Shown piece by piece: positions 1-64,000 of a DNA stretch of 64,000 nt. The notes under the pieces are model-generated. The model had not been told where the DNA came from. It ran no database searches and saw nothing but the letters and a program-made list of their open reading frames with translations. Origin of the DNA: a virus; the IMG/VR virus record IMGVR_UViG_3300028920_000044, positions 45,195 through 109,194 of that record. One strand, given 5' to 3'. The position numbers were made by a program, and so were the translations under genes. How positions within the stretch are numbered: the stretch's first letter is position 1; every line of letters starts with the position of its first letter.

Positions 1-791
1 ATACCTGATCCAAATTCAATAACAAACTTTCGAGAAGTCAATTTTCTTAAAAACACAGTCTTAGAAAAACTTTCTTCAAAATATTTCACATAATTAACAT
101 TATATTCTTCAAGAAGATTACTAGAATCATCCTTTCGTTTAACCCAAACACGAATATCACTAATGTGCCCTTCATCAATTTCAATTACATAAGGATAATA
201 TGTACCAAAACTATAATTAGGTAATGTCAGAAAAAATTCTTGAACCTTGAATTGTTGTACATCTTTAAATGGTGCAATAACTTCAGCAGTAGCAGATGGT
301 AATTGTTGTACATTACCTTCATTCGAAGTTATAATTGTGCTATATCCACTTAACGATTGCACAAATTTATATTTAGCATTTGTTATAAAATTGTATCCTT
401 CATTCTCAAAAACGATCGAAGAATCATCTCCTATAACTGCTTCTCTTCGTATAACACCATTAGGTAGCTTTGGTAATAATGCAAAATCAAATATTACACT
501 ACCAAACGCGTTAGAAGGAGTACCAAATGTTGGTAAATATCCATATGTAGCAGAGTGAAAATATAGATTCTCTGTTTCTTGTGCTGTGGCTACAAATGCT
601 TCTTTAAATAGAGAATCATAATATTGCTTTGCATCAAAATTTGTATGTCCAAGAAGATTTAATAAGAATCCAACAAAACCCAATTTATTAATCTGTAAAT
701 CATAGACTTGTAATTCACTCTTTAGTAACGTTGAATAATATTCTATGAATTCTTGTGGGCTTTTAAAATTTGTTACAGATATATCCGCCAT
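1..791 (-). CDS. Baseplate wedge protein, gp6/J-like, 3' end beyond window
   Basis: Reads from ATG at 791 and is still open at base 1, so the C-terminus lies outside. The N-terminal stretch (FIEYYSTLLKSEL, then GFLLNLLGHTNFDAKQYYDS, then a segment ending YGYLPTF) has the layout of T4 gp6/phage J wedge proteins, where a helical head with L-L-x-L-x-x-H/Y-N is followed by a phrase ending in LGY-x-P. In that family it forms the wedge ring of the contractile-tail baseplate. The assignment is by pattern only. It follows the 816 gene with 24 bases between them. Confidence 0.55.
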   Translation of the reverse strand, partial: MADISVTNFKSPQEFIEYYSTLLKSELQVYDLQINKLGFVGFLLNLLGHTNFDAKQYYDSLFKEAFVATAQETENLYFHSATYGYLPTFGTPSNAFGSVIFDFALLPKLPNGVIRREAVIGDDSSIVFENEGYNFITNAKYKFVQSLSGYSTIITSNEGNVQQLPSATAEVIAPFKDVQQFKVQEFFLTLPNYSFGTYYPYVIEIDEGHISDIRVWVKRKDDSSNLLEEYNVNYVKYFEESFSKTVFLRKLTSRKFVIEFGSG

Positions 792-815
792 TTCAACACC
801 CCGTTCAATCAAGGT

Positions 816-1667
816 TTAAATTTTATTAAATTTAGGGAATACTAAAGTATTAAGTTCATCTAATACCCAACTCTTTGTACCCTCTGAAACTACATATCCA
901 CGATATGCTGCACAAAAATAACTAAAAGGTAATGTAGTTAATTCGTTGCCTGTGCGTTGTCCTATCAACTCTTTTGATGGTAAAGCTTGAGGAAATAGAC
1001 CAATACATTTACCTACATATGTTATGTCTTTTAAATTTGGTTTATATTTGACTATATATATAGAAGCTGCATAATCTATTCCACCATATATTCCTCCGCT
1101 ATCTTGATGAAATTTGGTAATGTCTTGATTTAAATAATGAGGATGTGGTCTTATTTTACCTTCAATTATATCCCAAATATAATGAATCCATGCTTGATGG
1201 AATTTATATATTGATAGTTCAGAATCATCTATATATGTGACAGACACTTGCTCCGAGGTACTGAATTCAGTTGCAAAAGGAATTGCCCCACTTCGACTAG
1301 ATACTCGCTCTGAATTGACCTGTTCTTGAGGTGGTGTAAAATCAACAGCAGCAAACGTAACAAATTTTGTAATTCTATTTAATTCTTCACCTATTGAACT
1401 GTTCCCTTTGTATGTATGTTCACCGTGTTCACCAAACACTCTTTTATTACTAAAATCTTGATCTCTAGTAAGCCCACTTAAAGGAGGAGGGATCATGAAC
1501 ATAAACGTGTAACCGTTTATATCAGGATTGTATCTATGAAGCATTGTATCATAAAAAAATCGCATCAAGTCGCTATCTTCTTTAGATTCCCCAAATATAA
1601 TATCTATAACATTGACATTTGCTAATTGAGAATTACTATCTTTCGGTGGAACAACTGTTAGCGCCAT
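816..1667 (-). CDS. Probable virion protein, unknown family
   Basis: 283 residues if started at ATG 1667, which sits about six bases after GGAG. An earlier ATG at 1679 lacks such a site. No domain recognised. It contains a hydrophobic FMFMIPPPLSGL segment and no signal peptide. Placement between a gp6-like gene and large unknown genes suggests a baseplate or tail role, which is inference. A perfect 13-bp hairpin lies directly upstream. Confidence 0.6.
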   Translation of the reverse strand: MALTVVPPKDSNSQLANVNVIDIIFGESKEDSDLMRFFYDTMLHRYNPDINGYTFMFMIPPPLSGLTRDQDFSNKRVFGEHGEHTYKGNSSIGEELNRITKFVTFAAVDFTPPQEQVNSERVSSRSGAIPFATEFSTSEQVSVTYIDDSELSIYKFHQAWIHYIWDIIEGKIRPHPHYLNQDITKFHQDSGGIYGGIDYAASIYIVKYKPNLKDITYVGKCIGLFPQALPSKELIGQRTGNELTTLPFSYFCAAYRGYVVSEGTKSWVLDELNTLVFPKFNKI

Positions 1668-1684
1668 AATATTCTCCATGACCA

Positions 1685-1718
1685 ATAGGGCCTAATGCGA
1701 TTACACATTAGGCCCTAT
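1685..1718. terminator. Perfect 13-bp intergenic hairpin without T-run
   Basis: Arms 1685-1697 (atagggcctaatg) and 1706-1718 (cattaggccctat) are exact complements around an 8-base loop. It lies between the stop of the 1727 gene and the ribosome binding site of the next minus-strand gene. Neither side has a U-tract, so intrinsic termination would be weak; processing or mRNA protection is as likely. Confidence 0.5.
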
Positions 1719-1726
1719 CAATTCTA

Positions 1727-2989
1727 TTAACTCCCGTATTGTCCACGGCATACAGTTTTGCTCATATTATAAATTAGACCATAAATCAATACATTTCGAA
1801 TTTGAATTCTTGTTACCTCACTATATCGATCATATACTTTAGTCAGGGCTTTCCCATCTGTATCTCTAAGATCATCATCAAAAATTTGTTTCAATAACAT
1901 ATTGCTAAGTTTCTGTATCTTTCGAGTATCCGGATTATTTTTACTCGAAATAATAACTTTCTTAACAATCGTTCTATAATTCGCTTTACAGATATCAATT
2001 TTATCAACAACATTGGTCCGCGAAAGAATTACACTAATTAAATCATATAAGATATCATGATATTTATGATTATGAATAGATTGAAGTATTGCTTTAATAG
2101 TAACCTCTTTAACTTTAAATGACTGATTAAAACTTTTAATTAACGTACTAGGATAAGAGGGATTTGGATTCATTGTGATGTAATCGGTTACGTCATTTGT
2201 TATTTCATCACGAATATGAACAGTAGAATATTGATCAAACCCTGGTTCATCATCACCCATACCAACGCTTGGGCTAGAAATAGACATGCCCATTTTATGT
2301 GCTTTCATATAAAGAGGCAATAATCCACCTTGTGCTTCGTTTTTACCCGTTGTTATATTTCTTCTCGGGTTAAACATAAAGATCTGATTAATGCGACTAT
2401 ACATTTGTTCGAATAATCGTTTTAATTTAAAAGAATTTCTTTTAATCTCTGGTCCATATTTGAATATAAGTTTAGGAACATGATAATCATGAAGTAAGCT
2501 GATAGGACTGTCATATTTAGATACACTATGCTTCTTAGTGATCATATGAGTTACAACATACTTCATGATTTTCTTGTCACAATATTTAATGTACCGTACC
2601 TTACGACCATTCCAAACTTTCATCAAGCAGCACATCATTGCGTTTTTGTATATGTGTTCTTTCTTTCCCATCAAACCATAATATGTAAGTAATAATAAAA
2701 TCTGATAATATGGGTCACTATGCATAGCATTCTTCATAGCGCCCATACCCCAATCTTTTTTATATGCATTGTAAACATCAATTTGATCAATACCAATTAT
2801 TTTGTATAATTTTAATACGCCTGCCATTGGAAGCGTAAACTTGAAACAATACCCTTCATCAGATGACATAGATTGGGAGAATGCGGTACTCACAAACCTC
2901 GAAATCTCTTGATACACCTGGCGTTCTATTCGCGGATCAGCATGAAATATTTGCTGTAGTTCCTTATGAAGTTTCGTTATTTCTGACAC
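1727..2989 (-). CDS. Unknown 420-residue phage protein
   Basis: Starts with GTG at 2989, eight bases after AGGAG. No family recognised. It is rich in Lys, Ile and Tyr, with no signal peptide or clear membrane segment. The segment GMSISSPSVGMGDDEPGFDQ around residues 234-253 looks like an exposed loop between two helical parts. It belongs to the left-edge run of virion-type genes, so a structural role is a guess from position. Confidence 0.6.
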   Translation of the reverse strand: MSEITKLHKELQQIFHADPRIERQVYQEISRFVSTAFSQSMSSDEGYCFKFTLPMAGVLKLYKIIGIDQIDVYNAYKKDWGMGAMKNAMHSDPYYQILLLLTYYGLMGKKEHIYKNAMMCCLMKVWNGRKVRYIKYCDKKIMKYVVTHMITKKHSVSKYDSPISLLHDYHVPKLIFKYGPEIKRNSFKLKRLFEQMYSRINQIFMFNPRRNITTGKNEAQGGLLPLYMKAHKMGMSISSPSVGMGDDEPGFDQYSTVHIRDEITNDVTDYITMNPNPSYPSTLIKSFNQSFKVKEVTIKAILQSIHNHKYHDILYDLISVILSRTNVVDKIDICKANYRTIVKKVIISSKNNPDTRKIQKLSNMLLKQIFDDDLRDTDGKALTKVYDRYSEVTRIQIRNVLIYGLIYNMSKTVCRGQYGS

Positions 2990-3018
2990 TTTTCATGCTC
3001 CTATTATGATGATAAAGA

Positions 3019-3741
3019 TTAAACACATGTAGCAATAATCTTTGCGAGATTATGCATCTTCTTCTCGAAAGATTCAACAAGATCAACTAATTTATCTTGG
3101 TCAAACACTCTCCCATAATCGACATTGTCAGTAAGATATTGAATCCGAGCCCAAGAACCAAAAGGAAAAGAAACATTTCTAAGAAGGTTCTCAATAACAG
3201 CAACTTTAATACCAAATTTGATAGCTTCATCTGTATCGGTACCGTCTGTAATTAATGCAGCGATTGTATCTTTCGACGTATCGTAATACCGTTCTTTTCT
3301 TTGTTCGTCGTTAAGTTTGTAAAAGTTACGATCCAAGTTCTCGTAAATAGCTTTTGACAAACGTCTTTGAGCTTTTTCAAGAGAGTCATCTATAATTGAT
3401 TCATTAATCCCTTTCCCATAAAACTCAGGAACGATATTAACAAACTCATAAATTTTTCTTACATTTGTAAACAAAGCACTCATAACGCCTTCGATTTGAG
3501 GATGCACACTCTCATCAAGCTTCTGAAATAGTTGATCATAGTACATCATATCAACTCTAATTTTTGATTCGAATGCAATTTGATCATAAGGTTTATAAAA
3601 CCCTTTACCCATATCCTTCTGCTTTGCAATTCGTTGTGCTTCTTCAAGAACTGTAACCCTTATACCTTTGCTCTCTGTAATCTTACTCAAAGCATCCCGA
3701 GATTCTCGCATAATATCCATCTGGGTATCTTCGGTAAACAT
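3019..3741 (-). CDS. Unknown 240-residue phage protein
   Basis: ATG at 3741 follows GGAGGAAATATT, a strong ribosome site. The product is mostly helical and charged (for example DDSLEKAQRRLSKAIYENLD), cytoplasmic in character, with no motif I recognise. It lies between two other unknown genes of the same operon with 25-30 base gaps. Confidence 0.6.
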   Translation of the reverse strand: MFTEDTQMDIMRESRDALSKITESKGIRVTVLEEAQRIAKQKDMGKGFYKPYDQIAFESKIRVDMMYYDQLFQKLDESVHPQIEGVMSALFTNVRKIYEFVNIVPEFYGKGINESIIDDSLEKAQRRLSKAIYENLDRNFYKLNDEQRKERYYDTSKDTIAALITDGTDTDEAIKFGIKVAVIENLLRNVSFPFGSWARIQYLTDNVDYGRVFDQDKLVDLVESFEKKMHNLAKIIATCV

Positions 3742-3766
3742 AATATTTCCTCCATAAATGAAAATG

Positions 3767-6031
3767 TTAAATTCTGCCTTCTAACTCATTTCTCGTCATA
3801 TTCTCGACATAGGTCTCAAATGTACGAATGTTAGATTTATTGATTTGTGTCATATACTGAAGTTTATAGTATACTTGCCCACGCTTAGAATCTATGACAA
3901 TTAAATTTGGCACATCTAATCTTTGGTTAATAAATTTGACTATTCCCTTGACATAATTGTCTGTAACATTTAGCCCCTCCTCTACACCTTTAGATAACAA
4001 ATGGCGCCAAGACTTTGAAACAACTGCTGCATGTAACATCACAATCGTCTCAAGTGGTACTACTAATGTATAGTTTGGTAAATCCAAAGCATCATTAGCA
4101 ACAGTTTCAATTTCTATATCAATGTAATCGACATACTGACACACAGACCCCATCACAGCTACATAATATAATGTTCTAATAAAACTTTTAATATAACCCT
4201 TTGTCTGATTAATAAATTCTTCAACTGCTTCTATTAATTTATCTGGATCATCATGGTCTAATATATTTCGTCTTAATATTGCAATATTATCAGGTACACC
4301 TTGGGGGTTATATCTAAATTCTTGATGATATGTAATAACTATATTTTCAACAGCTTGATCAATTACTCTTTCAACTTTATCAAATATTGGTTTAGGGTTA
4401 TTAATAATTTTTCCTAATTGATATGCTAAACTTTGATGCATACTATCAAATTCTTCTCCAATATCGGTAGAAACTCGAGTAAACATGCCAAAACTTTCTT
4501 TAGTAATCATTGGATCACTAAGCATCACATTTTTTAAATCCTCTGTTCTTGATTCTACTTTTTGGATTGCTTTACCTAAAGTCTTTGTACATATTGACTT
4601 CATAAGTTTAGCTTTGTTTTCATCAACCCCGGCACCTCTAAAAGAGTTTTCAACAGCAGAGAATACTTCTCCAGTTATTTTCGCTATTTCCCCCATTAAG
4701 AACTTATCAAGCGTTTCTTCTTTTAACTTTTGATAATCAATAATAGATTCATGAGGATGTATTGTCATCAATAATGATTTCGTATACATATTGATATTGT
4801 AACCTAAATACGCCAAAAAATTATGAAGAACTAGATCGCTTAGTTCTCCCGCTTTTGGAGATAATGTTTTAACTGTTGATTCTATTTGTCCTGGGTTACG
4901 AGTCAATCCAAATTGTGATCGTAAAAGATTATCATTAAGCATAAACTTAAAGAAAAGCTCTGCCTCTTTTAGATTCCCTTGTACGACATTTAATATATCA
5001 AATTCCTTCACAGGTTTGAATGTATCTCGTGGCATATTAGTTGGTACAACTGTAGGTACACCCTCTTTTCCAGGCGAATAGAGTTCTTTTGAAGCTATTT
5101 GGTCTTGTCTAGATAATGGTAATCTTGATGGTATCCTAGGATCAATCCACGTTTTTCTCCACCGTTTTACGGTTTCATATGGTTTCCCTATGGCTTTCTC
5201 AAAACGATTTGATATTCTTCTACCAAAAGATTCTAATCCTTGTGCTATTTTAGGATGATCTGGAGCCAACCAAGAAATTAATCTGTCATGAAGTGTGTTT
5301 CTATCTTGTTCAGCATCAAACTTCGACATATTCGCTAAAAGATTCCAAGCTTCTTTCTCATCAAGACGTTTAATAACATTAAATATGTACTTAATATTTG
5401 TTTCACCTTGCGGCCCACCAATTGGTTTCTTTAAAGCAATCGCTGTGGTTAAGACGTATGCAAGAGTTAAAGAATCAATAGAGTATGCTTTAGTACCAAC
5501 AATTACAGGGACATCAATTAAATTTTCTAGCGTTATTAACTCAACAAAAGGATTCAATTTCTTTACCCTTGGTTCAGTTGCTAGATATCTTTTGATAATA
5601 GCTGTTTTCTCTCTAATCTTTTCCTGGAGTTTATATTCATCCATTCTTGGTATAGCAGAAGGTTCTTGCATCTGATAAGATTGATAACTTCCAGATCCGC
5701 CTTGTCCTAATGAAGATTGAGAGATTAAAGTTTGCACATCTGATGAATTTCCGTTTTCATCAGTTAAAGAAAAACTTTTCGAAGCACTCGCTACTATATT
5801 CAATGCATTGCTTACGAATATCTCCTTCAACATAGAAACAGCCATAAAGTTTCTCATCGTCTGTTCAAACTTCTGTAATCGCTTATCAAATAACATTGGG
5901 TATATAAATGTTAACTTAAATTGTTGGTCTATATCCTCTACACTGATGTTCTTAGCTCCTACATCAAAGGTCTTTACCTTTCTCAGGTTACGAGTTGCGC
6001 TTGAATAAAGCTGTCTTCCTGTTAAATTCAT
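3767..6031 (-). CDS. Large unknown protein, 754 residues, probable virion component
   Basis: ATG at 6031 with AGAGG upstream. The protein opens with a basic segment (SSATRNLRKVKTFD), has a Ser/Gly/Gln-rich linker near residues 105-125 and long helical stretches after that. No enzymatic motif seen. Its size, position beside baseplate-like genes and lack of motifs fit a structural or injected protein; the sequence does not decide. Confidence 0.6.
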   Translation of the reverse strand: MNLTGRQLYSSATRNLRKVKTFDVGAKNISVEDIDQQFKLTFIYPMLFDKRLQKFEQTMRNFMAVSMLKEIFVSNALNIVASASKSFSLTDENGNSSDVQTLISQSSLGQGGSGSYQSYQMQEPSAIPRMDEYKLQEKIREKTAIIKRYLATEPRVKKLNPFVELITLENLIDVPVIVGTKAYSIDSLTLAYVLTTAIALKKPIGGPQGETNIKYIFNVIKRLDEKEAWNLLANMSKFDAEQDRNTLHDRLISWLAPDHPKIAQGLESFGRRISNRFEKAIGKPYETVKRWRKTWIDPRIPSRLPLSRQDQIASKELYSPGKEGVPTVVPTNMPRDTFKPVKEFDILNVVQGNLKEAELFFKFMLNDNLLRSQFGLTRNPGQIESTVKTLSPKAGELSDLVLHNFLAYLGYNINMYTKSLLMTIHPHESIIDYQKLKEETLDKFLMGEIAKITGEVFSAVENSFRGAGVDENKAKLMKSICTKTLGKAIQKVESRTEDLKNVMLSDPMITKESFGMFTRVSTDIGEEFDSMHQSLAYQLGKIINNPKPIFDKVERVIDQAVENIVITYHQEFRYNPQGVPDNIAILRRNILDHDDPDKLIEAVEEFINQTKGYIKSFIRTLYYVAVMGSVCQYVDYIDIEIETVANDALDLPNYTLVVPLETIVMLHAAVVSKSWRHLLSKGVEEGLNVTDNYVKGIVKFINQRLDVPNLIVIDSKRGQVYYKLQYMTQINKSNIRTFETYVENMTRNELEGRI

Positions 6032-6047
6032 ACTTTACCTCTCGTAG

Positions 6048-6947
6048 TTAACATCTGATATCGGCATATATTGTTGTTATCTCTTTCGAAAACTTAGGAT
6101 AAGTTTTCTTATAGTCTAATCGCATTTTATCTATTATATCACACATACGCTTTGAATCTTTCGGATAGCTTGACAGCGAAAAGAATGATTTAATACTATC
6201 CCAAGTTTTTTGTATCCAAGTGTGTGGTCTTGCTTTTCCACCAGTTAATTTATTAAACTTAAAGAACACCTTCGCTAAATCATCACCATATCCATATTTG
6301 ACTGCATATTCATCAGCATTCAATTCCCCCATATGATCAGCAAATGTTAAACTTCTAGAGAGAGCAAAAAGAGACAGAACAACAGGCAATAATATTAATG
6401 ATACTGCGGGAAAAACAATAACTCTTAAAAGGGTAAGAGCTCCAATCAATAGCCCCCCCTTCGCAACCTGGTTTACTAGAGTCGGAAGTAACATAGAAAA
6501 ATTAGCAGTGTGCTGATATATATGACCAATCTCATGCAATAATATCGCTGTAAGTTCTCTAGGTGTAAACATGTCTAATGTCTTCGTTCCAAATATAACA
6601 TATATTCCCTTAATATATCTTGGAGATTCTTCAGCCTTAAACTTCTCTGTTTTTAGCTTATTCTCTCCATCTTTCTTAAAAACCTTCGGTAATGTTTGAT
6701 TGTATTTTATAAATATACAAGCGTCATGCACATTTTCTTTGACTACAAAGTATACTGATTTTACTCCTGTAAAACTCTTTATATTTCTAACAAGGTCTAC
6801 TATTTGTTGTTTATCCTTAGTATTTTTTCTAATACTATCAAAGTTCTTATCGATATTCTTTAACACAGGGGATCTTACTTTAGCAGCTTCAAACATTATA
6901 TATTCAAAATTTCTATTGATATCTTCAATGATCAAATCAACATTCAT
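6048..6947 (-). CDS. M48-like membrane zinc metallopeptidase
   Basis: 299 residues. The zinc motif HEIGH is at residues 138-142 and a likely third ligand is Glu213 in NADEYA, the arrangement of M48 (HtpX/Ste24-type) peptidases. Two hydrophobic segments between about 161 and 197 separate motif and ligand, as in HtpX. In the family it cleaves membrane or misfolded proteins. It overlaps nothing and is separated from the Cas4-like gene by a structured spacer. In a phage it could act on host envelope proteins or on virion maturation; inference. Confidence 0.8.
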   Translation of the reverse strand: MNVDLIIEDINRNFEYIMFEAAKVRSPVLKNIDKNFDSIRKNTKDKQQIVDLVRNIKSFTGVKSVYFVVKENVHDACIFIKYNQTLPKVFKKDGENKLKTEKFKAEESPRYIKGIYVIFGTKTLDMFTPRELTAILLHEIGHIYQHTANFSMLLPTLVNQVAKGGLLIGALTLLRVIVFPAVSLILLPVVLSLFALSRSLTFADHMGELNADEYAVKYGYGDDLAKVFFKFNKLTGGKARPHTWIQKTWDSIKSFFSLSSYPKDSKRMCDIIDKMRLDYKKTYPKFSKEITTIYADIRC

Positions 6948-6967
6948 TGATATCTCCTATATTCGAT

Positions 6968-7086
6968 CCTGGCCCCATACCGGGTGGAGAGGTCGGATAA
7001 ACCCTGACGCCCAAGATGGCAAAACACAAAACCCGCAAATTAAAAAGGGTAATGTTAAGAAAGCGTCATACCGATACGAGACCAGG
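6968..7086. ncRNA. Candidate structured RNA in a GC-richer spacer
   Basis: The 142 bases between the M48 and nuclease genes hold nested complements: cctgg 6968-6972 with ccagg 7082-7086, tgacgc 7005-7010 with gcgtca 7063-7068, and an inner accc/gggt pair. No ORF on either strand starts properly here. It is clearly richer in G+C than the flanking genes. I do not recognise a riboswitch or tRNA consensus, and strand is undecided. Confidence 0.35.
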
Positions 7087-7089
7087 GAA

Positions 7090-8049
7090 CTATTTAATGT
7101 CACATATCTTATAATAGTGACAAAAAAAGCATTTCTTTCGATTCACAAACTCATTATCACCAGGTGGTAAAGTATTGCTATCTAGAAACCCATTTATTTC
7201 TTTTATTTTACGCCGAATAAAATCGTAATAAGGTTCGGCATCAAAAGTATTCGTATCTAACACCATTGAAGTTATGAAATAAAATGGATTTCTTTTTGAA
7301 TTTAATTGTTTCTTAATAGAATCTACAATTTTAAGTGCCATAGAGAAATCATCAATATCACTTGCAGTGATATCATGTGCGAGATAAATAAACTGTAACG
7401 TATCTATATTATAATAGTCTAATGCTGGTTTATTTGATCTCGTTTTAATACTTTCATCTTTTGCTTCTGTAAGAAAATTCTCTAATACATACTTATAAGT
7501 CATTACTTGATAAAAGTCTGCAATTCTAGGTTTTTGATCTCTGATAATCTTTTGATAATCTTTATATGTACAACTTTTAATCTCTGCTAGGACATTAAAT
7601 CCCTTCAAATTATCTAATCTTCCACTAAATCGGATCGAAGGTATTTTTACAGATACTTCTGTTTCTGTAAATTGATCAGTTACTCCTTGAATGAAATCAT
7701 GACATGCACTTCCAAGTGTCGCTCGAAAAGATAGGGGTAACCACTTGTCCCCAAATGATTTAATAGGTGTTTTAGAAAGTTTATAAATAATTTGTCTGAT
7801 ACAATTATCTGCTACATCATATGCATTAATATTCGCGGCAACTTCGGCATAAACTCGATTCTTATTTTCTGCCTTTTCAGCTACTTCCCTTGAAAACACA
7901 GATACATCAAATGGTTTAGCTCGTTCACTAACTACAGGAACAGATTCTTCCTGTATAGAATCCTGTGTTTTAGATGCCTGAGATGCCGTGATTTTTCTTT
8001 CGCCTTCCTTGCCATTAATTAAATTTACTACGCTATTAAATTCACTCAA
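7090..8049 (-). CDS. Cas4/RecB-like PD-(D/E)XK nuclease with Fe-S cysteines
   Basis: The core shows GRLD followed by AEIKS, the D...E-x-K metal site of PD-(D/E)XK exonucleases. A lone Cys (about residue 85) upstream and C-x2-C-x5-C at the extreme C-terminus (residues 309, 312 and 318 counted from GTG 8055) are the four ligands that hold the 4Fe-4S cluster in Cas4 and AddB. Expected role: 5'-3' or endonucleolytic DNA processing in recombination or host DNA degradation. TTG at 8049 has GGAGG seven bases before it; GTG at 8055 is almost touching it, so I prefer TTG. A promoter-like site lies 50 bases upstream. Confidence 0.8.
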   Translation of the reverse strand: MSEFNSVVNLINGKEGERKITASQASKTQDSIQEESVPVVSERAKPFDVSVFSREVAEKAENKNRVYAEVAANINAYDVADNCIRQIIYKLSKTPIKSFGDKWLPLSFRATLGSACHDFIQGVTDQFTETEVSVKIPSIRFSGRLDNLKGFNVLAEIKSCTYKDYQKIIRDQKPRIADFYQVMTYKYVLENFLTEAKDESIKTRSNKPALDYYNIDTLQFIYLAHDITASDIDDFSMALKIVDSIKKQLNSKRNPFYFITSMVLDTNTFDAEPYYDFIRRKIKEINGFLDSNTLPPGDNEFVNRKKCFFCHYYKICDIK

Positions 8050-8105
8050 TTGCACGCCTCCAATGTTATATCTTCGTCGTTAGTATTAATATTACTTTTA
8101 ATACT

Positions 8106-8116
8106 ATTTCTATATA
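8106..8116 (-). promoter_or_regulatory. Promoter-like motif TATATAGAAAT upstream of the nuclease gene
   Basis: On the minus strand the spacer reads TTTTATATAGAAATAGTATT. The same 11 bases occur at 14508-14518, 32712-32722 and 55048-55058, all between genes. This one is just downstream of a hairpin that ends the previous operon, which is where a promoter would be expected. Confidence 0.4.
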
Positions 8117-8139
8117 AAACTAGAAGACATAAATTTTCA

Positions 8140-8159
8140 GGGAGGTGACGAACCCTCCC
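8140..8159 (-). terminator. Short GC hairpin, possible terminator after the 8191 gene
   Basis: gggagg at 8140-8145 pairs with cctccc at 8154-8159 around an eight-base loop. In the minus direction it is followed by TGAAAATTT, a poor U-tract, so termination strength is uncertain. It separates the 8191-12133 gene run from the nuclease gene. Confidence 0.45.
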
Positions 8160-8190
8160 CAAAAATTTAGAGTGCTACCTTCACACAGTC

Positions 8191-8862
8191 TTACTCTTCT
8201 TTCTTTTTCTTTCTACCGCGAAGTAACTTAGCAGCACCTATTGCTCCAGCGCCTAGACCTGCAGCGATAGCAACTTTACCACCATGCTCAGATCCAAATT
8301 TCTTAATGGCACTACCGGCATCATCAAGGGCTTCTTTAGTTTTATGAATACCTACTGCTGTTCGTGCTCCTGTTTTCATGCTCGTTGCTGGATTAAATCC
8401 TACAGCATTCATACCTCTGGCAACTTTTACACCAGGTTCAATACTACCCAAATTACTAAGATCTCTCTTTGCAACCCTACCAATCAGAGGCACATTCTTT
8501 AATTTTTTAGCAACGGATTGATATGTATCAATACTATCATCCGTACTTTTGAGGCTTTTACCCAATTCTTCTCTAGACGTGTTCTTAAACTTTTTATCAA
8601 TCTTAGCATACAGCTCTTTTCTCTTCTCAGCATCAGGAAAATCACTTTTTTCCTGAAGAGCAATGATCACACCTTCAGAATATTCTTTCGCTATACCAGA
8701 AATCTCTAAGACGAGATCTGTTGTTTTGTGTTCTTTAGCTTCATCGATCCAATTCGCTTTTTGTTCTGGAGAAGCGAGGATCCAAGCTAGAACATCTTCT
8801 CGTATTTCAAGACCCTTTAATGGATCTTTTTGGTTTGATGCAACAAATTGTTGATAGCCCAT
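8191..8862 (-). CDS. Putative packaged internal protein, paralogue of the next upstream gene
   Basis: 223 residues. It starts MGYQQFVASNQ and contains LAWILASPEQKANWIDEAKE and LVLEIS, matching the 8894-9322 product position by position. The start resembles the capsid-targeting start of T4 internal proteins (TYQEFIAEA). The C-terminal half is basic and ends in a glycine-rich hydrophobic stretch followed by AKLLRGRKKKKEE. It could be carried in the head and interact with DNA or membrane; inference. Confidence 0.65.
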   Translation of the reverse strand: MGYQQFVASNQKDPLKGLEIREDVLAWILASPEQKANWIDEAKEHKTTDLVLEISGIAKEYSEGVIIALQEKSDFPDAEKRKELYAKIDKKFKNTSREELGKSLKSTDDSIDTYQSVAKKLKNVPLIGRVAKRDLSNLGSIEPGVKVARGMNAVGFNPATSMKTGARTAVGIHKTKEALDDAGSAIKKFGSEHGGKVAIAAGLGAGAIGAAKLLRGRKKKKEE

Positions 8863-8893
8863 AATTTTAATCTCCTCATATAATTTAATTTAA

Positions 8894-9322
8894 TTATTCA
8901 GCAGCGCCAGAAGGAGAACTAGCCGGAACACCAGCAACCTGTTCTCTTCGTAATTTTTTAGCCAGATTCAATGCACCCAATCCTTGTGCAATTCCGGCGG
9001 CGGCGGCAATTTTGCCTTTGTCAGACATCTGAGGATCATCATCACTCATATTGGTGGCAGCTTTAGGTTCACCAGCTGTGGTAGTAGGATCAATTTCTTT
9101 ACCTGCTTCATCACCAGATCCACCAGCTTCGGTATTCGGAACATTTGCAGATTCAGAGATTTCAAGAACGTATTTACTTGCCTCATCATCTCCCTTTACT
9201 TCTTGAATAACAGCTGCTTTCTCTTTTGGAGACATATTCTTCCAGGCTTCAACATCTTCTTCAAACGTCTTGACAGTCTGTCCCTTGCCTTCTAAATTGT
9301 CTATAAAATCTTGATAAGACAT
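8894..9322 (-). CDS. Putative packaged internal protein, MSYQDF type
   Basis: 142 residues beginning MSYQDFIDNLEGKGQ, close in layout to the T4 IP capsid-targeting sequence. Residues 20-53 match its neighbour at 8191 (AWKNMSPKEKAAV...YVLEIS). After an acidic Gly/Asp/Pro-rich middle it ends with a hydrophobic alanine/glycine helix and LNLAKKLRRE, a module also found in other small proteins here. Function unknown; packaging is inferred from the start. Confidence 0.65.
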   Translation of the reverse strand: MSYQDFIDNLEGKGQTVKTFEEDVEAWKNMSPKEKAAVIQEVKGDDEASKYVLEISESANVPNTEAGGSGDEAGKEIDPTTTAGEPKAATNMSDDDPQMSDKGKIAAAAGIAQGLGALNLAKKLRREQVAGVPASSPSGAAE

Positions 9323-9356
9323 ACTTTTTCTCCTTTGATATTCGTTGAATTTAGGT

Positions 9357-9689
9357 TTATGATTTCATTGCGGCCTTACGAGCGGCCTGTTTTCCTCTCA
9401 TACCATATTTGCGCATAACCTTCGTCTTAAACTTCTTCCATAATTTCTTGTACTTAATCATCTTTTTATAGTCGGTGTCATTCTTATCTTTGGCTAATCT
9501 TGCCGCCATTGATCCGCCTAATCTAGATAATTTCTCTTGTCTACCAACTCTTAGCATAGACATTTTTAATACTTCATTAATTGTATCATCATCCATAAAA
9601 TCAATACATTCAATTAACATATTTTTCAATTCTTCATCCGGTATATCTAATTCTAACAATTCTTGTTCGGACAATTCTGAATAATCCAT
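9357..9689 (-). CDS. Small bipolar protein: acidic head, strongly basic tail
   Basis: 110 residues. The first 45 are acidic (SELSEQELLELDIPDEELKN). The rest is Lys/Arg/Ala-rich, ending RGKQAARKAAMKS. This resembles proteins at 37399, 38058, 38792 and 40140. A basic DNA-binding tail with a removable acidic head would suit a packaged, histone-like protein; this is inference, no domain is recognised. Confidence 0.6.
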   Translation of the reverse strand: MDYSELSEQELLELDIPDEELKNMLIECIDFMDDDTINEVLKMSMLRVGRQEKLSRLGGSMAARLAKDKNDTDYKKMIKYKKLWKKFKTKVMRKYGMRGKQAARKAAMKS

Positions 9690-9702
9690 TTAACTCATCC
9701 TC

Positions 9703-10581
9703 CTACTTATATTGTCTCATATTCCTTGACTTAGTGATTTCATTTCGGGATTCAATCATTTTACTCTTTAACTCCTGTAATGCGTTTCTTTTCTTTACCT
9801 CATCTTTTGCAAAGACATAATCTAATAAATCATTAAACGAATCAAATCCAGCTTTTAGTTCTTTAAAATAATCATTACAAGCAGCAGATAATTGAAGTCC
9901 AGCGACGCTCTTTAACATATCATCAGGCTTAAGATTTTGAATTTGATCGAATCCTCCCGTATTTTTAAGACAAACAAAATAACTTTTAGAGAGAAGAGCT
10001 AATGCCTCTATCATGTATTTAACATAACATTTTTTAAGGCAATCCCCTTGCTTAAATGATTCGGCACTAGATACAACAGGTCGTTTACCACCAGTTGAGA
10101 AATAAGACCACATGCTTAAATCTTTTTCGTCAATATCACAAGCCTTATAACATTTTTTAGAGTTTTGTTGAATAATAGCATATCTGAATTTCCAATACCG
10201 CCCATGTTTAGAAAGAAACTTACCTATAGACTCTGAAACTTCACCTATCTTTTGACCCGCAGAGAAAATTGCTCTATTAATCCTATCACCGTATATAAAG
10301 AAAAACAAAGCAGAGATTCCACCAATGGCCATAAGCGTCAAAGGATCTACTTCTTGCAACACCTCTTCATTATATTGAAAATCGAAGTATGTTTTAAATA
10401 TCTGTTGCTGTTGAAGCAAGTTTGTATCGTATAGATGATCATAAAGATCTATATCAGTTTCCCTTAGTTCTTTAACTAATTCGTAGGTTTCATCAAAAAG
10501 TTGATCTTTTGTAATCTTGTCATGAAGGCGATTTTGGTCGATATATGCTTCGGCGATGGTTTTAAAAAATCGTACGTCCAT
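9703..10581 (-). CDS. Unknown membrane-associated protein, 292 residues
   Basis: A helical acidic N-terminal region is followed by one hydrophobic segment near residues 80-97 (LTLMAIGGISALFFFIYG) and then by a cysteine-containing domain with pairs such as CYKACD and CLKKCY. The spacing suggests disulphides or metal binding. No family recognised. It is the last gene before the transcription terminator at 10608-10673 and so probably starts a new unit. Confidence 0.55.
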   Translation of the reverse strand: MDVRFFKTIAEAYIDQNRLHDKITKDQLFDETYELVKELRETDIDLYDHLYDTNLLQQQQIFKTYFDFQYNEEVLQEVDPLTLMAIGGISALFFFIYGDRINRAIFSAGQKIGEVSESIGKFLSKHGRYWKFRYAIIQQNSKKCYKACDIDEKDLSMWSYFSTGGKRPVVSSAESFKQGDCLKKCYVKYMIEALALLSKSYFVCLKNTGGFDQIQNLKPDDMLKSVAGLQLSAACNDYFKELKAGFDSFNDLLDYVFAKDEVKKRNALQELKSKMIESRNEITKSRNMRQYK

Positions 10582-10607
10582 TTATAAGTTCTCCCTTTTA
10601 ATTAACT

Positions 10608-10673
10608 AAAAAGAGGGCGGGGTAATACGGAGGGTCAGATTCTACGTTTGGTTAAAACAACTACCCCACCCTC
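10608..10673 (-). terminator. Rho-independent terminator after the recombinase gene
   Basis: In the minus direction GAGGGTGGGGTA (10662-10673) pairs with TACCCCGCCCTC (10613-10624) with one G-U wobble. A long loop containing a second small stem lies between, and TTTTT (10608-10612) follows. It lies six bases after the stop codon of the UvsX-like gene. Confidence 0.75.
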
Positions 10674-10678
10674 AATAC

Positions 10679-12133
10679 TTATGTAGTCTGTTGTTCATCA
10701 AAAACAGGCTTATATCCCTCTTCAGTTGGTTGATTCTGATTTAGGAAAAAATCCTCACTAACTTGAGGAACTTCTTCTCCTTGTATCGCTGGAGCAGTAG
10801 GTTCTTCTGGGTTAAAATTTTGTAACGGATTTTCATTTAAAGTGTCAGTAACTACATTATGAATAGTTTCATCAATTACACATTGTTCCTTTGCATCATC
10901 ATACTCGCCCACTTCGCATCTAAAAATACCTTGAGTTATACGAGTATATACACTTACTTGTACTGCGAAATCAAACCACTGTTTAAATTCTGGATCTGTA
11001 TCATACTTCTCTTTTGCATTCTTTCTGTAAAATGAATTACTTTTCCATTTTTCAACTCCATTTTCATCAGATACTACAAGTTTTACTCTAGGTCCATCTT
11101 TCTTTATCATAAATAAAGAAGCAGGAGGAGCATTCTTATAAATCTTCTTTTCACTAGGGATTATCTCCATAAGAAAATAGAATTCAGACCAGAACTTACT
11201 TATGCCTGTCTTTTTATCGAACACACAGGTAACGGCATGTTGACTTGGTGCTAACTTATTTTTCTCAGTATACACATCCATAAACCAACCATCAATACCT
11301 ATTCCGTCAGCAGGTGTAATTAACTTCTTTTTACTAAGAAAAAGCCATTGTTGAGTCTTGTGTTGCAAAGCATAGATATTAGTAGCGGACTTGAAATCTT
11401 TAAATACACCAACAGACTTCTCAGATTGAGCATATGGCCCTTCAATCTTAAGATTCGCACGAATTTGATCAATACAAACAAATGTTACTCGATTGAATTT
11501 AATTTGGGGTCCATACTTATCTAAAAGAAAACTGACCTGTCGTGCTTTATTACCTATGATTGAATTAGGACTTTCTGCTTCTAACGCTTTGGGACCAGGT
11601 GTTGATGCAATACTATCCCAAATAAATGCAACATAAAACTCTTTCTCAAGCTTCTCTTCAAACACTTTCTTAATTGCAATTAATCGATCAATTAATTCAA
11701 ATATCCCATCAACATTTACAATGATAGGTTCATATTTAAATCGATTTTCATCTAATCCAAATATTTCAATTCTACTTTGTCTGAACTCGCTATTTTTATT
11801 ATTTCCTGATCCTTCTACATCTAGATAAACAACAACTGAGTTCGGATAAATCTTCTGGAATACAGAACTGAATTGAAACGCTAAAGTAGACTTCCCTGTC
11901 TCAGGTGTACTACTAAAGAGAATTGGATCTGATGAAACAATACCTCCACCTAATAAGGCATCAAGATGTTGAATACCAAAGGGAGTAACTATTGGATCTG
12001 GCGCCATTAAATGACCATATTCACTTAATATAATCTTATCAAATGCCTCTCCTAACTTTTCAGTTAGTCCTTCTTCCGCATTCTCTAAACTATCCAGATC
12101 CACTTTTTCTACTGATGTTTTTTTCCTCGCCAT
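10679..12133 (-). CDS. uvsX: UvsX/RecA-family recombinase
   Basis: 484 residues with a RecA core: Walker A TPETGKST at 76-83, the YLDVEGSG acidic motif near 103-110, and Walker B FIWDS with Asp173. A long acidic C-terminal tail extends beyond the usual RecA/UvsX length (about 390 residues). The role is strand exchange in phage recombination-dependent replication and repair. The Walker A has Thr-Pro in place of the usual Gly-Pro, as in some phage UvsX proteins. It is the last gene before a strong terminator, and upstream genes are small tagged proteins. Confidence 0.85.
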   Translation of the reverse strand: MARKKTSVEKVDLDSLENAEEGLTEKLGEAFDKIILSEYGHLMAPDPIVTPFGIQHLDALLGGGIVSSDPILFSSTPETGKSTLAFQFSSVFQKIYPNSVVVYLDVEGSGNNKNSEFRQSRIEIFGLDENRFKYEPIIVNVDGIFELIDRLIAIKKVFEEKLEKEFYVAFIWDSIASTPGPKALEAESPNSIIGNKARQVSFLLDKYGPQIKFNRVTFVCIDQIRANLKIEGPYAQSEKSVGVFKDFKSATNIYALQHKTQQWLFLSKKKLITPADGIGIDGWFMDVYTEKNKLAPSQHAVTCVFDKKTGISKFWSEFYFLMEIIPSEKKIYKNAPPASLFMIKKDGPRVKLVVSDENGVEKWKSNSFYRKNAKEKYDTDPEFKQWFDFAVQVSVYTRITQGIFRCEVGEYDDAKEQCVIDETIHNVVTDTLNENPLQNFNPEEPTAPAIQGEEVPQVSEDFFLNQNQPTEEGYKPVFDEQQTT

Positions 12134-12154
12134 ATAGTTTCGCCTCCAGACTAA

Positions 12155-12385
12155 TTACTTCTTTATTTTTTTTCTAATGACAACAGGTTCTTCTTCGATA
12201 TCTATAGTCTTGTTATTTTTAGAATCTTTTAATTTCTCTTTTTTAATAATAATTTCTTTCTCCGGTGTAGTTTTCTTTGCAACAGTTATATCAAGATCAT
12301 TTAATTCGGGAGGATAAGATTTCTTCCTAACCCGTCTTATAACTATTGACTCTGACTCTTTTAGTATATTACTCAAAGGAATCAT
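12155..12385 (-). CDS. Small basic protein with packaging-type N-terminal tag
   Basis: 76 residues from ATG 12385 (GAGG upstream; a TTG one codon earlier is less likely). Begins MIPLSNILKESE, with L-K-E fitting the L-x-E cleavage rule. The rest is Lys/Ile/Glu-rich with no fold recognised. Follows another tagged gene at 12406. Confidence 0.6.
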   Translation of the reverse strand: MIPLSNILKESESIVIRRVRKKSYPPELNDLDITVAKKTTPEKEIIIKKEKLKDSKNNKTIDIEEEPVVIRKKIKK

Positions 12386-12405
12386 CAATATATCCTCGTT
12401 TAAAA

Positions 12406-12657
12406 TTAGTATGCTCCCTGCGATCTTTCAACAGCAGTTGGGTTCTTTCTTCTTCTAAGGTCCCGGATTTGCATAATCTCTGCAGCTTTCTGTTTCTGTT
12501 CTGCAGCTTTCTGCGCTGCCAACATAACACCAGGTGGACCCATTCCTACTCTATACTGTCCTGTAGGATAACCCTTTCCTCCAATCTGTTTCGCTGTTCC
12601 CGTCATAAACGGTTCATAATGGCTCTGTCTTTCAAATAAATGTGATATAGCAATCAT
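12406..12657 (-). CDS. Small basic protein with MIAISHLFE tag
   Basis: 83 residues. The tag is followed by a Gly/Pro-rich segment and a Lys/Gln/Arg helix (LAAQKAAEQKQKAAEIMQ). No known domain. Overlaps the upstream 12654 gene by four bases (ATGA), indicating translational coupling. Confidence 0.65.
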   Translation of the reverse strand: MIAISHLFERQSHYEPFMTGTAKQIGGKGYPTGQYRVGMGPPGVMLAAQKAAEQKQKAAEIMQIRDLRRRKNPTAVERSQGAY

Positions 12658-13178
12658 AGTTTGTATGCCTCATCTTCTTTTTCCATATCTCTCTGAACGT
12701 CTTCTGACAAGGGAATCTTACCTTGATGTTGACTTCTTTCATGGGCTATAAGATCCATGACTTGTTTCATTACTCCTACGAAATCCCCGTCATCTATTTT
12801 TTCGACTTTTTCATCAATCCTTCTTATATCAACCGAAACTAAATGATGCATCTTATAAATATTATCAGATATGTCTTTTAAATATTTAACTTTAACATCC
12901 TCATACTCCCGATTTACGCTATATAATCTAGCAATAAGTTCAATATTTTTAGCAATCGCCCCACGAACAATTCTTTGTTTCTCATTATCTTGTTTAACAG
13001 TATTTAAATATTGTTGCAAGAATTGTATATTACTATCAATATCTGCAATATGTCTCTGAATCTCTTGTTGCTTTAATTCTACACCTGTAATATGTTTTTC
13101 TAATTTTCTTTTTTGATCCGTAAAATCTGTTTCTATGAAATCATAACTGTCGAGTTCCTCGCCTTGTTGATCAGTCAT
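12654..13178 (-). CDS. Coiled-coil protein, 174 residues, unknown
   Basis: Nearly the whole sequence is amphipathic helix with heptad-like spacing (KQQEIQRHIADIDSNIQFLQ and onward), suggesting a dimeric or trimeric coiled coil. The ends are acidic. Overlaps the 13178 gene by one base. A structural or adaptor role is possible; no family recognised. Confidence 0.6.
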   Translation of the reverse strand: MTDQQGEELDSYDFIETDFTDQKRKLEKHITGVELKQQEIQRHIADIDSNIQFLQQYLNTVKQDNEKQRIVRGAIAKNIELIARLYSVNREYEDVKVKYLKDISDNIYKMHHLVSVDIRRIDEKVEKIDDGDFVGVMKQVMDLIAHERSQHQGKIPLSEDVQRDMEKEDEAYKL

Positions 13179-14458
13179 CAGTTATTATTCGCTCCTTCTG
13201 TTAAACATATTTCGATGAATTTTTTCATCTGTTGTATAAATGTTATTTGATCTATTTTAACATTTGATAGAGTAAACAGATTAATATATTCCCCTGATAA
13301 AATTGTCTTCGTAAAGTTCTCCGCCACTTTCTCTAATATCCCGTATATATAATAATCGTTAAACATATTCTTAAATGGCTGTACTAATTCTTCCATTACT
13401 GCTGTCTTAACCATCTTAGGTTTAATTAACATTTCGTTATACGGTTTCGAGTTTGGATTAATAATGTGAACACATTTAAGAAGTCTGTATATCGTCGGCA
13501 ATTTCTTGATCTTTTCTAGCGTTCCATTTTCTTCTATGTCATCATCATAAAACTTCATTAACTTGTATTCACTATTATTCAATACGAAACTATCTCTATA
13601 ACTACTAAAATATACGTCTTGAAATTGATTATCTATTATGACATTTTTAAATACTTTATAGTTATAACTTAATTGAGTCATAGTAGGTGATTTTTGATAA
13701 AATTTCTTTGTTTGAAGATCATATAATACATCACGATATATTCCAAGTCTTATTGGTATGCTTACCATATTATCTAAAGTTTGTTCAATCTCCCAGACAG
13801 AATCATATACCGTGTTGATCCTTTTCTCTTTCTTAAAATAGTAATTAAACACATATCTAAAACTACTCTTATAAAAAACTGTTATGTTATCTACATCGAG
13901 AGGGTTAAACTTCTTTAAACCATTACCTAAAAACTCATACAATACATCGGTCTTGATGACATCTTGATCTAAATAAAATGTGTTAATATGAGAATGTACA
14001 ACACCGTAAGACTTTCTGCAGATTTCGCTATAAACACTTTTAATCGTATTTTGAAGAAATTTATGAGCACTTGAGAGAATTCTTATTAGAATATAAATAA
14101 TATTAGGATATAATACTTTAGCACGATATTCAGGATATGAGAAATTTAGAAACTCATTGTTATATCGGTATAAACAATTAACAGTTTGATGTATTACAAA
14201 CAAATCCTGAACAATTTTAGATCTACTAGCTAATATTTGGAAGTGTGTAGCCTTTAATTTCTCAACATACTTTTTTAAAGTTCTAGATTTCAAGCAGTTA
14301 ATTGGCATACCAGGTTCCATCGTTTTTAGTTTCTCTAATTCATTATGCAAACATGTGTATAATGTTTTGTAAGATATCTCTAGTGTAATATCATTAGAAT
14401 AATTCGCTGGGTGCTCTTCGAAATCGGTAGATATTTGAGGTTGGGGCTCTGCTCCCAC
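13178..14458 (-). CDS. Unknown 426-residue protein
   Basis: Starts with GTG at 14458, preceded by AAGGAG at good spacing. It is Tyr/Phe/Asn-rich and helical, with no motif recognised. It is the first gene after the TATATAGAAAT site at 14508, so it may head a transcript running to the terminator at 10608. Confidence 0.55.
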   Translation of the reverse strand: MGAEPQPQISTDFEEHPANYSNDITLEISYKTLYTCLHNELEKLKTMEPGMPINCLKSRTLKKYVEKLKATHFQILASRSKIVQDLFVIHQTVNCLYRYNNEFLNFSYPEYRAKVLYPNIIYILIRILSSAHKFLQNTIKSVYSEICRKSYGVVHSHINTFYLDQDVIKTDVLYEFLGNGLKKFNPLDVDNITVFYKSSFRYVFNYYFKKEKRINTVYDSVWEIEQTLDNMVSIPIRLGIYRDVLYDLQTKKFYQKSPTMTQLSYNYKVFKNVIIDNQFQDVYFSSYRDSFVLNNSEYKLMKFYDDDIEENGTLEKIKKLPTIYRLLKCVHIINPNSKPYNEMLIKPKMVKTAVMEELVQPFKNMFNDYYIYGILEKVAENFTKTILSGEYINLFTLSNVKIDQITFIQQMKKFIEICLTEGANNN

Positions 14459-14507
14459 AGTTTTCTCCTTAAATTAGAAAATTTTATAATTAACAGTTAA
14501 GTATAAA

Positions 14508-14518
14508 ATTTCTATATA
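14508..14518 (-). promoter_or_regulatory. Promoter-like motif TATATAGAAAT upstream of the 13178 gene
   Basis: Minus strand reads TGTATATAGAAATTTTATAC in the 117-base gap between the small gene at 14576 and the GTG at 14458. Same 11-mer as at 8106, 32712 and 55048. The distance of 50 bases to the start codon suits a promoter. Confidence 0.4.
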
Positions 14519-14575
14519 CAGTGTGAAATTTTTATAAAACAATTCTAGATCGGAAGTCTCACACAAACTTACTTA

Positions 14576-14716
14576 TTAGACAGTGGGAACCAAATATCTT
14601 ACATTCTTTGCTGCTATTTTATCTAAAGGTTCTAACATTTTAGCTAACCCTTTCACAGCAAATTCGCGAAAGTTCTCTTCAATTAATTCAGCATCGTATA
14701 ATGATGTTGATAACAT
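14576..14716 (-). CDS. Small ORF, 46 residues, unknown
   Basis: ATG at 14716, two bases before the stop of the 14719 gene, reads to TAA at 14576. The peptide starts MLSTSLYDAELIEENFREF and is amphipathic, ending YLVPTV. AGAGG precedes the ATG by seven bases. Tight packing and a proper ribosome site support a real gene; function unknown. Confidence 0.5.
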   Translation of the reverse strand: MLSTSLYDAELIEENFREFAVKGLAKMLEPLDKIAAKNVRYLVPTV

Positions 14717-14718
14717 GA

Positions 14719-15342
14719 TTACCTCTTTATAAACTTAGTTAAATAATCCAAGTTAAATCTTTTCCCTATATTAAGTGGGAAAGTTCGTTGAAATAGTCCC
14801 TGAGGTAATTTGAAGTAGCGTATGATTGGAACAATACACATACGACCAATCGTCTCATATGTTTTCTTAGTGTAGATATCTAAATTCGTATCACCAATAA
14901 TACAAATATGAATTGCTTCACTAGGATCAAATATTCTTTCTCTTAAAAATAACTTTGTTATATCATCCCATCCTGTGTCATCAAGCTTATTTACCTGACG
15001 TCTTGTCAACGGGTATTTAATATCAATAGGTCTAGTATTAAATATATAATAACGATTACCAATAAACTCACAAATGTAATGCCATGGTAAAAAGATAGTT
15101 GAGAATTTACCATAATTTTCTCTTACTCTTTTATACACTTCAATAAGATCCATTTTTGATGTGTCAACTCTAGGTCTAGGTCTTATAGGAAGAAATGGAT
15201 TATTATATGTGTCTTGTATTAAAAATCCCTGAGGTTTTGTTGTGAACTTATTCGCTACACTTGCGACATCTTTAGATATGTCTAATCTCTCAGGGACTGC
15301 TTCATGTAAAATCTTATACGTTTTATCAGAATCTACAAGCAT
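14719..15342 (-). CDS. Unknown protein, possible tail or fibre accessory
   Basis: 207 residues from ATG 15342, which has AAAGGAACGACT before it. A longer reading to 15438 would overlap the fibre gene and lacks a site. Contains a Pro/Arg patch (FLPIRPRPRVD) and many aromatic residues, typical of virion proteins. No family recognised. It directly follows the large tail fibre, so a fibre attachment or assembly role is plausible but unproven. Confidence 0.55.
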   Translation of the reverse strand: MLVDSDKTYKILHEAVPERLDISKDVASVANKFTTKPQGFLIQDTYNNPFLPIRPRPRVDTSKMDLIEVYKRVRENYGKFSTIFLPWHYICEFIGNRYYIFNTRPIDIKYPLTRRQVNKLDDTGWDDITKLFLRERIFDPSEAIHICIIGDTNLDIYTKKTYETIGRMCIVPIIRYFKLPQGLFQRTFPLNIGKRFNLDYLTKFIKR

Positions 15343-15359
15343 AGTCGTTCCTTTATTTG

Positions 15360-15385
15360 ATTGGGGAGAGTCACCCCTCCCCAAT
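15360..15385. terminator. Perfect 9-bp hairpin after the tail fibre gene
   Basis: attggggag (15360-15368) pairs with ctccccaat (15377-15385) across an eight-base loop, just after the fibre stop codon. The downstream minus sequence is CAAATAAAGG, which is not a U-tract, so it may slow or process rather than terminate. Confidence 0.45.
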
Positions 15386-15389
15386 GGTA

Positions 15390-18300
15390 TTATCCTCCAG
15401 CACCAAGATCTACAAAAGTTCCAACACCATCTACCCAATCAACACCATCATACCATACAGGGATAGATATACCTGCTCTACTTGCTAGACTTCCAATAAA
15501 CCACATTTCACCAGTAACAGGTGAAGGAGGAAGCGAATCTGCGGTAGCTGCATAATTCCAACTCACACCACCAGAAGGTCTAGCAGCTAACTCATCCAAC
15601 GCACTTAATACTTCTATTGGAGAACCAGTCCAATCCCCAGACGTTGTTGGTATATAATTAATCTTAGACGCTTCTGCTACTGTTTGATTCACAACTGTTC
15701 CCGTCGAAGATGGATCAACTAATACCCCAGTACCTAGTGAGAATGGAACTGTAACTATAAGCGATCCACCATTCATTACAATAGCATCATTCGTGCTCGC
15801 ATTAATTACTGGATGAACAGCAGTGCCTCCAGAAGTACCATTAAAGTCTATTTGACCAGTAAAGAAAGCCAAGAAACTATCTAATACTGCAGCATTGTTT
15901 AACTGTAATGATATCGCGTTGTTTTGAGAATTATTTTGAGTTTTCCACTGACTTAACGTACCATGATCAACAGTAGCCGACATTCCTGCTCCAGTGTTGT
16001 TGAAATTTGTATCTTCTGCAATAACAATAGATCCTGCTCCAGTGTTGTTCATGTGCAAAGCAGGTTGCAATCCGGCAGAATTAACTTCACAGTTAATCAA
16101 ATTAAATCTTTGTGGATTTGTACCATAGAACTTAACAGTTGCATCAACAGATCCGCTACCAGAAATATCAATTCCACAAAATGATGCTACATTACCATCT
16201 GCTCCACCTGATGTATTACTTGTGCTATAACCTACATCACCATTAATAGTACAAATAGAATTCTTTTCAGGTGAATCACAAACGAAATGCATTCCTGCTT
16301 CAATTACTATATCCTCAGTATATGATCCTGGAGCAACAGATATTAATGTTTCTCCAGATACTGCTCCGATTGCAGCAGTGAGGGTTTTAAACGGTCTACC
16401 AAGCGAACCATCAGCAGTATATGAATCTACTCTATTCCCATCTACTTTCAATGTAGTTGTTATTGGATGATCGATTACACTAGAAGGATGAGTAGTAGGA
16501 TGCACATACGCAATCGCGTTATCTTCTATACCATTCAATTTAGTGAGAAGAGTATCTGTTAACGCATTAGTCTCCGATTCAGATTCATATGCAATTTTAA
16601 TTTCTGCACCAGTCATATCCGCGGTTGCACCATCTTCAATGCCTGATAATTTCGTTAAATTAGCATTAGTAAAAACATTCGTATCTGGATTTAATTCATA
16701 TGCAGCTTTAATTTCGACAGAAGACATATCACCAGAAGCACCAGTCTCAACACCATCTAACTTTAATTTATCAGCAGCGGACATAAACCCACCAGTAACT
16801 GTTGTTGCGGCAGAATGCAGATTACCTCCACCTCTTGTTCCGTGTTGAGAATCACTGAAAGGCATTACTGCCCAATTAACACTTAATTCAGAACTACCAT
16901 TAATCGATAAGCCTGTTCCTACTTTAGATACACCAGGAGTTGCTGCACTTGCAATAGGTATAGATATTTCGCCAGTTCCATCATCTACATTAACATTAGC
17001 TCCTGCGATTACTACACCCAAAGCAGAACCTTGTGCATGAGGTACAGATACTATACCACTCGCAACATTAAGATTATCACCAACCTGTAAAACACCCCTT
17101 CTAGTATCTGACCCTCTATATACATCTATTTCGGATATTTCAGGATCAACATCGATATTACCACCTGATTTAACAGATAGAACACCTTTATTACCATATC
17201 CACCTGTTTCTACAGCAATCTCATCTCCATCCATATAAGTGTTTCTTCCTGCTTTTACACCACCGAGAGTAACAGCAGTTGCCACTGGAAGAACGTAATT
17301 GTTAGAGTTGATTGCGATCGTATTTAATTTAGCTTTATCAGATACTGATATAAAACCTGCTTCAGATCCACTTACAAGATTATGTAAATTCCCACCACCT
17401 CTATCACCATGTGCAATATCATCAAATGCATAATTAAGACTTAGGATTCCACCACCATCTACATCTAACCCTGTTCCAACTTTTACACCACCTAGAACAG
17501 AATCTGTAGCAATAGGTAATGAATAAGCATTCGCTCCAGATTCAACACCACCTAATTTAGTCTTCTCTGCATCACTAAACTCATTAGTATTCGCATTCGC
17601 TTCATATGCAGTTTTAACTTGAAGATCTGTCATAGGTGACCAATCAACATCGGCAATCTTAGACCATTGAGATCCATTGTAAGCATACTGTGCCGATTTT
17701 CCATCTCCATCATCTTGGACTAATACACATTGTCCCGCCTGAGGTCCTGCAATAGCATCCCGAGCAGCTATATTAGCAACAGGGCTTAACCAATCCGCAG
17801 ATCCAAAAGAAGGAACATTCTGAATATGAGTCCAATCAATTCTATCAGACGCCCCTCCAGTTGCTATCAATTCTGTTTTCGACCAATAATCTGCCGTTGC
17901 TGCTTTACTATTCCAAGATGATTTTTCAGCATCACTTACAAATCTATGATCTAAATCTTGAACAATCATTACTGATGTATGAGTAGTTGGATGAACATAC
18001 GCATTAGCATTTGTTTCGACTGTTCCCAACTTTGCTTTCTCGGCATCATTAAATTCATTCGTATCAGCATTATTCTCATACGCAGTCTTGATTTCTACAT
18101 CAGTCATATCATCTGTTGCACCATCTTCGAGACCACCTAACTTAACTTTCTCTAAATCAGTAAATACGTTCGTGTTGATATTTGATTCATATGAAGTTTT
18201 AATATCAACAGGAGTCATATCTCCAGCCGTTGCACCATCTTCAACACCATCAAGTTTAGTCCTATCAGCGTCAGTAAATGCGTTAGTATCCACATTAATT

Positions 18301-19214
18301 TCATATGCGAGTTTTACTTCAGATGGCTCCATATCTGCTGATGCATTATCTTCAATAGCATTTAATTTATTTCTATAGTACTCGGTAAAATCATTCGTTG
18401 ATTGAAGAGTAGCACTCAATAGTTGGGTAGTTGGATTCATATTTAAACGATCCCCAACTTTTATTCCTCCAATCTCAGTTGGTGAAGCAACAGGCAATGC
18501 AACGGAAGGTCCTTCATTTGTTAATTGTATAAAGACTGATCCATCGTTTGAGTATTCCCATACATTAAGCGCTTCATTATATCTGAATACTGCATTATTT
18601 TCTATTCCTCTTTCAACTTCAATCCCCACATGGGAGGAAGGAGTACCAACATAATCTTTATTTAAAACAAAGACATCATTTATTGTTCCATTTATATCTG
18701 CTTTACTATCTAATAAATTATCTAATGCACCTTCACTAGCTCTACCATCTAATTCTTCTCTAAGCCCTTCAATGGCTTCAATAGGATGGGAGTCAGGATG
18801 ATTTCTATCTTCAATATCGACATGAGAATAGCTTGTTGACCCCCATAAATTCCTTAAATCAAACACTTTGTCGCCAGTTATCTTTGTATCACCCGCTTGT
18901 AAATACACGGCTGCGAGAGGAAATGCTTTCCTTTCTAGTACCGGTAATTCTGGATTGGTACTCGGTTCCCCCTCAATTAATAAAGCAGCACCGGTATAAT
19001 GTAAACATACTATTGTCCATTTCGCTCCCATTGTAGGCGCTGTGAATCCAGGCGATCTACCACCAACGAATTCGACCCATTGTTTGTTACTGAGCCAAAA
19101 TCCTCCTTCACTTATTTGAACAAACATATCCGGTTCAGATGAGGGCATAACCTTTAAAGAAGAAAAGAATGCACCTGTTCTTCTATATTTGTCACCATAC
19201 GGAGGTAAATGCAT
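15390..19214 (-). CDS. Long tail fibre with tandem 36-38-residue repeats
   Basis: 1274 residues. The N-terminal ~130 residues form a compact head likely to attach to the tail. The middle carries at least six copies of a module of the form DMT-x-x-E-I-K-x-A-Y-E ... D-T-N-x-F-T-D-A ... KL-x-G-x-E-D-G-A, and several GGVKVG / LPVASP strips typical of trimeric fibre shafts. Around residues 980-1080 is a beta-helix-like stretch (LISVAPGSYTEDIVIEAG). The C-terminal ~60 residues carry a W-Y-D-G-V-x-W tip motif. Expected role is host receptor binding. RBS AAGGAG before ATG 19214. Confidence 0.85.
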   Translation of the reverse strand: MHLPPYGDKYRRTGAFFSSLKVMPSSEPDMFVQISEGGFWLSNKQWVEFVGGRSPGFTAPTMGAKWTIVCLHYTGAALLIEGEPSTNPELPVLERKAFPLAAVYLQAGDTKITGDKVFDLRNLWGSTSYSHVDIEDRNHPDSHPIEAIEGLREELDGRASEGALDNLLDSKADINGTINDVFVLNKDYVGTPSSHVGIEVERGIENNAVFRYNEALNVWEYSNDGSVFIQLTNEGPSVALPVASPTEIGGIKVGDRLNMNPTTQLLSATLQSTNDFTEYYRNKLNAIEDNASADMEPSEVKLAYEINVDTNAFTDADRTKLDGVEDGATAGDMTPVDIKTSYESNINTNVFTDLEKVKLGGLEDGATDDMTDVEIKTAYENNADTNEFNDAEKAKLGTVETNANAYVHPTTHTSVMIVQDLDHRFVSDAEKSSWNSKAATADYWSKTELIATGGASDRIDWTHIQNVPSFGSADWLSPVANIAARDAIAGPQAGQCVLVQDDGDGKSAQYAYNGSQWSKIADVDWSPMTDLQVKTAYEANANTNEFSDAEKTKLGGVESGANAYSLPIATDSVLGGVKVGTGLDVDGGGILSLNYAFDDIAHGDRGGGNLHNLVSGSEAGFISVSDKAKLNTIAINSNNYVLPVATAVTLGGVKAGRNTYMDGDEIAVETGGYGNKGVLSVKSGGNIDVDPEISEIDVYRGSDTRRGVLQVGDNLNVASGIVSVPHAQGSALGVVIAGANVNVDDGTGEISIPIASAATPGVSKVGTGLSINGSSELSVNWAVMPFSDSQHGTRGGGNLHSAATTVTGGFMSAADKLKLDGVETGASGDMSSVEIKAAYELNPDTNVFTNANLTKLSGIEDGATADMTGAEIKIAYESESETNALTDTLLTKLNGIEDNAIAYVHPTTHPSSVIDHPITTTLKVDGNRVDSYTADGSLGRPFKTLTAAIGAVSGETLISVAPGSYTEDIVIEAGMHFVCDSPEKNSICTINGDVGYSTSNTSGGADGNVASFCGIDISGSGSVDATVKFYGTNPQRFNLINCEVNSAGLQPALHMNNTGAGSIVIAEDTNFNNTGAGMSATVDHGTLSQWKTQNNSQNNAISLQLNNAAVLDSFLAFFTGQIDFNGTSGGTAVHPVINASTNDAIVMNGGSLIVTVPFSLGTGVLVDPSSTGTVVNQTVAEASKINYIPTTSGDWTGSPIEVLSALDELAARPSGGVSWNYAATADSLPPSPVTGEMWFIGSLASRAGISIPVWYDGVDWVDGVGTFVDLGAGG
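16510..18380 (-). repeat. Coding repeats of the tail fibre shaft
   Basis: Three adjacent ~110-base units cover about 18010-18350, another lies near 17530-17640, and two more at about 16510-16735. Each encodes the AYE...DTN...KL-x-G-x-ED-GA module. Units are diverged in sequence, so these are old duplications rather than recent tandem copies. Confidence 0.7.
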
Positions 19215-19237
19215 ATTAATTCTCCTTAAATTCTGAT

Positions 19238-19423
19238 TTACGCTTTAAATTTTCTATTATCATCAGGGCTATCAGTATCAACAGGATTACTTTTAAACTT
19301 GTTAACACCACCCTTAATTAATTTTGCAAATCTGTCCCAAAGCGGTTGTGCCCATTTAGGTTGAGGAATGAAACACCATCCCAGCATGAGACCAACAAAT
19401 AATACAAATGCTAATTCGATCAT
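19238..19423 (-). CDS. Small single-pass membrane protein
   Basis: 61 residues. Residues 3-19 are hydrophobic (ELAFVLFVGLMLGWCFI), followed by a Trp/Pro/Lys-rich tail (QPKWAQPLWDRFAKLIKGG), giving an N-out or signal-anchor topology. The position after the fibre gene would suit a spanin or holin-like accessory, but no motif proves it. Confidence 0.55.
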   Translation of the reverse strand: MIELAFVLFVGLMLGWCFIPQPKWAQPLWDRFAKLIKGGVNKFKSNPVDTDSPDDNRKFKA

Positions 19424-19432
19424 TATACTCTC

Positions 19433-19906
19433 CTACAATGCGTTCTTAATTATCTTCGGCAGATTTATCCACCAAGGTTTAAATCTTCTTGGATTATCAT
19501 CATAAGAAAAATCTGATACTACTCCAATTCGATGCATACCTCTATTACCTATACCATATCCAGCATAATAACCTTTATTTCTATTTATGCTTGATACTAC
19601 TTTCTTTATTTGCATCTCATCACTATCTGGCATACGAAAAATGAAATATGTAGGAACAGACTTTCCATCAGTGAATCCTTGGCAACTAGCCCTACCTTCA
19701 ATTCCCTCTATATTGTCTAATTGATTCAATGCCGAAGTTGGAATAATTTTATCTACTTTAATTCCTTTCCAAACTGTTTTAGTATGTTCAGCACAATGTG
19801 GGAAAATAAAAGGTGAATCACCTTTATGCAATATACTATATGCAAACATAGGCGCATTCGTTTTTTGATCATGTCTAAATTCAAATAAATAAGATATAGA
19901 TATCAT
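19433..19906 (-). CDS. Tagged protein MISISYLFE, 157 residues, possible injected effector
   Basis: Strict L-F-E tag at residues 7-9. The remainder is a globular domain with conserved-looking aromatic and glycine motifs (YYAGYGIGNRGMHRIG) and single Cys/His residues, unlike the simple basic tagged proteins nearby. I do not recognise the fold; an enzyme carried in the capsid is possible. Confidence 0.6.
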   Translation of the reverse strand: MISISYLFEFRHDQKTNAPMFAYSILHKGDSPFIFPHCAEHTKTVWKGIKVDKIIPTSALNQLDNIEGIEGRASCQGFTDGKSVPTYFIFRMPDSDEMQIKKVVSSINRNKGYYAGYGIGNRGMHRIGVVSDFSYDDNPRRFKPWWINLPKIIKNAL

Positions 19907-19918
19907 TATAACATCCTA

Positions 19919-20521
19919 TTAAGCACCATATTGATTTGGTACTTGTCGTCCCATTTGAGTCCTATTTTTTAGCCGATCTTCTTCTTGAGGTCCTCTTCTA
20001 AGCAATCTATTGTCTTGATTCGTCACTCTAGGAACGTTTGCACTTCCAACACGAGGATCTGTTCCCATCGCTTTATACGCATCTGTTCGGCCAACACTTT
20101 CAGGTCTATTAGGTACAAATGGCACATTAGTTCTTGGAGCAACATTAGCCCCTGGTAAATTTTGGTTTCTTACTTCAGGAACATTAGATGGCGTACCAGA
20201 TCCACTATATCCTTGTCTATAACTACCTGCTGTTTCTTTAGCAGTGTCAACAACCTTTCTTGTACCTGCACCAACGGCAGTTGCTGTCTTTTGTAAAGCG
20301 GCATTCGGATCTTTAGCAGCATTTTTGATTGTTGTTATTGCTGGACTATCACCACGAATCATATTTCGGGCTTTCTCACCCAGTTTCTGACCCGTAGCCT
20401 CACCAGCAGCACCATATCCCATATCTTCACCACGTGAAGCAGCAAAGGCTAAAGCTCCACCACCTAAAGCAAGTTTACCCCAATTTCGTCTCAAAAACCC
20501 TTGCTCAGTTAACCTTATCAT
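19919..20521 (-). CDS. Basic Gly/Pro/Arg-rich protein, putative internal protein
   Basis: 200 residues from ATG 20521, six bases after AGAGGA; a start at 20539 lacks a site. Begins MIRLTEQGFLRRNWGKL, then a hydrophobic Gly/Ala stretch (LALGGGALAFAASRG), then long low-complexity Asn/Pro/Arg sequence. Such disordered basic proteins suit DNA association in the head. No family recognised. Confidence 0.6.
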   Translation of the reverse strand: MIRLTEQGFLRRNWGKLALGGGALAFAASRGEDMGYGAAGEATGQKLGEKARNMIRGDSPAITTIKNAAKDPNAALQKTATAVGAGTRKVVDTAKETAGSYRQGYSGSGTPSNVPEVRNQNLPGANVAPRTNVPFVPNRPESVGRTDAYKAMGTDPRVGSANVPRVTNQDNRLLRRGPQEEDRLKNRTQMGRQVPNQYGA

Positions 20522-20550
20522 TTTATTCCTCTTTAACATATAGTGTTAAT

Positions 20551-20667
20551 GAGCAATCAATAATCACAACCTGGAGAGGAGATTTGCACCTCCATGGGAG
20601 AGAATATTTTTTTAACAATTCTTGAATAATCCAATCAAACAATTTACCCTAGGATTATTGATTGCTC
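20551..20667. repeat. Perfect 15-bp inverted repeat enclosing 87 bases
   Basis: Arms gagcaatcaataatc (20551-20565) and gattattgattgctc (20653-20667) match exactly. Inside is a smaller stem (ggag ... ctcc on the minus strand) and a T7/A7 run. The element fills the 152-base gap between two tagged genes, so a transcript from either strand would form a closed multi-stem structure. It is not a recognisable tRNA. Confidence 0.6.
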
Positions 20668-20673
20668 AAACCT

Positions 20674-20940
20674 TTAAATCCGAGTCTTTGTAATTCTGGA
20701 TAAAGGAGTATTAACGTACTGATAAGCTACCTCAGGATTTGGAGGAGCAGCCTTAGGATCTATCTTTCCCTCTGTCTTTCCAGGTCCAGTTAACTTATTC
20801 TTCTTAATCTCCTGGTCAATTTTATCTCCCATAGGAGAATCATCTTTATAAACCTTCATATCAGTTTGGACGCCTTGCTTCAGCATAACATCGCCAGTTT
20901 GTACATCCTCCTCATATAAAGTACCGAGAATACTTAACAT
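20674..20940 (-). CDS. Tagged small protein MLSILGTLYE
   Basis: 88 residues. The L-Y-E at 8-10 meets the L-x-E rule. The rest is hydrophilic, Lys/Asp/Pro-rich and probably disordered. It lies two bases downstream of the large kinase gene and may be co-translated with it. Confidence 0.6.
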   Translation of the reverse strand: MLSILGTLYEEDVQTGDVMLKQGVQTDMKVYKDDSPMGDKIDQEIKKNKLTGPGKTEGKIDPKAAPPNPEVAYQYVNTPLSRITKTRI

Positions 20941-20942
20941 TG

Positions 20943-23900
20943 TTATTCCTCCTCATCTAATACTTTTCTAACTTGTTGAATTAATTCTCTCAATGTGTAA
21001 GGTTTATTAATGAAGCTTTTTGCTCCAGAACCAATTGCGTCGTTAATAGGACCATTAGCAGAATATCCGCTAGCCACAATGATTTTAGCAGTAGGTTCTT
21101 CAATAATAATTCTTTCTAATACTTCTGTTCCTCCTATATCAGGCATAATTAAATCTAGAATAACTAAATCAATTAATTCCTTATTATTATTATAAGTCTC
21201 CAACCCCGATATACCGTCACAAGCAGATAAGACTGTATAACCATACATTTCTAGAATCTTGGTCCCTACTTTCTTGATATCTTCTTCATCATCGATCATA
21301 AGGATAGTTTCTTTTCCACCTATAAGATCCTTAGTTAAATCTATGGATGTTTGTTTCATTTCTTCCCCATCACTAATAGGGATATACAATTTAAACTCTG
21401 TTCCTTCATTCAAATTACTATATACAGTTATATACCCACCATGACTTTGCATAATACCATACACAACGGCTAATCCTAAACCAGTTCCTTTACCTGGTTC
21501 TTTAGTAGTAAAGAAAGGTTCAAAAATTCGTTCTTGTACATCAAAACTCATTCCTTCACCAGAATCAACGATACATATTCTGATATAATTCCCTGGTGTA
21601 GCATCAGGATGTTTCTCACAGTAATATTCGTCTAATTCTACTACCTTCGTTGTGATCATTATATGGCCACCATGAGGCATAGCATCTTTGGCATTTATAC
21701 ATAGATTCGTTATTACTTGATTTAATTGAGTAGGGTCTGCCAAACCAAGTGGTAAATCTTCTTGAAGTTTTAACTTAATTTTTATCATAACTGGACCAGT
21801 TGCTGCACGATCGAGAAGCTTATGGGCTAATTTAATTTCTTCGTTAACATTAATAGATTGAAGTCTACTTTCTACTTGTCTACTAAATGTAAGCAATCGT
21901 TTAGCTAAATCTGCTCCTCGCATAGATGCAGTATACATCGCAGATAACTGGCTTTTGATATCTTCATGATCCTTCACCATAAGTAACTGTAAATTACCGC
22001 TTATGATTTGAACAATGTTGTTAAAGTCATGAGCAACACCACCAGCTAATGTCCCAACGGCTTCCATTTTAGAAGCTCTGCGTAATTGTCTTTCTTTTTC
22101 TAATAAAGCTTCTTGGGCTTTCTTCATACCAGAAATATCTTTAATTATTGAAAGAATATGATCCTCGCCACCTATCTTAATTACACTTGAAGAAACTAAA
22201 GCAGATTTTGAAACACCATCTTTTCCTCTCAACATGGCTTCCATACTATCAACATATCCTCGTTCTCCAAGACTTTCATAGAACTTATCTCTATCTTCTT
22301 GATCTGACCACATCTCTAATTCGATTACATCTTTTCCTATAGCTTCTTCTCTAGTGTATCCTGATTCTTTTGTGAATCCTTGATTAACATCAACTATAAT
22401 ACCACTATTAGCTTTAAGAAGGATTATTGGATCAGGACTTGTTGTAAATGCTAATCTAAATTTCTCTTCACTTTCTTCAAGAGATTTCGTCGCGTTATAG
22501 CTATAAGTAATATCTTCAAATGCAATAGCAATACGATCTCCAGGTAAACAAAATGCTTTTATTCTATAAACACCGTCAAGATGGTCAGAATGATATATAT
22601 AACCTTCATTCTCATACGGACCATTCTTTAAAACGCAAGAATTATAAAGCGCATTCTTTAAATCTCCTCCACCTGGCCATATTTCGTCAAAAGATTTACC
22701 TTGATTACTACCAATATCTATTCTTGTGATTAATTCAGCAGCAGGATTACCATCAATAAGTATCATTTCTAAGTTCTTGCATTCATAAATAAAAATACCC
22801 GATGGTACCGTCTCAAATATTTGAGATGCTGTCTGTAATTCATATTCTGCTTTAACCCGTGAAGTAATATCTTGACCAAGTGAAATAACACCTACTAACT
22901 CACCTTTATCATTATGAAGAATTGTGTTATTCCATTCGCAAGTTATAACATCTCCGGATTTAGTAAGATTATCATTCACAATATGGATCGGTAATGTTTT
23001 ATTTAATAAACTTTCAACAACATCTAAAAGTTGTAAACGCTCATGCTTTGGAATTAAGAAATCAAAGATATTGTTCCCAATTACTTCTTCTTTCGACCAT
23101 CCAAAGATTTTTTCTGCATGATCATTCCATTCTTTTATGTGAGTGTGTTCATCCCAAAATATAATAGCGAGAGGAGCAGTCTCGAAAAGAGTTCTATATC
23201 GCTCTTCACTTTCTCGTATAAGATATTGTGATTGTTTACGACCTAACGCAATACCGATACTCGCTCCAAGTCCTTCAAAAAACTCAATCATATCCAGAGT
23301 AAACATATTCCTTCGACGATCATTTAATTGTAGTAACCCTATATTTATTCCTTCTGGAGAAACTAATGGAATAAGACCAACTGACATATATCCTTCTGCA
23401 TTACACCTGTTACGAGTTTTAAGTTTGACACCTGTCGGTACACCATCGTCTTTTAATAATTCAACTGTGTTATTTGTCCAGAAACTACCACCAATTGTAA
23501 AGTGGGGTAGGTTAGAATCTGTCTCTCCGCAAATAATCATACCACACATACAATCTAAACAAGCTGTACCGTCCGAATGCCTGATTACATTACCTACTTC
23601 GTCCCGTGAACATATATGGGTTTCTTTTTGAACAAAGTCTTCATCAAATCCTTCAGTTACATAATAAGGATATTCATCATTATCTTGTAATCTAATAGCA
23701 ACAGCATCTAACCTAGTAAACCTTTTAATAAGAGTTAAAATCTTCTTAATAGTTAATTCAGCTTCAAATTCAGAATTAAGAATATCTAAGACATTTGAAG
23801 ATAACTCCTGTCTTTCCCGATAACGTACTACATCTGATATGTCAGAGACTATTCCCACAAATCCAATTACCTCATTGTTTTTATCTCGTTTATAATTCCA

Positions 23901-26021
23901 ATCAACTTGAACATCAAAAGTTCTTCCACCTTTAGTGATATTCTTACCTTGATAAGTCTTAGGATCTGGTTGATCTATTGGTAAACTTCTAAACATATCT
24001 TTAAGTTCGTCTTTATTTTTGTCGCCCACAAACTCCCATATGTAATGCCCTAATACTTCGTCTTTAGACATTCTCATCATTTTTATATAAGCGCTATTAA
24101 CATAAATAAGTTTACCATTAATATCTAATTCTTCAATACCGTATGGACTTGTTTCTACTAATACACGATATTTTTTCTCACTTTCAATCAAAGCTTTTTC
24201 CGCCAACTTACGATCTGTTACATTAATAAGTATCCCATCTATAACATCGTGTTCTTCGTTATATCGGGCAGACACTTCAAGAGCAACATCCGATCCATCC
24301 TTTTTAGTTCCTTTAATAGGAAGATTATCGATTCTTTTTACTTCTCTTAAATGATCTATAACGTTATTAATCTGTGTTTGATCAGTATATTTCCCCCAAC
24401 CGGTAAATTTATCAAAGAGATCTGTAGAATCATCATATCCAAGCATTTTTATATGAGCAGGATTAGCTTCTATTGTTTTACCGGTGCTGATTTGTATTTG
24501 AAACATACCTACCATGGACGTTTCATATATAGTTCTGTATTTTCTTTCACTATCTTCAATAATTTTTCGTTGAGCTAATCTATTTGTTATATCTCTAGCA
24601 AATGCAACTATATATTCAACTTTATCAAATACAACATAAGTAGCAGATATTTCGACAGGTATTTTACTACTATCTTCTCTTTTATGTGTATGTTCGAAAA
24701 TCAACCAACCTTTAGTTCTCATTTGGATGAAATGTTCTTTCCATTCCTTCTTTCCAAAATCACTAAAATGAATATCCCATACATTCTTTTTCATCAATTG
24801 GTCTTTAGTATATCCTAATTGACTACATGCAGTTTGATTCACATATACAAATCTTCCATTTTTATTTAACCAAAAAGCAGCATCTTTCATAGCGTGTACA
24901 GCAAATTTAGTGAATTTAAGAAGCTTCTCAACTTTTAATCGAGCAAGTCGTTGGGTAATAAAAGCAACAATAATAAAGAACTGTATTACTATTATTGTGA
25001 TACTTGGCCAAAAATATTTCTTATATTTATCATAAAATGATATTGGAGCATTTATTATAACACTGTCAACTGGTAATCTTTGTAAGTCTATATTACGATT
25101 CATTAAAACATTATAATCAAACATTGGGGTGTTTGGACTTTTAATTACAACGGGAATTGAATTAATATCGATTCCTGATAACACTTTAACTGCCATGTTA
25201 GCAGCAATCTCCCCCTGTTTAAATCCATTTATAACATATCCTCCAATTATCTCATTACTAACACCAACTTCAAAATCACAAACGGTATACATTGAAATAT
25301 CAGGCCTTAATTTTTTAACCATGCTCGTTACTTGTCTTAATGATAATATCTTACCATCAATAGAATGACTAAATAGATATTTAATTATTGCAGATCTAAC
25401 AGGCAACGACAATATCCATTTTTTAATCCCATCAATTGTCCATGTATGGATCCATGAAACATAACCGTCGAGATCGGAATTATTATCAAATATATCCTTA
25501 ATTACTGAGTTGTCCGGTAGTCGAGTATCAATAACTACACCAATATGAGTAACATCTGGTTGTAACTGGTTAATCACATATATAGTTTTTGTCAGATCAA
25601 ATTCTTCCATAACTCCAGTTACGTCTTTTACTTCTACAATATTAAACAATGGATTAATACCACAAAAAATAATAGGAGTAGATATATCTACATATGCTTC
25701 CTCACGATGATTTAATGCAAACTCTAATGCATTATTATCGGACACAATAATGAGATCAAATTTCTTGTTTTTATGTTTAATATCAACGACTTCATGAAGC
25801 AACGTTCTTATTTCATCATAATTATTTCTTTTTGTGTCTAAATATTCTATGTGTTCTATATGATGCTCATTGGCATCTAAAACACTATCAATACCCTCCT
25901 GAATCCTATCTGTCCAAGCAAATCCTTGATGGTAAGAGTGAATAATTAATATCTCACCAGCGTTTGCTGCCGAACATAAAAGGGCAAATGCGCACATTAG
26001 TAAGATTGTTTTTAGCTTCAA
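20943..26021 (-). CDS. Hybrid sensor histidine kinase, multi-PAS
   Basis: 1692 residues. Order: signal peptide (1-21), periplasmic ABC-substrate-binding-like sensor (23-325), membrane segment (about 339-358), three PAS domains (370-735), a GAF-like domain (745-930) containing CLDCMCGMIICGE, three more PAS domains (935-1305), HisKA with phospho-His1331 in GGVAHDFNN, HATPase with N-box NLCINAKDAM, DSGEGM and GKGTGLGL, and a C-terminal receiver with Asp1623 and Lys1673. All catalytic residues seem intact. It should phosphorylate its own receiver and perhaps the 26035 protein in the host inner membrane. A kinase this size in a run of virion genes is exceptional; acquired from a bacterium, probably. 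Confidence 0.92.
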   Translation of the reverse strand: MKLKTILLMCAFALLCSAANAGEILIIHSYHQGFAWTDRIQEGIDSVLDANEHHIEHIEYLDTKRNNYDEIRTLLHEVVDIKHKNKKFDLIIVSDNNALEFALNHREEAYVDISTPIIFCGINPLFNIVEVKDVTGVMEEFDLTKTIYVINQLQPDVTHIGVVIDTRLPDNSVIKDIFDNNSDLDGYVSWIHTWTIDGIKKWILSLPVRSAIIKYLFSHSIDGKILSLRQVTSMVKKLRPDISMYTVCDFEVGVSNEIIGGYVINGFKQGEIAANMAVKVLSGIDINSIPVVIKSPNTPMFDYNVLMNRNIDLQRLPVDSVIINAPISFYDKYKKYFWPSITIIVIQFFIIVAFITQRLARLKVEKLLKFTKFAVHAMKDAAFWLNKNGRFVYVNQTACSQLGYTKDQLMKKNVWDIHFSDFGKKEWKEHFIQMRTKGWLIFEHTHKREDSSKIPVEISATYVVFDKVEYIVAFARDITNRLAQRKIIEDSERKYRTIYETSMVGMFQIQISTGKTIEANPAHIKMLGYDDSTDLFDKFTGWGKYTDQTQINNVIDHLREVKRIDNLPIKGTKKDGSDVALEVSARYNEEHDVIDGILINVTDRKLAEKALIESEKKYRVLVETSPYGIEELDINGKLIYVNSAYIKMMRMSKDEVLGHYIWEFVGDKNKDELKDMFRSLPIDQPDPKTYQGKNITKGGRTFDVQVDWNYKRDKNNEVIGFVGIVSDISDVVRYRERQELSSNVLDILNSEFEAELTIKKILTLIKRFTRLDAVAIRLQDNDEYPYYVTEGFDEDFVQKETHICSRDEVGNVIRHSDGTACLDCMCGMIICGETDSNLPHFTIGGSFWTNNTVELLKDDGVPTGVKLKTRNRCNAEGYMSVGLIPLVSPEGINIGLLQLNDRRRNMFTLDMIEFFEGLGASIGIALGRKQSQYLIRESEERYRTLFETAPLAIIFWDEHTHIKEWNDHAEKIFGWSKEEVIGNNIFDFLIPKHERLQLLDVVESLLNKTLPIHIVNDNLTKSGDVITCEWNNTILHNDKGELVGVISLGQDITSRVKAEYELQTASQIFETVPSGIFIYECKNLEMILIDGNPAAELITRIDIGSNQGKSFDEIWPGGGDLKNALYNSCVLKNGPYENEGYIYHSDHLDGVYRIKAFCLPGDRIAIAFEDITYSYNATKSLEESEEKFRLAFTTSPDPIILLKANSGIIVDVNQGFTKESGYTREEAIGKDVIELEMWSDQEDRDKFYESLGERGYVDSMEAMLRGKDGVSKSALVSSSVIKIGGEDHILSIIKDISGMKKAQEALLEKERQLRRASKMEAVGTLAGGVAHDFNNIVQIISGNLQLLMVKDHEDIKSQLSAMYTASMRGADLAKRLLTFSRQVESRLQSINVNEEIKLAHKLLDRAATGPVMIKIKLKLQEDLPLGLADPTQLNQVITNLCINAKDAMPHGGHIMITTKVVELDEYYCEKHPDATPGNYIRICIVDSGEGMSFDVQERIFEPFFTTKEPGKGTGLGLAVVYGIMQSHGGYITVYSNLNEGTEFKLYIPISDGEEMKQTSIDLTKDLIGGKETILMIDDEEDIKKVGTKILEMYGYTVLSACDGISGLETYNNNKELIDLVILDLIMPDIGGTEVLERIIIEEPTAKIIVASGYSANGPINDAIGSGAKSFINKPYTLRELIQQVRKVLDEEE

Positions 26022-26034
26022 ATAACACCTCCGA

Positions 26035-26403
26035 TTATTCGTCGAGTACTTCTCTAACGACTGTTTCTAACTCTTTTATATCTACTGGTTTCTGAACTAA
26101 TCTTTTTGCACCTAAACTCGAACCATCCTCATTAGATGAAGTAATATAACCACTTAAAACTATAACCTTCACTTCTGGATTTATCTGTGTTAGCAGCACA
26201 ATAGCATCTTCTCCTTCAATATCAGGTAAACGCAAATCCATAAGTATTAAATCGATGTTACTATAATTTTGTTCATAATATGATTTAGCAGATGTAAATT
26301 CATAAAAACAAACAGTTTTATAATTATACTTTCCTAACATCTGGGCCAATATATCACAAATAGGCTTTTCATCATCCAATATTAATATTGATTCTTTAGA
26401 CAA
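26035..26403 (-). CDS. Stand-alone response regulator receiver
   Basis: 122 residues, a complete REC fold and nothing else: acidic pair Asp10/Asp11, phospho-acceptor Asp56 in LILMDLRLPD, Ser84, and Lys105 in QKP. Thirteen bases upstream of the hybrid kinase, so likely its partner or a phosphate sink. With no output domain it would act by protein contact. Confidence 0.9.
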   Translation of the reverse strand: MSKESILILDDEKPICDILAQMLGKYNYKTVCFYEFTSAKSYYEQNYSNIDLILMDLRLPDIEGEDAIVLLTQINPEVKVIVLSGYITSSNEDGSSLGAKRLVQKPVDIKELETVVREVLDE

Positions 26404-26416
26404 ATCTAGATCCTCC

Positions 26417-27295
26417 TTAGAATAACGCTTCCAGTTTATCCTTTAATGTGAATCCTTTTAATGGATTTGGCGATCTAGGGATAGTTGGAATATCTGGTAC
26501 TTTGGGTAATTTATCAAAGTTGGTAATCTCATCAGCAAGCTTATTTTCTAATTTTGTTTTTTCTTCTAACAGTGACCCCATGTTAGTCTTCATTTTAGGG
26601 GTAACTCCAGGTACACCAGCGAATGGACCTATCTCAAACTCAGGTTCGCCAGTGATTTTTAATCCAGCTTTCGCAAGTTCACCTTCTATATCTACTACTG
26701 TCGGTAATTTACTTTGATCGACATTAGGACATCCTTGTAAACAATTAATCAGATTTAATATTTCATCAAGCAAATCTAAAGGAAGCATATCTTTTAACCA
26801 AGACAAAGCATCCATTAATGCTTTTTCGATAGGATCTAATATTGCATCAAGAGCTTTAGCAATCAATCCCAGAATAGCATCAAGTAATCTACTTGCTAAG
26901 TCTTTTATACCAGATAGATCGATTCCGCCTTTTCCTGGAAACCCAAAGTCAAATCCGCCTCCCAAACAATCAGCAAGATTCTGTAATGTGACATCGGATC
27001 CTTCTACTATTTCCCCATTTAATACCTTATCAATCATACCTTTAGCAGCATCTTTCATTCCATCCGATGCATTATTAGCACCATTTTTAGCATCATCAGG
27101 ATCTGACAAACCCAGATCACCTAATCCTGCAAGTTCAAGCAATTTTCTTTTAGCGTCTTCAAGAGCTCCACCTTTAGCTCTATCTAGAATGTTTTTTAAC
27201 TGTCTTTGTTTTTGACCTAATATATCATTCGCAGTCCTACAAGCTCCTTCGCTTGTAAGTTGTGGAACACCACCTATTAATTCTAAGTCAGGCAT
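26417..27295 (-). CDS. Probable baseplate-region structural protein
   Basis: 292 residues from ATG 27295, eight bases after AAAGG. Long Leu/Ile/Asp-rich amphipathic helices (LLDAILGLIAKALDAILDPI) and Pro-rich C-terminal turns (VPDIPTIPRSPNPLKG). No enzyme motif. It is adjacent to the gp5-like hub gene, which suggests a tail or baseplate role. Confidence 0.6.
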   Translation of the reverse strand: MPDLELIGGVPQLTSEGACRTANDILGQKQRQLKNILDRAKGGALEDAKRKLLELAGLGDLGLSDPDDAKNGANNASDGMKDAAKGMIDKVLNGEIVEGSDVTLQNLADCLGGGFDFGFPGKGGIDLSGIKDLASRLLDAILGLIAKALDAILDPIEKALMDALSWLKDMLPLDLLDEILNLINCLQGCPNVDQSKLPTVVDIEGELAKAGLKITGEPEFEIGPFAGVPGVTPKMKTNMGSLLEEKTKLENKLADEITNFDKLPKVPDIPTIPRSPNPLKGFTLKDKLEALF

Positions 27296-27306
27296 AATAT
27301 TCACCT

Positions 27307-27537
27307 TTAATCATCGTCATATCCCGGTTCACCAATGTTTTTGACTGTGTCTACATCATCCCCAAATTTAGCAATAGCGTCCATCTTTGCTTTTTTAGTT
27401 AGTTTCATATGTATATCAATCATAGTTTTCAATGGGTCATCTGCTTTTTCAAGTACACTTGCTAAAGGAAGACGGTAAACTATCTTTTCAGGCTTTTTGC
27501 CTGAATTAAATGTTATTTCGTAAACTATTTCATCCAT
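27307..27537 (-). CDS. Small acidic protein next to baseplate hub, unknown
   Basis: 76 residues, beta-rich start (YEITFNSGKKPEKIVYRLPL) and an acidic tail. Overlaps the hub gene by eight bases, so coupled in translation. Could be a hub-assembly partner; no family recognised. Confidence 0.6.
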   Translation of the reverse strand: MDEIVYEITFNSGKKPEKIVYRLPLASVLEKADDPLKTMIDIHMKLTKKAKMDAIAKFGDDVDTVKNIGEPGYDDD

Positions 27538-28624
27538 TTACACTACCATAGCCCCCGTCAGGTTTTGTAACATCGTCACATTTCTTACCTACTGCGGTAT
27601 CACTATCATATTCTTCCGTTTCTTTTGGACCTAAATCAATTACTTCTGTTTTAGGTTGAGCATCTTCGGCAACTTTTGAGACCTTTGCTTGTTTCTTATT
27701 CGCTAATCCACTTTGTATATTAACACCACCAGCACCATCTATATTCACAGAACTATCACTATAAATATTACATGTTCCTGTAACAGAAATATTACAATCT
27801 CCGTCAACTTCAAGAGTCATATCGTCTACAACAGATATATCATAACTACCTTCTATATTATCAATTTTATCACCAACAGTTGTAAGATGATGCTCTCCAT
27901 GAACATTTTCTTTACGATCCTTATAAACGATTTTATCTTCATTTTGAACAACATTAACTGTTCTATTACCACCAACTGCTAGATCTTCATTTTCTGCAAT
28001 ATTAGCTTTTCTATTCTTCTTAACGAGAAGACTTTTATCTCCATCAATCTGTTTATTATCATCAAGTTTTATACGAACACGACGATTGTCCCTAGTCCAA
28101 ATATGAATGCCTGATTCATCTATTCGATAGACTGTTCTTCGTTCTGGACTCTCATCACGATTATATACTAAATAAATAGTGTTTGGCTCTTTTTCAGTCT
28201 CTTCATTAACATAGAATATGTTAAATTTTTTTGGTGTCTTAAATATAATATATTGTTCGTCCCTATCTAGAACTGCAGGTTTAACTGTTCTTCCATCTTG
28301 AGCTTCATTATCGGTATTATCATCAGCATCAGAAATTATACGATTAATGTACCCAGAACTATAATCATTACTATAAAATTTGACTATTACTTTGGTACCT
28401 GCATGTAAAGGATAATAGCTGCCATATTCCCCATTGTCTGATGGTGTGATCCTCCAAGCATGAACTTGGTTCTTACACCATATTCCTTTATCTTCAGTAA
28501 GATGTTGCATTATCTCAGGCAAGTGAACTTTATAACGACCCATTTGTCTAGGGTCTGGTTCGCCTAAAATAGTACCAATAAATTCTTTCTCAATGAGGGA
28601 TTCTAAAATATCTAATTCGCTCAT
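27530..28624 (-). CDS. Baseplate central spike/hub, gp5/VgrG-like
   Basis: 364 residues from ATG 28624 (AAGGAT upstream). N-terminal OB-fold phrase FIGTILGEPDPRQMGRYKVH with later HAGTKVIVKFYSNDYSSGYI, as in gp5/VgrG hubs. From about residue 170 onward the sequence shows short V-x-V-x-G-D/N repeats ending in GAGGVNIQSG, the triple beta-helix needle. In the family it pierces the outer membrane when the sheath contracts. There is no inserted lysozyme domain, unlike T4 gp5. Confidence 0.8.
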   Translation of the reverse strand: MSELDILESLIEKEFIGTILGEPDPRQMGRYKVHLPEIMQHLTEDKGIWCKNQVHAWRITPSDNGEYGSYYPLHAGTKVIVKFYSNDYSSGYINRIISDADDNTDNEAQDGRTVKPAVLDRDEQYIIFKTPKKFNIFYVNEETEKEPNTIYLVYNRDESPERRTVYRIDESGIHIWTRDNRRVRIKLDDNKQIDGDKSLLVKKNRKANIAENEDLAVGGNRTVNVVQNEDKIVYKDRKENVHGEHHLTTVGDKIDNIEGSYDISVVDDMTLEVDGDCNISVTGTCNIYSDSSVNIDGAGGVNIQSGLANKKQAKVSKVAEDAQPKTEVIDLGPKETEEYDSDTAVGKKCDDVTKPDGGYGSVNG

Positions 28625-28628
28625 AGTA

Positions 28629-28967
28629 TTATCCTTCGTATGCACCTAATTCTTTTAATATCTCATTAACCTTTTCAGCGATAACATCTTCATACTGTAT
28701 ACCAATCTGATAATCTCCTCCGGCACCACCTGCAGTTACAGGTACCTTCTGACACCACACTACTTTAGCTGCAAACAAGTGATGTGTGCCTTCAAGTGAA
28801 AACTGTATCATATCATCCACTTGAAATAATTGATCGACCATCAATGACATACCTCCATGGCATATATTTGAACTTTTAGCCACTCTTATAGACGTGCCAT
28901 CTCCAAAAACATATGTCACATCAATAGCATACTGATATCGATCAACTTCTCTTCTATCATCACTCAT
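28629..28967 (-). CDS. PilZ-like c-di-GMP-binding protein
   Basis: 112 residues from ATG 28967 with AGGAG upstream. DRREVDRYQY followed by SSNICHGGMSL fits the RxxxR and (D/N)xSxxG arrangement, but the Ser is replaced by Cys and the first motif is loose, so ligand binding is less certain than in its relatives at 43790, 47992, 51117 and 52317. Its last bases hold the ribosome site of the hub gene. Confidence 0.6.
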   Translation of the reverse strand: MSDDRREVDRYQYAIDVTYVFGDGTSIRVAKSSNICHGGMSLMVDQLFQVDDMIQFSLEGTHHLFAAKVVWCQKVPVTAGGAGGDYQIGIQYEDVIAEKVNEILKELGAYEG

Positions 28968-29097
28968 GAAATATTCTCCTAATATGATCAAAGAGTTCGA
29001 TGTCAATCCATCCAAAATCATTTGCCACAAGTAATAACATGATTACTATACTAATAATTAAAACACTTGATACTACTTGATAAGTGGTTTGCTTCAT
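28960..29097 (-). CDS. Small membrane protein, 45 residues
   Basis: ATG at 29097 overlaps the stop of the 29094 gene (ATGA), has GAGGG upstream, and reads to TGA at 28960, overlapping the PilZ gene start by eight bases. One membrane segment (VVSSVLIISIVIMLLLVA) and an acidic/amphipathic tail ending HIRRIFHE. Similar in layout to the small gene at 31512. Confidence 0.6.
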   Translation of the reverse strand: MKQTTYQVVSSVLIISIVIMLLLVANDFGWIDIELFDHIRRIFHE

Positions 29098-29675
29098 TGT
29101 ACACCCTCTGCTCTCTCCATCTTTATCTTATCTATTTCTATTTGAACCATTTTGCTCAAGTATTTTTTTAAAGACTTCCAACATTCTCTATCATTATTCT
29201 CTGGATCAATACCTTTTTTATGTTTATCACCATCATTAGCTTTCCATCCGTCATCTTTACTAGGTATCAATGAATAGTTACCTTCTGTCTTATTAGGGAT
29301 AAATACGAAACAACCATTATTCTCTCCACTAAATCGACTTAATTTTTTATATTGGCCTTTCACAATATGACCAGCATAACCACTTACTAATTGACACCGA
29401 AAGTAAAATACTGGGTTCTCCCAGTCACCACCAGCTTGATGTAACCTACAATTAAACTTGCATTCTGTATGATCCCATTGATTCTGTGGAATAATTATTA
29501 TTTTTTCCTGTCTATGATAAGTATCATCATTTTCTTGATCGAACCATATTTTAAAATCTTTCTTAGCTTGGACAGTTATATCTCTCCACATTCTACTTGC
29601 TAATTGATCATAATGAAAGAACTGTGGTTTAAGTTTCTTTATTGCTTCATATAAATAAATCATCAGAGACACCAT
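29094..29675 (-). CDS. Tagged protein with LYE start, 193 residues, unknown
   Basis: Starts MVSLMIYLYEAIKKL; translation may begin at the second Met, giving MIYLYE. The rest is a globular, Trp/His/Cys-containing domain (CKFNCRLHQAGGDWENPVFY) of unknown fold. It looks like an enzyme or binding protein rather than a simple basic filler. Confidence 0.55.
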   Translation of the reverse strand: MVSLMIYLYEAIKKLKPQFFHYDQLASRMWRDITVQAKKDFKIWFDQENDDTYHRQEKIIIIPQNQWDHTECKFNCRLHQAGGDWENPVFYFRCQLVSGYAGHIVKGQYKKLSRFSGENNGCFVFIPNKTEGNYSLIPSKDDGWKANDGDKHKKGIDPENNDRECWKSLKKYLSKMVQIEIDKIKMERAEGVQ

Positions 29676-29870
29676 TCAGAAGTCTGTTAACTCTTGTAAC
29701 TTCTTTCCTAATTCGCGTACACAGTTATTATCATATGGATACATAGTGATTTGTACTTCTCCAAGACTTAACACTAATACTTTTCTATGATCTACAGTCT
29801 CTCGTATCCAAGCTGATAAATCATGGAAACCTATATTATTGTTTCTCTTACCAGATACTCTTATTTCCAT
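29676..29870 (-). CDS. Small unknown protein, 64 residues
   Basis: ATG 29870 or GTG 29879; no strong ribosome site, probably coupled to the upstream gene. Beta-alpha character (VLVLSLGEVQITMYPYD). No family recognised. Confidence 0.5.
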   Translation of the reverse strand: MEIRVSGKRNNNIGFHDLSAWIRETVDHRKVLVLSLGEVQITMYPYDNNCVRELGKKLQELTDF

Positions 29871-29875
29871 AATGA

Positions 29876-30367
29876 TCACATTTGGAAGATTGTCCCTCCA
29901 GCTAAACCGCCTTTGGTAATTTCTTCTTCAGTCTTCCATCTCCTAAGTATTCCTTTAATTTTAGAAACAACATATCCAAGAGATATCCCACCAGCAATAG
30001 CACCTAATAATGCTAACGCAATCGCAGGTCCTAAAGTTAACCCAGCCATCCCAGCCTTTGCAGTGGCAACTAGACCGCCAGAAACAGCACCAGCAGCACC
30101 TCCTTGAATCCAACCAATTCGTTGTCCTACTTTCTGAGATGCTAAAAGATATGCTCTAACTTTAGGGTCATCTAAAAGAGTTGTCATTTCTTGTCTTTCA
30201 AATGTTTTTATTTTACCCTTCTTTACAATCTTTTGGCTTAATGTTATAAACCTTTTAATTGTAGGGTCTTTAATCATTCGATTCATTTCTGGGACCTTAG
30301 GAACTTCAGATTCAGCAATAACCTCTTCGCATATTGCAAGTCCTAAGTAATAATGATTACTATCCAT
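29876..30367 (-). CDS. Membrane-active protein with glycine-rich hairpin
   Basis: 163 residues. Residues 90-135 form two Gly/Ala-rich hydrophobic segments (GAAGAVSGGLVATAKAG and LGPAIALALLGAIAGGIS) followed by a basic stretch VSKIKGILRRWK. Glycine-zipper hairpins of this kind insert into membranes. It could help pore formation or DNA entry; inference. Confidence 0.55.
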   Translation of the reverse strand: MDSNHYYLGLAICEEVIAESEVPKVPEMNRMIKDPTIKRFITLSQKIVKKGKIKTFERQEMTTLLDDPKVRAYLLASQKVGQRIGWIQGGAAGAVSGGLVATAKAGMAGLTLGPAIALALLGAIAGGISLGYVVSKIKGILRRWKTEEEITKGGLAGGTIFQM

Positions 30368-30368
30368 T

Positions 30369-30863
30369 TTAATATCTCCTAGTATTCACTTTAGGTACAT
30401 TCCTATGTGTATTAGCGAAAGCCATTCCAGGAGGAACATTCTTATTCATTTGATTGAGGCCCGTTGCTGATGCTTTATCTCCAAATTGCCCTACACTTTT
30501 ATTCTGTCTCATTTTGTCGATATTAAAACCAACATTCTGACTTTTATCAGGCATACTCATAAACGCCCCACGACCTCTCAAATCAGCCCTCCTTATATTT
30601 ATTTTTTTTGCTAGAGGTATTTGAGTCTGGTTAATAGGAACTTGGAATTTAGCTCCGCCACCTTTTAATGCTTGAACATTAGATATTACTTCCGACATAT
30701 TAATCATTGTCTTCCTCTTATTTTTTAAAAGAGTAGTTGTACTATTACCGGATCTAAGATTCCTATCTATAATCTTTTGATAACCTGGGGAAACCACACC
30801 TACCGGTGGTTGGGCAGGTGTGGCGCTCCAAGTTTCTCTGAAATAACTAACTAGAGAAATCAT
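30369..30863 (-). CDS. Basic protein with variant tag MISLVSYFRE
   Basis: 164 residues from ATG 30863. Asn/Lys/Arg-rich, low complexity, ending NTHRNVPKVNTRRY. No domain. The tag ends F-R-E instead of L-x-E. Confidence 0.55.
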   Translation of the reverse strand: MISLVSYFRETWSATPAQPPVGVVSPGYQKIIDRNLRSGNSTTTLLKNKRKTMINMSEVISNVQALKGGGAKFQVPINQTQIPLAKKINIRRADLRGRGAFMSMPDKSQNVGFNIDKMRQNKSVGQFGDKASATGLNQMNKNVPPGMAFANTHRNVPKVNTRRY

Positions 30864-30875
30864 TTGTATCATCCA

Positions 30876-31487
30876 TTAGGCCTGTGCAGCCTCTTCAGCA
30901 GTTTTAGCTTCTTCTAATTTTTTCCTTGCAACTTCAACGGCAGATTTTAAAGGTGTTTCATCATCACCCTGTTGCATATCTGCTAACGCCTGTTCTGCTT
31001 CTTCTAAATTCATCTCAGCGACTTCACGATCAACTCTGAGTTCCGCTAACTCTTTAACTTTCTTTTTTGTAATTGGTACCTCTTCTGCTGGGGGTGGTTC
31101 CGGAATCGGAGCAGGTTCTGGAGGAATTGGAGTCGTAGCAACAGCTTTCGCAACCTTTTTAATAGCTTCAACAGCTTTCTCAGCATAATCAGCAGGTCGT
31201 GATTTAATTGCACCTTTTAAAGCATCAATACCAGCTCTTGAAATCATAATAGATTTCTTCGGAGCAAGTCTACCCCAAATCGCTACACACTCAGATTCTT
31301 CTCCAGTCATACCACATATAGCAGTTTGCCAATGAGCATCTGGGTTATCGAGAATATTGCTAAGTTCATCTACTCCTGCTTCCGACAACAAAACTTCCCG
31401 GTTGTTGAGTACAACTCCTGCGGCTAAAACTATGCAACCTTTTGATTGTTCATGAGTTAATGCACAAATACCATCTCTGTAATCCAT
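30876..31487 (-). CDS. Duplicated small domain plus Pro-rich linker and coiled coil
   Basis: 203 residues. Two copies of a ~40-residue unit (GICALTHEQSKGCIVLAAGV... and AICGMTGEESECVAIWGRL..., each followed by SEAGVDEL / SRAGIDAL). Then a Pro/Glu linker (PIPPEPAPIPEPPP) and an acidic/basic coiled coil. The layout suits a bridging or tether protein; family unknown. Confidence 0.55.
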   Translation of the reverse strand: MDYRDGICALTHEQSKGCIVLAAGVVLNNREVLLSEAGVDELSNILDNPDAHWQTAICGMTGEESECVAIWGRLAPKKSIMISRAGIDALKGAIKSRPADYAEKAVEAIKKVAKAVATTPIPPEPAPIPEPPPAEEVPITKKKVKELAELRVDREVAEMNLEEAEQALADMQQGDDETPLKSAVEVARKKLEEAKTAEEAAQA

Positions 31488-31511
31488 AATACTTCTCCTT
31501 AACGTTTAATT

Positions 31512-31682
31512 TCATTTGAGAAAGTCGATAATAAAATCAAATTCTCCATCATGGTACAAATCGCGACACATGTACCATATAGCTATCAACATAATAATTA
31601 ATGCAATAATGTCAGATATCCATTTCTTTTTACCAATTTTTTTATAAATCTTTTCTAACTCACGCTCTCGATCTTTGTTCAT
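31512..31682 (-). CDS. Small membrane protein, 56 residues
   Basis: ATG 31682, one base after the stop codon of the 31684 gene, to TGA 31512. Charged N-terminus (NKDRERELEKIYKKIGKKK), one membrane helix (IIALIIMLIAIWYM), short acidic tail. Fits the tight gene spacing; function unknown. Confidence 0.6.
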   Translation of the reverse strand: MNKDRERELEKIYKKIGKKKWISDIIALIIMLIAIWYMCRDLYHDGEFDFIIDFLK

Positions 31683-31683
31683 T

Positions 31684-32673
31684 TTAATACATCTTTGGTA
31701 TCGCCTTTGTATCGAAGTCTACCTTATTCAGATATTTAATCATTGCTGCTTCGACAGTTTTATGTAACTTGTCTGAAATCATAGCAGTCCTTGGAAACAA
31801 CCCTGAAGGATATCTAGCTAGAACAATGAATCCAATAAAAAGATCTAATGAACCTATAAGACTGTAAAACCCTGATGTTGAAAGTATTTTTAAAAGATTC
31901 ATAATAATATTATTAGGGCTACCTGTATAAATCTTGAAATCAACTAATAGTTTTCCTACATCTTGTATTGTACTGTATTTAGATGTCGCCTCTAATTTAG
32001 GCACCATTTCATTTAAAACTTCTTGATCGACAATTTTAGTGTAATTTCTTTTAAGGAAACTAATAGCAGATAGATGTCGCTGTTGTAGATAATGACGGTG
32101 AAATATATAGATACAAACTATCTTGATCACCTCTTTTTGCTTATCATTGTATACAGCGCCCTTTCCTAACGATCTTAGAAATATTTGATTTAAGTAAAGT
32201 ACTAGATTTCTATGGAGTTCTTTATCTTTCTGAATCTCATCTTTATGTGATAGAACTCCAGCTCGTATAAGGCTGTAGTATACAGCATAAATACAATCGT
32301 CAATTCTTTGGGTTTCCCCTGTATTTAAATCAATTTCTAGATCACTTGAATCTATAACAATCCCAGCAACTTTATCCGTCTTGTTTAATAAAAGTCTACT
32401 GAATATAGCGGGTGTCTTTGATTTAGATATCCCTATAAATACTAACCCTTTATTAAACACAAAATCAACCATTCGTTTAACGTTATTACCGGATAGCTTT
32501 GACAAGAATAATTTAAAATCTTCATTGAATCTTACATAAATTTTTTTATTTTCTTCATCCTTATCAAACCAAACGATATTAAATTCTTCTCTTTTTAAAG
32601 CATTATTGACCGGGGAAAAAGCGTAATGCTGAACCGGAAAGCTGTTAGTCAACTTCTTGGATGGTTTTATCAT
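31684..32673 (-). CDS. Unknown 329-residue protein
   Basis: ATG with AAAAGGAG upstream. Helical, Leu/Ile-rich, with a hydrophobic patch near residues 267-290 (SGFYSLIGSLDLFIGFIVLA). No motif recognised. It lies between the AAA+/VWA locus and the PilZ/hub region. Confidence 0.55.
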   Translation of the reverse strand: MIKPSKKLTNSFPVQHYAFSPVNNALKREEFNIVWFDKDEENKKIYVRFNEDFKLFLSKLSGNNVKRMVDFVFNKGLVFIGISKSKTPAIFSRLLLNKTDKVAGIVIDSSDLEIDLNTGETQRIDDCIYAVYYSLIRAGVLSHKDEIQKDKELHRNLVLYLNQIFLRSLGKGAVYNDKQKEVIKIVCIYIFHRHYLQQRHLSAISFLKRNYTKIVDQEVLNEMVPKLEATSKYSTIQDVGKLLVDFKIYTGSPNNIIMNLLKILSTSGFYSLIGSLDLFIGFIVLARYPSGLFPRTAMISDKLHKTVEAAMIKYLNKVDFDTKAIPKMY

Positions 32674-32711
32674 CGAACAGACTCCTTTTAGTTTTTAATA
32701 TTTACCAATAA

Positions 32712-32722
32712 TATATAGAAAT
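32712..32722 (+). promoter_or_regulatory. Promoter-like motif TATATAGAAAT, plus orientation
   Basis: Lies in the 65-base gap between two minus-strand genes. In plus orientation it points through the 32739 gene (antisense) toward the AAA+ gene 400 bases away. It may drive the plus-strand pair with a long leader, or be a chance copy; orientation is the weak point. Confidence 0.3.
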
Positions 32723-32738
32723 ATTACTAATGAGTTAC

Positions 32739-33080
32739 CTAGTAACTTAATAGACTTTCTATTTGGTACCGATAAGGTGCTATTATAAGTCTGTCGACGA
32801 ATCTTTCAGGAACAAACTCAAAAATAGACTTTACATTGTTTACTATAAGAATGACTTGATAAATGTATGGTTCACCATATTGATCATTACAAAACACCTC
32901 AGGCCGCATGAACCATTTCTCAATATTAAATATTATGTAGTCAGAATTGTCTTGAAGAATTTCAATGTTATTAAAAAATACATTCTGATGTATTGGCTTT
33001 TTGAATTCATTAATCATCCTAGTTTTGATACTCGGGAAAGATCTAAAGTATTTGAGTAAATCAGTTTCTTGGTTTTCCAT
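32739..33080 (-). CDS. Possible gp53-like baseplate wedge protein
   Basis: 113 residues. The phrase YGEPYIYQVILIVNNVKSIF recalls the G-N-P-x-L-Y-W-V-L-L-x-x-N motif of T4 gp53-type wedge proteins, and the length is near that of the short forms. This is weak motif evidence. Divergent from the plus-strand AAA+ gene, with 38 bases between starts. Confidence 0.35.
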   Translation of the reverse strand: MENQETDLLKYFRSFPSIKTRMINEFKKPIHQNVFFNNIEILQDNSDYIIFNIEKWFMRPEVFCNDQYGEPYIYQVILIVNNVKSIFEFVPERFVDRLIIAPYRYQIESLLSY

Positions 33081-33118
33081 TTTATTTTACCTTATTAACC
33101 AGAAAGGAGAGAGTGGCT

Positions 33119-34366
33119 ATGGTAAGTGAAGAGTTAGCAAAAAACAGTATGCCGTTAAATGATGTTGTAAATGATCTAATGGTTTTCAATTGTGTGTTAC
33201 AAACGGCAGGTGACCAGTTTGCTTTAAAGAGAGGTGGCGTCGCTATCCCTTATGTCATCAGCCAACCTGGTGCTGGTAAAACAGCATCATTTGTAGATCT
33301 TTGTATGCGTCTGGGATGGGGATTAATCGTCGTACATCTTGCTATGAAACCTATAGAAGAACTCGGCGGTATTCCAGACTTTAGAGACATTGAAATCAAT
33401 GGAGAGAAGTTTCCAGGTACGGTATGGTCTATTCCTGACCTAATCGGACAATTATACCAAATGGAAGCAAAGAACCTCCCCGGTGTGTTTTTATGTTTCG
33501 ATGATATCCACCTTTGTGGTTCAACATATCTAGGATTAATGCAAGAGTTCTTTACAGAAAGAACTATGCGTGGATACAAAGTCCCAGACAGTGTTGCAAT
33601 TTGTCTGTTTGGTAACAGCACAAATAAAGCGGGTGCTAAAGTTCTTTCATCTGCAATAACAAATAGATGTTGTATGTTACCCATTGTAGCAGATTATGAA
33701 TCATGGAGAAAGAATTTTGCACTTGGTAACTTAGCAGAAACCCCAAAGTTGGGATTTGACCCTGCGAAACTTAGATTGTTAGCCCAACAAATTACTCGAG
33801 TTCACCCTGCAGTTACTTCGTTCTTAGGAAGAGATAGCTATGCTAAATTCTTTCATGAAGAAGAACAAGTGGACTCTCCTTGGGCCAGTCCTCGATCTTG
33901 GACTAGATTTTCTAATTGGCTTTTTGCCTATGAGCTTGTCCATGGAAGAATCATGGAGGATCATTACGCATTATATTTGGGAACTGGGCATGTTGGGAAA
34001 GAAGCAGCTAGCGAGTTTGTGAAATATTATAAGATCTTTTCGAAGTTTGATATTCCACATATACTCAATACTGTTGATGCTTACATACTTCCTACATCAC
34101 CAGTTGATCAATATGCGTTAGCATATGCGGTTACAAGTCACTACTGTAATGATAAGAACCGCAAGAATATTGTTGGAAGCTTCGCTAAATTTATTCTCAA
34201 ATATTTTGATAACCTACCAGATTTAGCATTAATGGTCGTAAGAGAAATTCTTGATACTGAGAATATCGTCAACAAGAGAACTCTCTATATTGATCTCACA
34301 ACAGAATTAAACGCTCTACGTCCTGGCGTAACGTATAATCTTCTCAAAGATGTAAATGATGCGTAA
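33119..34366 (+). CDS. MoxR-like AAA+ ATPase
   Basis: 415 residues from ATG 33119 (a GTG at 33113 is only three bases after AAGGAG). Walker A QPGAGKTA near residues 49-56, Walker B VFLCFDDI near 123-130, and a sensor-like FGNSTN. The length and order fit MoxR/RavA-type AAA+ chaperones, which remodel partners together with a VWA protein. The next gene supplies such a partner nine bases later, so the pair very likely acts as one complex. Confidence 0.8.
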   Translation: MVSEELAKNSMPLNDVVNDLMVFNCVLQTAGDQFALKRGGVAIPYVISQPGAGKTASFVDLCMRLGWGLIVVHLAMKPIEELGGIPDFRDIEINGEKFPGTVWSIPDLIGQLYQMEAKNLPGVFLCFDDIHLCGSTYLGLMQEFFTERTMRGYKVPDSVAICLFGNSTNKAGAKVLSSAITNRCCMLPIVADYESWRKNFALGNLAETPKLGFDPAKLRLLAQQITRVHPAVTSFLGRDSYAKFFHEEEQVDSPWASPRSWTRFSNWLFAYELVHGRIMEDHYALYLGTGHVGKEAASEFVKYYKIFSKFDIPHILNTVDAYILPTSPVDQYALAYAVTSHYCNDKNRKNIVGSFAKFILKYFDNLPDLALMVVREILDTENIVNKRTLYIDLTTELNALRPGVTYNLLKDVNDA

Positions 34367-34375
34367 GGAGAATTT

Positions 34376-35725
34376 ATGAACCCACTTGTCGCTAAGAAAG
34401 TACAGAACGCACGAATAAAGTTATTTAAAAAATCTGACGGTCTGAATTTCTTTGGTGCATGTTCTTATATGTTTGACTGGGACATTCATTCAATGCCCGG
34501 GAGAAACGCAGAAGGATATGTACTATTCAACAAAGATACTTTTAAACATGAGGATGGAACTATCCATGTTAACCTAGATATGGTCATGCTAGACAATTAT
34601 ACTCATATAAATTTAGCATACATTGTGTGTCATGAATTACTCCACATACTTGGAAAACACGGTGTCAGAAAAGGTCAAAGAGACCATGACATCTGGTGTG
34701 TAGCTTGTGACCATACAGTTGAACGAGACCTGAAAGCATTAGCAACCTCTATCGTACCTTATGATAATTCATATCATATGTTCGATGAATTACATAGATT
34801 GAAAAATAATTGCACAGTCGAATTTGCCTACGATTGGATCCAGAAACAAATCAAATTAGGAAACATTAAAGTAATCAGAATTCCAGGGGGAATGATTGGT
34901 GTCAGTGGATCCGGCGGTGACTTCTTTGTCAACCCTCAAGTCGGTGGAGTCGATCAAGATAAAATTAAAAGTAATGATCAAAAGATAATTTTAACAAATG
35001 AAAAGATTGTTGCTGAAGCTCGAGCTTTACATCAAACGATGAAAGCGAAAGGTAATCAGAGTGGAAATCTGACTTCATATTTAGATAAACTACTCGCAGT
35101 GAAAATCCCTTGGGATGTTTTATTAGAAAAAGCGATCAAAACAAATGTCATACTTAAACCTAATGAACGAACATGGAGAAATCCTAACAAGTACTTTCGA
35201 GCATTAGGTTATATTCTACCCGGTACATCTTCAACAGAAGACCGAGAAGGAGTAGGTGTGATCATCTATGCAACCGATAGTTCCGGTTCAATGTCAGATG
35301 AAGAATTGAAGAAGTGCTCTAGTGTAACAGATCAAAGCTTTCAATTCTTTCGAGAGGTTTGGTTGTATGTGCATGACACGACAGTTAAACAGAGGAAGAT
35401 ATTTACAAAAGATGATCGTTACATGTTCATGAAATTCCTAAAGAACGAAGGTTATAAAGGAAGAGGTGGAACAAGTCACGAGGATGTATTTGAAAAGATC
35501 CAAAAACAAGCATGGGAGAACGATCAAGTTAAGAACGATTTATCTATGGTAATATGCCTAACTGATGGTTGTTCTGATATTGAAACAATGATTAAGAAAA
35601 AAGAATATCGATGGTTAAAGACAATACCAACCGTATTCGTTATATCAGGAGGGTATAACCTAAACATCGAGCAAGACAACATTAAAGTAATTTATATGGA
35701 CGGTAGAGATCCAGGTGAGGATTGA
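34376..35725 (+). CDS. Metallopeptidase-like plus VWA protein, DUF2201 type
   Basis: 449 residues. The N-terminal domain has HELLH at 86-90 followed by GKHG and a further His/Asp pair, a zincin-like site. The C-terminal part has a VWA MIDAS motif D-S-S-G-S-M-S from Asp301. This is the pattern of DUF2201 proteins paired with MoxR ATPases. AAGGAG precedes the ATG. A role in metal-dependent assembly or proteolysis is likely; the target is unknown. Confidence 0.75.
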   Translation: MNPLVAKKVQNARIKLFKKSDGLNFFGACSYMFDWDIHSMPGRNAEGYVLFNKDTFKHEDGTIHVNLDMVMLDNYTHINLAYIVCHELLHILGKHGVRKGQRDHDIWCVACDHTVERDLKALATSIVPYDNSYHMFDELHRLKNNCTVEFAYDWIQKQIKLGNIKVIRIPGGMIGVSGSGGDFFVNPQVGGVDQDKIKSNDQKIILTNEKIVAEARALHQTMKAKGNQSGNLTSYLDKLLAVKIPWDVLLEKAIKTNVILKPNERTWRNPNKYFRALGYILPGTSSTEDREGVGVIIYATDSSGSMSDEELKKCSSVTDQSFQFFREVWLYVHDTTVKQRKIFTKDDRYMFMKFLKNEGYKGRGGTSHEDVFEKIQKQAWENDQVKNDLSMVICLTDGCSDIETMIKKKEYRWLKTIPTVFVISGGYNLNIEQDNIKVIYMDGRDPGED

Positions 35726-35747
35726 TATTGTCCGTGATAACAACGGT

Positions 35748-35794
35748 GGCCGAACACTGGTTAATTCCGGTGCTCGGCCTCCATTATTTTTTTT
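35748..35794 (+). terminator. Rho-independent terminator of the AAA+/VWA unit
   Basis: ggccgaacactgg (35748-35760) pairs with ccggtgctcggcc (35767-35779) with two wobble positions and a six-base loop, followed by eight T from 35787. It also faces the convergent minus-strand operon ending at 35809. Confidence 0.85.
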
Positions 35795-35808
35795 ATGTAT
35801 ATATAGGT

Positions 35809-36033
35809 TTAACGTTTGCGCAAAGTATATCGCGGAACCTTATAACCCAACTTACCGCTAGGTAGTCTTTTAGGTTTATACCTATTATAAAGTCTACCTT
35901 GTTGTTCGACCTTCTTTTCAGACTCTTTAGGATTCAAAGGTTTAATCTTTGATCCTTTTTTTGCTATGTTTGTTGAAAGAGAAGGTATAGCTTTTGGATT
36001 TCCTCTTAGAGCAAATTCTAGTATTGATATCAT
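35809..36033 (-). CDS. Small very basic protein, variant tag MISILEFALR
   Basis: 74 residues, over a quarter Lys or Arg, ending YKVPRYTLRKR. Looks unstructured and nucleic-acid binding. It is the last gene of the minus operon before the terminator. Confidence 0.6.
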   Translation of the reverse strand: MISILEFALRGNPKAIPSLSTNIAKKGSKIKPLNPKESEKKVEQQGRLYNRYKPKRLPSGKLGYKVPRYTLRKR

Positions 36034-36045
36034 TGTGCCCTCACT

Positions 36046-36261
36046 TTAAAGTAAGGCATCTAGTACATTAAATGCGTTATCTGCACTACGAGCTTCATTA
36101 GGATATTTGCTAGCTTCAGAAGAAGAGATATTGTGTTTCTTTAAAAACTTTTCATACGCGCGTCTTCCTTTTTTTCTAGCAATGAACATCTTTATCCTTC
36201 GTTTAATATTCGTCAGAATTCCCACTCTGATCGCTTCACGTATTATCTCTTCATTTTTCAT
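36046..36261 (-). CDS. Small basic helical protein, unknown
   Basis: 71 residues from ATG 36261. Residues 8-40 are Arg/Lys-rich (VGILTNIKRRIKMFIARKKG). No family recognised. A hairpin lies upstream. Confidence 0.5.
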   Translation of the reverse strand: MKNEEIIREAIRVGILTNIKRRIKMFIARKKGRRAYEKFLKKHNISSSEASKYPNEARSADNAFNVLDALL

Positions 36262-36278
36262 AATAACCCTAAGACACA

Positions 36279-36312
36279 ATGGGGCACATATATATAATCA
36301 TATGTACCCCAT
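36279..36312. repeat. Imperfect hairpin between two small genes
   Basis: atggggcacatat (36279-36291) against atatgtaccccat (36300-36312), one mismatch, eight-base loop; outer cacaa/catgtg can extend it with a bulge. No U-tract. Probably processing or attenuation. Confidence 0.4.
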
Positions 36313-36319
36313 CATGTGT

Positions 36320-36631
36320 TTAAAGATAATCGTTAATTCCACCTTCTTGGAGAGCTTCTCCATCAGGAACCAACGCAGACTGGGCATGAACAGCTTCGTT
36401 GATGAAGGTCATTGTGGCAACCTCAGAGAATAAACGAATATTTTTGTAGGTCTCCGGCAGATTGGCGCCCACGAACTCATCAAAATGCTCAAGGACGAAA
36501 GCCTTCAGCGTTTTACCATAATCATAGGTAGCAGCAACAGCCTCTTCGATAAGGTCATTATTCTGCTCCACGAAAACCTGCATTTCTTCACTTTCCAGGA
36601 TAGTTTCTACATAACTCTTTTGTTCTGACAT
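36320..36631 (-). CDS. Small acidic protein, head domain of the bipolar family
   Basis: 103 residues from ATG 36631, with GGAGG at good spacing. Acidic and helical (ETILESEEMQVFVEQNNDLI, then AFVLEHFDEFVGANL). The layout matches the acidic N-terminal halves of the 37399 and 38058 proteins but lacks their basic tail. Could be an assembly partner that neutralises basic tails; inference. Confidence 0.6.
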   Translation of the reverse strand: MSEQKSYVETILESEEMQVFVEQNNDLIEEAVAATYDYGKTLKAFVLEHFDEFVGANLPETYKNIRLFSEVATMTFINEAVHAQSALVPDGEALQEGGINDYL

Positions 36632-36693
36632 TTGAAATTCCTCCAATTTATTTATTTGGTTGGTTGTTTAAATTGTTCTAATTATAAATACGA

Positions 36694-37140
36694 TTAACCA
36701 GGGGCTTGCTGACGCTTTCTACGAAGTTTGCTAAGGGCCCATCCACCTAAGAGAGCTCCACCAGCGGCTGCGGCCATTCCTGCAGGATTATCGTCCATAC
36801 CCTGACGAAGACCTTTAGACATTGCTCCCGCTTTTTCTGAAGCATATTCACCAGCAGCACCAATTTTCTTACCTGCTGCGCTGAATCCTTTTTGGGCTGT
36901 ACGTTCAAGAGATTTACCAAATCCTTCATCTCTAAATGCTTTCTCGGCACCTTCTCGACCACTTCTGGCACCCATCTTAACACCAGCAGCTCTAGCTTGA
37001 GTCATTTCTGCAGGACTATATCCACCACCAGCGCTAACCATTCCACGTTTAACTGAGTCTCTAGCGCCTCTATACCAATCGGCAGGATTATACCAAGCTT
37101 CGCGTAAGCCGTCACCAGCCCACCCAATTTGCCCCGACAA
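36694..37140 (-). CDS. Glycine/alanine-rich basic protein with C-terminal hydrophobic helix
   Basis: 148 residues if started at TTG 37140; the ribosome site is poor, and an ATG at codon 34 is an alternative. Gly/Ala/Lys-rich body, then AAAAGGALLGGWALSKLRRK at the end, the same glycine-helix plus L-R-R module as at 8191, 8894 and 39476. Less AT-rich than its neighbours. Confidence 0.55.
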   Translation of the reverse strand: MSGQIGWAGDGLREAWYNPADWYRGARDSVKRGMVSAGGGYSPAEMTQARAAGVKMGARSGREGAEKAFRDEGFGKSLERTAQKGFSAAGKKIGAAGEYASEKAGAMSKGLRQGMDDNPAGMAAAAGGALLGGWALSKLRRKRQQAPG

Positions 37141-37148
37141 AAGGTGGG

Positions 37149-37358
37149 CTACTCTTTTTTTCCTTCAGGTTCTCCAACAGCTTCCATCAAGAACTTTCGA
37201 GAAGCATCAAAATCCGCTTCACTGATAAGTCCTTCTACCTCTGTACCCGGTTCACCTGTCTTTGTCTCCACTCCTTCTTGAATAACATCAGCGCCATCCG
37301 GTTCTTCCATGATGTTAGCCACGGACTCTTCGATAATCTTATTGACATCGTAACTCAT
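37149..37358 (-). CDS. Small acidic protein, unknown
   Basis: 69 residues from ATG 37358 after AGGAGG. Glu/Asp-rich (IIEESVANIMEEPDGADVIQ), with no basic region. Sits in the cluster of acidic/basic packaged-type genes. Confidence 0.6.
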   Translation of the reverse strand: MSYDVNKIIEESVANIMEEPDGADVIQEGVETKTGEPGTEVEGLISEADFDASRKFLMEAVGEPEGKKE

Positions 37359-37398
37359 ATTCACTTCCTCCTAGTTTCATTTATATGAACCTTGGTTA

Positions 37399-38031
37399 TT
37401 AAGCAGCGGCAGTAGCAGCTTTTCCTCTTTGTTTAAATCTATTCATAGTTGCTTTAGCCTCTCGCTTCTGACCACGTTTAATAACATGATCTGTACCCAT
37501 TTTAACAGATTTATCCCATACACCTTTAACATTGGTCATGCCTGCAGCAATAGCGGACTTAATACGATTTACAGCATTTCCACCCATTTTCTTAGCACCG
37601 GCATATCCTTTCGTCATCTTAGCACCCAGAGCTTTAGCTCCATATTTCGCTCTTGCTGACTTCAGAAATGCTCCAGCCTTCTTCTTACCACTCTTGAAAG
37701 ATTTACCAAGATCATCCATTCTATCCCTAAAAGATTTTTTACCACTGTATCCTCTTGGCACCTGATGTACTCCTTTAGCTTCAAGCATTAAATTCTCGTA
37801 AAAAGAAGCAGAGTAAGCCATGTAAGGAGCAAGTACTGTTGACAGATGTTCTTCAAACACTTCATCAACATTGTCAGATTCAAGCATTTCGATATATTTC
37901 TCGATTGCTTTTTCTACATATTCACCTTCATACATAGATGCATCAATTATAGCACCTTCGAGAACTTGATCTAACATAATTTCATCTTCGTTCTCAACAA
38001 ACAAAACCAATTCGGTATTATCTTTAAACAT
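37399..38031 (-). CDS. Bipolar internal-type protein, acidic head and basic tail
   Basis: 210 residues from ATG 38031, eight bases after GGAGG; the ATG at 38040 touches that site. Residues 1-85 are acidic with L-F-V-E-N-E-D-E at the start. Residues 90-210 are Lys/Ala/Gly-rich (GKKKAGAFLKSARAKYGAKA). It looks histone-H1-like in composition. A removable acidic head is my inference. Confidence 0.6.
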   Translation of the reverse strand: MFKDNTELVLFVENEDEIMLDQVLEGAIIDASMYEGEYVEKAIEKYIEMLESDNVDEVFEEHLSTVLAPYMAYSASFYENLMLEAKGVHQVPRGYSGKKSFRDRMDDLGKSFKSGKKKAGAFLKSARAKYGAKALGAKMTKGYAGAKKMGGNAVNRIKSAIAAGMTNVKGVWDKSVKMGTDHVIKRGQKREAKATMNRFKQRGKAATAAA

Positions 38032-38057
38032 TTTAATCATCCTCCATTGAATTTAAG

Positions 38058-38777
38058 TTATCTTAATTTTTTTGCCGTGAACAATAACGCTTTACCTCTA
38101 GCACTTCGACGTATCCCTTTTCTTTTTAAAGCTCTTTTATTTTGTACAGCCTCTTTAAGTTTAGCTCTCTTATTCTTCATATCAGTACTGTTAACTAACT
38201 TCTCATATGCTTTCTCTGATTTTTTATGTTGTTTGTAAGCCGCCTTATGTGCTTTAACTGCAGCCTTTAATTTTACTCCAACATACTTTTTAAGCTTCTT
38301 TACTGGTTTACTTGATTTAATCTTTTTACCTATTGAATCTTTAATAGCCTTCTTTATATTAATAATACCAAGTTTTCTTTTAATAATATTAGACTTCGAT
38401 AATTTCTTGATATCTTCTTTGGCTATTTTTTTCGCCTTTTGTCCATCAATCTTTGACTTCTTCTTCTTAATTTTAGGGACATTGGCTTTAGTATTTTTGT
38501 AATCATCGGCTGATGCCGAATGCTTATTAACTATGCTAGCTACTTTCTTCGCCATTCCTTGATCATCAATCTCTTCATTCCAATTTTTCTCGAACAATAT
38601 CGATTCAAAAAATAAAAGATTTTGAGACAGATATAAATCAAGTCTTTCAAACACAAACGATTCTAACTTAGTACCATCATCAGCACTATTAGCATATTTT
38701 TCAAGAGCTGTAATAACATCATCATTTTCGTAAAAAACAAGATCACTAAGAGACTGTTTTAATAGAAATTCTAACAT
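38058..38777 (-). CDS. Bipolar internal-type protein
   Basis: 239 residues. The acidic head (SLSDLVFYENDDVITALEKY ... FVFERLDLYLSQ) parallels those at 36320 and 37399. The tail of about 150 residues is dominated by Lys (KIKKKKSKIDGQKAKKIAKE), ending RRSARGKALLFTAKKLR. Likely binds DNA non-specifically. Confidence 0.6.
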   Translation of the reverse strand: MLEFLLKQSLSDLVFYENDDVITALEKYANSADDGTKLESFVFERLDLYLSQNLLFFESILFEKNWNEEIDDQGMAKKVASIVNKHSASADDYKNTKANVPKIKKKKSKIDGQKAKKIAKEDIKKLSKSNIIKRKLGIINIKKAIKDSIGKKIKSSKPVKKLKKYVGVKLKAAVKAHKAAYKQHKKSEKAYEKLVNSTDMKNKRAKLKEAVQNKRALKRKGIRRSARGKALLFTAKKLR

Positions 38778-38791
38778 AGTAAGTTCCTTAA

Positions 38792-39466
38792 TTACACATA
38801 CTTATAAGTTTGCCCAATTGCATGCTCGTCTTTTTCTCTCTGCTTTCGTGCTGCTCTAACTGCACCAGGCTTATCAAGAAATCTTTGTCCTGAAGACTTA
38901 AGGTATTTCGACTGCAACTTTCTTCCACCACCAACAAGTCCTGCTCCTGCAGCTCCTGCAGCTTGAGCGCCACCTCTTAATAAACTTCCAGCAGCTTTCC
39001 CATAAAGACCAGTTTGAACATAAGCCTTAGCTCGTTTCAAACTTGTTCCTGTGTTTTTAAGTCTATCTTTCGCCCATCCTAGCTTTTGATCTGCATTTTT
39101 ATTCAACGTCTTACTTTGTGCTATTCTCTTTGTTCCAATTCGTTTTAACCTTCTAGCTCGCCACATACTTAACTCTATTATATTACCATATATAGCGGGA
39201 TAGTTAGAGTATTTCTGTTCTTCTAAAACTTTAGTGATTGCATAATTAAGTAATGAACCCTCGGTAAATATGCTAGCAGGATCAGTATCATCATAGATAG
39301 AAGCATTCTTTACTATATATCCACTGATTGCTTCAACAATAGCTTCTTTGTGTTTTGAGGTTAGTTTTCCTTCGATCATGGAAATGAACTCATCACCTAA
39401 GTATACACATCCATCCATAATCGACTCATACATAATTTGCTCATGTAATGGGTAATTGTTTTCCAT
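38792..39466 (-). CDS. Bipolar internal-type protein
   Basis: 224 residues from ATG 39466 (AAGGA six bases before). Acidic helical first ~100 residues, then Arg/Lys/Ala/Gly-rich tail with AAGAAGAGLVGGGRKLQSKY. Same architecture as its neighbours. Confidence 0.6.
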   Translation of the reverse strand: MENNYPLHEQIMYESIMDGCVYLGDEFISMIEGKLTSKHKEAIVEAISGYIVKNASIYDDTDPASIFTEGSLLNYAITKVLEEQKYSNYPAIYGNIIELSMWRARRLKRIGTKRIAQSKTLNKNADQKLGWAKDRLKNTGTSLKRAKAYVQTGLYGKAAGSLLRGGAQAAGAAGAGLVGGGRKLQSKYLKSSGQRFLDKPGAVRAARKQREKDEHAIGQTYKYV

Positions 39467-39475
39467 AATCATTCC

Positions 39476-39688
39476 TTATTTAGGTCTACCGTCTATCACT
39501 TCAGTCGGTACTATATCCTCAAAGTATTTATTTACTCGATCAACTTGTCGTTCCTCATCAGTTGCAAGCCAGTCTTTCTTTATAGGTTCCTTAACCCAAC
39601 CTTCATTAAGACGTCTTAATCGTTTAGCTACACCTAAAGCACCCAATCCTGCTGTTATACCAACTATCTCCATTTCGTTTAACGCCAT
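39476..39688 (-). CDS. Small protein with glycine-rich helix and LRR module
   Basis: 70 residues. MEIVGITAGLGALGVAKRLR near the N-terminus is followed by a hydrophilic tail. Nearly the same start occurs at 39977 and 46231. It may insert as a short amphipathic membrane anchor; function unknown. Confidence 0.6.
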   Translation of the reverse strand: MALNEMEIVGITAGLGALGVAKRLRRLNEGWVKEPIKKDWLATDEERQVDRVNKYFEDIVPTEVIDGRPK

Positions 39689-39702
39689 GTTTTGTCTCTC
39701 CT

Positions 39703-39972
39703 TTATATTACAGTGCCTATAGCTCCAGCAGCAGCTCCAGCAGCAGTAGATATCGCTAAATCTCTACGAGATTTCTTTTTCTCTTCTGGAGTTTTCTTAT
39801 GTTTAGATTGAGTTAATTTAGATGCTGCTGCACCACTAAGACCCCATACGGTTGCTTGTTTTAGAGCTGCTTTAGCACCACCACCTTTTACAGCAGCATG
39901 TAAAGCATTCTTTAATTGTTTGACTGGTATGTCGTCTATATTAATTTCAAATAAATGTGCAACAGGTATCAT
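39703..39972 (-). CDS. Tagged small protein MIPVAHLFE
   Basis: 89 residues from ATG 39972, in a tight chain with the 39977 gene (the longer reading to 40011 overlaps that gene without a ribosome site). Strict L-F-E tag, then Ala/Lys-rich sequence and a C-terminal hydrophobic AAGAAAGAIGTVI. Possibly membrane-active after release from the capsid. Confidence 0.65.
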   Translation of the reverse strand: MIPVAHLFEINIDDIPVKQLKNALHAAVKGGGAKAALKQATVWGLSGAAASKLTQSKHKKTPEEKKKSRRDLAISTAAGAAAGAIGTVI

Positions 39973-39976
39973 TATA

Positions 39977-40123
39977 TCAGTCCTTGTCACTTGCCTGTTT
40001 ACTTTCAACAATTTTTTCTTGATTAGAAGGGGTATCGCTCGTTTCTTGAACCCTTCGTAGTTTCTTAGCGAAATTCATCGCTCCTAATCCTGCTGTTATT
40101 CCGGTTAATTCTATGTTTGTCAT
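39977..40123 (-). CDS. Small ORF with glycine-helix/LRR module, 48 residues
   Basis: ATG 40123 (GGAGGCGGT upstream) to TGA 39977. Starts MTNIELTGITAGLGAMNFAK and continues KLRRVQ, matching the 39476 product, then a hydrophilic tail. Spacing to both neighbours is under 20 bases. Confidence 0.65.
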   Translation of the reverse strand: MTNIELTGITAGLGAMNFAKKLRRVQETSDTPSNQEKIVESKQASDKD

Positions 40124-40139
40124 ACCGCCTCCTCCATTA

Positions 40140-40868
40140 TTATTTCTTTGCTATTGTTGGTTTCCCAGCTTTAGCTTTCTTCCAATCGTCATATCTATTC
40201 TTTGCTCCAGCAGCTTTAAGACCTTTCGCTGCCGTGCGATTTACATGATATGCTCCCTTTGCACTATGCAATGTAGTTCTAATTCTATTCATTACTCCTG
40301 ACTTATCTATTGCATTTCCCATTTTCGCAGTAGCCCCAGATGCCGCTTTAGTACTCGATACCATAGCTTTACCAGCTTTCTTCATGGTCTTCTTTGCTTT
40401 ATCCATACGCCAATCAGCAAATTGTTGTCCTCTTTTCTTGCCTAACCCTTTCATAATCCCTCTTCTAAGAGCACCACCAACTCGCATAGGAGCTCTTAAC
40501 ACAGCCCCAAGTTTACCACGTAACCGATTAGGATCTTGTAAACCTTTAGATAAATCCCTTCTTGCTTGATACAGAACTTGCCCCGCTTTTTTTGAATATT
40601 CTTTTCCAGCTTTACCATAATCAACAAGTTCATTAATAATAGATTGTCCTGTTTCTACAACAATATTAGCTTCATTTATATTCTCAATTATAGCATGACC
40701 AGTTAAATAATCACTATAATCACAAAAAAATTCAATTAATTCATTGTCTTCACTAGATCCAATAAGATATCCAGCATCCTCATACATTGCTTCAGCAAAT
40801 TCAATATCTTCTTGAAGTATGACTCGATTCATTCCTAAAGAAATTGCAGCCGTTAGCTGTTGGCTCAT
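40140..40868 (-). CDS. Bipolar internal-type protein
   Basis: 242 residues. First ~95 acidic (ILQEDIEFAEAMYEDAGYLI), then Lys/Arg/Gly/Ala-rich to the end (KKAGKAMVSSTKAASGATAK). Overlaps the 40865 gene by four bases. Confidence 0.6.
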   Translation of the reverse strand: MSQQLTAAISLGMNRVILQEDIEFAEAMYEDAGYLIGSSEDNELIEFFCDYSDYLTGHAIIENINEANIVVETGQSIINELVDYGKAGKEYSKKAGQVLYQARRDLSKGLQDPNRLRGKLGAVLRAPMRVGGALRRGIMKGLGKKRGQQFADWRMDKAKKTMKKAGKAMVSSTKAASGATAKMGNAIDKSGVMNRIRTTLHSAKGAYHVNRTAAKGLKAAGAKNRYDDWKKAKAGKPTIAKK

Positions 40869-42304
40869 AACATAGTCCCCTCATTTATTGCAATATTCAA
40901 AGCTGCACAACTCTGCTTTGTAGGTTCCTCTTCGACAAATTGAATCATTAATGGATTGATTAATGATGGTTTAAAATCAGTAGTCCACTGTCCTGGTGTT
41001 ACTTCGAAACAAACCTTATTTGCTTCTTTATCATATGATAAATAAGGATAGTTTGAAACCAAGTTACCTTTTGTTGTTATGAAGTTATACTTATATCCTC
41101 GTTTAAGCTCAAAGTCTCTTATATCAAATGAAACACAAAATACAACTCGATCTTGAGTTATTTGAGGAGATATGTCATCAGGATCATACACTATAAATGT
41201 TCGTTTAATGAATGTCTTTGGTTTATCAAATAAATAGGTTTTTTGATTGCTCTTTAAATAAATGGGGCCAACTACTGATCCTCTACGAATATTCTCATAT
41301 TCAGCATCTACATAATATTTAATACCATTTGAGAGTCTAACCCATACAGGAATACCATTCTCGACAATCCAATCACCATCAATTGGACCATCAGCCACTA
41401 CATAGTTAAACCCAGAAAATTTATCAATCCATACTAAACGCCCTTGGTCATCAACTATCCATCTTCCCTGAGAAGTTGGATTCTTAGGAATAGGCGACCC
41501 TAAGTCTCCTTCTAAATTCGTTTCTCTGAAAGCGTTAAACAGCTTTTGCATAGGATAGTCAACGATTGGTTCATGACCAAATCGACTATAATGTAAATTT
41601 ATTGTCTCCGTTATTTCTGGATCAATATCATTAAAAAGATACATAGGCATCTGAGTTAAAAAATTAACCTCCATATTAACCGGAAACGACCTAGTACTGG
41701 CGTCAGTAATCGAAGTACTAATACTCTCAAGACGTATGTGTGGCTTGTAACTCATGGAGTAACAATACTCAACTTGGCCCTTATTTTCGTTTAGTTTCGT
41801 AAATAAGTTAATGATCTTATGCCCATTATTTTTTATCCCAAGGGTTTCAAGATATTGGTATGGTATCTCTAAGAAGGAAGTGTACTCAAGAAATTGAATA
41901 TACTTATTGACTGGAAGATACCGTTTAATCATAAACTCGATATCCTTTGCCTGTAATTGCGACTCACAATTAATTATTATAGTTATAGAACTTTGAACAT
42001 GTTCTTCTTGCAGCTTTACCATTCGTCTGTTTTCAGTATTATATAGCGCTACGTGTTGCATTTTATTTTCTGGACCAAATTGTTGAATTACATTTGGTCT
42101 TTCAGCGAATATATAATGATCATCATTAAGCGTTACGATGCATGCAGGAAATTCAAAATTCGGCTTGTAATCTTTATCTACGGCAAAGGATCGATTAGCA
42201 ATATTGAAGTCATACGATTTAATTGTATTATTACCGAATATGTGCTTATCAAACATCGTACGAACAGATAATAGCAAATCTGAATAATAATTGTGTATTT
42301 TCAT
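40865..42304 (-). CDS. Probable virion protein with duplicated W-I-V motif unit
   Basis: 479 residues. The N-terminal ~270 residues are beta-rich with no motif. Around 280-345 there are two copies of a ~28-residue unit (GRWIVDDQGRLVWIDKFSGF and GDWIVENGIPVWVRLSNGIK). Such units are common in tail adhesins. It is much larger than its neighbours; function unknown, tail part likely. Confidence 0.55.
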   Translation of the reverse strand: MKIHNYYSDLLLSVRTMFDKHIFGNNTIKSYDFNIANRSFAVDKDYKPNFEFPACIVTLNDDHYIFAERPNVIQQFGPENKMQHVALYNTENRRMVKLQEEHVQSSITIIINCESQLQAKDIEFMIKRYLPVNKYIQFLEYTSFLEIPYQYLETLGIKNNGHKIINLFTKLNENKGQVEYCYSMSYKPHIRLESISTSITDASTRSFPVNMEVNFLTQMPMYLFNDIDPEITETINLHYSRFGHEPIVDYPMQKLFNAFRETNLEGDLGSPIPKNPTSQGRWIVDDQGRLVWIDKFSGFNYVVADGPIDGDWIVENGIPVWVRLSNGIKYYVDAEYENIRRGSVVGPIYLKSNQKTYLFDKPKTFIKRTFIVYDPDDISPQITQDRVVFCVSFDIRDFELKRGYKYNFITTKGNLVSNYPYLSYDKEANKVCFEVTPGQWTTDFKPSLINPLMIQFVEEEPTKQSCAALNIAINEGTML

Positions 42305-42316
42305 ATATACTCTCTT

Positions 42317-42721
42317 TTATGCTGCCCGTCTTTGAGGGAATACAGAAGCCATAATTCCAGATTTTGTAGTCCTAGGTTTTCTACCTTTAATAACCGTAAA
42401 ATCTTTTCTTCGAGTATCAGGAACATTTGTTTGCCGTACAGATTTTTCAATCTGTTTTTGAGCTGCAGCTGTACTATCAATAGTATGTTGCCTAGATAAT
42501 CTATCACCAACAGCGGCTTTCATATTAGTAAGATTCGATGATGCTTCCATACTTCTAAGTTTATGCTTCAAGTTCTTTTGCATACCTGGTAAATATTTCT
42601 TGACTCCACCACCGAAACTTGAATCTAAATCCTTAGCTAATCCAACATTAAGGCGAGCTTTATTTTTACCATACTTTTCGACTTCTGATGAAAACCTTTC
42701 TATTAAAGGTGTATTGTACAT
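42317..42721 (-). CDS. Basic protein, putative internal protein
   Basis: 134 residues, Lys/Arg/Ser-rich, with SSFGGGVKKYLPGMQKNLKH and an Arg-rich end (FPQRRAA). RBS AGGAG. No tag of the L-F-E type, though PLIERFSSE contains L-I-E. Confidence 0.55.
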   Translation of the reverse strand: MYNTPLIERFSSEVEKYGKNKARLNVGLAKDLDSSFGGGVKKYLPGMQKNLKHKLRSMEASSNLTNMKAAVGDRLSRQHTIDSTAAAQKQIEKSVRQTNVPDTRRKDFTVIKGRKPRTTKSGIMASVFPQRRAA

Positions 42722-42729
42722 ATATTCTC

Positions 42730-42954
42730 CTAACGCAGCTTATTATTCATAACTGCGGCAGCTCTCAAGAGGGCTGGATTTCTCGAAGGTAATGTTGTAG
42801 GCATTACTTCTTTCCTTCGAAAAGGTCTCTTCAGCAGTTGGGCTCCAGTGTGCGCAACATCTCTGAAACTAGGAACACTCATCTCATCAACATTATAGTC
42901 TTCATTTTTAGAAAAATTTAACGGGTCGTTAAACAAATACGATACAGGTATCAT
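42730..42954 (-). CDS. Tagged small protein MIPVSYLFN
   Basis: 74 residues, variant tag with Asn where Glu is usual. Basic middle (LLKRPFRRKEVMP). Overlaps the 42951 gene by four bases. Confidence 0.6.
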   Translation of the reverse strand: MIPVSYLFNDPLNFSKNEDYNVDEMSVPSFRDVAHTGAQLLKRPFRRKEVMPTTLPSRNPALLRAAAVMNNKLR

Positions 42955-43688
42955 TTTAAGTCTTCCTCCATTAATTCAGATAATAATTTAATTTTTTCAA
43001 ATATTTCATTCTGATATTCAGTACGGTACCTTACTCTAAACTCAAAATAAGTTTTTTGTATATCAGGCCAATGTCCATAATCAAATGACAATGATACTTC
43101 ATATACCATCTTTTCAAAATCGTACTCCTTATAAAGTATTTCTAAATTCTTATCAAATGATTTACTTAAAGAATGCAAACAATCTAGATTATCTGCTGTA
43201 AATAAAACATAAAGAGTACCACTATTTTGATGTCCATGCCCTTCACACGATGAAAATGTTGTTATTCCAGGAAACATATTAATAGTAGCACATAAAGGAG
43301 CAACCTCTAGATCAATTCCTATAGAATCTTCAAGACCTCCACCACATTGATCACCCTTTCTTGTACTTACATGTGGTAAAAGATTCTTCAATACTATCAA
43401 TCCTTCTTCTGGGCAACCTAAATCTCTTAGATCCTTATATTCTAATTCATAGCATTCTAAATATGCAACTACAAAATTAAAGAGAGTTTCACCATTTAGA
43501 CTTCCATAAGGACCAATCATCATAAAATTTTTATTCTTCCTAACTCTATCAGTCTTTACATTTAAACTATTTAATTCTTTAATGTCAATAAGATAATAAT
43601 TTATTACTTTTGATAAATGTTCAATATCAATCAGATATTCGTCCTGTTTGAGAACTATATTGTAGCTGTACTTGTATATCTCTATCAT
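42951..43688 (-). CDS. Unknown protein with S-C-E-G-H motif
   Basis: 245 residues, AAGGAT upstream of ATG 43688. Central phrase GITTFSSCEGHGHQNSGTLY suggests a metal or active-site Cys/His cluster, and DQCGGGLEDSIGIDLEV precedes it. Some conserved bacterial hypothetical proteins carry a similar SC-x-GH phrase. Function unknown. Overlaps the 43627 ORF by 62 bases. Confidence 0.55.
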   Translation of the reverse strand: MIEIYKYSYNIVLKQDEYLIDIEHLSKVINYYLIDIKELNSLNVKTDRVRKNKNFMMIGPYGSLNGETLFNFVVAYLECYELEYKDLRDLGCPEEGLIVLKNLLPHVSTRKGDQCGGGLEDSIGIDLEVAPLCATINMFPGITTFSSCEGHGHQNSGTLYVLFTADNLDCLHSLSKSFDKNLEILYKEYDFEKMVYEVSLSFDYGHWPDIQKTYFEFRVRYRTEYQNEIFEKIKLLSELMEEDLK

Positions 43689-43842
43689 TTAAAATCCTTA
43701 TATTAGATAGTATTTCGTTACGTCTATCGCATCCTGAGCGTCGCTCTTTGCCTCCACGAACAAAATAAGTGAGATCCAAAAATTTTCTTCTATTCTCTTG
43801 CCTCCGTCTCTCCGATATTCCCTTCCGTTTTTGGGTCTTCAT
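43627..43842 (-). CDS. Small basic protein with ERRSGCDRR motif
   Basis: 71 residues. GGKERRSGCDRR recalls the E-R-R-S-G-x-D-R-R strip often found beside PilZ domains in signalling-rich bacteria. It lies between a PilZ gene and the 42951 gene and overlaps both, so it may be a regulatory partner or a leftover fragment. Confidence 0.45.
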   Translation of the reverse strand: MKTQKRKGISERRRQENRRKFLDLTYFVRGGKERRSGCDRRNEILSNIRILNDRDIQVQLQYSSQTGRISD

Positions 43843-44152
43843 CTGGTAACCTTACGCCTAAGAACACAGCTAACCTTCTTCTAATTTCGTTATCAATTGT
43901 CGTTGAATTAAAGTAAATACCAATATCAAATACCCCATTCGCTATTTCTTGACATCTAAGTGCAGTTGATTTAAAATTTGCATCTCCATCAGGTAATTGT
44001 AGCGTCGTGTCTAATTCAGTTAACCGAGGGATATCTCGACTTGATGTACAACTTAATCCACCCATACTTATGTTCTTGGTCTGACAGTATACACCATCAA
44101 GAATCACTGTTAATACTTCATTCTTCCTCACAGCCGTTCTATTATCAGACAT
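43790..44152 (-). CDS. PilZ-domain protein, predicted c-di-GMP binder
   Basis: 120 residues. NISMGGLSC gives the N-x-S-x-x-G motif, preceded by the R-rich start (NRTAVRKNE) and followed by LQLPDGD and FDIGIYF, the usual PilZ beta strands. A single domain with no output part. Confidence 0.75.
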   Translation of the reverse strand: MSDNRTAVRKNEVLTVILDGVYCQTKNISMGGLSCTSSRDIPRLTELDTTLQLPDGDANFKSTALRCQEIANGVFDIGIYFNSTTIDNEIRRRLAVFLGVRLPDEDPKTEGNIGETEARE

Positions 44153-44156
44153 GTTA

Positions 44157-44339
44157 TCACCTAAGGCTAGAGTATCTACTCAATACTTTATTTTGATATA
44201 TTGTAAATAATCCTTTTTTCTTCTCTCTCTTTACTGGATCAGGTTCCTTTTTAATGGCATCAGCCATTGCAGGAATTACTTTTGTAGGCTTACTTAAATT
44301 AGCTGCTTTACCATCAAATATATGACTAATTGAAATCAT
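44157..44339 (-). CDS. Tagged small protein MISISHIFD
   Basis: 60 residues, variant tag I-F-D. Basic, disordered remainder (KKEPDPVKREKKKGLFTIYQ). Start overlaps the stop of the 44339 gene by one base. Confidence 0.6.
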   Translation of the reverse strand: MISISHIFDGKAANLSKPTKVIPAMADAIKKEPDPVKREKKKGLFTIYQNKVLSRYSSLR

Positions 44340-44803
44340 TATGACACACTCCTCGCAAATGTTTTAGCGACATCTCTCGCTTTCTCATCTGTTTTAATAA
44401 TAAACGGTTTGCTTATTCTATCGAATCCACTTGTTTTATTAGTAATCTTATCACCTATACCAAAAGAAGCAATAGCTCGATGACTCCATCCAAACCATTT
44501 ACCACTCGCCGCTTTACCGAATGAATCTACTGAACTGTTCATAGTTTGTCTTTCTCCTCTAATTCCTAACCACTGAGGATAAGTCGACAATGGATGCCCT
44601 TTAGAGTCTTTTGGTACATTCTTAACAGTTCGATCTTCTGGTGCAATTTTAGTAACAAAATATTGATTGCGTTTAAACTTCTTCATCCTATTTGTTTTAG
44701 GATTAAAGTCTTTAACCTTCTTTTTCTTTCTTTTAACAACAGCATATTCACCAGATTTAAGATCTGGCTTTTTATCTTCAAATAACCAAGATATAGTAAT
44801 CAT
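44339..44803 (-). CDS. Tagged protein MITISWLFE, 154 residues
   Basis: Strict tag, then a Lys-rich strip (VVKRKKKKVKDFNPKTNRMK), then a compact part with GKWFGWSHRAIASFGIGD. The latter looks like a folded domain of unknown family. Probably packaged. Confidence 0.65.
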   Translation of the reverse strand: MITISWLFEDKKPDLKSGEYAVVKRKKKKVKDFNPKTNRMKKFKRNQYFVTKIAPEDRTVKNVPKDSKGHPLSTYPQWLGIRGERQTMNSSVDSFGKAASGKWFGWSHRAIASFGIGDKITNKTSGFDRISKPFIIKTDEKARDVAKTFARSVS

Positions 44804-44812
44804 CGTTTATCC

Positions 44813-45151
44813 TTATGCCGCGCTTTTAGTAATTCTAGGCATGTTAGTTTTACGCCTTTCAATACCTTTATATGGTTTAACTTTAAGGGTCTTAGGCTCC
44901 AATTCTTTCCTTGCCCTTCGTATCATATTTGTAGCTCCGCCAATAGCAGCATTACCGAATCTCATCATTTGTGTTCTATGTTTAGTTGGAACCATACTAG
45001 GATCTGCACCAGCTGCAAATCCAGACACTCTCCTACCTTCCTTAGACATAACATTAGAGATCCCTAAGTAATCATTTCTCTTTTTAAAAGTTTTAATCTG
45101 TGCTTTGGCGCTAGGACTATATTTCTCAAATAACCATCCTACTGTTATCAT
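44813..45151 (-). CDS. Tagged basic protein MITVGWLFE
   Basis: 112 residues. Basic, with MMRFGNAAIGGATNMIRRAR. Overlaps the 34-residue ORF upstream by four bases (ATGA). Confidence 0.65.
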   Translation of the reverse strand: MITVGWLFEKYSPSAKAQIKTFKKRNDYLGISNVMSKEGRRVSGFAAGADPSMVPTKHRTQMMRFGNAAIGGATNMIRRARKELEPKTLKVKPYKGIERRKTNMPRITKSAA

Positions 45152-45252
45152 AATATATCCTTATAATTAATTACAAACTTATACCTTTTAAGATCAACTA
45201 AATTTAATCCTATAGTGGGAATTGCTTCAAATAACCAAGATATTGATATCAT
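45148..45252 (-). CDS. 34-residue tagged peptide MISISWLFE
   Basis: ATG 45252 to TGA 45148, which overlaps the next ATG by four bases. The tag is exact and only 25 residues follow (AIPTIGLNLVDLKRYKF...). If cut after L-F-E it would leave a 25-residue peptide. The conserved tag and ATGA coupling argue strongly that it is translated. Confidence 0.6.
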   Translation of the reverse strand: MISISWLFEAIPTIGLNLVDLKRYKFVINYKDIL

Positions 45253-45255
45253 TGT

Positions 45256-45807
45256 TTATCCTTTAGCATGATCAAACTTAACAAGTTTGAAGAACTCTTG
45301 ACCTGTCATACGTGGTTTAAGTTTTCTTGGATCAATTTCAACAGAGTTATATCCTTTGCCACCCTTTTGTACCTTCTCCATAAAAGAATATACTAATCGA
45401 ATTATTTGATCTATATTATTAAATGGCCCACGTATACCTCTAAATTTAGCAAATGAATGTTCGAAATACATCCACTTATCAATTTGCTTATACGCTACAA
45501 ATGAATGACAACTGGTATAATATTGCTGTATGTGAATTAATTTATGTTCACGATTCCATTTCTTAAAGAAGTAATGTTCAAACCATGTCTGCTCGTAACA
45601 TGTACCTATCTTATATTTATACACTTCTTCAGGAGTAGCTATAACACATTTATTCCACCAAAGATCAGGATCGTCAAAATCAGTATACTTTTTATGGTTC
45701 TTATCCATCCAACCATATTTGATACGATCCATCCATTTTAATAATTCTTCTGGAGTCTTGATATCTAGCATATTCAGCATCTCAAATAAACATTGGATAG
45801 GTATCAT
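45256..45807 (-). CDS. Tagged transglutaminase-like cysteine enzyme
   Basis: 183 residues. MIPIQCLFE tag, then a domain with Cys70 in YKIGTCYEQTWFE, His101 in SCHSFVAY and acidic Glu116 in MYFEHSF, the C-H-D/E order of transglutaminase-like peptidases. If packaged and injected, it could modify or cut host proteins early in infection. The catalytic assignment is by motif spacing only. Confidence 0.55.
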   Translation of the reverse strand: MIPIQCLFEMLNMLDIKTPEELLKWMDRIKYGWMDKNHKKYTDFDDPDLWWNKCVIATPEEVYKYKIGTCYEQTWFEHYFFKKWNREHKLIHIQQYYTSCHSFVAYKQIDKWMYFEHSFAKFRGIRGPFNNIDQIIRLVYSFMEKVQKGGKGYNSVEIDPRKLKPRMTGQEFFKLVKFDHAKG

Positions 45808-46205
45808 TGTTTGTCCTTCGCTTCTCTTGCTCTATTTATAAGTCGTTCAGCATCTTCTATATCACCTATTGCTCGTCTAAATACATCTAGAAATATTGAA
45901 TTAACATGCTGATCAATCTTATAGCTTTTCTTACCAACATTATTCTCTATTAAAGAAGAAACAATTCCCTTTTTATAAAAAGCAATAAATGAAGCTCTTA
46001 TACAATTCACTGCAACATATTGTGCCATTGTTGGCATACAGGAGTTTGATAATTGCTTTTCTTTATTCGCACACTTATCAATATACTTATCAATATATTT
46101 CGAGTAGAACTGTTCTAATTTCTGAGTTTCACTGTTCGCTGGAATAGCTAAAGACATAAGAGAAATGAATATAAAAAACACTGATATATCTATTAACTTT
46201 AACAT
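45804..46205 (-). CDS. Secreted protein with signal peptide
   Basis: 133 residues. LIDISVFFIFISLMSLAIPA followed by NSE is a good signal peptide and cleavage site. The mature part has cysteines (DKCANKEKQLSNSC, later NCIRAS) that could form disulphides in the periplasm. Candidates are superinfection exclusion or lysis control; nothing proves either. Confidence 0.6.
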   Translation of the reverse strand: MLKLIDISVFFIFISLMSLAIPANSETQKLEQFYSKYIDKYIDKCANKEKQLSNSCMPTMAQYVAVNCIRASFIAFYKKGIVSSLIENNVGKKSYKIDQHVNSIFLDVFRRAIGDIEDAERLINRAREAKDKQ

Positions 46206-46230
46206 TTCTCAATCCCTCCAGTCAGTTGAT

Positions 46231-46554
46231 TTAGGCCCCTGCAACATTTGTTTTCTCGTCGTAATTTGCATTCCCCACAAATTTATCTGCGTCTTTATCG
46301 ACATCAGACTCTCCAGATAATTCTGGATCTACTTTAGCATTATCAGCGGTAATACTACCACCTTGAAAATGTTGCGCAATTCTTTTCTTTGCTACACTTG
46401 ATAAATTGATAGGAATATTCACAGCAGGATATTTAGAAGTATATCCCCTTTTAGTGAATTGAAATACGTCATTTTCTCCTATCCTCCGAAGTCCTTTCAC
46501 TAGGATTAAAGCACCTAACCCTGATGAAATTCCCAAAGCTTCTAATTTCGTCAT
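46231..46554 (-). CDS. Small protein with glycine-helix/LRR module
   Basis: 107 residues. LEALGISSGLGALILVKGLR leads the protein, as at 39476 and 39977. The acidic tail is probably unstructured. Adjacent to the HD-GYP gene. Confidence 0.6.
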   Translation of the reverse strand: MTKLEALGISSGLGALILVKGLRRIGENDVFQFTKRGYTSKYPAVNIPINLSSVAKKRIAQHFQGGSITADNAKVDPELSGESDVDKDADKFVGNANYDEKTNVAGA

Positions 46555-46558
46555 AAGC

Positions 46559-47608
46559 CTACTCCTTTAAAGATTCAAGAAAATCATTAAAATCATTAAA
46601 ACCATACAATACATCAAATGCAGCATCCGCACATTCTTCATCATACAGTATACCTCTGTTTTTATTTATTTCATCTAACGCTACCGCAACTCCAAGAGCA
46701 GGCCTATATGGTCTATGTGTTGACATCGATTCGATTACATCACTAACAGCAATAATCTTGGATGAAAACAAAATGTCATCACCTTTTAATCCTTGTGGGT
46801 AACCAGACCCATTTATTCTCTCGTGATGTTGATGTACTATTTCAGAAACATCACAAGGTAACAGATCTTTAAATGGAATGTTTTTAATTATATCGTATCC
46901 TACATCTGAATGGTCTTTAATCAAAGCAAACTCATTCTTACTCAATTTTGATGGTTTAGTCAAAATATCAGAAGGTATAGATATCTTACCAATATCATGC
47001 ATTAAGCCAGCAATACGAACACAATCAACTCTATCTTCTTTTAATCCAAGAATCTTAGCCATTTCAACAGATAATTGTGTAACCCTTTCTTGATGTCCCG
47101 CAGTATAAGGATCTCTAGCTTCCGTTACTTTGGAGAGAGTTCTAATTGTTTGATCTAATACATTAATTACTTCTTGAGTTTTTTCTTTCACTTCTCTCTC
47201 TAAATTTATCTTATAATTCTCTTGGTGTACTAAGAGTTGATATTTTTCAATACAATTATTGACGGTGTGCAGTAACAAATCAAAATTAACCGGTTTCATT
47301 AAATAATCACAGGCACCATGTCTAAGAGAATCTACTATATCCTGCATTGAACCAGCACCAGAGAACATAACAACTTGGTGTTTTGGATAATCACTTTTAA
47401 TAAGTGCCAAAAGTTGAACACCAGTCAATCTTGGCATATCAATATCAGTAAGCGTTACAATTGGCGTATATTGATTAAATAATCTTAAACCTTCCTCCCC
47501 ATCGTTTGCTGTAATGACTTCGAACCCATTCCCCTCCAAGAAATGTTTTATTGGTTCTACTACCAACGGTTCATCATCAATCAAAAGAATCTTAAAGGGT
47601 TCATTCAT
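46559..47608 (-). CDS. Response regulator with HD-GYP c-di-GMP phosphodiesterase
   Basis: 349 residues from ATG 47608; a GTG one codon earlier is possible. Receiver domain with acidic pair in LLIDDEP and Asp56 in TLTDIDMP (numbered from the GTG), Lys106. Then a helical linker and an HD-GYP domain: MHDIGK at 204-209 and HHERINGSGYPQG from 262. Known members cut c-di-GMP to pGpG/GMP. All diagnostic residues are present. It overlaps the stop of the nuclease gene upstream. Confidence 0.9.
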   Translation of the reverse strand: MNEPFKILLIDDEPLVVEPIKHFLEGNGFEVITANDGEEGLRLFNQYTPIVTLTDIDMPRLTGVQLLALIKSDYPKHQVVMFSGAGSMQDIVDSLRHGACDYLMKPVNFDLLLHTVNNCIEKYQLLVHQENYKINLEREVKEKTQEVINVLDQTIRTLSKVTEARDPYTAGHQERVTQLSVEMAKILGLKEDRVDCVRIAGLMHDIGKISIPSDILTKPSKLSKNEFALIKDHSDVGYDIIKNIPFKDLLPCDVSEIVHQHHERINGSGYPQGLKGDDILFSSKIIAVSDVIESMSTHRPYRPALGVAVALDEINKNRGILYDEECADAAFDVLYGFNDFNDFLESLKE

Positions 47609-47985
47609 CACATTAATACTCCATCTAATATTTTGTCTATTTGATCAAATTCCCAATGGGGGATTCGCAATAATCCCATACCCTTTTCTTCAATATAGGA
47701 GTTCTTAATTTGATCATTAATTTTAGTTCGTTCGTGAACATATTTAGCTTTATATCCTTTATTTACTGGATCGTAATGGTGCTCACCATCGAATTCAATT
47801 AATATATTATGGTCTGGTAAATAAAAGTCAAATCTTAATGGCTTTCTTCCTGTTCTTCCAAGACAATCTTTAAATGTCTTTTCCATCTCAAATGTCACTC
47901 GACGTTGTTCAAGTGATTGTGCAATCTTTAGTTCTCCTTTTGAGACTTTCTTGCCCTTATAATATCTTCTCTTTTTAGGCATCAT
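47608..47985 (-). CDS. Small PD-(D/E)XK endonuclease-like protein
   Basis: 125 residues. LRFDFYLPDHNILIEFDGEH is the D...E-x-D-G core seen in Vsr-like/DUF559-type nucleases, with a basic Lys/Arg/Tyr-rich start (KKRRYYKGKK). Short enough to be a nicking or homing-type enzyme. Overlaps the HD-GYP gene start. Confidence 0.65.
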   Translation of the reverse strand: MMPKKRRYYKGKKVSKGELKIAQSLEQRRVTFEMEKTFKDCLGRTGRKPLRFDFYLPDHNILIEFDGEHHYDPVNKGYKAKYVHERTKINDQIKNSYIEEKGMGLLRIPHWEFDQIDKILDGVLM

Positions 47986-47991
47986 ATACCT

Positions 47992-48297
47992 CTAAATATT
48001 CAAACATGTTTCTAAATCCATTCTAACACTCGATGTCGGAGAAAGAGGATCAAACTTAATTGCAGTCGAATACTCCCTTTTATCCAGTTTAACACACCGA
48101 TTACAAAGCCCCGTAAGGTTAATATCACCCGAAGGTAAACTTAAAATGATAGTTAATAATGATCCTTTTTCGATAAATTTATTAGTTCGACACATTACTC
48201 CACTCAAACTAATATCTTTTGTTTTGCCAAGAATTTGGTCATTTATTTTTATATTTAATTCTTGACATGCTCGGTTAAAGAATCTTTGATCATTCAT
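47992..48297 (-). CDS. PilZ-domain protein
   Basis: 101 residues from ATG 48297 with AGAGGA upstream. KDISLSGVMC is a good D-x-S-x-x-G motif and LSLPSGDINL the following strand. The arginine motif is weak (FFNRACQ). Confidence 0.65.
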   Translation of the reverse strand: MNDQRFFNRACQELNIKINDQILGKTKDISLSGVMCRTNKFIEKGSLLTIILSLPSGDINLTGLCNRCVKLDKREYSTAIKFDPLSPTSSVRMDLETCLNI

Positions 48298-48322
48298 TTT
48301 TCCTCTTTTGCACCTTAAAGAT

Positions 48323-48649
48323 TTAAGACTTGACAGCGTGTCCTTCTTCGACAAGAAGTTCATTAATGTTGGTTTCATCGACCACTAATATACCCAACAC
48401 CCTACCGTATTTACCTCTTTTATCTAACTTGGTTTGAATTGTGAATTTCTCCGGTAACAATTCTTTAAGACGATGTTTAGCGGCAAGCCCTTTCATCTTC
48501 TGAACATCATCCCTTGTTCTTACTTCAGGAGCATTAATTCCGAATAAACGAATTCGACTCTTATAATGCATATCAAAACCTAAATCAATAATAACATCAA
48601 CGGTATCACCGTCAATTATTCTATCTAATTTACAACTATACTCATACAT
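48323..48649 (-). CDS. Thermonuclease-like (SNase) protein
   Basis: 108 residues. DRIIDGDTVDV, then RIRLFGINAPEVRT (catalytic Arg34 and Glu42) and KRGKYGRVLG, the three SNase motifs. No signal peptide, so it acts in the cytoplasm or after packaging. Likely degrades or nicks DNA. Confidence 0.8.
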   Translation of the reverse strand: MYEYSCKLDRIIDGDTVDVIIDLGFDMHYKSRIRLFGINAPEVRTRDDVQKMKGLAAKHRLKELLPEKFTIQTKLDKRGKYGRVLGILVVDETNINELLVEEGHAVKS

Positions 48650-48658
48650 CCTTTCACC

Positions 48659-49372
48659 TTATACGTGCGCAAATTTAAGTTTACTAGATTGTTTAGCAGC
48701 CTTTTTGGCAGCTTGTTTCTTTTCAACCATTCTGGCATTGCGTTGTAATTGAAGTGCGGCTCTATCCATTTTTCTTGATTTAGCCGCTTCACTTCCAGCT
48801 TTTTTAGCTACAGAATAGCTTTTTGTACTTACTTTTGAATTAGAACTCCCATCTCTTTGTAACTTCTTATTTAGAAATGCGAGTCGAGTGGCAGCCTTCC
48901 CATGTCTTATAGCTTTATTTGCATGAATTCCCGCCTGGTCTTTAATCTTTTCTGCATGCTTCCTAACTATCTTTCTTCCAAGTTTTGTGCCATATGCAAT
49001 TCTTCTTACACCTTTAACAATAGCTCTACCTACTTTATTTTTACTCATACGATGTGTTAACTTTCGAATTTCACTATGCCGTTTTCCGCCCCAACGTCTT
49101 TCTTGATCTGTGCCCATATCTGCTGCATCTTTAAGATCTTTTTCGATTTGTACTTGTTCACTTCCTGAAAATTTATCAGATTTAGAAATACCTTCCCATA
49201 CAATAGAAAACTCTCTATCAAAATAATTATCTATTTCAGTGATATTATCAGTATCGAGAAAACGCAATACATCTTCAAGGAATGATTCACCATATTTATT
49301 TATACAACACACTGTAATATCTTCAATGATTTGTTCATCAGTGTCAACAAACAAATTTGATATTGTAATCAT
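48659..49372 (-). CDS. Tagged bipolar protein MITISNLFV, paralogue A
   Basis: 237 residues. DTDEQIIEDI start, acidic first ~75 residues, then a basic domain with KVGRAIVKGVRRIAYGTKLG, shared with 49386 and in part 50140. Lys/Ala-rich end. Confidence 0.65.
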   Translation of the reverse strand: MITISNLFVDTDEQIIEDITVCCINKYGESFLEDVLRFLDTDNITEIDNYFDREFSIVWEGISKSDKFSGSEQVQIEKDLKDAADMGTDQERRWGGKRHSEIRKLTHRMSKNKVGRAIVKGVRRIAYGTKLGRKIVRKHAEKIKDQAGIHANKAIRHGKAATRLAFLNKKLQRDGSSNSKVSTKSYSVAKKAGSEAAKSRKMDRAALQLQRNARMVEKKQAAKKAAKQSSKLKFAHV

Positions 49373-49385
49373 ATCAATCTCCTAA

Positions 49386-50129
49386 TTATTTCATTGCAAG
49401 CAAGGGGACATTGCGTTTAGCTTGAGGTTTCATTCTTTTTGTGTTCCCTTGTTTAGCTTTTTGCTTTTTCTCAATAAAGTCAGCGTTTCTTCTTAACTGA
49501 TGTGCTTGTCTTAATTTCTTCGATGCTTGATGAGCATATACTCCAGCGTTACGGCCATGTGCATCAGATGCCATATTATAGGACATAGCAGCACCAAGAT
49601 TCCCAAGATTCCCAAGGGTTGTGTTCTTTGAAATACCTTTTGCTCTTAATGCAGCTCTTAATGACTCTTTCCCATGCTGACCAGCTTTAGTCATTTCTGG
49701 TGATGCCATCTTATCAACAACATCTGCATATTTCCTAACAACTTTTCTTCCTAATTTAGTTCCATATGCTACACGCCGTACTCCTTTAACAACCGCTCTA
49801 CCAATTTTACTTTTACTCAATTGATTCGTAATCTTTCTAATACCTCTTCTTTTACCAGTTAAAGACTCACTAGCTTTTCGTCCAGATTTAATTGAGTCTT
49901 TAACATTCTTTCTTACTTCCCTTTTATCCTCATCATCAAATTCTTCTACTTCAAATAAAGCATTATACTCTTTATCAAAATATTCTTCCATTTCTGTCAT
50001 AATACCAGATTCGAAGAAAGGAATAATGCTTTCGAGAAAACAATCGCCGTATTTATAAAAACAATGTATAGTAAGATCCTCTATTAATTGTTCATCAGGA
50101 TCTATAAATAACTCTGATATTGGAATCAT
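49386..50129 (-). CDS. Tagged bipolar protein MIPISELFI, paralogue B
   Basis: 247 residues, aligned with 48659 from DPDEQLIEDL through KIGRAVVKGVRRVAYGTKLG to the Lys/Ala-rich tail. Recent duplication is likely. Includes an L-G-N-L-G-N-L-G strip in the tail. Confidence 0.65.
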   Translation of the reverse strand: MIPISELFIDPDEQLIEDLTIHCFYKYGDCFLESIIPFFESGIMTEMEEYFDKEYNALFEVEEFDDEDKREVRKNVKDSIKSGRKASESLTGKRRGIRKITNQLSKSKIGRAVVKGVRRVAYGTKLGRKVVRKYADVVDKMASPEMTKAGQHGKESLRAALRAKGISKNTTLGNLGNLGAAMSYNMASDAHGRNAGVYAHQASKKLRQAHQLRRNADFIEKKQKAKQGNTKRMKPQAKRNVPLLAMK

Positions 50130-50139
50130 AATAATATCC

Positions 50140-50478
50140 TTACTTTTTCTTCCTTGGAGTAACTACAAATATAGTTTTACCTTTATTATCTTTAAGCTTT
50201 TGTCTAATATCAGCAGCAGTATCTTTGTAAGATTTAGCTTTTATACCTAGGTTGTTAGAATATTTTATTGCTCTTTTTCCACCACCTTGGAATTTCCCAA
50301 TTTTCTTTGCACCATAGGAAAGTCTTTCAGCCCCCTTACCCATCTTTTCTCGAACTTTAGCCCAATCTTTCATTACACTCCGACCTAATTTAGAACGATA
50401 AGGCACCATACTTAATCCTCTAGTAATTGAAGTTCCAATTTTGAACTTTGATTCGAATAAGTAAGATATTGCAATCAT
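50140..50478 (-). CDS. Tagged basic protein MIAISYLFE, third paralogue
   Basis: 112 residues. The tag is followed directly by a copy of the basic domain (TRGLSMVPYRSKLGRSVMKD) without the acidic head. This shows that the tag and basic domain can occur without the head. Confidence 0.65.
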   Translation of the reverse strand: MIAISYLFESKFKIGTSITRGLSMVPYRSKLGRSVMKDWAKVREKMGKGAERLSYGAKKIGKFQGGGKRAIKYSNNLGIKAKSYKDTAADIRQKLKDNKGKTIFVVTPRKKK

Positions 50479-50885
50479 GATTTAATGCCCTGTTTAATAT
50501 GTTTTGACTTTAAAAAATCAGAAAATGACTCTAACTCCATTATAGGTAATATTTTCTCCATATCATCGTGCCATTGATAAATGTAACCATTATCAGTATC
50601 TAACAATATTTCATCACTACCAACAGAGTGTATTGCTATATAACTCTCTGGTAATTCAATGCTGTCTCGTAATATCTTTGTATAACCTATTACGGAAGGA
50701 ATGTCTTTGCCTTGGTCACCTTTCCATGATCCGTAGATAGAAAGATTCTCTTCATCAATAGCACCATGCCACTTAATAAATTTTTTATAGTCCCCAGGGA
50801 GTCTAACATTAAGAGATTCCTCTATTTTTTTTACTGCTCCAGCATGAGGTACTATTTTCCCGAATAAATGTTTTATCGTAATCAT
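50475..50885 (-). CDS. Tagged SUKH/SMI1-like protein
   Basis: 136 residues. MITIKHLFG variant tag, then VKKIEESLNVRLPGDYKKFI and an IGSDEILLD-like strand order, the pattern of SMI1/KNR4 (SUKH) domains. SUKH proteins often serve as immunity factors against bacterial toxins. Here it may be delivered with the DNA. Overlaps both neighbours by four bases. Confidence 0.65.
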   Translation of the reverse strand: MITIKHLFGKIVPHAGAVKKIEESLNVRLPGDYKKFIKWHGAIDEENLSIYGSWKGDQGKDIPSVIGYTKILRDSIELPESYIAIHSVGSDEILLDTDNGYIYQWHDDMEKILPIMELESFSDFLKSKHIKQGIKS

Positions 50886-51133
50886 TTCTCTAATTTTGAT
50901 AATAGTTCCATTTTGCCCGAATCAGCGCTCTTTTGAAATCTTAATACAACAGTTTTACCAGATTTCGCTCTAAACTTTTTAGATCGAATAAGAGGCCTAC
51001 CAGTATCTGGATCTTTCGCAGCTTCGGACTCTTTTGGTTTATCTTTCGGTTCATAATGTGTATAACCACCAGATTTTGTTTTCTTACCTGGTTCGAATTC
51101 CTGCTTTTCAAATAAATTACTTACGGGTAACAT
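50882..51133 (-). CDS. Tagged small protein MLPVSNLFE
   Basis: 83 residues, strict L-F-E. Lys/Glu/Ser-rich remainder with RSKKFRAKSGKTVVLRF. No fold recognised. Overlaps the 51117 PilZ gene by 17 bases. Confidence 0.65.
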   Translation of the reverse strand: MLPVSNLFEKQEFEPGKKTKSGGYTHYEPKDKPKESEAAKDPDTGRPLIRSKKFRAKSGKTVVLRFQKSADSGKMELLSKLEK

Positions 51134-51467
51134 AATTACCTTTTCCTTCTAAGAATTCTTCTAATAATAATTTATCTTCATCAAGTATACTTTCTTTTTT
51201 GAAACATAATGCTGTGTGGTACACGCCACAATTAACATTTAATGTTCGTAAAGTAGTAGCTTCAATGAAAATACTTCTATCAGGTAGTTTTAATTCAATC
51301 TTATAATCTGTAATATCTTCAAGTATTTGGTTCACGGTCGCGTAAAGCCCACCCATACCTATATTGGTAGTTCGTCCACAAATTTGACCATTGATTATTA
51401 TATCGATTGATTTTTCTACCCGAACATGTCGGCGATTACCTAGAACCGCATTAGTAACTACTAGCAT
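51117..51467 (-). CDS. PilZ-domain protein
   Basis: 116 residues. RRHVRVEKS gives R-x-x-x-R and TTNIGMGGLY gives N-x-G-x-G-G in place of N-x-S-x-x-G. The remaining strands (IELKLPDRSIF) fit PilZ. Ribosome site weak; start not certain. Confidence 0.65.
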   Translation of the reverse strand: MLVVTNAVLGNRRHVRVEKSIDIIINGQICGRTTNIGMGGLYATVNQILEDITDYKIELKLPDRSIFIEATTLRTLNVNCGVYHTALCFKKESILDEDKLLLEEFLEGKGNYVTRK

Positions 51468-51471
51468 TTTA

Positions 51472-51699
51472 TTAGAATCTAAATAAGTTATTTGTTAACC
51501 CAGGGAATCTGACATGAAGCCAAATAGCTAAAGTAGCAACTAACCATATCCAGCCCATGACTGCTATTGTAAATATTGACCAAAATCGTCGTTTAGTTTT
51601 GTATAAGAACCGTAGCATAAATCCCATTTGAGGAGGCATATTCGGAATGCGCCTATCCCATGGACCACTACGCCGTTCTTTAAATCCTTCATCACTCAT
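51472..51699 (-). CDS. Small membrane protein with ERRSGPWDRR strip
   Basis: 75 residues. The N-terminal E-R-R-S-G strip (compare 43627) precedes a membrane helix WSIFTIAVMGWIWLVATLAI. Next to a PilZ gene. Confidence 0.6.
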   Translation of the reverse strand: MSDEGFKERRSGPWDRRIPNMPPQMGFMLRFLYKTKRRFWSIFTIAVMGWIWLVATLAIWLHVRFPGLTNNLFRF

Positions 51700-51711
51700 T
51701 AATATTCCTTT

Positions 51712-51782
51712 GGATAAGACACTCCCAAGGAAAGGAGATCACCATGAACAAACCCTGGGAGTGTCCGCCACCCACCTTATCC
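51712..51782. repeat. Nested perfect inverted repeat between two genes
   Basis: Outer arms ggataag (51712-51718) and cttatcc (51776-51782); inner arms gacactccca (51718-51727) and tgggagtgtc (51756-51765). On the minus strand it lies at the stop of the 51777 gene and before the ribosome site of 51472. No U-tract. Confidence 0.55.
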
Positions 51783-52283
51783 GAGTTCTTTACCGAACCC
51801 AGCTGCCGCTGCTCCATCAACACCTAATTGACTATCATTAAATGCTTGACCAGTCGGTTTAATCTGCGAAGCAGGAGCAAACCCCTCTTCTGCACGATGT
51901 CCACCTACACTCGGCGAATCTTTCTTCTCTGCAATCATAAAATGTATGAAAGTACCATCATCACTGTACACCTCTACTGATCCATCGGCTGCTTCATATT
52001 CGAAGGTCAATCCATCCATGTCACCATCGCCGCCACGAGCAGCCTCAGCAGCATCCATATCAGCAACATCTTCACGATGAGGAACATCAAGAGAAAGCAT
52101 TTGATCTGCTACACGATCAAAAGCATCTCCATGATAAGGCACACATACCAACCAATCTGTTACATATTCCCCAACCCTCTTCATCACAACACATTTCGGG
52201 CTTTTAAGTACTGCATCAAAAAGAGTTCGGGCTTCTGCAGGATCGTTAACTTTGTGAAGTACTTCTAATTTAAACTTAGCCAT
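51777..52283 (-). CDS. Unknown acidic protein, 168 residues
   Basis: ATG 52283 with AGGAG. Beta-alpha N-terminal part (KFKLEVLHKVNDPAEARTLF), then Asp/Gly/Ala-rich sequence. No family recognised. Higher in G+C than neighbouring genes, which may mean later arrival. Confidence 0.55.
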   Translation of the reverse strand: MAKFKLEVLHKVNDPAEARTLFDAVLKSPKCVVMKRVGEYVTDWLVCVPYHGDAFDRVADQMLSLDVPHREDVADMDAAEAARGGDGDMDGLTFEYEAADGSVEVYSDDGTFIHFMIAEKKDSPSVGGHRAEEGFAPASQIKPTGQAFNDSQLGVDGAAAAGFGKELG

Positions 52284-52316
52284 GATCATCACTCCTTATA
52301 GAATTTTTAATGTTGT

Positions 52317-52691
52317 TCAGCCATCAATTTCAAAATGGTCAATTTTTCTTTCTTCTTTCTCATTAATAAAATTATCAATCTTCTTTCGAACACCCATATC
52401 AATACTACTAAAATAAATGCCTACTTCATAATTATCTTGTTTAATTTTCTCACAACGAACGACAACTCCATCAAATATAACATCATCATCAGGAAGATTA
52501 AGGGTTAATCTTAATCTAGTCATTTCACTTATAGGTTTAGTCATTGTACAGCTAGCACCAACACAACTCAAATCCTTTGTTTCCCCGTGAATATCGTGAG
52601 ATGCATCTTCAGGAATTATCTTGAACTTAATTGGAGCTTTGACTCTTTTACTTCTTCGTCTTTCACGTATTATAACTTTTTCTTCAGTCAT
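52317..52691 (-). CDS. PilZ-domain protein, predicted c-di-GMP binder
   Basis: 124 residues. RERRRSKRVKAPIKF (R-x-x-x-R) and KDLSCVGASC (D-x-S-x-x-G), then LTLNLPDDDVIF and YEVGIYF. The most canonical of the five PilZ proteins here. Confidence 0.8.
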   Translation of the reverse strand: MTEEKVIIRERRRSKRVKAPIKFKIIPEDASHDIHGETKDLSCVGASCTMTKPISEMTRLRLTLNLPDDDVIFDGVVVRCEKIKQDNYEVGIYFSSIDMGVRKKIDNFINEKEERKIDHFEIDG

Positions 52692-52701
52692 TTGTAACCA
52701 C

Positions 52702-53283
52702 CTAAGTTTTGGTAATTTGAACCCTTTTAAACCAACCTCGGCAATACTTTTCCTGAGTAGGGCTTTTCTTCATATAATTTAAATAATGACTAGCCTGTAA
52801 AGTATTCATAATTTTAAGTAGTAATTCATCCGAATCAACCCTCAAATATATGCTTAAGTTCATCATAGTAGTTGGTCCTAATTGTCCATCATCAGACATA
52901 TCGGGAAATAGTTTACCGTTACGATTTAGAAAATTAAGACTTCTCTGAAGAAATTTAACTGACCGTTTAATACCCATATTAACTCCGGTATCAAACATTT
53001 CTTCACCAAGATCTTGGGAAGGTAAATCATCCCCTTGGAATGGATCCCAATAATGATGTTTATAAAAATTTTGAACCATTTGTTGAATTGTAGCCAACCT
53101 GTCTAGATTTTTAGGGAAGTTAGGTGCTTGTTTAGTACCATCAATAATCTTCCATCCTTCCCAACCAGGATGGAATCTTCGCGCAACACCCTTGTAAGTT
53201 TCCCCACCAGCGTCATCAGGGTCGTGAACATATCCGCCTTCATGCCCCATCGTCTTATCATACGCGTTCTTGAAATTGGCCAT
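52702..53283 (-). CDS. GH108 lysozyme / N-acetylmuramidase
   Basis: 193 residues. HEGGYVHDPDDAGGETYKGV with Glu15 is the GH108 signature, followed by W-x-P-F and a C-terminal peptidoglycan-binding-like half (DDGQLGPTTMMNLSIY). Cleaves peptidoglycan, for lysis or entry. No signal peptide, so a holin or tail delivery is needed. Confidence 0.85.
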   Translation of the reverse strand: MANFKNAYDKTMGHEGGYVHDPDDAGGETYKGVARRFHPGWEGWKIIDGTKQAPNFPKNLDRLATIQQMVQNFYKHHYWDPFQGDDLPSQDLGEEMFDTGVNMGIKRSVKFLQRSLNFLNRNGKLFPDMSDDGQLGPTTMMNLSIYLRVDSDELLLKIMNTLQASHYLNYMKKSPTQEKYCRGWFKRVQITKT

Positions 53284-53470
53284 CCTCTTTATCCTTTTCT
53301 GAATCTAACCCTTTTGTGAAACTAACATATTCTTTTAGTTCTTGTTGTTTATCACTTAGGAAACCTTCAATACATTTCCTACAATGAACCTCATTATTAA
53401 GAACAACAATATCACTAGCCTCTAGTGAACCGTGTTCACGATTACATCTTATCGTCACTCCTGTGCTCAC
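53258..53470 (-). CDS. Small putative zinc-binding protein
   Basis: 70 residues from GTG 53470, which has GGAGAGGA eight bases earlier; the ATG at 53515 has no such site. IRCNREHGSLEA followed by HCRKCIEGF gives C-x3-H ... C-x2-C, a possible zinc site. Overlaps both neighbours. Confidence 0.5.
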   Translation of the reverse strand: MSTGVTIRCNREHGSLEASDIVVLNNEVHCRKCIEGFLSDKQQELKEYVSFTKGLDSEKDKEDGQFQERV

Positions 53471-54113
53471 TTGATTTTTCCTCTCCAGGTTGTTTTGCTT
53501 GTTCTTTCTCAACAACCTTCATTCTTGGTTCGTTATCAACTTCTTCTACATGATTCTTCTTAGTTATTTTATCTCTCTTCCATAACAACGTAAATAGGTT
53601 ACACATGAGATCATCAGGAAGAACAAATTTACTAAATTTTATTTCTTCTGGTTCTCCAAATATGCTGTATATAAACTCGGAACAATAAAGATTTTTATTA
53701 TCACATTTGAAATCGTAATCATATCCAATCTTTTGTTCATGTAATTCTTCAGCTTTCCCTATTGCGGGTTGAATTAGATTATTATTTTTACATCGAAGAA
53801 TACCAATATCGTCACATCTCATAAATGTTAGTATGTCTTCTTTTGTGATCCCCTTACCTAACATATGAATAACGTCATCATCACCCGAATAGAAAGCTGC
53901 ATGAGACCAATATCCTGGTACAAGAAGGCTACCAATATAATGACTGTAACGACGAAGCAATACATCACCAGGTTCAAGAATACCAAGAATCTCTCTCATA
54001 TGATGACCTTTGATTTGGTAATGAGAATCACCAAACAATATAATACCACCAAAATAGATTCGTATATCTGCGGCCCATGCTATAAGTTTATCTTTAAATC
54101 GTTTCTCTGCCAT
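53442..54113 (-). CDS. YiiX-like permuted NlpC/P60 cysteine hydrolase
   Basis: 223 residues. LEPGDVLLRR near residues 46-55, His71 in WSHAAFYSG and Cys134 in YCSEFIYS, the permuted order of YiiX/LRAT-like enzymes. Acts on peptide or lipid amide/ester bonds. A Lys/Glu-rich C-terminal tail follows. Sits with the lysozyme, so a wall or envelope role is plausible. Confidence 0.7.
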   Translation of the reverse strand: MAEKRFKDKLIAWAADIRIYFGGIILFGDSHYQIKGHHMREILGILEPGDVLLRRYSHYIGSLLVPGYWSHAAFYSGDDDVIHMLGKGITKEDILTFMRCDDIGILRCKNNNLIQPAIGKAEELHEQKIGYDYDFKCDNKNLYCSEFIYSIFGEPEEIKFSKFVLPDDLMCNLFTLLWKRDKITKKNHVEEVDNEPRMKVVEKEQAKQPGEEKSSEHRSDDKM

Positions 54114-54117
54114 ATTG

Positions 54118-54309
54118 TTACTCCTTTGGTAAAGATTTAATCGATTTAGCTTTTACATCAAGATCCTTTCTATCTTTTACCTTATCTCTTAATAATGCCA
54201 TTGCTGGTAACAATGTACGAGTATTTAATCTTTTTCTTAAAAATAATTCTTTACCTTTTTTATTACCTAATCCAACAATAAAATCATATTTCTCTAATAT
54301 ACTAATCAT
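54118..54309 (-). CDS. Small basic protein MISILEKYDF, possible variant tag
   Basis: 63 residues. Basic with ELFLRKRLNTRTLLPAMALL. The tag is only partly like the others. Unknown function. Confidence 0.55.
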   Translation of the reverse strand: MISILEKYDFIVGLGNKKGKELFLRKRLNTRTLLPAMALLRDKVKDRKDLDVKAKSIKSLPKE

Positions 54310-54317
54310 GTTAACTC

Positions 54318-55022
54318 CTACCGGGCTTTACACATTTTAAAATTATTCCCATCTCTCTCAACATAAGTACGATTATGAATCCAATCTCCGGTATTAATAT
54401 AATCACATTCTCTTATATCTTTTGGATCAGAATCTCGAAGTACTATTTTAGGTAAATGAGTATGTCCCATAACAAGGTATTCAAAGTCTTTCTCATACTT
54501 CGACACCATGTGCTTTTCCATATCAAGCACTAGAGCATTATATTTCTTATGTTGCCTCTTGGCTGAGATCGAATGATACAGATTTCGGGTGTATGCTAAT
54601 AAGTTAACTCCTAATCTCTCTAGGAACCATCTGATAGGGTATACAAGTTTGGCCATCCAGAAATGTCTCGTTATCAATTCGTCAAATTCTTGACCATGAA
54701 CGAATAAAGTATCACCATCTCGAAGAAATTCAAAGATCCTACACATATCAAAAATAGAATGCATTTGTGTTATGTCTGGATCGTGGTTACCTCTAATAAT
54801 TAGCATAGAACCACGTTTTGCACGTTGATTTATTTCATTGATTAAATGTCCATAGTTGCTTTTAATAACATCTACCGGCGCTTCCCAGGTGTCTATAATA
54901 TCACCAAGTATAATTATTCTATCATATTTGGCATCATTAAGAAGTCTTAAAATTATAGCTTCAGAATTAAATAAAGGATTACCTAAATGTAAATCAGATA
55001 AATATAAATCCATGATCGGCAT
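54318..55022 (-). CDS. Metallophosphoesterase, LpxH-like
   Basis: 234 residues (start at 55013 also possible). SDLHLG, GDIID, GNHD and GHTH motifs in order, as in UDP-2,3-diacylglucosamine hydrolases. The family removes UMP in lipid A synthesis. In a phage it may act on nucleotides or lipid A. Divergent from the RAMP-like gene, sharing its promoter region. Confidence 0.8.
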   Translation of the reverse strand: MPIMDLYLSDLHLGNPLFNSEAIILRLLNDAKYDRIIILGDIIDTWEAPVDVIKSNYGHLINEINQRAKRGSMLIIRGNHDPDITQMHSIFDMCRIFEFLRDGDTLFVHGQEFDELITRHFWMAKLVYPIRWFLERLGVNLLAYTRNLYHSISAKRQHKKYNALVLDMEKHMVSKYEKDFEYLVMGHTHLPKIVLRDSDPKDIRECDYINTGDWIHNRTYVERDGNNFKMCKAR

Positions 55023-55047
55023 ATTCCATTTTTATTTTCATAAAGTT

Positions 55048-55067
55048 TATATAGAAATAGTTATAAT
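55048..55067 (+). promoter_or_regulatory. Promoter of the RAMP-like gene and array
   Basis: TATATAGAAAT (55048-55058) followed by TATAAT (55062-55067), about 50 bases before the start codon, in the divergent gap. The 11-mer recurs at three other intergenic sites. A good candidate for the start of a transcript running to the terminator at 60000. Confidence 0.5.
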
Positions 55068-55116
55068 ATGGGCAATAATGCCCAAGAGCGAAAACCTTAA
55101 TAAAGGAGATTGTACA

Positions 55117-56067
55117 ATGGTAGAAAAGAAACAACCAGCGGCTAAGGCAAAGAAAGACCAACCCCAGATTGAAGTAGGTAGCGAAACAACTGGATACTGG
55201 GATTATTATTCTATTTTATTTCGTCTTCGCAGAACGATGCTAGGTACTTGTACCGAGGCATCAATAATGCAGGAACACGTTATTCAAAAGGCTCGCAAAC
55301 AAATCAAAAAGGCTAATCGCCTTGGCGATCGTATTGTAAAGTCTATTGACAAGTTCAAAGGAGATGCTATCTCCGAAGACAAAGAAATTGAAGAGGTCAA
55401 GAAGATTATTATGGCATTCGCAGAATTGACCGCGAAACCACTTAGTATGAATCTTCCGAACGATCTCAAATCCTTGCTCACCATGGCGAAGGAAGTCAAA
55501 AAAGATTACGACGAACTCGTTGCAAAAGGTGAACAAGCAAAGTTCACAGTCTTCATGAAAGAACCGAAGAATGGTGATCCCAATACACTATGGCCGGTTA
55601 TTAGTACCCATATGATTTTAGGGAATCTCAAAGAGAATCTCAAAATCATTTGCAACAACGGAGACAAAACAATATTGTCTACTAAAGTCTCCATCGGTGA
55701 AACTATGGCGTTAGATGTCAAAGCTATCGAAGAGTTTATGACTCCCAACCTAGACATTATGCGCCATCCGGATGGTAAACCTCTTATTGAGGAACGACCC
55801 ATATCGTTTAACCGTATGGGGAAGACCGAAACGGCAATTGCTGCTTCTGAACAGTTGCCTAAACTTGCCACATTCGGTTGTAAACTTCGTATCCGTAAAG
55901 GTAGCCCTATTAATGAGACTGCCCTTAGGAAACTTTTTACTTACGGTAAAAACAATGGATTAGGAGCTAATCGTGGTGCTGGTAATTTCGGCTCCTATGA
56001 TTACAAACTGGAGAAACTACCCAACTTCGTTGAAACTGTCGAAGGACACGAAGACGGGTGGAGATAG
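55117..56067 (+). CDS. RAMP-like (Cas7/Cas6-type) protein, predicted RNA binder
   Basis: 316 residues from ATG 55117, seven bases after AAGGAG. Lys/Ala-rich start, then a first strand (ILFRLRRTMLGTCTE), a long helical insert (residues 45-135), and a C-terminal half ending in FGCKLRIRKGSPINETALRK and GLGANRGAGNFGSYDYKL. That last strip matches the G-h-G-x(3-5)-G-x-G loop of RAMP proteins, which bind RNA. No catalytic His or HD/nuclease motif is seen, so it would be a backbone subunit. It is followed, 28 bases after the stop, by the pentamer array on the same strand. RAMP membership is by motif only. Confidence 0.55.
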   Translation: MVEKKQPAAKAKKDQPQIEVGSETTGYWDYYSILFRLRRTMLGTCTEASIMQEHVIQKARKQIKKANRLGDRIVKSIDKFKGDAISEDKEIEEVKKIIMAFAELTAKPLSMNLPNDLKSLLTMAKEVKKDYDELVAKGEQAKFTVFMKEPKNGDPNTLWPVISTHMILGNLKENLKIICNNGDKTILSTKVSIGETMALDVKAIEEFMTPNLDIMRHPDGKPLIEERPISFNRMGKTETAIAASEQLPKLATFGCKLRIRKGSPINETALRKLFTYGKNNGLGANRGAGNFGSYDYKLEKLPNFVETVEGHEDGWR

Positions 56068-57799
56068 GCGCTATGAACTCATACGAATTAAGGCGTACTA
56101 TTGGTCTGGTTCATTTCGCTTATGTGACGTGAAGGTGGCGTAAACTGACATGAAGTCTGATTTCGTACTGGTTCTGTATATTACCGTACTGTGTAATATT
56201 ATCATGTATAGTTGAGGTGTGATGTCTTAACGTACAATTGGCTGATATAATGTACTGATGATGTATTCCGAGATAAAGTAAACTTTCGGGTGTCATTATG
56301 TGCGACGACATACTCTTTTATGCTGTCACGTTATGGTCGCATGTTATACAATGCGATGCAGTAATGGTGTAGTTTTATGGCATGGAGTGAAGTTAAGTAA
56401 AGGTGATGTATGATCTTATCCAGCATTGTGCCGTAGTGGTCAGGTGGCGTTATACGTCATAGACTAATGTGCGACACAGTAACGGTTATGTAATGTGTTG
56501 TCGACTTACGATTCGTGGAGTTGTGTCAAGTCTTGGTTATATGGTCTGTCATCTATTCCTGACTGGCGTTGTAACAGCTTTGCTCGGTCTCGTTGCGTCC
56601 CGCTAATAAATAAATAAAATAAAGTAAGGTGAGAATCCTTATTAGCGAATGTATTGGTATGATACAATTTTACCAAGTAGGCTTGAGTTGAGTTATGTAC
56701 GATGATGGTCCCATCCCGTATTGTAGGTTTCCACTTTGTTTCGTCCTGGCAACATGGAGTTGTTTGATCTGCCATTATATGGAGTAGCGGTGGACTGAAT
56801 TACGCTCAACTTAGGCGTTGTAACAGCAAGGTGCAATGAAATTTACTATTGTGAAGTTCTGTATGGGTGAAATAGTATGAACCGTAGTTGTGGTGGGTTA
56901 AGCTATCACAAAGCAGGGTTTGATGATGTAAAGTGGCGGTAAAAGTAAAGTCCAATCAACCTATGTAATGTGCAGTGTCCGGTAAACTGTGATTACATGA
57001 ACTTTTGTTTGCTACGAGTTGAGTCAGATAAGCTCATGTAATTTATCGTATTGGTGAAGCGTTATCAACTACAATGCTATTTGGTGGAGGTCCAGTTTTG
57101 CCTTTATGTGGTAGAATTGTGTGGGCTGTTGTTTTGGTGACAATAAATAATATGACATAAAGTAAAGTGGGGAAGTCAACCCAACGTCATCAAAACAATT
57201 CCTTGGTACAGTTGTATCAATTAGCCTGAAGTTTCATGTCGGTATTGTTCTGTCCATTAATGTTCAATATTGTAATGTTCAATATACTCAAGTATTGGTA
57301 CAATGTCGTAAACTGGAGTGAATCGCAGTACCAGTGAACCGAACTCAAGCAATGTTTCGTTCTGGTGAACTGAAGTGTACTCACGTAACGTCGGGGTACT
57401 ATGATATAAATCAGAGTAAGATGTCGTTCTGGTTTGATACTGCAAAAAGCAAAATGCCCTGAGGCTTGATTCTGTTAAATAGAATTACGGTATAATATAA
57501 TATCGTAGGATAGCCTGAAACTTCATGTAGGTAATGTCATGTCTCATACCATGAGTTCATGTGCCGTTCCGGTAAGACATCCTAAAGTAGAATGTGATGA
57601 TGTAAAGGCTGGGTGACGCAATATTGGCTGACGTAGATGTATAGGTCTAGCATTGTTGGCTCGAATATGGTGAAATAGAGTAATGGTTGGGTCGCGTTGG
57701 CTCGTGTGAAGTTTCTTGAGGTAACGGTGGACTACGGTCAACTGATGTAATGTCGTTCCGGTAAAGGTAAAACACCATATCGTATTGTGTAGTCCCACC

Positions 57800-58101
57800 G
57801 GTAGCGTATCACGCTGTGAGCTCCAGTAAGGGTTTAGTTAACCATAGTGAGTTTGGGTTGTGTGACGGTAACGTCCAATATCATCTGGTCCATCACCGTA
57901 CTGGTGAGGTGGTTTGCGATTATGTATTATTATGTGATGCTTTGTTTTGGTGAAATGATTTATCATAAGTCATATTACCGTTTAGTGATGGCAATGTCCT
58001 ATATCGCCTGATCTAGTATTGCACTGACTCGGTAGCGTATCACGCTGTGCGCTCCAGTAAGGGGTTTAGTTAACCATAGTGAGCTTGGATTGTGTGACGG
58101 T
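57800..58101 (+). repeat. Dispersed copy pair of array units
   Basis: 57800-57869 and 58031-58101 are about 70 bases each and nearly identical (a few substitutions and one extra G). The intervening 160 bases are different. Both keep the pentamer phase, so two whole units were duplicated. Confidence 0.75.
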
Positions 58102-59602
58102 TTAATGAAGTACAGCACTGTTACATATCGTATTGGTGGGACTATGTTAAGTCAACCGACGTGTCATTATGGTATTGTACTGCCCAGTAGATCACTATGA
58201 ACTTCCGTTTTGGTCCGGTAGACTATCATGTTGTAAAGTACTGGTATAACGAAGTACCCTATAATCGGATATGGTTATGTAGTGGCTATGTGTCATAGCA
58301 TAACATATCATTATGTAAAGCTATGGTTCGGTTATGTGCAACTTTGTTCGCTCAATTTCAGTGCAGTCGGGGTATCATAAACTCAAGTGTCCTGGTCTAG
58401 AGTAAAGCATTGGTTATGTTGCGCTGGTAAACTGTTGTACTATTTTATCGGGTATCGTTCTGGTGGACTAATCTACCGAGCCGTATCGTGAAGTCACGGT
58501 GCTGTCAATCACTATGAACTACTATAATGTGGAATACGGTGACGGTTGAATGCAATGGAGTTTCCTACCCTTACATTAAGTAATGGTCAGGTGAAACTTT
58601 GTATCATGTGATGATGCGATGTGAAGACTTTGTTGCGTCCGATGCAATAGTATTCAGTGGTATTCTGTAATGGTAATCTAGACTTGGCTAAAGTATTGTT
58701 TCATCATGGTCTAGGTATGCTGAGCTGAATTACGATGTCGTTGGATAAAGTAGTATGTAGTAAAGGTCTAGTCTACCCTACTGTTGTGGTGCGGTCAATC
58801 TGCGTAATGTAATATATTGTGCAGGTGAGGTGTGTTGTTCTACCTTGGAGTTAAGTGTAATGATGTCGCGGTATGGTGAATTAAAGTATGTCATTGTTCA
58901 GTGACGGTATGGCGATGTGTCTTGTTATAAAGTACAGTAATACATCGTCAGGGTTCAACATTGCATCTTACAGTGATGTCCGGGTATGCTTCTGTTGTCA
59001 TCATATCGTACGATGACGTATGGGTATGCTGAATCAAAGTGTCGTTTACCTAAAGTACCGTTGGGGTAAGGTGTTTTCATGTTCCGTAGCATGGGTTGAA
59101 GTTGCGGTATGGTTACATCAGTTATGATGCATTGAAGTTGCGTGGCGGTACGATAAACTGAAGTAAGCTGAGCTAAGGTCGGGGTATGCTGAATTCAAGT
59201 GAAATGATGTAAACTGATGGTACGATTCTGCTATGTGGCATAATATAATGTTTTGTGTAGGTCCAGTTGTATGGAGTTATATGCCGTTATGGTCTGATAC
59301 GATGAATCATGATATAATACCGTAAGGGTGATGTGAGATATCGTTCAATTCAGTACTGGCACGTATCGTTGGGTTCTGTCCACTAGAGTTATGTAATGGT
59401 GAAATTATGTCAGTCTAAGTGCATTGTTATAGTGTGCGCTTTTGTAAAGTAGAGGCAGGATAACGTAACCCGAAATACAGTATGGTTTCATACAGGTGAT
59501 ATAAAGTCAGCTAACGTTGTGTATAGTATCGTATTATGGTGGCAACGTTACATTCATTATTGTACTGTGGTGTTAGGGTGGAATTATGTGGGCTGAGGTT
59601 TC

Positions 59603-59770
59603 GTAGGGTTTCGTAGTGGTACGCTAAAGTTTACTATTGCCCATTCTCGTAAACTGATGGTAAAATTAGCTAACGTTGTATATACTGTAGGGTTTCGTAG
59701 TGGTACGCTAAAGTTTACTATTGCCCATTCTCGTAAACTAATGGTAAAATTAGCTAACGTTGTATATACT
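59603..59770 (+). repeat. Tandem 84-base duplication of array units
   Basis: 59603-59686 and 59687-59770 are direct repeats with one mismatch (ctgatgg versus ctaatgg). Each holds two extra-G boundaries (GTAGTG and CTGATG). It shows recent unit-level expansion of the array. Confidence 0.85.
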
Positions 59771-59951
59771 ATCGTACTATGGAACGGCATCATAAAGTTA
59801 CGCCAGCTAATGTGCAGTCGAGTCCTGGTTGGATTAAGTTGGGTGTAATATTGTCATGGTTCGATATAGCTTCATTGACTCGGGTTATGGCCTAGTTCAA
59901 TTTACTCGGCTACCGTATTGCTAGGGTGAACTGTGATATCGCAGACTAAGC

Positions 59952-60000
59952 GTGGCTAGACAGTCTTTTATAGGTTGTCTAGCCACAACCTAATTTTTTT
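59952..60000 (+). terminator. Strong rho-independent terminator ending the array
   Basis: gtggctagaca (59952-59962) and tgtctagccac (59976-59986) pair perfectly over 11 bases with a 13-base loop, then seven T at 59994-60000. It begins right after the last phased step, on the same strand as the array and the RAMP-like gene. Confidence 0.9.
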
Positions 60001-60001
60001 A

Positions 60002-60220
60002 TTAAACAATTGACCACGGAATGCCTAATACAATCACTATTAATATCAATACCAATATTATAATTGCAGGTATATAAAACTTCTTAAGGTAATAATATTT
60101 AGATCCTTCTTCTTGTGTCTTTAGGATCTTTAATTCTCGACCAATATGTAAGAGCAACAAAAGTACCATTCCTCTTATTATTATTTCAAATACTTTAACA
60201 GTTGTTTCTTCTGGGCTCAT
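60002..60220 (-). CDS. Small two-pass membrane protein
   Basis: 72 residues. Hydrophobic at 14-25 and 49-68 (FYIPAIIILVLILIVIVLGI) with a charged link (KILKTQEEGSKYYYLKK). Converges on the array terminator. Could be holin-like; no proof. Confidence 0.6.
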   Translation of the reverse strand: MSPEETTVKVFEIIIRGMVLLLLLHIGRELKILKTQEEGSKYYYLKKFYIPAIIILVLILIVIVLGIPWSIV

Positions 60221-60236
60221 ACCCTAACCTATTCTC

Positions 60237-61160
60237 TTATCCTGCTACGCTTTTTTGCCTATGCATTGTTAATATACACCCTATATGATAATCATGATCC
60301 CCATCATCTATATTAGTGTCAACAGTGACTCTTACTCTCATTCCATGACCTATTTTATCAGTATCTGAAGTCTTAAGTTGTATAGCATTATCTCCAACTA
60401 ACTGAATATGATTAGCGAATCTAGAGAACGTTATTTCCATCGTAAAGATATTATAATTACCATCACCTGCCGGCATTGGACGAATATTCTCAAACAATTT
60501 AGTTGTTGAATTCCAATCAGTGTCCCAATACGCAGGAGGCTTACCAAATTGTGGATCTCCCGCTTCAGGAATAAATATCAAACCAGGAGTAGTGGGGTCG
60601 GTTAAATCCTCATTAATATCTACATTGCTTGCTCCACCTGCAAGAGCAGAAGGCAAAACAATATAAGGTGCAGCTGGATTAACAAAATATCCCGTGCCTG
60701 TGTTTGCATCCGGGGTCGTCGTTACAATTCTAGGAACAATCTCTACTGTTATTTCATCAAATTCACAATTTTTCCAACTTAGATAACCTTCATGAATATA
60801 ACTAAGATTTTCAATAGTATTAAAATCTAGATACTTAACATGCTGTAAACCATCCGCAATGTGATGATTAAATGAAAGTTTTTCTCCACCACCAACAAGT
60901 GCAATATTACTTGGGTCATCCCCTCGACTTGTAAAATGTACTTTAGTACCTAACGGTCTTGATGTTTGATGTACCCTCATTTTACCTGAAGTATCTCTTT
61001 TTTCTTCCTCAGTTAATGTATCGACAATAGATATCTTAGTTGAATCTATTTCATGACCTGAATTATTAGGACAAGCAACAGGTTCTATCTCGCCCCATAT
61101 TTCGTAATACATATTCTCTGTATTACACCATACTCTATATTTGTTAAGTGTAGTGGGCAT
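60237..61160 (-). CDS. Probable fibre or adhesin protein
   Basis: 307 residues, beta-rich, no enzyme motif, with repeated Asn/Asp/Thr turns. GGAG before ATG. Followed upstream by two other fibre-type genes, so a tail-tip or receptor-binding part is likely. Confidence 0.55.
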   Translation of the reverse strand: MPTTLNKYRVWCNTENMYYEIWGEIEPVACPNNSGHEIDSTKISIVDTLTEEEKRDTSGKMRVHQTSRPLGTKVHFTSRGDDPSNIALVGGGEKLSFNHHIADGLQHVKYLDFNTIENLSYIHEGYLSWKNCEFDEITVEIVPRIVTTTPDANTGTGYFVNPAAPYIVLPSALAGGASNVDINEDLTDPTTPGLIFIPEAGDPQFGKPPAYWDTDWNSTTKLFENIRPMPAGDGNYNIFTMEITFSRFANHIQLVGDNAIQLKTSDTDKIGHGMRVRVTVDTNIDDGDHDYHIGCILTMHRQKSVAG

Positions 61161-61210
61161 ACTATATCTCCATTAGTATTTTAGCCATGCAAGCCAAGCA
61201 ATAGTAAAAT

Positions 61211-61906
61211 CTACGAAACACCGCTTGGTAAATTCTCAGGTACTGTTCCAGAAAATTGAATCATAAAGAAACTTACATAAAAATCACAACCATCATTCTC
61301 AGACTTTCTTCCTTGTAACTCTAGAAGTGCTTGTTCTGCTGGCCATCCTGTAGTCACTGGTTGTGAGAATACCTTCCAAACTTTTTTCTCAGAGTGCATC
61401 CTAATCCAATCAAATACTACTTGATTATTAGTTGAATCAAAAACTCTGAGATCAAAATATTTATCATTATCATCTTTAGAATATATAACTGCCTGAACTC
61501 CAATAGGAGTACCTAACTGATTTGTTCCTCTGAATATAAAATGAGTGCTTGGTGTCCAACTATCTCCAGCAAATTTAAAAAAGTTTTTATTATATGAACC
61601 AAAGCTAAGAGTAAGATCTCCTGCCCCACCTTCACCAGCTTCTGGAACACTACTAGGATCTACTCCACCTGAAAGTAAACCAGTATGGGCCGCAATAATA
61701 GCATCTAATTCTGTTTCTTCATCTTGAGTTAATGCATCATTAAACCATACCTCACAAATATCTTCATCGAGATTAGTATCAATATGATGAAGTTCTGTTG
61801 TTATAATAGTGGATGCCTGAATTTCTTCTTGTAGTATTGTAATGTCTACTTTATGATTTATTACAAAATCATCATATATCGAATAAGCATAATCGGTTAA
61901 AGCCAT
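61211..61906 (-). CDS. Probable fibre accessory protein
   Basis: 231 residues. Acidic helical start (LDEDICEVWFNDALTQDEET), Gly/Pro linker (SVPEAGEGGAGDLTLS), then a beta domain. Lies between fibre genes; family unknown. Confidence 0.5.
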   Translation of the reverse strand: MALTDYAYSIYDDFVINHKVDITILQEEIQASTIITTELHHIDTNLDEDICEVWFNDALTQDEETELDAIIAAHTGLLSGGVDPSSVPEAGEGGAGDLTLSFGSYNKNFFKFAGDSWTPSTHFIFRGTNQLGTPIGVQAVIYSKDDNDKYFDLRVFDSTNNQVVFDWIRMHSEKKVWKVFSQPVTTGWPAEQALLELQGRKSENDGCDFYVSFFMIQFSGTVPENLPSGVS

Positions 61907-61922
61907 GTCAATTCCTCTATAA

Positions 61923-64000
61923 TTATGATGGTACCTTCCAGATTTCTAATCTAGCTCGACGAATTGATGCTGTATCGCCAAGATTACTACAACACCAATC
62001 AAGATCTACTGTATGATTTCCAGCGGATAAGTTCTCATATTTAAACCCACTTGCAGGATGCCATTGATCACTACCTGCATCTTTAGGTTCCCACTGGTGT
62101 TCCATAATAGTGGTCGTATCATCAATTTGAACTTGCCCTCTAAAATCATTAGATCTATTGTTGTATTGCCATTCATAATACCAACTAATTCTATATTTAC
62201 CACCAACTAGACCAGTAAGAGTCAATCTTACTTTTTGTTGGTAGGCATTATTGGTAGTCTGTTGCAATGTCTCTGATGATGTTTCAAACAATTCTTCAAA
62301 TACACCATCTTGTCCATCGACACCGTCAGCACCATCTTGTCCATCTGCACCTGCAGGACCCGTATCACCTGGTTCCCCTTTTAATCCTGTGAAAGGACCA
62401 AAATCAAACCATACACTTCCATCATACATTATGACGTGTTTTGACATGTCCCCATTGAGAGGAGCAGGTAGCGTTTGATTAGATCTATTATCATCTAAAA
62501 CAAGAAAATAATAAAGATCCGTTGAAGATGCTCCAGACGTTGTTTCAATCGACGTTATTTTTGCTTCATCTAAATCATCATATTCATCAACCTGAAAAGC
62601 TTCTCCTTGGGGACCTTGGGGACCAGTTGCGCCATCTGCACCATCCACACCATTAGCCCCATCAGCTCCGTCAACACCAGGAATACCTTTGATTCCCTGA
62701 AGTCTTTTAATATTAAGAACTAGATTAGGTTGACATGTCACTACTGATGTATTTGCTCTCATTAATTGAACTGTGATATAATCTCCATTATTCAAATAAT
62801 AAGGAAATGATGCTTTTAAATCTTGTATCTCTGTCTGATAAAAATCCCCTGTTACTTCACTTGCAGGAATAGAAGTTGTGCCATTAACTTGTATTCTACC
62901 ATATACAAGAGTCATAGTTGTTGCTACTAATGATTGGAAATAAAAATCTATATCATACCAACCATCTTCATAAACATATATTCTCTCAGTATTGGTATCA
63001 TCATGTTTGATAACTGTATCATCGGTTTCTGCTTCAGTTGTATCTAAAGTTACATCGCCCCAAGTCGTACCTATATTATAGGTTGTTGATCTACGAGCGG
63101 ATACTAAATTGATTAATGTTACATCTCCAGCAGGACCTTCAACACCTTTTATATTTCCTATTAATACCCATGACCCACTTTGTTTCTCATACACATCACT
63201 GGTATTAGTATTTAGATAATAATCACCATTCTCTCCAGTTGCTCCCGCAGGAATACCTGCTCCATTGTACCAAACAGAACCTGAAGGACCTGGTAACCCT
63301 GTATCACCCTTTATTGAATCTACTTTATATACTTCTAAATCCGATTTAAGTATAGCAGACGGATCACCAGAAGATATTACTTGAACTGATATCCACTCAT
63401 TAGCATTAAAATATTCAACTACTTCATTAGATAATTCATCTGTTATTCCACCTTGATTAACATTAGTTAATATATGTGAATTATCACATTCTGAAGCTGG
63501 TAAGAACACTGAATCATTTTTATTTATTCTTGCGTTCAATGTACTATTCACATTAGTTGGTGGAGTACCATTAGGAGGTATGCTATACATAATATTATAG
63601 GCTACTCTATAATACCCTGCCTCATTGAAATAAATCCTATCTTGATTTGCTACGCTATGACTTAATCTAGAAGGCTCAGTTTCTGAGTCCTTTATTGGAT
63701 ACACTATATCTTGCCAGGTCGTAGGAAATGTAGTATATGTGTTCATTCGAACTCGACAATGAACCATAGCTGGTTGTCCAAATAATTCATACTTCTTATA
63801 TGCGAGTATATTTGGATCCCATACATATGCTGCTGCTGTATCATTTGCAATATAGAGTTTGCCTGCTATACCCGTAGCCGGGAAACTAGATGATGAATTA
63901 TAGAAGTAACTATCTGTTATCTTTACATTACCTACACCATCACCAATCCATAAATCTTTAGTATCGAGGGAGACAGCAGGCTCCCCTCGTTGAAGGGAAG
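61923..64000 (-). CDS. Tail fibre with collagen-like repeats, 5' end beyond window
   Basis: The frame is open through base 64000, so the N-terminus is outside; the Met at 63767 is internal. Upstream of it the frame encodes QRGEPAVSLDTKDLWIGDG, a phrase common in tail fibre heads. Two copies of a ~130-residue beta domain (TYTTFPTTWQD and TYNIGTTWGDV types) are joined by G-x-y collagen stretches, for example near 62300-62370 and 62600-62690 (plus numbering). C-terminal beta-sandwich about 100 residues. Receptor-binding fibre by layout. Confidence 0.8.
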   Translation of the reverse strand, partial: SLQRGEPAVSLDTKDLWIGDGVGNVKITDSYFYNSSSSFPATGIAGKLYIANDTAAAYVWDPNILAYKKYELFGQPAMVHCRVRMNTYTTFPTTWQDIVYPIKDSETEPSRLSHSVANQDRIYFNEAGYYRVAYNIMYSIPPNGTPPTNVNSTLNARINKNDSVFLPASECDNSHILTNVNQGGITDELSNEVVEYFNANEWISVQVISSGDPSAILKSDLEVYKVDSIKGDTGLPGPSGSVWYNGAGIPAGATGENGDYYLNTNTSDVYEKQSGSWVLIGNIKGVEGPAGDVTLINLVSARRSTTYNIGTTWGDVTLDTTEAETDDTVIKHDDTNTERIYVYEDGWYDIDFYFQSLVATTMTLVYGRIQVNGTTSIPASEVTGDFYQTEIQDLKASFPYYLNNGDYITVQLMRANTSVVTCQPNLVLNIKRLQGIKGIPGVDGADGANGVDGADGATGPQGPQGEAFQVDEYDDLDEAKITSIETTSGASSTDLYYFLVLDDNRSNQTLPAPLNGDMSKHVIMYDGSVWFDFGPFTGLKGEPGDTGPAGADGQDGADGVDGQDGVFEELFETSSETLQQTTNNAYQQKVRLTLTGLVGGKYRISWYYEWQYNNRSNDFRGQVQIDDTTTIMEHQWEPKDAGSDQWHPASGFKYENLSAGNHTVDLDWCCSNLGDTASIRRARLEIWKVPS

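Follow-up and report, generated by a model that had tools for sequence, protein, structure and literature searches.

Phages are known to eavesdrop by means of single receptors or a lone kinase. A histidine kinase carried in a phage genome has been described in phiCDHM1, whose AgrC belongs to a quorum-sensing cassette and, in the accessible text of that report, has a HATPase domain, no identified receptor domain and no accompanying response regulator, with a GC content lower than that of its phage (PMC3901668). HD-GYP enzymes are likewise phage-encoded in jumbo phages, where they were interpreted as a defence against nucleotide signals; the available portion of that report holds no PilZ protein, and its sole mention of a histidine kinase sets a divergent receiver against two-component systems (PMC7824862). 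Among cellular kinases, CckA of Caulobacter is bound and switched by c-di-GMP, and its Y514D mutant is compromised in binding, according to the excerpted part of the source (PMC5189948). In the literature searched, in which subscription journals are thinly covered, neither a phage-encoded PilZ protein nor a phage kinase accompanied by an HD-GYP regulator of its own was found, and a sensor, a relay, a phosphodiesterase and messenger receptors in one virus are, as far as our searches reach, undescribed.

The locus described here lies in a 64,000-base window, the whole stretch of DNA that was analysed (bases 45195–109194 of a 109,194-base virus record). One virus apparently combines a sensor, a relay, an effector enzyme and receptors for the messenger, a set that two phages have kept by descent (Table 1); the virus differs from phiCDHM1 in that kinase, receivers and effector are all present. 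The original prediction had singled out a 1692-residue hybrid histidine kinase with a receiver partner. Both open reading frames are present, with their domains and active-site letters confirmed, and the partner is a lone receiver; the HD-GYP and PilZ genes of the same window had been overlooked.

Table 1 Positions of the signalling genes, their domains and context genes in the window.
Feature	Position	Strand	Basis
Tail fibre gene (context; same run as the kinase, downstream)	15390..19214	(-)	Pfam and PHROG
88-aa protein without assigned function, 2 bp past the kinase gene; counterpart at the same place in relative G001 (50%)	20674..20940	(-)	Homologue in G001
Hybrid histidine kinase, 1692 aa: signal peptide, PF04392-type sensor, TM, PAS1–3, GAF, PAS4–6, DHp/CA, receiver	20943..26021	(-)	ORF, Pfam and hydropathy
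C-terminal receiver of the kinase, Asp1623	20943..21317	(-)	Pfam and active-site letters
DHp and catalytic domain, His1331, CckA-like	21357..22130	(-)	Pfam, structure match and motifs
Six PAS domains with one GAF domain between PAS3 and PAS4	22122..24950	(-)	Segment scan
Transmembrane helix, residues 335–362	24936..25019	(-)	Hydropathy
Periplasmic sensor, residues 23–334, ABC_sub_bind type	25020..25955	(-)	PF04392, 34.5 bits
Signal peptide, residues 1–27	25941..26021	(-)	Hydrophobic stretch (hydropathy)
Stand-alone receiver, 122 aa, Asp56 and Lys105 conserved	26035..26403	(-)	ORF and Pfam; TTG start
gp5-like baseplate hub gene (context; same run as the kinase, upstream)	27530..28645	(-)	Pfam and PHROG
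PilZ protein beside the baseplate hub gene, with RxxxR retained and a degenerate second motif	28629..28967	(-)	31.9 bits with longer start
PilZ-like protein, both motifs	43790..44152	(-)	19.6 bits, below cut-off
Tad6-like anti-Thoeris gene	44339..44803		PF25188, 53 bits
REC-HD-GYP response regulator, 349 aa, HD-GYP motifs intact	46559..47608	(-)	Pfam and motifs
PilZ protein, both motifs	47992..48297	(-)	33.5 bits
PilZ-like paralogue, RxxxR kept	51117..51467	(-)	Paralogy; no Pfam match
PilZ protein, both motifs, 10 bp past the endolysin gene	52317..52691	(-)	50.5 bits; model matches c-di-GMP-binding PilZ structures

Domain structure of the kinase

The kinase gene starts with a TTG codon, and an open reading frame of 1692 codons with the profile scores given below is not a product of chance. 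The only two hydrophobic stretches of the protein are residues 1–27 and 335–362, and the sensor exceeds the PF04392 cut-off of 25.9 bits in a scan by segment; judged by hydropathy and PF04392 alone, the protein has the signal peptide, periplasmic domain and transmembrane helix of a membrane sensor. Insertion into the host membrane during infection is predicted and likely. A structure model of the periplasmic sensor was too weak (pLDDT 46.7) and was discarded.

When Pfam models were run by segment, PAS1 (60.2 bits), PAS2 (28.0), PAS3 (52.6), PAS4 (70.9) and PAS6 (41.5) each exceeded the cut-off of their best model, PAS5 fell 0.1 bit short of its own (21.7 against 21.8), and the GAF domain reached 26.4 bits against a cut-off of 22.4, the whole-protein scan placing it below at 21.1. 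The segment scores thus bear out the count of six PAS domains and one GAF domain in the original prediction, and together with hydropathy they also sustain its signal peptide and sensor.

HATPase_c scores 80.7 bits by segment (cut-off 26.4) and the C-terminal receiver 71.7 bits in the whole-protein scan (cut-off 30.2); HisKA stays below its cut-off of 26.9 bits in both scans, at 25.7 by segment (E 1.2e-5) and 23.0 for the whole protein. The claim that all kinase residues are intact agrees with the letters themselves, comprising a DHp domain with a phosphorylatable His (His1331, in AHDFNN), the N, G1, F and G2 boxes (Asn1443, VDSGEGM, EPFFTTK, GKGTGLGL) and a C-terminal receiver with an Asp/Lys site (Asp1623 and Lys1673), as in a hybrid kinase. 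No Hpt domain was detected by Pfam in the whole protein or in its segments. The closest solved kinase core is that of CckA (PDB 5idj/5idm, E 9e-41), with which the phage kinase has the order PAS, DHp, CA and receiver in common; the phage protein differs in its large periplasmic sensor, six PAS domains and GAF domain, and no ChpT partner was identified.

Gene context and a collinear relative

Inside a tight run of tail and baseplate genes, the receiver–kinase pair follows the gp5-like hub gene, a 76-aa gene and a gene of 292–295 aa without known function, and precedes the 88-aa gene; after this, our own gene calls give unknown proteins of 200, 157 and 61 aa and the tail fibre of 1274 aa. Gaps in the run are 13 and 13 bp, the lone receiver gene lying 13 bp upstream of the kinase gene, and then 2 bp from the kinase to the 88-aa gene. 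Shine–Dalgarno sequences stand ahead of the receiver gene (AAGGAGG) and the kinase gene (CGGAGG). As the run appears to be one of late structural genes, the kinase is perhaps made only late.

A second phage, IMGVR_UViG_3300040781_000188 (G001; 61,481 bases; TerL, 76%), was found with UvsX as query. It is largely collinear with this phage, apart from local gains and losses and a few displaced genes, and bears at the same place a receiver of 123 aa, a hybrid kinase of 1442 aa and a homologue of the 88-aa protein; further along that run the tail fibre gene of this phage has no match in G001. The kinase sensor of G001 is of the SBP_bac_3 type (PF00497, 27.3 bits against a cut-off of 26.4), in contrast to PF04392 in this phage; past its signal peptide the G001 protein has three hydrophobic stretches, not one, and apparently fewer PAS domains. 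Viral scans with the kinase alone or the 295-aa neighbour as query found no relative.

Kinase core relationships and occurrence in phages

Between the two phages, the kinase cores share 57% identity (445 bits). Among 41 other viral-contig loci the best, L165, reaches 45% (308 bits), and among 15 bacterial cores the best, L146, reaches 42% (270 bits). The viral loci came from a scan with the core alignment, which gave 42 including G001, and the bacterial cores from 299 genomes of the phylum of a Burkholderiales MAG, where two candidates per genome were scored and 15 loci retained. In a 17-row tree, for which L018–L020 and L024 yielded no row, the two phage cores form a group with support of 92/91; in a 49-row tree, built from a second comparison in which 55 of 56 loci matched and 47 were long enough, the support is 100/100 and L165 stands next to them. 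With the pair at the same place in both phages, cores closest to each other and sensors that differ, the receiver–kinase pair has come down within the phage lineage, its sensing end having been exchanged.

The donor phylogeny that had been proposed thus joined the two phage cores and yielded no donor, Desulfobacterota being outside the sample; the GAF type of this kinase is common in that group. A donor scan of genome contigs gave eight weak loci. L021 (61%) was rejected as a donor, the match being a PAS fragment of 44 residues where a Burkholderiales MAG contig of high GC ends. The kinase of L165 borders the end of a 5.7-kb contig, next to ORFs that read as terminase-like and portal-like, and perhaps belongs to the host flank of a provirus. 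In the flanks fetched around the 41 viral loci, no other genes of this phage were found except for a 24% match in L200.

Complete kinases of this size had been called very rare in phages, and a tblastn search of 50,697 phage records, in which 81 gave a match and none covered at least 80% of the kinase, bears this out in part. Phage kinases as such are known: PHROG 5982 comprises phage hybrid kinases, the 735-kb phage LR756501 has a 737-aa ORF reading as PAS-kinase-receiver, and two more distant relatives of this phage (G003 and G007) carry kinases of their own. At least one of the 81 records, MaAM05, looks bacterial, bearing ribosomal protein and tRNA-ligase genes, and its kinase and HD-GYP matches were set aside.

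The REC-HD-GYP regulator and PilZ proteins

About 20.5 kb from the kinase gene is that of a REC-HD-GYP regulator, in which both receiver (87.1 bits) and HD-GYP domain (121.8 bits) exceed the curated Pfam cut-offs, the catalytic motifs HDIGK and HHER..GSGYP are intact, and identity to the G001 counterpart is 47%. In the PDB, the HD-GYP domain is closest to V-cGAP3 (5z7c), by name a 3'3'-cGAMP phosphodiesterase. Intact HD, HHE and GYP motifs are shared with V-cGAP3, PmGH (4mcw) and RpfG-type regulators, and the receiver lies ahead of the enzyme domain as in the last of these; the phage enzyme differs in being phage-encoded and in its DPYTAGH sequence, with Tyr where 4mcw has Glu.

A family search found three receivers each in this record and in G001, namely those of the hybrid kinase, the lone receiver and REC-HD-GYP. 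Only REC-HD-GYP bears an output domain, which makes it the candidate target if the kinase acts on an effector phage protein; given the distance between the genes, this partnership is derived by exclusion and not from an operon, and it is on that ground that we infer transfer of phosphate from the kinase to REC-HD-GYP. As the family search missed one PilZ copy, a divergent receiver may likewise have been missed. GGDEF and EAL domains were each found in 0 of 10 records (controls positive in 8/14 and 6/14 genomes), so that the module, as far as found, can only degrade or bind.

Three PilZ proteins of this phage exceed the Pfam cut-off (at 28629, 47992 and 52317), one falls just under it (43790) and one is a paralogue (51117); G001 has four above the cut-off, one under it and one paralogue. 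The genome-wide family search gave 3 and 5, respectively, counts that are low, the copy at 28629 having been missed. RxxxR is present in all 11 aligned PilZ rows and [DN]xSxxG in nine of them (3/5 in this phage, 6/6 in G001); a row at 51472 was dropped from the alignment, not being PilZ. For the best copy, the one of five that was modelled (pLDDT 81.8), the top PDB matches are MotI/DgrA, the CesA PilZ domain and YcgR, several of the chains listed being c-di-GMP complexes. In the fold of this one copy and in motifs the phage proteins resemble these known receptors, from which they differ in being single-domain and present in several copies per phage. In a viral model library, only S5VYD7 matches the PilZ fold at E < 0.001 (E 1.7e-4). 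Two copies scanned against PHROG gave no match, one copy had none among the 50,697 phage records, and no PilZ was found in phage records KF147891, LR756501, LR756508 and MW353175. The phage-borne PilZ proteins are concrete candidates for viral c-di-GMP readers or sponges.

Signalling genes in more distant relatives

A TerL query gave 176 related viral loci, 80 of which were kept, and 14 records were searched, comprising this one and 13 of the 80 picked by rank and length. HATPase_c matches occur in 8 of the 14, one of them below the cut-off and several of them not kinases or unassigned, receivers in five, HD-GYP (HD_5) in three and PilZ in two. HATPase matches in G004, G005, G006 and G012 were not taken as kinases, the ORF of G004 reading like a topoisomerase, and the family search found no receivers in G004, G005 and G006.

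In G003 (314,837 bases; TerL, 53%), tail-fibre genes and a GH108 endolysin gene have in their midst a 512-aa kinase with an adjacent receiver, a further receiver plus a PAS protein, a periplasmic protein with weak alignment to the sensor of this phage (22%) and no Pfam match itself, and a PAS-HD-GYP protein whose enzyme domain is 50% identical to that of this phage. The family search found 0 PilZ matches in G003; with PAS instead of REC on its HD-GYP protein and no PilZ, the wiring described here was seen only in two phages. G007 has a 491-aa kinase, with HATPase_c at 35.9 bits and HisKA under its cut-off, next to a protein that is weakly receiver-like (16.9 bits, below cut-off). Signalling genes thus recur in the lineage, with their parts changing.

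Origin and function of the gene set

The signalling genes are best explained as native, kept for a long time in a phage lineage whose terminase, sheath and polymerase have T4-type relatives. Barring an identical error in both assemblies, an assembly chimera or host contamination can practically be dismissed: over its 61 kb G001 mostly follows the gene order of this phage, the spacing is tight and furnished with ribosome sites, and the codon usage of the kinase is of phage type, its codon score lying within the phage range. Nothing in this record favours a chimera, although the phage collection does include the bacterial-looking MaAM05. On account of synteny in a second phage, codon usage and spacing, the gene is taken as phage-encoded, as first claimed. 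The differing sensors of the two phages, and the relatives G004, G005 and G006 with no receiver match, are what loosely selected cargo might leave behind; that the kinase is neutral or recently captured, an intact yet unimportant bacterial gene picked up by the phage, is nonetheless very unlikely, as the large gene stayed intact while the cores drifted to 57%, keeps its place and neighbour order in both phages and has a phage-typical GC3 of 0.205 (mean 0.241, s.d. 0.048, over 62 long genes of the phage).

As to function, we give a probability of roughly 40% to a virus-encoded two-component and cyclic-dinucleotide module in which the kinase steers the HD-GYP enzyme, which together with the PilZ proteins lowers or reads the messenger. 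Genes, intact motifs, synteny and descent are its observed part; phosphotransfer among these partners, substrate, direction of effect and benefit are putative. Made in the infected cell, the kinase would enter the inner membrane, where its periplasmic domain would sense a ligand and its PAS and GAF domains small molecules or redox state. It would autophosphorylate on His1331 and pass the phosphate to its own receiver, perhaps to the lone receiver, and on to REC-HD-GYP, which would hydrolyse c-di-GMP or a related cyclic dinucleotide, the small PilZ proteins binding the same messenger. The virus would thereby lower and read a host-cell messenger in line with the outside world, and might gain, for example, a cell kept motile or out of a biofilm, or the timing of late events. 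With a kinase and genes that degrade or bind, the virus may thus read its surroundings and steer a host-cell signalling molecule. Slightly more tentative is the fuller reading of a whole circuit of its own, made up of an outside sensor, relay receivers, a receiver-gated phosphodiesterase and messenger receptors, with the sensor swapped between phages and the core kept. As the combined set is present in two phages, viral environmental signalling in a host cell becomes directly testable with a few purified proteins. Counter-defence, in which the HD-GYP enzyme would degrade and the PilZ proteins soak up CBASS-type cyclic dinucleotides, among them the c-di-GMP used by STING-type CBASS, the kinase being a separate regulator or trigger, is the main alternative, though unlikely. 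The available text on jumbo phages predicts their HD-GYP enzymes to act against SMODS/CBASS and CRISPR nucleotide signals (PMC7824862), and phage sponges of nucleotide signals are a known strategy. The Tad6-like gene shares a gene block with the HD-GYP gene, some 1.8 kb away, the PilZ genes at 43790 and 47992 flank this pair, one on each side, and V-cGAP3, the best PDB match, also fits counter-defence. Counter-defence leaves the receiver on the enzyme and the conserved sensor kinase unexplained, PilZ is known for c-di-GMP and not for CBASS signals, and Pfam scans matched the HD-GYP and PilZ proteins to no known anti-CBASS or anti-Thoeris inhibitor family, the match to Tad6 being that of the neighbour gene. 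More unlikely still is that the kinase mainly addresses host response regulators, for example in lysis timing or host physiology, with HD-GYP and PilZ independent of it. The lone receiver and the hybrid receiver both lack an output domain, the receiver family search found no DNA-binding regulator with a receiver in the phage, the kinase cluster of G003 surrounds the endolysin gene, and the kinase of phiCDHM1, with no regulator of its own, was proposed in the accessible text to act via a host regulator (PMC3901668); against this, the present phage supplies its own REC-HD-GYP.

Possible feedback on the kinase

Of the c-di-GMP contact residues in the CA domain of CckA, both phage kinases keep a Tyr at the place of Tyr514, counted from His322, and have Tyr or Phe at the place of Trp523. 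Tyr is common at the former place in this kinase class. The kept Tyr, set against the change at the Trp523 place, makes c-di-GMP feedback on the phage kinase a weakly supported possibility; should the CckA-like core bind c-di-GMP as well, the proposed circuit would close on itself.

Shared N-terminal leader

Common to a set of small proteins that are otherwise mostly unrelated is an N-terminal leader resembling MI[TPS][IV]SxLFE. The leader is carried by 11 of the 141 called genes of the window phage (plus one from a start scan); in G001, a largely collinear relative, six starts that have a ribosome site carry it. When each genome was base-shuffled three times, every shuffle gave a count of zero. 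The pattern was composed after examples had been seen. One carrier resembles Tad6, an inhibitor of type I Thoeris (PF25188, 53 bits, cut-off 27). The leader is absent from the hybrid histidine kinase, the REC-HD-GYP regulator and the PilZ proteins. By analogy with T4, the leader may be a capsid-packaging or targeting signal.

Location of the features described
Feature	Position
Leader-bearing genes, extent	window 12406–51133
Leader-bearing genes, examples	window 19433, 42730, 44157, 44339, 44813, 45256, 48659, 49386, 50882
Tad6-like gene	window 44339–44803
GH108 endolysin with upstream C92 amidase gene	window 52702–54113
316-residue ORF	window 55117–56067
ORF-poor stretch	window 56070–59960 (+)
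Tandem pair	window 59603–59770
Head-protein gene	L003:1497–3050
G001 TerL gene	L015:1237–3412 (G001 54000–58000)
G003 signalling cluster	G003 108001–140000 (L136, L137)

ORF-poor stretch

Following a 316-residue ORF, for which searches of Pfam and PHROG gave no matches, is a stretch of ~3.9 kb without a long ORF. Its GC content is 0.40–0.41, compared with ~0.34–0.36 in the surroundings, its GC skew is inverted, and short degenerate repeats are numerous, including an 84-bp near-perfect tandem pair; at its end is a hairpin with a T run (read by eye). An Rfam search of the stretch returned no matches, and comparison with G001 revealed no counterpart there. A long noncoding RNA and a protein-binding array are the candidate readings of the stretch.

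Other genes

Upstream of the GH108 endolysin gene is a gene for a C92 papain-like amidase, and 10 bp downstream is a PilZ gene; the endolysin–PilZ order is identical in G001. In G003, a more distant relative of 314 kb, a kinase and receivers cluster together with PAS and a periplasmic-binding-like protein around its endolysin and tail fibres.

The head-protein gene has a GC3 of 0.456, the highest when compared with the other 61 long genes (next, 0.326), perhaps for strong expression. Inserted into the G001 TerL gene, between residues 164 and 165, are ~286 bases, an interruption resembling that by an intron; UvsX of G001 likewise reads as two ORFs. MW495066.1 (‘Microcystis phage MaAM05’), labelled ‘complete phage genome’, contains ribosomal protein, tRNA-ligase and secretion genes and, judged from two stretches (L016, L017), looks bacterial.

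Follow-up and report, generated by a model that had tools for sequence, protein, structure and literature searches.

A five-base-step array beside a RAMP protein gene in a bacterial virus is probably a VIPR-like multi-guide RNA locus with a triplet code

A bacterial virus carries, beside the gene for a CRISPR-like RNA-binding protein, an array of ~3.9 kb that is written in steps of five bases. We are fairly confident that this array is a VIPR-like multi-guide RNA locus with a triplet code, in which the RAMP protein would serve as effector. The array lies in the window analysed here, a stretch of 64,000 bases at the right-hand end of a 109,194-base IMG/VR virus record (IMGVR_UViG_3300028920_000044). 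In VIPR (Viral Interference Programmable Repeat), described in April 2026, viruses use guide RNAs against rival viruses (PMC13142463). A first-pass annotation of the window, made from the letters alone, had guessed that related phage arrays might already have been reported. Such arrays do exist, and VIPR is one related system (PMC13142463).

Results

A five-base step that is reset at every unit end

Base identity at lag 5 is 0.370 over positions 56095-59945, compared to 0.267 ± 0.007 in 500 dinucleotide-preserving shuffles, of which the highest reached 0.288. The 5-base periodicity that the first-pass annotation had described at these coordinates is therefore real and far beyond chance, and the comparison with shuffled sequence that it had proposed places the real array above all 500 controls. 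When identity is computed by 300-base block, nearly every block of the array exceeds the rest of the window. A trained 5-state cyclic HMM gave a gain of +531 nats over a first-order Markov model for the real array, while 12 shuffles gave values from -17 to -49. Each step comprises three free bases, then G (.59), A (.22) or C (.13), and then T (.87) or C (.11). The filler pairs of the window phage are mainly GT (.45), AT (.24) and CT (.13), so the first filler base is loose; in most relatives it is tight, with G at about.85. TRF detected no 5-base tandem repeat in the array, only a few local duplications, and no Rfam family matched the window.

The phase had been described as strict over thousands of bases, but it is in fact reset at the end of every unit. 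Of 127 phase jumps, 122 are of one kind, namely an extra G (NNN-G, then GT), and this gives unit lengths of 5k+1, mostly 31, 36, 41 or 46 bases. Because one G resets the phase at every unit end, we read the array as about 95 short guides and not as the single continuous message that had been supposed. Units mostly comprise 6-9 steps, and 93 of them have at least 5 triplets. Before each junction the last GT hardly varies, and the triplets that flank junctions are biased: the last is often AAT-like and the first often begins with A or G. The resets also bear on an earlier count of T at the second position in 43 of 48 steps between 56290 and 56535. No fixed phase exceeds 22 of 49 T in that stretch, whereas, once the resets are followed, 45 of the 48 steps have R and 37 have T. 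Part of the remaining non-matches are unit ends where G and then GT comes next.

The array is broken by two interruptions (Table 1). Both have in common ATAAATAA-N8/9-AAGTAARGTG, and a role as internal promoters or as sites of processing is possible. The predicted hairpin and T run that follow the array are likely its transcription terminator. Two mutually exclusive hairpins are possible at this place (59971-59992 versus 59952-59986), one of them directly before the T run, in an attenuator-like arrangement.

Table 1 Features of the locus, in window coordinates.
Feature	Position	Strand	Description
Vipr-like RAMP gene (predicted)	55117-56067	+	316 aa from ATG MVEKK; in-frame starts up to 54856
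Putative guide array	56090-59949	+	~95 units of NNN-[G/A]-[T/C] steps; one extra G (NNN-G, then GT) resets at each unit end
First array interruption	56603-56645	+	AT-rich, inverted repeat GCTAATAA...TTATTAGC; HMM phase lost
Unit	56893-56938	+	AAG ATC AAA AGG TTG GAT AAA (KIKRLDK); partner of 57572-57607, different fillers
Second array interruption	57137-57206	+	AT-rich; HMM phase lost
Unit	57572-57607	+	AAG ATC AAA AGA GTG GAT AAA (KIKRVDK); partner of 56893-56938
Unit	57868-57903	+	NPILPTT; partner of 57991-58026, fillers at chance
Unit	57991-58026	+	NPILLIT; partner of 57868-57903
Tandem duplication	59603-59770	+	Recent, 84 bases, two units, 99% identical
Hairpin, then T run (predicted)	59952-60000	+	15 bp, -23.2 kcal/mol, z -5.1

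The gene upstream of the array is predicted to encode a RAMP protein

The open reading frame upstream ends 22 bases before the array. Its product is named by neither Pfam nor PHROGs, and as a single-sequence query against phages and viral and genome contigs it found no relatives. A profile made from an alignment of 17 homologues was compared with the PDB, where it matched type VII Cas7 (E 2.8e-9) and Csm4 (E 6e-4). The window protein was modelled with AF2 (pLDDT 75.8), and the model matched Csm3, type VII Cas7 and Cas7-11 with probability about 1.00; a long helical insert in the window protein keeps the TM-scores of these matches moderate (0.3-0.6). Compared with viral models, the same model matched a phage 'Cas system-associated RAMP superfamily protein'. 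A G-loop, GLGANRGAGNFGSYDY, lies near residues 281-296. Together, the profile matches and the fold matches of the model identify the predicted product as a RAMP (Cas7/Csm3-like) protein. Such proteins are of the kind that form filaments on guide RNA. Alignment of the protein family to the type II Viprs with hhalign gave 93.3% (E 2.8e-7), and in a tree the family forms its own clade apart from them (100/100).

A calcineurin-like metallophosphoesterase gene, divergent from the RAMP gene (54318-55022, minus strand), was considered as an accessory gene and rejected, as it is an inconsistent neighbour across loci. The 258-kb phage of L026 encodes another metallophosphoesterase-like protein (G012 61414-62163), 41 bases from a second array.

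Array and RAMP gene occur together in other viruses

Relatives were found solely by searching IMG/VR with the pattern of the array, and not with the protein. The search of other phages for the same phase, which the first-pass annotation had suggested, turned up arrays of this kind in about 27 more IMG/VR contigs, with a protein of 205-325 aa beside most of them. Among the 3.1 Mb of fetched contigs (three duplicates left out), a RAMP homologue is present in 30 of the 32 that have an array and in 0 of the 22 that do not, and both array contigs without a homologue are 5-kb fragments. As a rule, homologue and array share a strand and are 0-93 bases apart. The earlier idea that the array is a guide read by a protein filament gains from these data, since a gene of the filament-forming type adjoins the array and the two travel together in nearly all array contigs.

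Annotated records with the system are four human-faecal phage scaffolds and Hydrogenobaculum phage 1, in which the second filler is mostly C/A or T/A while the G and the G resets are kept. Across the 28 or so loci we see no conserved neighbours, except for frames that overlap the gene or the array itself and for one family in the four gut loci. For several of the relatives G012, G014, G010, G015, G009 and G013 there are two to four separate arrays of up to 2 kb, some of which sit tens of kb from the RAMP gene, and G010 has a second RAMP-like match (221350-222207, minus strand) with no array nearby. Elsewhere in the window, positions 20943-26021 (minus strand) encode a 1692-aa PAS-PAS-GAF histidine kinase with a receiver domain, which is unusual for a phage; this part of the virus record could be a host stretch or a chimera.

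Triplets, rather than fillers, appear to carry information

Pairs of similar units in the array allow a comparison of triplets with fillers. The units at 56893 and 57572 have 19 of 21 triplet letters in common but only 6 of 12 filler letters, where about 6.8 would be expected by chance. For the units at 57868 and 57991 the corresponding counts are 16 of 21 and 6 of 12, and the differences are mostly in third letters. Stop codons in the triplet frame are fewer than column composition predicts, both in the window (17 versus 29.9) and in the relatives (134 versus 172.7).

Several further tests of the triplets were chosen during exploration, and with uncorrected P values they gave the following: 0 of 91 window units have a stop in each of the two orientations (P 0.001 against column shuffles, P 0.058 against triplet shuffles); the third base in the window avoids A or G after TA (P 0.003) and A after TG (P 0.0025), an avoidance that has no significance in the pooled relatives; and in a gap-free reading 28 units contain a strong Shine-Dalgarno motif, compared to 13.5 ± 3.3 after the triplets of each unit have been put in random order (P 0.001). 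The Shine-Dalgarno enrichment is seen in the sense orientation only, and an example of a ribosome-binding site in the gap-free reading is AAAAGTATTAAGGAGGTGAATTTATG, from the 262-kb phage of L020. The adjacency of third to first bases also leans to the pattern of coding DNA (z 2.3 and 2.7). In short, triplets that are kept without their fillers, the depletion of stops and the enrichment of Shine-Dalgarno motifs support the first-pass proposal that information is written in triplets separated by two scaffold bases. The data are most naturally read as units that each carry 18-27 contiguous gene bases, often codon-phased, with two scaffold bases following every codon.

Target searches

No target was found when gap-free decoded units were compared with phage records by blastn. 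All units of 6-12 triplets, searched against 3.1 Mb of related contigs, gave no excess of matches over shuffled triplets, and decoded peptides gave none against the open reading frames of relatives. Five pattern scans of IMG/VR, four with single units and one with a motif common to two window units, returned either nothing or matches at chance level. A heme-oxygenase-like frame in L283, which agrees with 20 of 21 letters of the unit at 57572, was dismissed as chance, being the best of more than 119 loose matches. The missing target says little.

Discussion

We propose that the array would be transcribed on the plus strand together with the RAMP gene, ending at the terminator near 60000. By analogy with class 1 CRISPR and VIPR, Vipr-like subunits would line the RNA at one per five bases, each holding the two fillers (R-Y) and presenting the three bases between. 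Joined in sequence, the words of a unit, mostly 18-27 letters in all, would match a DNA target of a rival virus or mobile element, often codon-phased and sometimes at a gene start, and the extra G at junctions would mark the guide ends. Binding would then block transcription, as in VIPR type II; here we infer the pairing rule, the DNA target, the formation of an RNP and the repression alike. The geometry of VIPR type II, with five RNA bases per protein and three target bases per step, would fit here too, except that the position skipped in type II seems to be informative as well.

It is on this last base that the proposed code has its closest competitor. The guides could be read by the published VIPR rule, such that two letters of each triplet pair and the third is a tolerated leftover at the skipped base, and we give this a chance only a little short of even. 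Type II VIPR, as the preprint describes it, combines an RNA step of 5 with a target step of 3 and one skipped base, mostly at the codon wobble (PMC13142463). Third letters differ more often between similar units than do the other two (45 versus 30 and 30), and in relatives sense 0 (0.0398) and antisense 1 (0.0387) are among the frames with the fewest stops, each placing the third letter at the wobble. However, third letters do seem to carry target information, given the stop avoidance in the window and the Shine-Dalgarno motifs that run intact across triplets, and the third letter is as variable as the other two instead of being fixed as G. Taking all three letters as read leads to a fuller claim: that five RNA bases specify three contiguous target bases with no skip, in a continuous array of ~95 guides with single-G delimiters, one RAMP protein and no accessory gene; that the triplet logic is common to clades whose fillers differ (GT, G[CA], G[AT]); and that this code has not been described before. 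We put this forward as a tentative proposal, on balance leaning against it.

Action on RNA, be it the mRNA of rivals or of the phage itself, would be in keeping with type III and Cas7-11 effectors, and the nearest solved relatives of the window protein indeed serve as subunits in type III and type VII complexes that target RNA. We nonetheless think it improbable. The ribosome-binding-site motifs are sense-only, and guides of this kind would be unable to pair with mRNA, which disfavours mRNA and favours DNA as the partner; type II VIPR likewise binds double-stranded DNA in the preprint's account (PMC13142463). The empty searches of phage records and related contigs would also be expected if the array held no guides at all, but were a decayed minisatellite, a structural or packaging RNA or a protein-binding landscape in which triplets have no meaning, and the RNA partner of the RAMP protein is itself an inference. 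Yet TRF sees no 5-base repeat, units repeat their triplets without the fillers, the triplets avoid stop codons and their order matters, and the RAMP gene travels with the array, so that we consider an array without guides very improbable.

A VIPR-like guide locus with a triplet code would suggest that the VIPR idea, in which the letters of a guide are interrupted, also exists in a three-letter, long-array form, carried by jumbo phages from the environment, phages of the human gut and a Hydrogenobaculum phage. About 1,000 decoded units (663 of them of 6-12 triplets) are now available for working out the code. The system has a bearing on the origin of CRISPR guides and, if the gap-free reading is true, it would be a compact programmable nucleic-acid-binding system with a single protein.

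Comparison with known systems

Class 1 CRISPR effectors form a filament on a guide RNA with periodically unpaired bases, and in Cascade the RAMP thumbs push out every sixth guide base. The window system is like the class 1 effectors (type III Csm3/Csm4, type VII Cas7) in its predicted RAMP fold, its G-loop and its RAMP effector subunit. It differs in that there is no CRISPR array of direct repeats and spacers, only local duplications, and in that no other cas genes or conserved neighbour lie beside the RAMP gene. The period is also of five bases rather than six, and the putative guide is interrupted.

VIPR type II, known from phage SUSP1 and Pseudomonas prophages, is one of seven types in the preprint (PMC13142463). 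Each 5-base repeat of type II has a fixed GGY, which stays unpaired, and an NN that reads the target, one base being skipped at every step; repression of transcription by the Vipr RNP on double-stranded DNA has been demonstrated (PMC13142463). In Pseudomonas phage LESphi2, we see GGYNN runs upstream of a Vipr homologue and near a CI repressor gene (L328 1100-1395), an arrangement that resembles a type II VIPR locus; this phage is an annotated one. The window system and type II are alike in having a phage-borne RAMP protein, with homology over the core, and an adjacent noncoding RNA (predicted here) in which fixed and variable letters alternate in 5-base steps. They are also alike in likely covering three target bases per step, and the targets proposed here would often be codon-phased, like those of type II.

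The differences are several. The step is NNN-R-Y here and GG-Y-NN in type II; GGYNN runs in the window array reach a length of 2 at most, and GG is confined to unit ends. Three letters per step seem to be informative here, in one continuous array of ~95 units, whereas type II has 1-4 separate vrRNAs of about 100 nt. Each of those vrRNAs has an invariable structured 3' tail, while none was found in the window array, where 10-mers occur at most 3 times. Type II has the accessory gene vap, and no conserved vap gene is present among the ~28 loci studied here; the protein clade is also separate (100/100). For types other than II, the preprint speaks of 'a related consensus' and of 'staggered arrays with overlapping vrRNAs' (figs S17, S18, PMC13142463), phrases that would suit a continuous array of altered consensus. 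As our comparison rests on type II, the system may be one of the preprint's seven types, and for this reason we do not claim a new kind. Overall, the system very probably works like VIPR and belongs to the same superfamily, as a triplet variant.
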